In this document: piece by piece, positions 1 to 23,110 of the stretch | Layout of the letters: every line of letters begins with the position of its first letter | Position numbering within the stretch: the first letter of the stretch is position 1 | Source of the DNA: a virus | Strand: one strand, 5' to 3' | Length of the DNA stretch: 23,110 nucleotides | IMG/VR virus record: IMGVR_UViG_3300025099_000152 | Span: 1-23,110 of that record | The notes under the pieces: generated by a model | Told to the model about the DNA's origin: nothing | Database searches by the model: none | What the model saw: the letters and a program-made list of their open reading frames with translations, nothing else | Position numbers and translations under genes: made by a program

Positions 1-1479
1 TTTCCAGATGTAAAAGAAAAAGATTTTCAACGTAAAGATTTTCCAAAAGATTGTATAGGAAGACACAGTTTAAAAGCATGGGGTAATAGAATAGGCAATT
101 ACAAAGCACAGTTTGATACAGACTGGCAAACTTTCACACCTGAGATGCTAGAGTATTGTAAACAAGATGTAGAAGTAACGTATAATCTTCACAAAATGAT
201 ACATGAAGATATGAAATATTCTCAGCAAGCTATGGACTTAGAGCACTCTGTAGCACAATTAATTTATAATCAAGAAGTTCATGGTTTTAGTTTTAATACT
301 GAAGAAGCTAGAAAACTTTATTCAGAATTAAATGGTAGACGAATGGAAATAGAATACAAGCTACAAGTTATGTTTCCACCTGAAAAAGAACACATACCTT
401 TTATACCTAAAGTAAATAACAAAGCTAGAGGATATGTTAAGGGTGAAGTATTTTACAAAGAAAAAACTATTATCTTTAATCCATCTAGTAGACAACATAT
501 TGCAGATAGATTAATTAAAATACATGGATGGAAACCTAAAGTTTATACTGATGATGGTAAGCCTAAGTTAGATGAAACTATTTTAGAAAGTTTACCATAC
601 CCTGAAGCTAAAATATTATGTGAGCATTTTCTATTAGATAAAAGAATTGGTCAGTTAGCTACTGGCGCTCAAGCTTGGTTAAAGCATGAGAAGAATAATA
701 AAATACATGGTACTTGCAATACTAACTCAACAGTAACTGCAAGAGCAACACACTCGTACCCAAACATGGCACAAATTCCAAGTGTCGGTGTGCAATATGG
801 TAAAGAGTGTAGAGCATTATTCACGGTTCCAACTGGTAAAAAACTTGTAGGCATTGATGTCTCAGGTTTAGAGGTGAGAATGTTGGCTCACTACATGGCT
901 AAGTACGATAACGGCAACTATGCTAAAGTTGTTTTAGATGGTGATATACACTCTGAAACAAAAACATTAGCAGGGTTAGATAGCAGAGACTTAGCCAAGC
1001 GTTTTTACTACTGTTTTCTTTACGGTGGTGGTGTTAAAAAGATTGCAGCAGTTACAAATAAAACTGTAGCAGAAGCATCTAAGATAAAGAAACGTTTTTT
1101 AAATAACTTACCTGCATTAAACAAACTAATTGAAAATGTACAGCAAGCAGCTGAACGTGGTTACTTAGTAGGTCTTGATAAGAGACGTGTTAAAGTACGT
1201 TCAAGCCATGCTGCATTAAACACGTTGCTTCAATCGTCCGGAGCCTTAGTGTGTAAGCAGTGGTTAGTAGAGTTTGATAAAGTGATTAAGAAAATACCTG
1301 AAGCACATCAAGTAGTGTGGGTACATGATGAAATACAAGTAGAGTGTCTTGAAAAAGATGCTGAGCAAGTTGGGCAATTAGCCGTAAAAGCAATAGAAGA
1401 CACTGGTAAGTATTTTGATTTAAGACTTCCGCTAACTGGTGAATACAAGATAGGAGATAACTGGAGTGAAACACACTAA
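1..1479 (+). CDS. T7-like family A DNA polymerase, C-terminal part (5' end outside window)
   Basis: Replicative DNA polymerase with a 3'-5' exonuclease domain, equivalent to T7 gp5. The reading frame is open from base 1, and the residues before the first ATG (145) still match the T7 exonuclease domain, so the gene is cut by the window edge; 492 residues are visible. Counting from base 1, the Exo III motif YCKQD lies at about 52-56. Polymerase motif A (IDVSGLEVRMLAH) has its metal-binding Asp at 286. Motif B (RDLAKRFYYCFLYGGG) has Arg329, Lys333, Tyr337 and Tyr341, and motif C (VHDE) has Asp443. Tyr337 corresponds to T7 Tyr526 and E. coli Pol I position 762. The stop overlaps the next gene by 14 bases, so the two are probably co-translated. 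Family assignment is certain. Whether it uses host thioredoxin as T7 does cannot be told. Confidence 0.97.
   Translation, partial: FPDVKEKDFQRKDFPKDCIGRHSLKAWGNRIGNYKAQFDTDWQTFTPEMLEYCKQDVEVTYNLHKMIHEDMKYSQQAMDLEHSVAQLIYNQEVHGFSFNTEEARKLYSELNGRRMEIEYKLQVMFPPEKEHIPFIPKVNNKARGYVKGEVFYKEKTIIFNPSSRQHIADRLIKIHGWKPKVYTDDGKPKLDETILESLPYPEAKILCEHFLLDKRIGQLATGAQAWLKHEKNNKIHGTCNTNSTVTARATHSYPNMAQIPSVGVQYGKECRALFTVPTGKKLVGIDVSGLEVRMLAHYMAKYDNGNYAKVVLDGDIHSETKTLAGLDSRDLAKRFYYCFLYGGGVKKIAAVTNKTVAEASKIKKRFLNNLPALNKLIENVQQAAERGYLVGLDKRRVKVRSSHAALNTLLQSSGALVCKQWLVEFDKVIKKIPEAHQVVWVHDEIQVECLEKDAEQVGQLAVKAIEDTGKYFDLRLPLTGEYKIGDNWSETH
1452..1456 (+). promoter_or_regulatory. Shine-Dalgarno AGGAG for a GTG start
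   Basis: AGGAG lies nine bases upstream of the GTG at 1466, inside the end of the polymerase gene. It supports GTG as the true start of the nuclease gene. Confidence 0.6.
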
Positions 1480-1834
1480 AGCACAACCTCACTTTGATAA
1501 AGATTTAAAGTTTGGACAACAATACGAGAATGAGTTCCAAGAAGCAGTAGAAGGTAAGATAGAATGTAAGACTGATAGGCTGTGTCAGAAAACAGGTAAC
1601 GTTTATATTGAAACAGAAAGTAGAGGTAAACCTTCTGGTATTAATACAACACAGTCAAGAAACTATGCTATTTGTTTATGGACACAAGACAGGACTGACC
1701 AAGTTTGGGTTTTGTTACCAACAGCACACCTTAAAAAACTTATGGTTAAGTACCCTATTAAGAAGGGTGGTGACAACTGGACAAGTAAAGGACACATAAT
1801 TCCTAAAGAAGATTTATTAACATTTGACATATAG
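1466..1834 (+). CDS. PD-(D/E)XK-like phage nuclease (putative)
   Basis: A 122-residue protein that starts at GTG with AGGAG nine bases upstream. Residues 31-38 read KIECKTDR, giving an E-x-K pair (Glu33, Lys35). A second conserved stretch, TGNVYIE, follows at 43-49, then ESRGKPSGI. An acidic residue upstream (Glu22 or Glu24), then E-x-K, then the later acidic strand fits the PD-(D/E)XK nuclease fold. Similar small proteins sit beside DNA polymerase and exonuclease genes in other phages. It is not a recognisable homologue of T7 endonuclease I (gp3, upstream of the polymerase in T7), but could do the same job: host DNA degradation or branch resolution. Fold assignment is moderate; substrate is unknown. 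Confidence 0.65.
   Translation: MKHTKAQPHFDKDLKFGQQYENEFQEAVEGKIECKTDRLCQKTGNVYIETESRGKPSGINTTQSRNYAICLWTQDRTDQVWVLLPTAHLKKLMVKYPIKKGGDNWTSKGHIIPKEDLLTFDI
1750..1762 (+). promoter_or_regulatory. Weak intragenic match to the candidate phage promoter motif
   Basis: GTACCCTATTAAG matches 11 of 13 positions of the intergenic motif GTACCCTTTTTAG. The wider context, AAG before and AAG after, also matches. It lies inside the nuclease gene where it encodes KYPIK, so chance or coding constraint may explain it. Low confidence. Confidence 0.2.
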
Positions 1835-1837
1835 GAG
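1833..1837 (+). promoter_or_regulatory. Shine-Dalgarno AGGAG deciding the exonuclease start
   Basis: AGGAG overlaps the stop codon of the preceding gene and lies four bases before the ATG at 1842. It favours that ATG over an in-frame TTG at 1824. Confidence 0.6.
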
Positions 1838-1841
1838 AAAC

Positions 1842-2591
1842 ATGAAACTAAAAAGAGTACTTTTAATTGATGGTGATATTTTATTATATAAGATAGCACT
1901 TAATAATGAAGTAGAAACAAACTGGGGTGACGGTTTATGGACACTACACTGTGATGAAGCTTTATGTAAAGCTGACGTAGATTCAGTTATAGATGACTTA
2001 GGTGCTAGTTTACAAGCTGATGACTATGTTATTGCATTAACAGACAGTAGCAATTTTAGAAAAGATGTATTGCCTTCATACAAAAGCAATAGAAAAGACA
2101 AGCGTAAACCAATTACATTAAAAGCTTTAAGAGAATATGTATTAGAAAAACATAACGGAGTTGTATGGAAGAACTTAGAAGCAGATGATGTTATGGGTAT
2201 TATGTCTACAGAGCCTGTAGATGAAGAGCGTATTGTTGTTAGTATAGACAAAGATTTACGAACTGTACCTTGTAAACTATCACAAGATGCTATGAATATA
2301 GAACAAATATCACAACGAATGGCTGACTATTGGTTTATGATACAGACTTTGACCGGAGATAAAGTTGACGGGTATGACGGCATAGAAGGTGTCGGAATTA
2401 AGACTGCTGAGAAGCTGATTAAGAAATATACTAACGTTCCCCTTTTAGACCTATGGAAGATAGTCAAAAAGATTTACGTAGATAAAGGATATACAGAGGC
2501 TGAAGCTCTTCAACAAGCTAGAGTTGCACGTATACTAAGACATGGTGATTACAATAAGAAAACAGGAGAAGTAAAATTATGGACAATATAA
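1842..2591 (+). CDS. gp6-like 5'-3' exonuclease (FEN/PIN superfamily)
   Basis: A 249-residue nuclease equivalent to T7 gp6, which removes RNA primers, processes recombination intermediates and helps degrade host DNA. Near the N-terminus LLIDGD carries Asp10 and Asp12. SSNFRKDVLPSYKSNRK is the usual helical-arch region of this family. LEADDVMG and VVSIDKDL supply further metal-binding aspartates. TGDKVDGYDGIEGVGIKTA is the helix-3-turn-helix DNA-binding element. The ATG at 1842 is chosen over an upstream in-frame TTG (1824) because of its AGGAG and because the fold normally begins a few residues before the first Asp. The 3' end overlaps the next gene by 13 bases. Confidence 0.93.
   Translation: MKLKRVLLIDGDILLYKIALNNEVETNWGDGLWTLHCDEALCKADVDSVIDDLGASLQADDYVIALTDSSNFRKDVLPSYKSNRKDKRKPITLKALREYVLEKHNGVVWKNLEADDVMGIMSTEPVDEERIVVSIDKDLRTVPCKLSQDAMNIEQISQRMADYWFMIQTLTGDKVDGYDGIEGVGIKTAEKLIKKYTNVPLLDLWKIVKKIYVDKGYTEAEALQQARVARILRHGDYNKKTGEVKLWTI
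2436..2448 (+). promoter_or_regulatory. Intragenic copy of the candidate phage promoter motif
   Basis: GTTCCCCTTTTAG differs by one base from the intergenic copy before the tail fibre (GTACCCCTTTTAG), and the next base (A) also agrees. It lies inside the exonuclease gene, upstream of DUF3310 and the nrd block, where a middle-gene promoter would make sense. Runs of four C are uncommon in this AT-rich DNA. Because it is coding sequence, chance cannot be excluded. Confidence 0.35.
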
Positions 2592-2803
2592 AAAAACCGT
2601 TACACTATAATAAAGGTGGCATAGAACCTATAGATTATATTATACAAAACAACCTTACGTATTGCGAAGGCAACGTTGTGAAGTATATTTCTAGGTGGAG
2701 ATACAAGGGACATGGCATTGAAGACTTAAAGAAAGCTAAACAATATATTGATTTTATTATAGAAAAAGAAGGACAACCAAGAGTAACGGAAACAAAAGAA
2801 TGA
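2579..2803 (+). CDS. DUF3310 family protein (T7 gp1.7-like)
   Basis: A 74-residue protein with the DUF3310 signature: HYNKGGIEPIDYI near residues 9-21, then YCEGNVVKYISRWRYKG (28-44), then EDLKKAKQYIDFII (48-61). The family includes T7 gp1.7, reported as a nucleoside monophosphate kinase, in which DUF3310 forms only part of the protein. In this short single-domain form the activity is unproven. Its position between the exonuclease and nrdA fits a role in nucleotide supply. It overlaps the exonuclease by 13 bases and its stop TGA overlaps the nrdA start as ATGA, so the three genes are probably translationally coupled. Confidence 0.85.
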   Translation: MDNIKKPLHYNKGGIEPIDYIIQNNLTYCEGNVVKYISRWRYKGHGIEDLKKAKQYIDFIIEKEGQPRVTETKE

Positions 2804-4554
2804 TAGATTACGAAAGAGATAATTTACTTACTGATTTTGGTAAGACAACATTAAAAGATAGGTATTTATTACCAGAAGAAACATCACCTCAAGAAGGTTT
2901 TATGAGAGCAGCAAAAGCTTTTTCTGATAATGATGAGATGGCACAGCGTATATATGATTATGCATCTAAACTTTGGTTCATGTATTCTACGCCTGTTTTG
3001 TCTAATGCCGGCAGTAAAAGAGGTATGCCTATTTCATGTTTCTTAAATTATGTAGGTGATAGTAGAGAAGGATTGACAGGACACTACACAGAGAACGCTT
3101 GGCTTGCTTCTGTTGGTGGTGGTATCGGTGGGTACTGGGGTGACGTACGAAGTGATGGCACACAAACTTCTGGTGGTTCACAGTCTTCTGGTTCAATACC
3201 TTTTTTACACGTAGTTGACAGTGAGATACTTGCGTTCTCTCAAGGTAAAACAAGACGTGGTAGTTATGCAGCATACATGGATATATCACATCCAGAGATA
3301 ATAGAATTTTTAGAAATGAGAAAACCTAGTGGTGGTGACGTACATAGAAAATGTCTTAACTTACATCATGGTGTAAACATATCTGATGAGTTTATGCATT
3401 TAATAGATAACTGCATTAAAGAACCTACGTTTGATGACACTTGGAATTTAATTGACCCGCACACTAAAAAAATAGTACGGACTGTTTCAGCTAGAGATTT
3501 GTGGTTAAAAATATTAGAAACAAGAGTTGCCACTGGTGAGCCTTATGTTTCATTTATTGATACAGTAAATGATGCACTGCCTGAAACACAAAAGAAACTA
3601 GGACTAAAAGTTAATCATTCTAATTTATGTACAGAGATAACACTAGCTACTGATGAAAACAGAACAGCTGTTTGTTGTTTGTCTTCTGTTAACTTAGAAA
3701 AGTATGATGAGTGGAAGAACAACAGTTTATTTATACCTGACTTAGTTAGGTTCTTAGATAATGTGCTACAATATTTTATTGACAAAGCACCTGATGAATT
3801 GTTTAGAGCTAAGTTTAGCGCAAACAGTGAAAGAAGTTTAGGTTTAGGTGCTATGGGTTTTCACGCATACTTACAATCAAGAGGTATAGCGTTTGAAGGT
3901 GCACTTGCTAAATCATTAAACATGAAAATATTTAAAAGTATTAAAGAGCAAGCTGTAGAAGAAAGTAAAAGACTAGCAGTAAAAAGAGGTGAAGCTCCAG
4001 ACATGGAAGGAACCGGTATGCGTAATGCACACTTGTTAGCTATTGCACCTAATGCTTCTAGTTCTATTATTTGTGGTACAACATCACCATCAATAGAACC
4101 ATACAGAGCTAATGCTTATGTGCAAAAAACAATGTCAGGTTCTTTTCTAGTTAAGAATAAATACTTAGAAAAATTATTAAATAAAAAAGGTATTAACAAT
4201 GAAGAAACATGGACTTCTATTTTAGCAAACAGAGGTTCAGTATTACATTTAGATGCTCTTTCTGATAATGAAAAAGATATATTTAAAACAGCAATAGAAA
4301 TAAATCAACAATGGATAGTTGAGCATGCAGCAGACAGACAGAAACATATTTGTCAAGGACAATCAGTCAATGTATTTGTACCTGCTGATGTAAACATTAA
4401 AGAATTACATGACATGCATATGTTGGCTTGGAAGAAAAAGTTAAAGACTTTGTATTATTGTCGTTCAGAAGCAATTAAACGTGCTGAGTTAGTATCAAAA
4501 AAAGTAGAAAGAACAATCATACCTGAAGCAGATTGTTTAGCTTGTGAGGGATAA
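2800..4554 (+). CDS. nrdA: Class I ribonucleotide reductase, large (alpha) subunit
   Basis: Reduces ribonucleotides to deoxyribonucleotides for phage DNA synthesis, together with the NrdB encoded downstream. 584 residues. Active-site elements are all present: Cys80 in PISCFLNY (E. coli Cys225), NLCTE at 275-279 with Asn275, the thiyl-radical Cys277 and Glu279, Cys292 (E. coli Cys462), the radical-transfer pair Tyr552-Tyr553 in TLYYCRS, and a C-terminal CLAC pair (579/582) for re-reduction by thioredoxin or glutaredoxin. It is much shorter than the roughly 760-residue bacterial enzymes and begins close to the catalytic barrel. The N-terminal ATP-cone is missing, so feedback inhibition by dATP is probably absent. 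The start overlaps the previous stop (ATGA) and no clear Shine-Dalgarno is seen. Confidence 0.96.
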   Translation: MIDYERDNLLTDFGKTTLKDRYLLPEETSPQEGFMRAAKAFSDNDEMAQRIYDYASKLWFMYSTPVLSNAGSKRGMPISCFLNYVGDSREGLTGHYTENAWLASVGGGIGGYWGDVRSDGTQTSGGSQSSGSIPFLHVVDSEILAFSQGKTRRGSYAAYMDISHPEIIEFLEMRKPSGGDVHRKCLNLHHGVNISDEFMHLIDNCIKEPTFDDTWNLIDPHTKKIVRTVSARDLWLKILETRVATGEPYVSFIDTVNDALPETQKKLGLKVNHSNLCTEITLATDENRTAVCCLSSVNLEKYDEWKNNSLFIPDLVRFLDNVLQYFIDKAPDELFRAKFSANSERSLGLGAMGFHAYLQSRGIAFEGALAKSLNMKIFKSIKEQAVEESKRLAVKRGEAPDMEGTGMRNAHLLAIAPNASSSIICGTTSPSIEPYRANAYVQKTMSGSFLVKNKYLEKLLNKKGINNEETWTSILANRGSVLHLDALSDNEKDIFKTAIEINQQWIVEHAADRQKHICQGQSVNVFVPADVNIKELHDMHMLAWKKKLKTLYYCRSEAIKRAELVSKKVERTIIPEADCLACEG

Positions 4555-4730
4555 TGACAGACAGTAGTTTATTTGATGGTGTTAATTATAAATCATTAAA
4601 AAAGAAAAAGAGAAAACAAAAAAAGAAAGAAAAACAATCTGTGCTATGGACAGTATATCATACTATCTTAGCCATAGAATTATTAATCATAATTATTATA
4701 GAAGGAGTAGAATTATATCATGGGTTTTAA
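4554..4730 (+). CDS. Small single-pass membrane protein, lysine-rich N-terminus
   Basis: A 58-residue ORF whose ATG shares the last base of the nrdA stop (taATG). Residues 14-27 are nearly all lysine or arginine with some glutamine (KSLKKKKRKQKKKEK). A hydrophobic segment of about 20 residues follows (LWTVYHTILAIELLIIIII), then a short acidic tail. The positive-inside rule predicts the N-terminus in the cytoplasm. No family is recognised. It is too short for typical ORF calling, but tight coupling to nrdA on one side and a 51-residue ORF on the other supports it as a real gene. It could be an accessory membrane protein or a holin-like protein, but no lysis gene lies nearby to support the latter. 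Confidence 0.7.
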   Translation: MTDSSLFDGVNYKSLKKKKRKQKKKEKQSVLWTVYHTILAIELLIIIIIEGVELYHGF

Positions 4731-4875
4731 TAGTTATAAAATAAGAGACGGAAAACATATTCCAACTGAAAAATATAAAGAAAACTGGGACAGTATATTT
4801 GGTAAAGATAAAACTAAAGAAGAGTTACCAAAAGAAGAAGAAGATTACATTAAGGAGTTAGAAAAAAAGATATGA
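4720..4875 (+). CDS. Small charged hypothetical protein between nrdA and nrdB
   Basis: A 51-residue ORF beginning MGFNSYKIRDGKHIPTEKY, followed by an EN-WDSIFGK segment and a Lys/Glu-rich C-terminal half that is probably helical. AAGGAG lies about 12 bases before the ATG. It overlaps the membrane-protein gene by 11 bases and its TGA overlaps the nrdB start as ATGA. Both junctions are typical of translationally coupled phage genes. No domain is recognised. Its place inside the nrd block suggests co-expression with the reductase, possibly as an accessory protein. That is inference from position only. Confidence 0.75.
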   Translation: MGFNSYKIRDGKHIPTEKYKENWDSIFGKDKTKEELPKEEEDYIKELEKKI

Positions 4876-5822
4876 GTTTATTTGACAAACGAACTTACTA
4901 CAAGCCATTTGATTATGGGTGGGCTTTTGAAGCTTACGACATGCAACAAAAAATGCATTGGCTTCCAAGCGAAGTACCATTACACGAGGATGTAAGAGAC
5001 TGGAATGAAAGATTAACAGTAGAAGAAAAAAACTTAATAGGACAAATATTAAAGTTCTTTACACAAGGTGATGTAGATATAGCACAAGCTTATTTAGATA
5101 AATATATACCTAAATTTAAAGCACCGGAAGTTAGAATGATGTTGTCTTCTATAGCAACAAGTGAAGCTAATCATGCACATAGTTATTCATTATTAAATGA
5201 TACTATTGGTTTGCCTGATAAAGAATACAAAGCATTTCAAGAATACAAAGAGATGGCGGATAAACATGAATACTTGTTTACATCTAAAGGTAAAGGACTA
5301 GAAGGTATGGCTAGAGAGATAGCTTGTTTCTCTGCATTTGGTGAAGGCTTACAGTTGTTTGCATCATTTGTTATGCTTCTTAACTTTCAAAGATATGGAC
5401 GTATGAAGGGAATGTGTCAGATTGTAACTTGGTCTATTAGAGATGAGACACACCATGTTGAAAGCATGATTAAATTGTTTCATCAATTAATAAAAGAAAA
5501 CCCAAATATTTGGACAGAAAAATTTAAAGCAAGTATCTATCAAACATGTAGAGATATGGTAGACTTAGAAGATAAGTTTATTGATTTGGCTTTTGCTATG
5601 GGTGGTATCAGAGGATTAAAAGCAGAGGAAGTTAAACAATATATTAGATACATTGCTGACAGAAGACTGTTACAATTGTCATTAAAACCTAATTATGGTG
5701 TAAAAGATAACCCATTAGGTTGGTTAGACTGGGTGTTAAATGGTGTAGAACATGCTAATTTCTTTGAGAATAGAGCTACAGAATATAACAAAGGAACTAT
5801 AACAGGAAACTTGTGGGACTAA
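4872..5822 (+). CDS. nrdB: Class I ribonucleotide reductase, small (beta) subunit
   Basis: A 316-residue ferritin-like subunit that makes and holds the radical used by NrdA. Ligands are all visible: Asp67 (E. coli Asp84), Glu98 and His101 in SEANHAHSY, Glu158 in FGEGLQL, and Glu192 and His195 in RDETHH. Tyr105 sits seven residues after Glu98, exactly as E. coli Tyr122 follows Glu115, so a tyrosyl-radical class Ia enzyme is predicted. The C-terminus (EYNKGTITGNLWD) resembles the flexible tail that docks on NrdA. It is shorter than E. coli NrdB (about 376 residues), mainly between the second and third ligand sets. The stop codon directly abuts the candidate promoter at 5824. Confidence 0.96.
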   Translation: MSLFDKRTYYKPFDYGWAFEAYDMQQKMHWLPSEVPLHEDVRDWNERLTVEEKNLIGQILKFFTQGDVDIAQAYLDKYIPKFKAPEVRMMLSSIATSEANHAHSYSLLNDTIGLPDKEYKAFQEYKEMADKHEYLFTSKGKGLEGMAREIACFSAFGEGLQLFASFVMLLNFQRYGRMKGMCQIVTWSIRDETHHVESMIKLFHQLIKENPNIWTEKFKASIYQTCRDMVDLEDKFIDLAFAMGGIRGLKAEEVKQYIRYIADRRLLQLSLKPNYGVKDNPLGWLDWVLNGVEHANFFENRATEYNKGTITGNLWD

Positions 5823-5823
5823 A

Positions 5824-5836
5824 GTACCCTTTTTAG
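5824..5836 (+). promoter_or_regulatory. Candidate phage RNA polymerase promoter, copy 1
   Basis: GTACCCTTTTTAG, followed by AAGA, fills most of the 25-base gap between nrdB and the next gene. It is nearly identical to the copy at 20781 and shares its core with the copy at 9297. If the G at 5836 is +1, the layout resembles T7 promoters, which also end in TA followed by a G-started purine run. It lies where T7 has phi6.5. Assignment rests on repetition and position only. Confidence 0.55.
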
Positions 5837-5847
5837 AAGAAAACAAT

Positions 5848-6030
5848 ATGATTGACCAAGAAGATTTAGTTTTACCTGCAACAGTAGACGAATTAGTTAA
5901 ACTTTTAAACAAAGTTTATCCTGAAAAGTCTGCTGTTTTAACAGATAATCCTAATAAGATATACTTTGAAGCAGGTCAACGTGATGTTGTCAAGTTTATT
6001 AACATGTTAAAAGAGAGGACAGAGAAGTAA
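5848..6030 (+). CDS. Small hypothetical protein at the T7 gene 6.5 position
   Basis: A 60-residue protein (MIDQEDLVLPATVDELVKLL at its start) that looks globular, with a helix, a central strand near NKIYFEAG and a final helix RDVVKFINMLKERTEK. I recall similar short proteins in other marine podoviruses but cannot name a family or function. It is the first gene after the candidate promoter at 5824 and is followed two bases later by the next start. The Shine-Dalgarno is weak (GAAGA about seven bases upstream). Probably a real, transcribed gene of the late block. Confidence 0.75.
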   Translation: MIDQEDLVLPATVDELVKLLNKVYPEKSAVLTDNPNKIYFEAGQRDVVKFINMLKERTEK

Positions 6031-6032
6031 TT

Positions 6033-6251
6033 ATGTGTATGTCAAAGCCTAAAGCACCTCAGATTGTGCAAGCTCCTGCACCTATTCCACCGTCAGCGCC
6101 TATTGAAGAAGATAAAGCGCCTAAAGTAGAAACAGCAGTAGATATGGACAAAGATTTAGATTTGAAGAAAAAGAAAAAAGTTGGAACTACAGCTTTACAA
6201 ACATCTTCTGGTCTAAACATACCTACTACATCCGGTTTAAATATAACTTAA
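6033..6251 (+). CDS. Proline/lysine-rich small protein, gp6.7/gp7.3-like
   Basis: A 72-residue, apparently disordered protein directly before the portal gene. It starts MCMSKPKAP, resembling the MCFSPK start of T7 gp6.7. It then has a proline/alanine stretch, an acidic segment, a KKKKK run (45-49) and a tandem TSSGLNIP/TTSGLNIT at the end. The SGLNI ending recalls the GGGINI end of T7 gp7.3. Both T7 proteins are small virion components encoded just before the portal, and gp6.7 and gp7.3 are ejected or tail-associated. Homology is suggested by position, composition and the short end motifs, not by full alignment. It probably has a virion role. Confidence 0.65.
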   Translation: MCMSKPKAPQIVQAPAPIPPSAPIEEDKAPKVETAVDMDKDLDLKKKKKVGTTALQTSSGLNIPTTSGLNIT

Positions 6252-6255
6252 TATT

Positions 6256-7818
6256 ATGCATTATAATAATATGTTACAACAAAGCGCTAAAGAGCGATAC
6301 GAAACATTAAGACAACACAGAGAACACTTTTTAGATAGAGGACAAGAGTGTAGTGAATTAACTATACCTTCACTTTTACCACCAGACGGCTTTCATTCTT
6401 CTACAGATTTATATAATCCATTTCAATCCGTTGGCGCAAGAGGCGTTAACAACTTAGCAAGTAAACTTCTTTTACTTTTGCTTCCACCCAATTCCCCATT
6501 TTTTAGATTATCAGTATCAGGTAACGCTAAAAGAGATTTAGACCAACAAAAAGAAATTAAGTCTGAAGTAGAAAAATCTTTAGCAACTATTGAAAGAGAA
6601 GTCTCAAGTAAAATAGAACAACTTGCATTAAGAGTTAGTGTGTTTGAAGCATTAAAACATTTAATTGTAGCAGGTAATGTCTTAACTTACTTACCTAAAA
6701 AAGGAACTATGAGAGTATTTCCTTTAACAAATTTTGTATGTAAAAGAGATGCTTCAGGTAACATTGTAGAAATAGTTATTGAAGAAACTATTCATCCAAC
6801 ATATTTAGATGGCGACACATTAGAAAGAATTTCACAGTTTGAAGACTACAAACCAGATGAAGAGTGTGAACTTTACACACACATTTACAAATTAAACGAT
6901 AAAGAATTTTACACTTGTCAAGAAGTAAAAGGTGTTAAGATTGAAAGCTCACAAGGTACATACCCTATAGACAGTCTACCATACCAAGCATTAAGAATGG
7001 TAAGAGTAGACAATGAAGATTATGGGCGTGGTTATGTAGAAGAGTTTTTAGGTGATTTAAAATCATTAGAAGGATTATCTCAATCACTTGTAGAAAGTGC
7101 AGCTGCATCTTCTAAAGTAGTATTTATGGTAAGACCTAATTCTGTTACTAGAAAAAAAGATTTAGCTAATACTAGAAACGGTGACATAATTACTGGTAGT
7201 GGTGATGATGTAGCAGTATTACAAGCACAAAAACAATATGACTTACAAGTCGTAGAGAGAAGTATTGCTAAGTTAGAAGAAAGATTATCGTATGCTTTCT
7301 TATTAAATACAGCTATACAAAGAGATGCTGAAAGAGTAACAGCACAAGAAATTAGATACATGGCTCAACAATTAGAAACTGCTATGGGTGGTATATATTC
7401 ATTACTATCACAAGAGTTTCAATTACCTTTGGTGACCATATTAATGAAACGTATGTCTCAAGCAAATGAGATACCTTCATTACCTAAAAATTCTGTTAAG
7501 CCTACAATTATTACAGGTGTAGAAGCTTTAGGTAGAGGAAATGATTTACAAAAATTAAGAGAATTTGTTGCTGAGATTGCAAACTTAGCACAAGTAAATC
7601 CTGCTGTAGTACAAAGTTTAAATGCTCAGGATTTAATTAAACGTATTGCTACTGGTTTAGGTATTGATACGGAAGGTCTTGTTAAGTCTGATGAAGAACT
7701 TGCACAAGAACAATCAGCTCAAGAAGATGCTATGCAAAATCAACAGATGATGCAAATGGCAGAGAAGGCTATAGCACCCGCAGTACAAGGTGCTATGAAA
7801 CAATCACAAGAAGGATAA
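6256..7818 (+). CDS. Portal (head-tail connector) protein, gp8-like
   Basis: A 520-residue protein, close to T7 gp8 (536). It forms the dodecameric ring through which DNA is packaged and to which the tail attaches. N-terminal features typical of the family are RYETLRQHREHFLDRGQECSELTIPSLLP and NNLASKLLLLLLPPNSPFFRL (residues about 63-85). A long C-terminal part includes RDAERVTAQEIRYMAQQLE, the conserved VTAxEI helix. The C-terminus is Gln/Met-rich. No Shine-Dalgarno precedes the ATG, so the gene probably depends on coupling to the stop five bases upstream. An in-frame ATG at 6271 is an alternative start. Confidence 0.95.
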   Translation: MHYNNMLQQSAKERYETLRQHREHFLDRGQECSELTIPSLLPPDGFHSSTDLYNPFQSVGARGVNNLASKLLLLLLPPNSPFFRLSVSGNAKRDLDQQKEIKSEVEKSLATIEREVSSKIEQLALRVSVFEALKHLIVAGNVLTYLPKKGTMRVFPLTNFVCKRDASGNIVEIVIEETIHPTYLDGDTLERISQFEDYKPDEECELYTHIYKLNDKEFYTCQEVKGVKIESSQGTYPIDSLPYQALRMVRVDNEDYGRGYVEEFLGDLKSLEGLSQSLVESAAASSKVVFMVRPNSVTRKKDLANTRNGDIITGSGDDVAVLQAQKQYDLQVVERSIAKLEERLSYAFLLNTAIQRDAERVTAQEIRYMAQQLETAMGGIYSLLSQEFQLPLVTILMKRMSQANEIPSLPKNSVKPTIITGVEALGRGNDLQKLREFVAEIANLAQVNPAVVQSLNAQDLIKRIATGLGIDTEGLVKSDEELAQEQSAQEDAMQNQQMMQMAEKAIAPAVQGAMKQSQEG

Positions 7819-7822
7819 TTAG

Positions 7823-8581
7823 ATGGTAGATAAAGTAGAAATACAGGAAGAAGAAACTGGTATTGAACAACCAGTAGAACAAACAAACGAGACACAGTCG
7901 GCACAAAGTAAACCTGAAGGCTTGCCTGAAAAATTCAACAGTGTTGAAGATTTAGCAAAGTCATATGCAGAGTTAGAAAAGAAACTTGGTGGACAATCTC
8001 AAGAAACAAAAGACGAAGTAGACCCAGTTGCTAAAGCAACACCTAAGTCTGATAATAATTTAGAAATAGCTGAGAAAGCTGTTACTGATGCAGGTTTAGA
8101 TATGTCTTCTTTACAAGCAGAGTATGCTGAAAAAGGTGAGTTAGATACAAAGTCTTATGAAGCTTTAGAAAAAGCAGGCATATCAAAAGAATATGTGGAT
8201 AGTTACATTGCAGGTCAAGAAGCTATTGCTAAAACACAAGCAGATGAAATTAAATCTACTGTTGGTGGTGATGACACATATCAGGAGATGGTTGACTGGG
8301 CTTCTAAAAATATGACTGAAGGTGAAAAAACTGCTTACAACAAAGCTGTAAACAGTGGTGACATGGACACAGTTAAACTAGCTGTCAATGCACTTAAAGG
8401 TCAATTTGAAAGAGCTAATGGTGTTGAGCCTAAACTTGTAGAAGGTAAAGCACAACCAAGTCAAGAACAAGGTTTCTTGTCATGGGCTCAAGTAACAGAG
8501 GCTATGGCTGACCCTAGATATGCTAAAGATATGGCATATCAAAACGAAGTTAAAAATAAATTAGCTAACAGTAACTTATAA
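7823..8581 (+). CDS. Capsid assembly scaffolding protein, gp9-like
   Basis: A 252-residue acidic, Glu/Gln/Lys-rich protein between portal and capsid genes, where T7 gene 9 lies (307 residues). KPEGLPEKFNSVEDLAKSYAELEKKLG near residues 31-57 is typical of this scaffold family. The C-terminal part (GFLSWAQVTEAMADPRYAKD, then EVKNKL) resembles the helical capsid-binding end. It is expected to drive prohead assembly and leave before DNA entry. The start is preceded by GGATAATTAG. Confidence 0.92.
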   Translation: MVDKVEIQEEETGIEQPVEQTNETQSAQSKPEGLPEKFNSVEDLAKSYAELEKKLGGQSQETKDEVDPVAKATPKSDNNLEIAEKAVTDAGLDMSSLQAEYAEKGELDTKSYEALEKAGISKEYVDSYIAGQEAIAKTQADEIKSTVGGDDTYQEMVDWASKNMTEGEKTAYNKAVNSGDMDTVKLAVNALKGQFERANGVEPKLVEGKAQPSQEQGFLSWAQVTEAMADPRYAKDMAYQNEVKNKLANSNL

Positions 8582-8582
8582 T

Positions 8583-8816
8583 ATGTGGTTAATAGCATTA
8601 AAAAAACTGTATGACGCAGAGGTTGCGGAGAGTACAGCAGTTATTGATACATTTTTAAAAAATTCTGTTGGTGTTGCAGACCATGATAATTTTATGAAAA
8701 CTATAAAATCACAGTTTGATAAATTAGTACATGCAAAACATGCCATATCAGAAATTGATGAAATAACTAAAAACGTAACAGAAGGAAAAAACAATGTACG
8801 GAAAGAAAAAAGCTAA
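8583..8816 (+). CDS. Hypothetical helical protein between scaffold and capsid
   Basis: A 77-residue protein predicted almost wholly helical (MWLIALKKLYDAEVAESTAV, then a mixed-charge second half). It begins one base after the scaffold stop, has no strong Shine-Dalgarno, and overlaps the next tiny gene by 23 bases in another frame. No family is recognised. T7 has no gene here. Location suggests a role in head assembly or structure, but this is inference. Confidence 0.7.
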   Translation: MWLIALKKLYDAEVAESTAVIDTFLKNSVGVADHDNFMKTIKSQFDKLVHAKHAISEIDEITKNVTEGKNNVRKEKS

Positions 8817-8898
8817 AGGTAAAAAAATGTTAAAAGGTGGACAGAAAAAACTACCTGCTGCATTACAGAAAAAAATAATGAAAGCTAAAAAGAAGTAA
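8794..8898 (+). CDS. 34-residue lysine-rich mini-protein
   Basis: MYGKKKAKGKKMLKGGQKK followed by a short helix and KAKKK. Fifteen of 34 residues are lysine and there is no acidic residue. AAGGA lies about eight bases upstream of the ATG. The stop TAA shares its last base with the next ATG. MYGKKK-type mini-proteins occur between scaffold and capsid genes of many marine phages as far as I recall. Function is unknown. Binding to DNA or to the acidic scaffold is plausible from charge alone. Confidence 0.7.
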   Translation: MYGKKKAKGKKMLKGGQKKLPAALQKKIMKAKKK

Positions 8899-9047
8899 TG
8901 GCTAAAAGAGGACTGTACGCCAACATCCATGCGAAGCGTAAACGTATCGCTGCGGGTTCTGGTGAGAAAATGCGGAAGGTAGGAGCTAAAGGTGCACCTA
9001 CTAAAAAACAATTTAAAAGAGCGGCAAAAACAGCTAAGAAAAAGTAA
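8898..9047 (+). CDS. 49-residue basic protein (GLYANIHAKRKRI type)
   Basis: MAKRGLYANIHAKRKRIAAG, then SGEKMRKVGAKGAPT and a KKQFKRAAKTAKKK tail. Eighteen of 49 residues are Lys or Arg with one acidic residue. The ATG and the next gene's ATG both use taATG overlaps. The GLYANIHAKRKRI...GSGEKMRK...GAPT pattern is one I recognise as recurrent in marine phages and environmental sequences, without known function. Codon choice (CTG, GCC, ATC, GCG, CGT, CGG) is GC-richer than its AT-rich neighbours, which suggests recent transfer or strong conservation. Confidence 0.8.
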   Translation: MAKRGLYANIHAKRKRIAAGSGEKMRKVGAKGAPTKKQFKRAAKTAKKK

Positions 9048-9292
9048 TGCCGGCTAAAAAATATCAGTCACCTTCCGGCGGTTTAAATGCTGCCGGGAGA
9101 AAATATTTTAAAAGAAAAACTGGTGCTAACTTAAAAGCTCCAGTCACAGGAAAAGTTAAACGTGGTTCTAAAGCAGCCAAACGTAGAGCTAGTTTCTGTG
9201 CACGTATGTCCGGAGTAAAAGGTGCAATGAAAAAACCTAATGGTAAACCTACAAGAAAAGCTCTAGCATTACGTAAATGGAAGTGTAGATAG
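9047..9292 (+). CDS. 81-residue basic protein, possibly DUF6321 family
   Basis: MPAKKYQSPSGGLNAAGRKY, then LKAPVTGKVKRGSKAAKRRASFC, then ARMSGVKGAMKKPNGKPTRKALALRKWKCR. It has 26 Lys/Arg and no Asp/Glu, with cysteines at 51 and 80. The SPSGGLNAAGR...APVTGKVK...RRASFCARMSGVKG...RKALALRKWKC signature is a recurrent marine-phage family that I associate with DUF6321; the accession is from memory. The start overlaps the preceding stop. Role unknown. It lies directly upstream of the capsid leader and may bind nucleic acid. Confidence 0.8.
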   Translation: MPAKKYQSPSGGLNAAGRKYFKRKTGANLKAPVTGKVKRGSKAAKRRASFCARMSGVKGAMKKPNGKPTRKALALRKWKCR

Positions 9293-9296
9293 TTGT

Positions 9297-9309
9297 GCAC
9301 CCTTTTTAG
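9297..9309 (+). promoter_or_regulatory. Candidate phage RNA polymerase promoter, copy 2 (capsid)
   Basis: GCACCCTTTTTAG followed by GGGG, starting four bases after the stop of the 81-residue protein and 145 bases before the capsid ATG. The core CCCTTTTTAG is identical to copy 1. The G-run at the presumed start makes it closest to a T7 class III promoter (TATAGGG). Its place matches T7 phi10, the strong promoter of the capsid gene. A CCC/GGG hairpin could also form here, so a terminator role is the main alternative. Confidence 0.55.
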
Positions 9310-9441
9310 GGGGCAACTTGCCAACACATATTTAATAAAGTGTAATAACTTGACCACCTGCGGGTGACAATCTTGAATGTGAAACTGAAACATATGTAGA
9401 GGCTTTTATAAATAAACGTCATAACATAATAGGAGAACACT
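9310..9441 (+). promoter_or_regulatory. Capsid mRNA leader with palindrome and strong ribosome binding site
   Basis: About 130 non-coding bases, long for this compact genome. GGCAACTTGCC (9312-9322) is a perfect palindrome able to form a small hairpin near the 5' end of a transcript from copy 2, much as the T7 phi10 leader begins with a stem-loop. CACC-TGCG-GGTG is a second small hairpin near 9353-9364. AGGAG at 9431-9435 lies six bases before the capsid ATG. No ORF is seen. Confidence 0.45.
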
Positions 9442-10419
9442 ATGGCAAATGCAAGTCCAGTATCAGTTGGAAGAGTAAATGCAAGTGGTTCGGAAGACGC
9501 TCTGTTTCTGAAAGTTTTTGCGGGAGAAGTACTTACTTCTTTTGATAGAGCTTCAGTAACTCAAGGTGCAGAAATGGTTAGAAGTATTTCTAACGGTAAA
9601 TCTGCAACTTTCCCAGTAATGGGTAGAGTGGATGCTTCGTACCATACAGCAGGTGCTGAAATAACTGGTTCAGATGTAAACCACAACGAGAAAGTTATTA
9701 CAATTAATGACCTTCTTTTATCTTCAGTATTTTTATCAAATATTGAGGAAGCAAAAAACCATTGGGATGTAAGAAGCGCTTACTCTACAGAAATTGGTAG
9801 AGCGTTAGCTTTCCAAAAAGATAAGCATATCTTACAAACAATTGGTCAAGCAGCACAAGCTTCTGCAAACGTAGCCGACAGCGGTTATGCAGCAGGAACT
9901 GTACTTACAAACACAGGTATTGCTTCAGCTACTGCTTCAACAGCAGCGAACGCAATGATTGATAGTTTGTTTGATGCGGCTAAACAATTAGATGCAAACT
10001 ACGTTCCAAAAGAAGGTAGAAAAGCATTTATCAAATTAGAAGAGTACTACAAATTAGCAAACGGTACTAACGTAACTAACGTTGACTTCTCAGGTCAAGG
10101 TTCAATTGCGGAAGGTAAAGTTGTTAAAGTAGCAGGTATTGAATTAGTACCTACTGCACACTTTGTAGCGTCTAACGTAACTGCGGCTCCGGATGCAGGT
10201 TCAGCAACTGCGGGTGGTTCAAACCCTCAAGCTGTTGACTTATCAAACTACGTATGTTTGGTATCTCATCCTTCTGCTGTAGGTACTGTAAAACTTATGG
10301 ATTTAGCTGTTGAAAGCGAATATGATATAAGAAGACAAGGTACTCTAATGGTTGCTAAGTACGCTATGGGACACGGTGTCCTAAGAGGCGAGGCAGCTGT
10401 AGGAATTAAAGAAGCGTAA
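9442..10419 (+). CDS. Major capsid protein, gp10A-like
   Basis: A 325-residue HK97-fold shell protein. It matches T7 gp10 at many points: ALFLKVFAGEVLTSFDRASVT near residues 20-40, MVRSISNGKSATFPVMGR, NEKVITINDLL, IEEAKNHWDVRSAYSTEIG, and near the C-terminus SAVGTVKLMDLAVE and VAKYAMGHGVLRGEAA. Slightly shorter than T7 gp10A (345). A good AGGAG precedes the start and its codon use is richer in C-ending codons than its neighbours, fitting very high expression. No slippery site resembling the T7 gp10A/10B frameshift was noticed at its end. Confidence 0.97.
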   Translation: MANASPVSVGRVNASGSEDALFLKVFAGEVLTSFDRASVTQGAEMVRSISNGKSATFPVMGRVDASYHTAGAEITGSDVNHNEKVITINDLLLSSVFLSNIEEAKNHWDVRSAYSTEIGRALAFQKDKHILQTIGQAAQASANVADSGYAAGTVLTNTGIASATASTAANAMIDSLFDAAKQLDANYVPKEGRKAFIKLEEYYKLANGTNVTNVDFSGQGSIAEGKVVKVAGIELVPTAHFVASNVTAAPDAGSATAGGSNPQAVDLSNYVCLVSHPSAVGTVKLMDLAVESEYDIRRQGTLMVAKYAMGHGVLRGEAAVGIKEA

Positions 10420-10429
10420 TAGCTTAACT

Positions 10430-10479
10430 TTAATATTATTAGTGGCGGTAGAGGGAGACTGAAGCCGCCGCTATATTAA
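10430..10479 (+). terminator. Large stem-loop after the capsid gene (Tphi-position terminator candidate)
   Basis: AGTGGCGG (10441-10448) pairs with CCGCCGCT (10465-10472) with one G-T wobble around a 16-base loop. TTAATAT (10430-10436) pairs perfectly with ATATTAA (10473-10479), separated by a 4-base bulge on the 5' side. The GC-rich stem is striking in this AT-rich DNA and lies in the 73-base gap after the capsid gene, where T7 has its terminator Tphi. There is no long T-run after it, so it may instead be an RNA-processing or mRNA-stability element. Confidence 0.6.
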
Positions 10480-10492
10480 CTAATAGGATATT

Positions 10493-11098
10493 ATGACTAC
10501 ACAGATTACACCAACTACGGAACTACAAGCGATAAACATAATGTTGTCTGTTATCGGTGAGGCTCCAGTTAACTCAATTACAGGCACTACATCCGTTGAT
10601 GTAAGTACAGCAAAAAATCTTTTAGATGAAACTTCTATGTCAGTTCAATCTCAAGGATGGCATTTCAATACACATGAAAATTATAAAAACTTGGCATTAG
10701 ACCAAGATAGCAAAATTCCCCTACCTTCAAACTGCGTTAAAGCTGACGCTAGTAAAAACTTTAGATACATAAATGTTACATTAAGAAATGGTTTTCTATA
10801 TAATTTAGAAACACATACAGATGTTTTTACAACAGTACCAGAAGTAGATTTAGTTTTAGTACAACAATTTGAACAACTTCCAGAATACGCAAGACAATAC
10901 ATTACACAAAAAGCATCAAGAAGATTTGCTTCAAGATTTTTAGGTGATGCTCAAATTGTGCAATTAATTGGACAAGATGAAAATGAAGCACTTATGGCAT
11001 TTCACCAAGCAGATAGTCAAGAAACTGATGTGAATATGCTAGAAGGTGATAGCAATACTTACTCAATAATTAATAGACCAACTAGAAGGACTTATTAA
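10493..11098 (+). CDS. Tail tubular protein A, gp11-like
   Basis: A 201-residue protein (T7 gp11: 196) that forms the ring joining the portal to the nozzle. Typical features are ELQAINIMLSVIGEAPVNSI (about 10-29), AKNLLDETSMSVQSQGWHFNTH (42-63), IPLPSNCVKADAS, and QLPEYARQYITQKASRRFASRFLGD near 127-151. AGGA precedes the ATG by several bases. The stop shares a base with the next start (taATG), so it is coupled to tail protein B. Confidence 0.95.
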   Translation: MTTQITPTTELQAINIMLSVIGEAPVNSITGTTSVDVSTAKNLLDETSMSVQSQGWHFNTHENYKNLALDQDSKIPLPSNCVKADASKNFRYINVTLRNGFLYNLETHTDVFTTVPEVDLVLVQQFEQLPEYARQYITQKASRRFASRFLGDAQIVQLIGQDENEALMAFHQADSQETDVNMLEGDSNTYSIINRPTRRTY

Positions 11099-13590
11099 TG
11101 GGTGGAGTAGTATCTCAGAGTATTCCTAATTTTCTGAATGGTATCTCACAACAAACACCAACACAGAGAGGTATCAATCAAGCAGAAGAACAGGTAAATT
11201 TACAAAACAATATTGTAGATGGTTTATCTAAAAGACCTGCTTTTGAATATATAGACACTATAGATGCTACTAATGTATTTCCTAACACTGTAAAGTTTTG
11301 GTCTATACAAAGAGATAAAGATAATCAATTTGTTGTTATATTTTATAATGGTGGTGTAAAAGTTTATGATTTAGATGGTAATGAAAAACCTGTTACAATA
11401 GCAAGTGGTAGTAGTTATTTAACTTCAACTAATCCTAAAGCAGATTTTAAATTAGTTAACATTGCAGACTACACTTTTGTTGCAAATAAACAAACTACAG
11501 TTTTAGCAGATACAAACACAAGTGCTGCAAAGATAGAAGAATTTTATATTAATGTTGTTACATCTAATTATGGTAGAGAATATGCTGTAACAGTACAACA
11601 TCCTAATATGTCTTATGCTGTTAAATCTTCTTTACAAATGCCAAGTGGTAGTAATTTAAACCATGATGCTGTGTTTAGAGATACAGCACACATTGCTGAT
11701 ATTTTATTTAGAGGTACGTCTAGTACTTATTTTGATTCATCTTCAGATGCTGATTTTAAATTAACTAGAGAAGACACAGGTGCAACTTTAAGCACAACTC
11801 AAGGATTAGGAACATCTTCGGAAGTAACTAATTATTTTACTATGTCTCAATATCCGGGTGTTATTAGAGGTGTTTCAACAAATGGCAATAGTAATTACAC
11901 AGTGTTAACAGCTGATGGTTCTGGTAATACCGGTATGTATTCTATAAGAGATGAAATATCTGACTTTACAAAATTACCTTATCATGCAAGTACTGACAGT
12001 ATTATAAAAGTTACAGGTGAAGATGGAGATACATTATCTGATTATTATGTAAAGTTTGAAACAGATGGTGTTTGGAAAGAAACTATAGGTCAAGATGTAA
12101 GTCTTGGTTTAAATAACTCTACATTACCGCATGCTTTAATAAATAATAATGATGGTACATTTACATTTCAAGAAATAGATTGGGATGATAGAAATGCAGG
12201 AGATGGAATTACAAACTCTAATCCAAGTTTTGTAGGAAACCAAATTAATAATTTATTGTTTTATAAAAATAGATTAGGCATGCTTTCAAGAGATAATTTA
12301 ATTCTATCTGAAAATGCAGGTTTTTTTAATTTCTTTTCTAAAACAGTTACACAAGTATTAGATACAGACGCAATTGACATTGCAGCTTCAGGTTCTGAAG
12401 TTAATACACTATTTGATAGTGTTGCATTTAATGAAAGTTTATTATTATTTTCTGAAAAAGCACAATACAAATTAGGAAGTGTTGGAGAAACAATATCTCC
12501 CACAAGTGCTGTTCTTAATGAAGTATCAGCATTTGAATTTGATGCAAAGGTAAAACCTGTATCAGCAGGTAAGTATGCATACTTTGCACAAGCAAGAAAT
12601 AATAATACAGCAATTAGAGAGTATTATGCAGATGATGATACATTAACTAATGATGGTTTAGACATTACAGTGTCAGTACAAAATTTAATACCAAGTAATG
12701 CATATCAATTAATTAGTAATACAACTGAAGATACTTTAATTACATTAGCTTCAGATACAGCAGACACACAAACGGCACCTTATACTACAGGTACAAATAT
12801 TACATCAACTAATGGTGGTACTATGTTTATTTATAAATACTTTTTTGATAAAGGTGAAAAAGTACAAACTGCTTGGTCTAAATGGACATTTGATAATGCT
12901 AAAATATTAGGCGGTATGTCTTTTGAAAGTTTTGTTTATTTATTAGTAGTAGAAGGAACAGATACTAAATTAGTAAAAATTGATTTAAGAAATTTAAGAA
13001 ATGGTACTATAGGTTTTAACATATATTTAGATTTAAGAAAAAGTGTTACAGGTACATATGATGCTAATACAAATTTAACTACGTTTACATCTCCGTATGG
13101 AGCTAAAACAGGTTTGATAGCAGTAGATGGTGTTAACGGAAATAACTATTCTGTTACAAATACAGCCGGCTCTACTTACACAGTAGAAGGTGACCACACA
13201 AATTTAATTATTGGTATTCCATATGAAAGTAAATATAGAATGTCACCACAGTACGTTAGAGAAAACTCAGGAAGAGGTTTGGTAGCAATAACATCAGGTC
13301 GTTATCAAATTAGAAACATATCATTAAATTATGAAACTTCAGGATATTTCCAAGTTGAAGTAACACCTAATGGTAGAGATACAAGTTTTTCATTTATGAA
13401 TGGATATGTTATTGGAACAGCTACAAGTAAAGTAGGTGTACCTGCTATTAGTTCAGGAACTATTAAGGTACCCGTTTCATGTAGAAACACAGATTTTACA
13501 TTAGATATTAAAAGTTCTTCACACCTGCCAATGTATATTGCTAGTGCAGAGGTAGAAGGATATTATCATAATCGTTCAACAAGGATTTAA
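11098..13590 (+). CDS. Tail tubular protein B (nozzle), gp12-like
   Basis: An 830-residue protein (T7 gp12: 794) that forms the hexameric tail nozzle. The N-terminus MGGVVSQSIPNFLNGISQQT, followed by QRGINQAEEQVNLQNNIVDGLSKRP, is diagnostic of the family. Further family blocks are NNLLFYKNRLGMLSRDNLILSENAGFFNFF around 380-415 and AQYKLGS. The beta-rich, Thr/Asn-rich remainder fits a beta-propeller tail protein. The end lies directly against the next start (TAAATG). Confidence 0.96.
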   Translation: MGGVVSQSIPNFLNGISQQTPTQRGINQAEEQVNLQNNIVDGLSKRPAFEYIDTIDATNVFPNTVKFWSIQRDKDNQFVVIFYNGGVKVYDLDGNEKPVTIASGSSYLTSTNPKADFKLVNIADYTFVANKQTTVLADTNTSAAKIEEFYINVVTSNYGREYAVTVQHPNMSYAVKSSLQMPSGSNLNHDAVFRDTAHIADILFRGTSSTYFDSSSDADFKLTREDTGATLSTTQGLGTSSEVTNYFTMSQYPGVIRGVSTNGNSNYTVLTADGSGNTGMYSIRDEISDFTKLPYHASTDSIIKVTGEDGDTLSDYYVKFETDGVWKETIGQDVSLGLNNSTLPHALINNNDGTFTFQEIDWDDRNAGDGITNSNPSFVGNQINNLLFYKNRLGMLSRDNLILSENAGFFNFFSKTVTQVLDTDAIDIAASGSEVNTLFDSVAFNESLLLFSEKAQYKLGSVGETISPTSAVLNEVSAFEFDAKVKPVSAGKYAYFAQARNNNTAIREYYADDDTLTNDGLDITVSVQNLIPSNAYQLISNTTEDTLITLASDTADTQTAPYTTGTNITSTNGGTMFIYKYFFDKGEKVQTAWSKWTFDNAKILGGMSFESFVYLLVVEGTDTKLVKIDLRNLRNGTIGFNIYLDLRKSVTGTYDANTNLTTFTSPYGAKTGLIAVDGVNGNNYSVTNTAGSTYTVEGDHTNLIIGIPYESKYRMSPQYVRENSGRGLVAITSGRYQIRNISLNYETSGYFQVEVTPNGRDTSFSFMNGYVIGTATSKVGVPAISSGTIKVPVSCRNTDFTLDIKSSSHLPMYIASAEVEGYYHNRSTRI

Positions 13591-14070
13591 ATGACCAGAG
13601 AAAACTACGTACGACCCGCTATACTAAAAGATACTTTAGAATTAGCACCTAGAATACGCCAAGCTGACCGTGCAGAGATTAGAGCATCTAATAACTCTTC
13701 ACCTTTGCAAGCTTTAGTGTTTCCATTTACGGAACCTAATGGTAAAGTTTATAGTATTATAGGTACAGCAGATGAAGGTGTTATAGGTATGTTTGGTGTT
13801 GCTAAATGTGCTGAGCCTGACTATGGCGTAGCATGGATGTTGTCTAGTGAAACACTATTTAAACATACAAAACAATTTATAAAAGAATGTCCGTATTGGA
13901 TAGATGAGATGGGTAAAGGTTATAAATATCTTTATAACTTTGTAGACAAAAGAAATTGGAAGTCACTTAAATGGCTTCAGTATTTAGGCTTTGAACCAAA
14001 AACTGAAATAGGAGATTATGGTTTTGGTAAAATGCCATTTTTATTAATGATGAAGGAGATAAACAATTAA
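13591..14070 (+). CDS. gp13-like protein with GNAT fold
   Basis: A 159-residue protein at the position of T7 gene 13 (138 residues). The T7 product is needed for internal virion protein assembly and resembles GNAT acetyltransferases. Visible GNAT-like elements are VRPAILKDTLELAPRIRQADRAEI at the start, a central GVIGMFGVAK strand pair, and YKYLYNFVDKRNWKSLKWLQYLGFE near 111-135, which matches the helix-turn (N-x-x-S-x-x-x-x-x-x-x-G-F) at the end of such folds. The acetyl-CoA loop is not obvious, so a purely structural role is likely. The start directly follows the previous stop. Confidence 0.8.
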   Translation: MTRENYVRPAILKDTLELAPRIRQADRAEIRASNNSSPLQALVFPFTEPNGKVYSIIGTADEGVIGMFGVAKCAEPDYGVAWMLSSETLFKHTKQFIKECPYWIDEMGKGYKYLYNFVDKRNWKSLKWLQYLGFEPKTEIGDYGFGKMPFLLMMKEINN

Positions 14071-14072
14071 CT

Positions 14073-14606
14073 ATGTGTGATGCAGTATCGGCAATAACTG
14101 CCGGATTGAAAATAGCTACAGCAGTACAAGATTACAGAAGCAAAAAAGTAGTCGCAGAAAGTCAAGAACAAGCAAACGCAATAACAAGAAAAAATTCTGA
14201 CCAAGCATATTTAAATGATTTAGCTAAAATAGATGCAGAAAAAGTAGCAGCAAGTAGAGAAAAGAAAGCAGAAGATTTTAGAATATCTCAAGAAAACAAT
14301 AAAAAAGAAGCACAAGCATTAAACATGAACGCAGGTAATGGCACTAAAATTATACAAGACATTGCAGGTACATATGATATGCAGTTTTTAGATGTTGCAA
14401 GAGATTATGAAACAGATGTAATTAAATTAATGTATCAAGAAGATGATGCATATGCTGCACAACAAAGAAGATATAATAGTATTAAACCTGTCGTAATGCC
14501 TAGTCAAACAGGATTATTATTACAAGTAGCAACAGCAGGCGCTGAAGGTTATCAAATGAATAAAGCATTAACTAAACCAGATACAGGAGAGGTAGTAGCA
14601 CCATAA
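14073..14606 (+). CDS. Internal virion protein, gp14-like
   Basis: A 177-residue, Ala/Gln/Lys-rich, mainly helical protein (T7 gp14: 196). It starts MCDAVSAITAGLKIATAVQD with the short Met-Cys start and hydrophobic N-terminus seen in T7 gp14. A long coiled helix follows (about 25-95), then NGTKIIQDIAGTYDMQFLDVARDYETD and a DDAYAAQQRRYNSIKP segment. In T7 this protein is ejected and forms the outer-membrane pore of the ejectosome. It overlaps the next gene by one base (taATG). Confidence 0.9.
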   Translation: MCDAVSAITAGLKIATAVQDYRSKKVVAESQEQANAITRKNSDQAYLNDLAKIDAEKVAASREKKAEDFRISQENNKKEAQALNMNAGNGTKIIQDIAGTYDMQFLDVARDYETDVIKLMYQEDDAYAAQQRRYNSIKPVVMPSQTGLLLQVATAGAEGYQMNKALTKPDTGEVVAP

Positions 14607-16723
14607 TGGCATATAAATCAAGAGTAACAAATAAATACATGGGCTCTACGTTTGCAGGTAGAGTAAACGCAGCCACCGCAACAGATGCAACAGATTTAAT
14701 TAACATTTTAAAAAAAGACGTTAATCCTGCTATTAGCAGAATAATGGTTAAAAATGTTGAAAACAAAAAAGATGAAGCTGTACAAGAAATTAATCAATTG
14801 TTAACTACAAGAGATGCTGACACAGTTCAAAAAGAAATACTAGAAGGTAAACATCCTAATTTAAATAATAAATATGTACAAAAAACTGTACAATATCACA
14901 CAGGAAGACACCAAGCTATTGATGCTATTACACAGATAGAAGCCAATAAAGATAAATATGATTTTCAAACAACTAATCTACCTGCTTTTTACAAAGAATA
15001 TTTACCAAGTTTTGCAGATAAAGATGGTTCATATGCTTTAGGATTTGCAGCTGTATTTAATAATTATAAAGCTAAAGATGCTATTAAAGACGCAAAAGTA
15101 AGAAGTGACTTTGCACAAACAGAAAAATTAAAAGAAGGTGCAAAAATAGTTTCACGTACAGAACCAGAAGATTTTTGGAATGAAGTAAATAGTTTACACA
15201 CACCGCTTCCACCAGAAGAAGGTGGAACAGTCAGAAGATATTTATATACAAATAAAGAAGCTAATGATGCTGCACTTTTATTTCTTAACAACGCTATTGA
15301 TGGAGCTGCAAGTACTGCTGATTTAGCTAAAATAGAAGATATTATAAACATGGACAGAGGAATTGGTAAAGGTGGAAACGAATTAGGTTCATTAAGAAGT
15401 GTTAAAAACAATCCTGATATTGCAAAAGTTATTGAAGCTTATGAAAATAAAAATAGAACATTAGCTAATGCGGAATATACAGCATCTGTTAGAGCTAAAG
15501 AAAAAGATAAAAATGACAGAATAGAAAGTATATTTAGCATAGATAGAAGTACAGTTGAAGGTGAGCTAGAATATCAAACACAAAAAAGAGAAGCTGTTAA
15601 AATACATCCATCTTTAAATATAACTTTAAACAGTATTGCTAAAAACAATTTAGAATTATTTGAAGACCAAAACAAAATTGCAAACATACAAATAGATATA
15701 ATGAATGGTTTATATAATAATAATGAAAATGGTTTATTAGAAGCTTATAGAGATGCATCAAACAATCCAGAAACATTAGTGTTGTTAAACAAGATGCTAG
15801 TAGATGCAAAAACAAGAGAAGCAAATGCATACACGCCACCATTTCAAGAAAAAGCATTTACAAATACAGTTGGTAAAATTAACAAAATAATTGTAGACTT
15901 AGTTCCTGCTGTAGATAAAAAATATAATTCACAAAAAAATCAATATGTGTCAGATTTAATTCAACAAGAAATGCAAAAAGATTATATGGAATGGTTGTCA
16001 CAACATCCTAGACCTTTAAAATTAGCTGATGCCAGTGAAAAAGATGCGTGGAATTTAAAACAACAAGAGTTCTTTACTAAAACATATAATGAAAAAATAC
16101 AAACATATTCTAATCAAACATGGTTAAATGGTTTAGCAGATAGAATAAACAAAGAAGGAATAGATTTAACTTCTTCTATTGACTTAGATGATATAGTAGT
16201 TGAGTATTATGAAAGTAATGTTGCAAGTGCAGTAGAAACTTTCAAACCTTTTGCAACTCAGATTACTTCACAGGCAGAAGCTAGTTTATTGTCGCCAGTT
16301 ACAGTAATGATGGAAAGTGCAGATTTTCAAAGATTATTAAATACAAAAGGATTTGAAAATTTTAAAACTGATAAAGTAGCACAACAGTCATTAGCAGAAA
16401 GATTAATTAAAGATTTAGAAATAGAAAATACTGATTACACTGACCAAATAAATCAAGTAATAGATAGTATAAACGAAAACATACAAACGTTTGACCTTCC
16501 TAAAATTGAAACATATACACCTTTAGGTTTATTTGAAAAAGGTGACAGTGTAGAAGCACAACAAAATTTCTTTGTAGATACGCTTGAGCAACTTACAGGA
16601 AGACCAATAACTAAAGATTTATACAATAGAGTTCTAAGTGAAGACGCTAAGTTAAATTTAGCAAAAGCATTTAACATTAGTTCAGTTCAATTAGATGAAT
16701 TGGTTAGTGAATATTTAAAATAA
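14606..16723 (+). CDS. Internal virion protein, gp15-like
   Basis: A 705-residue protein (T7 gp15: 747) at the gene 15 position. N-terminal MAYKSRVTNKYMGSTFAGRV, a largely helical middle with many Lys/Glu/Asn, and a C-terminal LPKIETYTPLGLFEKGD segment. In T7 gp15 lines the periplasmic tube of the ejectosome and works with gp16. Identity rests on order, length and general character more than on sharp motifs. Coupled to the preceding gene by taATG. Confidence 0.88.
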   Translation: MAYKSRVTNKYMGSTFAGRVNAATATDATDLINILKKDVNPAISRIMVKNVENKKDEAVQEINQLLTTRDADTVQKEILEGKHPNLNNKYVQKTVQYHTGRHQAIDAITQIEANKDKYDFQTTNLPAFYKEYLPSFADKDGSYALGFAAVFNNYKAKDAIKDAKVRSDFAQTEKLKEGAKIVSRTEPEDFWNEVNSLHTPLPPEEGGTVRRYLYTNKEANDAALLFLNNAIDGAASTADLAKIEDIINMDRGIGKGGNELGSLRSVKNNPDIAKVIEAYENKNRTLANAEYTASVRAKEKDKNDRIESIFSIDRSTVEGELEYQTQKREAVKIHPSLNITLNSIAKNNLELFEDQNKIANIQIDIMNGLYNNNENGLLEAYRDASNNPETLVLLNKMLVDAKTREANAYTPPFQEKAFTNTVGKINKIIVDLVPAVDKKYNSQKNQYVSDLIQQEMQKDYMEWLSQHPRPLKLADASEKDAWNLKQQEFFTKTYNEKIQTYSNQTWLNGLADRINKEGIDLTSSIDLDDIVVEYYESNVASAVETFKPFATQITSQAEASLLSPVTVMMESADFQRLLNTKGFENFKTDKVAQQSLAERLIKDLEIENTDYTDQINQVIDSINENIQTFDLPKIETYTPLGLFEKGDSVEAQQNFFVDTLEQLTGRPITKDLYNRVLSEDAKLNLAKAFNISSVQLDELVSEYLK

Positions 16724-16737
16724 TATAGGAATAAACA

Positions 16738-19700
16738 ATGGCATTAGATTTAGGAATTTCTTTTACAGAAGATGATACGCTAACAAACACAGAGAAGGGT
16801 ATGGCTTCTCATAAAAAGAATAGAAGAAACAGAATAGAACGTAAAAAATATGATGCTATGCAAAAAGCTGAGCGTCAAAAACTTGCACTAGACAAACTAC
16901 AATCTGATGATTTTCAAAATGTATTACGTAGATACTATGAAGGTGGTTTAACTGATGCAAACAATGCTGTTACTGGTGGTAAAGCAATTAAAGATTACAC
17001 TAAAACTGAATTAATAGAAAAATTTTATCAAGACAGAATTTGGAGTGAGTACAATACAGCAGGTATTATTAATGATGTTGGACAAGTATTAGCTAAGGAT
17101 GACCAGTACAAAGGTGACTGGGCAGAGATTACACAGTTGTATGCTGACTTACCTTATTTTGGTGGTGAAACAATTGGTTTTTACAAGTGGGCTAAAGATT
17201 TTGTACCTGCATTAATAGCTGACCCAATTAACTTATTTAGTTTAGGTGCAGGTAAAATTGTTGTAAGAGAAGCAGGTAAAACTGCAATAAGTGCTTTAAG
17301 TAAAGCTGAGTTTCAAAAACAAGTAGCTAAAAAAGCTGCATTAGAAATAGGTAAAAAAGAAGCTATGTATGGTGGTAGTGTTGCCGTAGCCGCTGACTTA
17401 GCTAGACAAACTGCTGAAAAAGATGCAGGATTAATGACTGATTATAATTTAACTAGAACATTAATTACAGGTGCAACAGGTGCTGTAGCACAAGGTACAA
17501 TTGGTGCCGGCATGTCTGCATGGTCTGCCAAAGGTAAAGCAGGTAAGTTTTATGACAAAGGTGATGGCTTTAAGTCTGACTTTGACAGAGACTTTGCGTG
17601 GGCAGGAAGTAAAGCTGATGAAACCTTTTCAGGTAAAGATGGTAAAGTAAAAAAATTCAAACCAGAAAATTCATCTAAGAAAAATCCCAAAAGAGTAACA
17701 GAAAGAACAAGTGAAGTAGAGACGATAAACAACAAAGTTAATGAAATTAAAAGACGAACACCTATTATTAATTTATCTAAAATCAAACCAGATGATGACC
17801 ATAATGTTATTATTCAAGAAATTAAAAACTCTGTAAATAAATTAGTTAAAGAAGGTAATGTTAGAACAACAGAAAGAGTTGGTCTATTTAGACAAATACA
17901 ATTAAAAGCTGCTAAATTATTAGGTAAAGAAAATGCAGAAAAACTAGATGAAGAATTAAAAACAATTGCAAAAATATCACCAGACTTAGCACCTACTATT
18001 TATGCAGGTCGTGTTAACATAGTAAACAAAAGTAAAGAAGTTTCTGAAATTAGAACATTAGCAGATAATGCTGTTGACATGGATGAGAAAATTGCAATTA
18101 CAAATAAATTAATAGAATCTTTAGATGAAAAATCTATATTAATTAAAAACCATGTAGAAACAGTACAAGGTGTTTCTGACGCATTAAACCAACAAAAATT
18201 AATGGTAGAAATGACCGAAGCTGATAAGTTAAGAATAGAAACAGATATAGCATTAAAAGAAGAATTACCAATATTAATTGCTAAAATTAAAAAATTAAAA
18301 CCGGCACAAAAAATAAAAGCTGTTAATGATTTAGCTGATATAAGTAAAAATGATTACAAAATGAATAAAGTAATTAAAAACATTAATAGAAAATTAAAAC
18401 AAAAAGATGTTACTTTTTTTGAAGCTTACAATGAATACACAACAGCAAACTTACTAGGTGACCCTACTACACATGAAATTAACTTACTGTCTGCCGCAGT
18501 TAAATTTCAAACACAAATTGTAGAACAGTTTGCAGGTGGTTTAATTAGTTTTGGAAAAGGTAATAGAAGACAAGGTATAAATCAAATTAAAATGGCAGGT
18601 GATTTATTAATTGCACAAACAAGATTTTTTCAAATAGCATTTAAGAAAGCTAAGTTATCATGGAAAGCTAATAGAAGTATTGGTGACAGTTTAGAGCACA
18701 GATTTGATGGTAGACAACAAAGAAACATGGAAACATACTTTGAACAATTAAAAGCTTCTGACAGTATTATCAAACAAGTTGCAGCTAAAGCAGCTACACC
18801 GCTTGGTAAATTATCTTTTCTTACTTTAAGATTACTGGGTGCCGGTGATACTTTAATGAAAAACATTTTTAACAGAGCAGGAAGAGTTGCCAATGTTAAT
18901 CAAAGAATGAGAACTTTTTATCCTGAATTATGGAAAGAAAGAAAACTATTTAACAAATCAAGTATTGTTGATTTACAAGATAACATAAGAAATACTAAAG
19001 AAAATCTTAGATTTGAAACAGCACAAGATAAACCTAATGTTAAAAGAATAGAAAAATTAAATAAAAAATTAACAGAATTAGAAAAAATTAAAGTAGAACA
19101 AACACCATTTGAAAAAAAATGGTCTGAGTTATATTATCAATATGAAGATGAATTTGGTAATTTTAAAGAAACAAAAACATTTAATAAACTAGAAGCATCA
19201 TCATTAGATGACTTAACTAAATCAGTTGCAAACGACCCTACATATATTGCTCGTAGTGGTTCATTTACACAAAATCTTAAAAATGAGATGTTAGATGCTA
19301 ACCAATTTTATCCAGACCAAAAACAAAGTGGTGCTAATATTGGTGATTGGTTATTAAAAACTGTTAATAAAGCTCCATTACTTAGAGTGCTTACAAGTTT
19401 ACACTTTGTAAAAACTCCTGTTAACTTATTTAAATATGGTTGGCAAGCAACTCCTATACTTAATAAATTAAACATGGAATTTAGAGCTATGCAAAATGCT
19501 TCTGACCCTATTGTTAGAAACAAAGCACAATCTATTCAAGGTGTAGGTGCGGCTGTGTATGGTTTAGCAACTTACCTAACACTACAAGGTAGTTTAACAG
19601 GATATAGAGAAAAAGATAGAAAACACAGATTTGCTTATAAATGGCAAGATGAAAATGGTGTTACACAATACACACAACTTTCTCGTTTCTTTCCTTTATC

Positions 19701-20775
19701 AATTCCGTTTATGGTTACAGCATCAATACAAGATGCATTAGAAGAAGCAGGTGATATATTTAATGACCCATTACATAGTGCAGAACAAGAAAGATACATG
19801 GATTTTATGCGTCATATTGCAGGGTCATCATTTTCTTTATGGTCTAACATTTTTGCTAGTAATTTAATGACACAAGATTTCTTTAAATTAACTGAGATAT
19901 TTTCTGAAACAGAAGCTACTAATGAAGAAGGAGCTGCTAACATTTCTAAATTAGAAAGATATTTTGGAAGATTTACTTCTAAAAATGTACCATTAGCTAC
20001 GTCATGGAGATGGACAAATAAAGTATTTGCAGACGGTGAAGCAGAACTTGTAACAGCTTTAGACCATTTAAAACAATCAACACCTTATGGTTTATCTAAA
20101 ATAATAAATGAAAAATACTTAGGTGGTAAATATGATATATTAAATTATGGAGATGCATTATCACCAAAATCTGACCCGTTGGGAAATGAATATGCAAAAC
20201 CTAGAGGATTGTTACTAGGTCAAGTACAAGATATGTTTCCTGTTACTTCACATTGGAGTAATAACATGGTAGACAGTAACGGAAATAAAATTGTATTATC
20301 ACCGGCAGCTAGAGAAAAATTAGAAACTTCTAATATTAAATGGGAAAGACCTCAGTTTACTATTCAGCTTGGAACTAAAAAACCATTGAATATGAAATTA
20401 ACTACAGCTATTCAATACAAACATCCGGTTACTGGAGAAACAATTAAATTTCCAGAAGGCATTACTATGTACGAAGCAATGCGTCAAGTTAAAGGTCAAA
20501 TTAAAATAGCAGGAAGAACTTTAAATGAAACATATCAATATGAGTTAGAAAATCCTAATTCTGAATTTAATAAAAGATATGCTTCTAATAAACTTCTTGG
20601 CGGTAAATATATTGGTGATGATTACCTATTACAACGAATAAGAGAATTTGAAAGAGAAGCTAGAGAGTGGATTAAAAGCAATGCTTTGATTGATATTAAT
20701 GGTAAAATCACTACAGCTAGTGCACTTAAACGTAGCGCAGAAACCATTGAATTTATGGAATTAATAGGTGAATAG
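16738..20775 (+). CDS. Internal core protein, gp16-like, without visible transglycosylase
   Basis: A 1345-residue protein (T7 gp16: 1318), the largest gene here. In T7 gp16 is ejected and forms the inner-membrane conduit for DNA entry, and its N-terminus carries a lytic transglycosylase. Here the N-terminus begins MALDLGISFTEDDTLTNTEK and is then basic and helical (HKKNRRNRIERKKYDAMQK), with no lysozyme-like ES or GLMQ motif seen. Hydrophobic stretches occur near 155-180 and 235-262 (TRTLITGATGAVAQGTIGAG). A late conserved-looking block, about 936-1010 (VGAAVYGLATYLTLQGSLTGY through RFFPLSIPFMVTASIQDALE), may be membrane-interacting. AGGA precedes the ATG. Confidence 0.9.
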   Translation: MALDLGISFTEDDTLTNTEKGMASHKKNRRNRIERKKYDAMQKAERQKLALDKLQSDDFQNVLRRYYEGGLTDANNAVTGGKAIKDYTKTELIEKFYQDRIWSEYNTAGIINDVGQVLAKDDQYKGDWAEITQLYADLPYFGGETIGFYKWAKDFVPALIADPINLFSLGAGKIVVREAGKTAISALSKAEFQKQVAKKAALEIGKKEAMYGGSVAVAADLARQTAEKDAGLMTDYNLTRTLITGATGAVAQGTIGAGMSAWSAKGKAGKFYDKGDGFKSDFDRDFAWAGSKADETFSGKDGKVKKFKPENSSKKNPKRVTERTSEVETINNKVNEIKRRTPIINLSKIKPDDDHNVIIQEIKNSVNKLVKEGNVRTTERVGLFRQIQLKAAKLLGKENAEKLDEELKTIAKISPDLAPTIYAGRVNIVNKSKEVSEIRTLADNAVDMDEKIAITNKLIESLDEKSILIKNHVETVQGVSDALNQQKLMVEMTEADKLRIETDIALKEELPILIAKIKKLKPAQKIKAVNDLADISKNDYKMNKVIKNINRKLKQKDVTFFEAYNEYTTANLLGDPTTHEINLLSAAVKFQTQIVEQFAGGLISFGKGNRRQGINQIKMAGDLLIAQTRFFQIAFKKAKLSWKANRSIGDSLEHRFDGRQQRNMETYFEQLKASDSIIKQVAAKAATPLGKLSFLTLRLLGAGDTLMKNIFNRAGRVANVNQRMRTFYPELWKERKLFNKSSIVDLQDNIRNTKENLRFETAQDKPNVKRIEKLNKKLTELEKIKVEQTPFEKKWSELYYQYEDEFGNFKETKTFNKLEASSLDDLTKSVANDPTYIARSGSFTQNLKNEMLDANQFYPDQKQSGANIGDWLLKTVNKAPLLRVLTSLHFVKTPVNLFKYGWQATPILNKLNMEFRAMQNASDPIVRNKAQSIQGVGAAVYGLATYLTLQGSLTGYREKDRKHRFAYKWQDENGVTQYTQLSRFFPLSIPFMVTASIQDALEEAGDIFNDPLHSAEQERYMDFMRHIAGSSFSLWSNIFASNLMTQDFFKLTEIFSETEATNEEGAANISKLERYFGRFTSKNVPLATSWRWTNKVFADGEAELVTALDHLKQSTPYGLSKIINEKYLGGKYDILNYGDALSPKSDPLGNEYAKPRGLLLGQVQDMFPVTSHWSNNMVDSNGNKIVLSPAAREKLETSNIKWERPQFTIQLGTKKPLNMKLTTAIQYKHPVTGETIKFPEGITMYEAMRQVKGQIKIAGRTLNETYQYELENPNSEFNKRYASNKLLGGKYIGDDYLLQRIREFEREAREWIKSNALIDINGKITTASALKRSAETIEFMELIGE

Positions 20776-20780
20776 ATAAA

Positions 20781-20793
20781 GTACCCCTTTTAG
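20781..20793 (+). promoter_or_regulatory. Candidate phage RNA polymerase promoter, copy 3 (tail fibre)
   Basis: GTACCCCTTTTAG followed by AAGAG, in the 36-base gap between the gp16-like gene and the tail fibre. It shares AAAGTACCC, TTTTAGAAGA and the short distance from the preceding stop with copy 1. It lies where T7 has phi17. The AGAAGAG at its end may also act as a weak ribosome binding site for the fibre ATG. Confidence 0.55.
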
Positions 20794-20811
20794 AAGAGAT
20801 AAACACAAATT

Positions 20812-23110
20812 ATGGCTAATTCATTCGTAAGATACACCGGAAACGGTACAACTACTACATACGCTATACCTTTTAGTTACAGAGATACAGCTGATTTATC
20901 AGCTACAGTAGCAGGTGTAAACGTTACAGCTTACACTTTAGATGCCGCAGGTACTAACCTTACATTTACTACAGCACCTGCTAATAATGCTGCGATTGAA
21001 ATACGAAGAACTACAAGCCAAAATACAAAATTAGTAGACTACGTATCAGGCTCAGTATTAACTGAAAATGACCTAGATACAGATAGTGACCAAGCGTTCT
21101 TTATGTCGCAAGAAGCGATTGATAAAGCAGGTGACGTAATATCATTAGATAACGTAGATTTTAACTGGGATATACAAAATAAAAGATTAAAAAATGTAGC
21201 AGACCCTGTAGATAATACAGATGCTGTTAACAAACAATTTATATCAACTAATATACCTAATATTACAACAGTAGCAGGTATTAGCTCTGATGTAACTACG
21301 GTTGCAGGTATCAGCTCAGATGTTACTTCGGTAGCTAGTGATGCTACAGATATAGGCACTGTTGCTACAAACATAGCGTCAGTAAACACAGTAGCTACAA
21401 ACATTGCAGACGTAGTGACAGTAGCAAATGATTTAAACGAAGCTATATCAGAAATAGAAACTGCGGCTAACGATTTAAATGAAGCAACTTCAGAGATTGA
21501 TACAGTTTCAAACAACATAACAAATGTAAATACAGTTGGTGCTAACATAGCTAACGTAAATACAGTAGCAGGAATATCAGCTAATGTAACTACAGTAGCG
21601 GGCGATAGTGCTGATATACAAACTTTAGCAGGAATAACAAATTTAAGTACACTAGCTTCTAATGAAGCAAACATTAACACAGTTGCAACAGGCATTGCAA
21701 ATGTAAATACCGTAGCAAGTAACAATACAAATATTAATACTGTTGCAGTTAATGACACCAACATATCAACAGTAGCAAATATTTCTAGTAATGTAACATC
21801 TGTTGCAGGAGTTTCGGCTAACGTAACTACAGTTGCAGGTATATCATCTGATGTTACCGCAGTAGCAAATGACGCAACTGATATTGGTACAGTAGCTACA
21901 AACATAGCTAACGTAAACAATGTTGGTGGTTCTATAGCTTCAGTAACTACTGTTGCTACAAACCTAGCTTCAGTAAACAATTTTGCAGAACAATACAGAA
22001 TTTCAAGTTCAGCTCCAACAACAAGTTTAAATGTCGGAGACCTGTATTTTGATACGACGGCGAATGAACTTAAAGTTTACAAATCTAGTGGTTGGGCGGC
22101 GGCAGGTTCTACAGTAAACGGAACTTCTGCAAGATTTAATTACACAGCTACAGCAAACCAAACAACATTTACTGGTGCAGACACAGCAGGAAACACACTT
22201 GCGTATGACGCAGGGTTTGCTGACGTATATTTAAACGGAGTTCGTTTATCAGCTAGTGATGTTACAATTACATCAGGAACTTCTGTAGTTCTAGCTTCTG
22301 GTGCGGCAGTAGGAGATATTTTAGATGTTGTAGCTTACGGAACATTTAATGTTGCGGCTGTTAATGGTTCAGCAATTAATTCAGGAACTATTAATGACGC
22401 AAGATTACCTACAACAATTTCTGACAAAGTAATAACAGCAACATCATTGACTGCAAAAGGAGATGGTTCTTCAGCAGATGGTAAAATTACACTTAATTGT
22501 TCACAAAATTCACATGGAGTTAAAATTCAAAGTCCTGCACATTCAGCAGGTCAATCTTATACTTTAATATTACCTACGTCAGTTGGTACTGCAAATCAGG
22601 TACTAGCTACAAATGGTAATTCTACAAACCAATTATCTTGGATTGATGCAACAGAAACTAAACCAACAGTAGCAGATGTATCTCAAACTATTGCACCTGC
22701 AACAGCTACAACGATTAGTATTACAGGTACTAACTTTGTATCTATACCAATAGTAGAATTTATTAAAACAGATGGTTCAATTACACTTGCTAATACAGTT
22801 TCATTTACAAATGCAACTACACTTTCAGTTAATGTAACTTTAGCTACAGGTAACTACCATGTAAGAGTAGAAAATCCAGATGGAAACGCAGGTAGAAGTA
22901 CAAACAATATTTTAACTGCATCTACAGCTCCAACATTTAGTACGTCAGCAGGTTCACTAGGTTCTATTGCAGGAAACTTTAGTGGAACTGTAGCTACAAT
23001 CGCAGGTTCTTCAGATAGTGCAGTAACATTTTCTGAAACTACATCAGTATTAACAACAGCTAACTGTACGCTTTCAAGTGCAGGAGTAATTACAACAACA
23101 GATTTTGGTG
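20812..23110 (+). CDS. Tail fibre protein, gp17-like N-terminus (3' end outside window)
   Basis: Open from ATG 20812 to the window end; 766 codons are visible. Residues 1-143 match the T7 tail fibre N-terminal domain that docks on the tail: NGTTTTYAIPFSYRDTADL, then AAIEIRRTTSQNTKLVDYVSGSVLTENDL, then NKRLKNVADPVDNTDAVNKQF. Residues 151-391 are about 23 decapeptide repeats of type (V/I)xTVAxxIxx forming the shaft. GDLYFDTTANELKVYKSSGW (409-428) and TATANQTTFTGAD...FADVYLNGVRL (445-479) are modules common in marine phage fibres. YTLILPTSVGTANQVL follows. About 617-702 resembles an IPT/TIG Ig-like domain (ITGTNF... then GNYHVRVENPDGNAG). The receptor-binding tip is not in the window. No strong Shine-Dalgarno. 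Confidence 0.93.
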   Translation, partial: MANSFVRYTGNGTTTTYAIPFSYRDTADLSATVAGVNVTAYTLDAAGTNLTFTTAPANNAAIEIRRTTSQNTKLVDYVSGSVLTENDLDTDSDQAFFMSQEAIDKAGDVISLDNVDFNWDIQNKRLKNVADPVDNTDAVNKQFISTNIPNITTVAGISSDVTTVAGISSDVTSVASDATDIGTVATNIASVNTVATNIADVVTVANDLNEAISEIETAANDLNEATSEIDTVSNNITNVNTVGANIANVNTVAGISANVTTVAGDSADIQTLAGITNLSTLASNEANINTVATGIANVNTVASNNTNINTVAVNDTNISTVANISSNVTSVAGVSANVTTVAGISSDVTAVANDATDIGTVATNIANVNNVGGSIASVTTVATNLASVNNFAEQYRISSSAPTTSLNVGDLYFDTTANELKVYKSSGWAAAGSTVNGTSARFNYTATANQTTFTGADTAGNTLAYDAGFADVYLNGVRLSASDVTITSGTSVVLASGAAVGDILDVVAYGTFNVAAVNGSAINSGTINDARLPTTISDKVITATSLTAKGDGSSADGKITLNCSQNSHGVKIQSPAHSAGQSYTLILPTSVGTANQVLATNGNSTNQLSWIDATETKPTVADVSQTIAPATATTISITGTNFVSIPIVEFIKTDGSITLANTVSFTNATTLSVNVTLATGNYHVRVENPDGNAGRSTNNILTASTAPTFSTSAGSLGSIAGNFSGTVATIAGSSDSAVTFSETTSVLTTANCTLSSAGVITTTDFG
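21262..21984 (+). repeat. Tail fibre shaft: degenerate 30-base (10-residue) tandem repeats
   Basis: About 23 in-frame units with consensus V-N-T-V-A-x-x-I-A-N, for example VNTVATNIAS and VTTVAGISSD. Most are exactly ten residues; two adjacent units are 14 (AISEIETAANDLNE, ATSEIDTVSNNITN) and one is nine (STLASNEAN). The repeat is conserved as protein while third codon positions vary. The regular spacing of Val/Ile/Ala suggests an extended homotrimeric shaft. Confidence 0.85.

Follow-up and report, generated by a model that had tools for sequence, protein, structure and literature searches.

The word CCC(C/T)TTTTAG, which recurs in three gaps between genes of this phage DNA, in all likelihood represents two different things: at two places it belongs to a promoter of the phage RNA polymerase, and at the third it forms part of a hairpin in the leader RNA of the major capsid gene. 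We give this reading a probability of about 0.9. The window, by which we mean the whole stretch of 23,110 bases that was analysed, is a virus record and a fragment of a Pelagivirus, a T7-like phage of SAR11; it is so assigned because its portal protein is 98.5% identical to that of HTVC142P and 96.3% identical to that of HTVC031P, the nearest isolates. It carries the genes for DNA polymerase, exonuclease, RNR alpha, RNR beta, portal, scaffold, capsid, tail tubes and tail fibre. The RNA polymerase gene (hereafter the polymerase gene) lies outside the fragment, and we infer the enzyme from isolates with 96-99% identical portals. Eleven isolate genomes were taken whole for this gene; all eleven have it, and the HTVC142P polymerase matches T7 RNA polymerase with an E value of 4e-138.

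The original prediction rested on three 13-mers, GTACCCTTTTTAG (5824-5836), GCACCCTTTTTAG (9297-9309) and GTACCCCTTTTAG (20781-20793), which are all present as placed, on the plus strand, and start 2, 5 and 6 bases after a stop codon, within the claimed range of 2 to 6. The first follows the RNR beta gene (4872..5822, plus strand, phrog_86), the second precedes the major capsid gene (9442..10419, plus strand, phrog_267) and the third precedes the tail fibre gene (20812..23110, plus strand, phrog_21412), which runs off the window. The accompanying claim that these are the only gaps was wrong, as a further 73-base gap follows the capsid gene. A fourth copy had been overlooked: GTTCCCCTTTTAG, at 2436-2448 within the exonuclease gene, brings CCCYTTTTAG to four occurrences in the window, versus 0.02 expected from 100 dinucleotide-preserving shuffles.

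A position weight matrix (PWM) built from 30 sites in five isolates (HTVC142P, HTVC031P, Eistla, HTVC168P and HTVC109P), with the window left out, separates the copies. The top scores in the window, 30.4 bits at 2436, 29.9 at 5824 and 29.2 at 20781, are followed by a next match of 10.5 bits and leave the copy at 9297 outside the best 14; this ranking is not an independent test, because the matrix was trained on homologous sites. The predicted promoter at 5819..5840 (plus strand) occupies a phi6.5-like place, shared by all five isolates. It consists of GTACCC at 5824-5829 (-12 to -7), four further bases and TA, followed by the predicted +1 at G5836; its homologues read GTGCCC in HTVC142P, HTVC031P, Eistla and HTVC168P, and GTACCC in HTVC109P. 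The predicted promoter before the tail fibre gene (20776..20797, plus strand) reads GTACCC-CTTT-TA with the predicted +1 at G20793, and is likewise found at the same place in the five isolates.

All five genomes have GTNCCC-N4-TAG at four places, in every case on the coding strand: on either side of the polymerase gene, behind RNR beta and ahead of the tail fibre gene. One set of loci was picked by means of the motif, which biases the base frequencies counted in it. For the polymerase of HTVC031P and HTVC142P, the predicted promoter sequence, with the start at the G after TA, is AAAGTACCCATAGTAGAATGG, and the predicted site after the polymerase gene is ATTAAAGTACCCATAGTAGAATGG. HTVC142P and HTVC109P have an extra copy near the right genome end, and in T7 phiOR is the site at the right genome end. 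The intergenic enrichment expected of a promoter was borne out when all 64 triplets XYZ in GT-N-XYZ-N4-TAG were compared in the window together with the four near isolates: of 24 intergenic plus-strand matches, 19 have CCC as the triplet, with 6 further CCC matches in genes and none on the minus strand. The RNR-beta site counts as intergenic in HTVC142P and Eistla because the start of one small gene in each was moved to the start used in homologous genes. Per sequence, 3 to 8 motif matches were observed versus 0.02 to 0.13 after shuffling (60 shuffles, six sequences), and no match occurs in HTVC010P, a SAR11 phage in which no polymerase is annotated.

The copy within the exonuclease gene is predicted as a promoter at 2431..2452 (plus strand), GTTCCC-CTTT-TA with the predicted +1 at G2448. 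Its motif encodes Asn-Val-Pro-Leu-Leu, and the Pro codon is CCC in 25 of 26 distinct contexts versus 71 of 1980 Pro codons in the five genomes. The neighbouring codons vary, and the window and all five isolates retain the TAA at -16 to -14, which is out of the reading frame. To judge from these codon patterns, coding constraint alone does not explain the conservation of the motif well. The homologous codons of HTVC019P, HTVC022P, HTVC021P, HTVC120P, HTVC134P and HTVC119P lack the motif of their own clade, and in view of these six isolates we limit the claim of an internal promoter to the window clade and HTVC109P.

Other pelagiphages have a different hexamer in the corresponding positions. By clade, the top triplet is CCC in HTVC109P and HTVC120P/HTVC134P, ACA in HTVC019P/HTVC022P and TCA in HTVC021P. 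HTVC019P and HTVC022P carry (G/C)TTACA-CT(A/T)T-TAG at three places, behind the polymerase gene, behind RNR beta and ahead of the tail fibre gene, and have no site before the polymerase gene; in HTVC022P, GTTACACTATTAG is found at 6677 and 41895, and CTTACACTTTTAG at further sites. HTVC021P has GTTTCA-CTTT-TAG after RNR beta and before the tail fibre gene. In HTVC120P and HTVC134P, GT(T/A)CCC-(C/T)TAT-TAG lies before and after the polymerase gene, and the sites after RNR beta and before the tail fibre gene read GGCCCC or GACCCC-ATAT-TAG, which deviates from GTNCCC. Next to the polymerase gene, no site was found in HTVC119P or HTVC021P; the latter carries its variant at other places, and none was recognised anywhere in HTVC119P.

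These changes follow the specificity loop of the polymerase. Two sets of loci were tabulated: the first comprised 79 of 80 contigs (L249, incomplete, was left out) and the 11 isolates, and the second 82 of 90 rows, the omitted L249, L354, L357-L359, L369, L373 and L375 being incomplete, duplicates of contigs already used or HTVC019P itself. Among loci with a KPRI loop, all 103 (86/86 with KPRIN and 17/17 further) have GTNCCC, spaced by 4 or 5 bases, next to the polymerase gene. The 86 KPRIN loci, from contigs and isolates, include 63 with an N4 spacer and 23 with N5 only, and they are not independent, having 48 distinct flank pairs. All 34 FAPQI loops with Arg or Gln at the position of T7 N748 go with (G/C)TTACA beside the polymerase gene (31/31 with Arg and 3/3 with Gln), all 10 VETH..IQSTI or VDAH..IQPQI loops with CCTGC(C/A), and both KVRSH..IQPVI loops with GTCTCC. 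The pattern of another class was found in 0 of the 82 loci of the second set; 19 of these 82, with five loop types (RVCSH..FAPQI, RVKSN, RIKSN, RVDAH..IQPVI and KVKSH), have no site with these patterns beside the polymerase gene. Three downstream matches at KPRIN loci read GTAACA. Two contigs of the VETH class (L371/L040 and L352/L047) also have CCTGCT-CTTT-TAG after RNR beta, a site missed when C or A was searched at -7, because the -7 base varies in this class.

Loop and hexamer are retained together even when the rest of the enzyme diverges. The polymerases of HTVC109P and HTVC142P are 75% identical overall and 96% identical in the 26-residue loop, and both go with GTNCCC; that of HTVC120P, with 47% identity to HTVC142P, retains both the IKPRIN loop and GTNCCC; that of HTVC019P, with 68% identity, has the loop FAPQIK and the hexamer GTTACA. 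T7 N748, which contacts -10 and -11 in the available text of PMC5937735, aligns with K683 of HTVC142P. In pelagiphages, Glu or Asp at this position goes with CC, which parallels the Asp that goes with CC in T3. From the sequences compared, we conclude that the hexamer and the polymerase specificity loop have changed together among pelagiphages, and that the copies at 5824 and 20781, with that at 2436, are very probably cognate promoters of the phage RNA polymerase.

This covariation with the phage enzyme bears on whether the sites could instead be sigma-70-type promoters of the host, or DNA sites of another kind, for instance signals for replication or packaging. Such a reading would accommodate a motif found in gaps and, in two of the isolates, close to the right end of the genome. 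However, HTVC019P, HTVC021P and HTVC031P share the host HTCC1062 yet differ in their motifs, and the motif tracks the phage polymerase loop and is absent from HTVC010P, which makes this reading very improbable. A host promoter was rejected on the ground that the motif changes with the phage polymerase and not with the host.

Two further alternatives had been raised with the original prediction, both at the RNA level. If the intergenic copies were RNA processing sites, their position directly after stop codons would be readily understood, as would a resemblance to T3, in which RNase III stem-loops adjoin promoters. However, a stable hairpin forms at 9297 only (-11.9 kcal/mol, versus a weak -4.0 at 5824 and -0.1 at 20781), the hexamer tracks the loop with which the polymerase reads DNA, and a copy is also kept inside a coding gene. 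As an account of the intergenic copies in general, processing is thus highly unlikely; the idea of an RNA element fits the capsid copy. Least probable of all is that the copies are short terminators of the phage or host polymerase: each contains a T-run, but no stable stem precedes it at 5824 or 20781, and at 9297 it is the loop that contains the T-run, with TTGCC after the stem. At no copy does a T-run follow a stem.

For 2436, 5824 and 20781, we therefore retain the reading as promoters of the phage-encoded T7-like RNA polymerase. Each would comprise an AT-rich stretch (TAA at -16 to -14), GTNCCC at -12 to -7 and an AT-rich melting stretch, and transcription would start at or next to the junction of TA and G. 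The hexamer would be read by the specificity loop (in HTVC142P, K683 and I691-K692-P693-R694-I695-N696). Recurrence, strand, place and covariation are observed features of these sites, from which we infer binding, start site and strength. A distinct promoter class at T7-like places, as originally proposed, is thus upheld for 5824 and 20781 by recurrence in relatives and loop covariation, and falls away for 9297.

Comparison with characterised phages places this class close to known promoters. Two promoter blocks are read by T7 RNA polymerase, one AT-rich (-17 to -13) and the other the recognition block (-11 to -7; PMC10138996, available text), and the pelagiphage sites resemble T7 and T3 promoters in having an AT-rich block, a recognition block, a melting block and a purine start. 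As predicted, they are unlike the T7 promoter in sequence: the consensus TAATACGACTCACTATAG is not matched, and the hexamer is GTNCCC. They also differ in having one more base between recognition block and start, and in that none was found before the capsid gene. An extra base before the start is also present in the Jarilo promoter (PMC11475235, available text), and with it the pelagiphage hexamer would fall on about the contacts of T7. The accessible part of PMC6834552 gives the strong promoter of KP34 as T(A/G)ATGTTACAGGAGTA followed by the start G, with the start mapped just after TAATGTTACAGGAGTA. KP34 is like the pelagiphages in its hexamer at -12 to -7, 4-base spacer, TA before the start G and location just after the polymerase gene, and like HTVC019P in particular in its hexamer GTTACA, the same spacing and Arg at the N748 position; the window clade differs by GTNCCC, by a spacer that is T-rich or ATAG and by the remainder of the loop. 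The cyanophage Syn5 promoter ATTGGGCACCCGTAA is, in the available text of PMC3950665, also a short promoter of a marine phage and contains CACCC, but differs in spacing and register. LUZ100, as far as described in the accessible part of PMC10134795, is likewise a T7-like phage with changed promoter specificity; it differs in that its phi6 and phi7 contain AATTACCACACAGT and that its capsid gene is preceded by a tRNA-Asn.

The copy at 9297 lies within a conserved structured leader RNA of the major capsid gene, at 9292..9441 on the plus strand, which scores 147 bits with the covariance model R1 (the window is included in the model). Hairpin P1 (GTTGTGCACCCTTTTTAGGGGGCAAC, 9292-9317, plus strand) starts at the last base of the preceding stop codon, and the copy spans it from within the 5' arm, most of which it takes up, through the loop to the second base of the 3' arm. 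P3 (9355..9366, plus strand), CACC-UGCG-GGUG followed by GACAAUC, has 99-100% of cells paired and compensating changes in 4 of 4 pairs. These two helices were given by RNAalifold alone; two others were added by eye, namely P2 (9338..9351, plus strand), a less certain short hairpin AAGU/ACUU with 77-81% of cells paired, and P4, a candidate long-range helix between GCC at 9320-9322 and GGC at 9401-9403 (plus strand, spanning 9320..9403), with 90-98% of cells paired. The complement for P4 lies before the T-run in 46 of 51 rows, and the helix is short and depends on the alignment.

It is here that one has to ask whether all three copies could be promoters, the capsid copy being the equivalent of phi10 and its hairpin incidental, as originally suggested. 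The 13-mer pattern is the same at the capsid place in the window, HTVC142P and Eistla, and this place is that of phi10. Against this, the capsid copy has GC and not GT at -12/-11 and ranks low with the PWM, and HTVC031P and HTVC168P, with intact sites elsewhere, have a broken word here. Capsid loci were examined as the best 80 among the protein-similarity matches listed, P1 being cut off in two of them (L018 and L052): among the 78 of these best 80 with complete P1, the 13-mer is kept in 12 and broken in 66, while the hairpin forms by plain folding, without the model, in all 78. The inner stem of P1 reads CGCT/AGCG in HTVC031P, CCGT/ACGG in HTVC168P and ACGC/GCGT in HTVC019P. What is conserved at this place is base pairing and not the word, and since the word is lost while the hairpin is kept, we recognise no promoter of the GTNCCC class before the capsid gene. 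A promoter at the capsid place is accordingly very improbable, and we read the capsid copy as part of the leader hairpin.

The alignments give further evidence for the leader. Alignment A2 holds 51 distinct leaders, 6 of which contain the 13-mer, selected by the pattern GTTG..CAAC together with pairing at 5 of 6 inner positions. Wherever both bases are present, each of the ten P1 pairs is formed there, and five compensate, a result that is partly built in because A2 was picked by the P1 pattern. P3 was not selected for, and is 99% paired with all four pairs compensating. Overall pairing in A2 is 94.2%, versus 79.7% in shuffles and 37-49% with partners slid, and covariation is 0.413 versus 0.134; two of five measures, the numbers of compensating pairs and of pair types, are not above shuffles. 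In A3, made from the best 80 capsid loci listed and fitted to the model, all five measures exceed every shuffle, and P1 shows compensatory changes in 10 of 10 pairs. In each of these best 80 loci (80 of 80), the match to the model stops precisely at the start codon of the capsid gene. These sequences indicate a leader of about 150 bases with two hairpins and probably a long-range helix, linked to the capsid gene. It resembles many cis-regulatory families of Rfam in being a covarying cis leader, yet no family of Rfam 15 matches it at or near the gathering score.

Beyond the pelagiphages, matches of the covariance model at capsid starts were all weak, namely in KM23-C739 and CRP-171 (E 0.02 each), CRP-804 (0.028) and CRP-403 (2.4), with none listed in LUZ100 or RHEph21; that in P-SCSP2 (0.18) is weaker than an off-target match in the same locus (0.079). 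The leader is not claimed there, because the model includes the start codon, which helps placement at that point. P3-like hairpins were also seen by eye before capsid genes outside pelagiphages.

The leader would be transcribed from upstream, most likely from 5824, the nearest predicted promoter upstream of it in the window. Its structure and its linkage to the capsid gene are observed; its structure and place suggest that it probably acts in cis on the capsid message, either as a processing or stability site or in translation control. Message processing is plausible because a tRNA-Asn lies upstream of the capsid gene in LUZ100 and RHEph21, and translation control would be the main alternative. 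More tentatively, the leader might be a cis-acting phage RNA of a new class that takes the role of a capsid promoter in setting capsid output, perhaps as a switch, although we consider this rather doubtful. By eye, GUUGU in the P1 arm also has a possible partner in the conserved ACAAU/C that follows P3; this pairing would preclude P1, and P1 this pairing, and the two could constitute a switch.

A T7-like phage promoter is a known kind of element. The present sequence class, the hexamer code of pelagiphages and the leader RNA appear to be new, as they were not found in the open-licence literature searched. In the parts of that literature available to us, no promoter was found for a pelagiphage T7-like polymerase except one computed guess, AACTAATGCTCAATTTAGAGATA, which is paired with the HTVC031P polymerase in PMC11475235. 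This sequence occurs once in the HTVC031P genome, inside the coding gene gp42, and the accessible text of PMC11475235 names eight active enzymes, with HTVC031P not among them. The published guess looks wrong, and the GTNCCC claim is therefore directly testable. The motif offers a concrete replacement for that guess and, more broadly, natural pairs of polymerase and promoter whose code can be read. It also offers a way to read the public RNA-seq of HTVC022P (BioProject PRJNA1253180), reported in PMC12753301, in the available text of which the words 'promoter' and 'motif' are absent. Pelagiphages are described as ubiquitous and abundant (PMC10504331, available text), and with the capsid leader these ocean phages gain a structured RNA for which Rfam has no entry.

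The gap 3′ of the capsid gene contains, in six of the sequence loci compared with the window (L203, L204, L206, L209, L210 and L213), a hairpin carrying GGGAGACT in its loop. This hairpin is likely a terminator, at the place of T-phi in T7. Within the capsid gene itself, group I intron matches fall where two annotated CDS pieces meet in HTVC120P (19599-19781; 48.6 bits against a gathering threshold of 50) and in KM23-C739 (7700-7880; 78 bits against the same threshold). Upstream of the capsid gene, LUZ100 and RHEph21 each carry a tRNA-Asn (6741-6816 and 6765-6838, respectively), and in RHEph21 an abiF RNA match (38 bits, gathering 37) also lies before it.

The spacer between GTNCCC and TAG in the predicted promoter motif, usually four bases long, is five bases long on both flanks of the polymerase gene in 20 loci among L270-L301. 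The promoter sequence computed for the HTVC031P polymerase, as given in PMC11475235, occurs once, within the gp42 coding sequence of HTVC031P (33805-33827).

Hammerhead-ribozyme-like RNAs are found in the early region of HTVC031P (289-343, 1301-1367 and 2048-2153), L206 (465-550 and 1226-1292) and L203 (643-725). They match type III (E = 2e-6), type II and RAGATH-1, all scoring below the Rfam gathering thresholds. These RNAs are possibly sites of self-cleavage between early genes.
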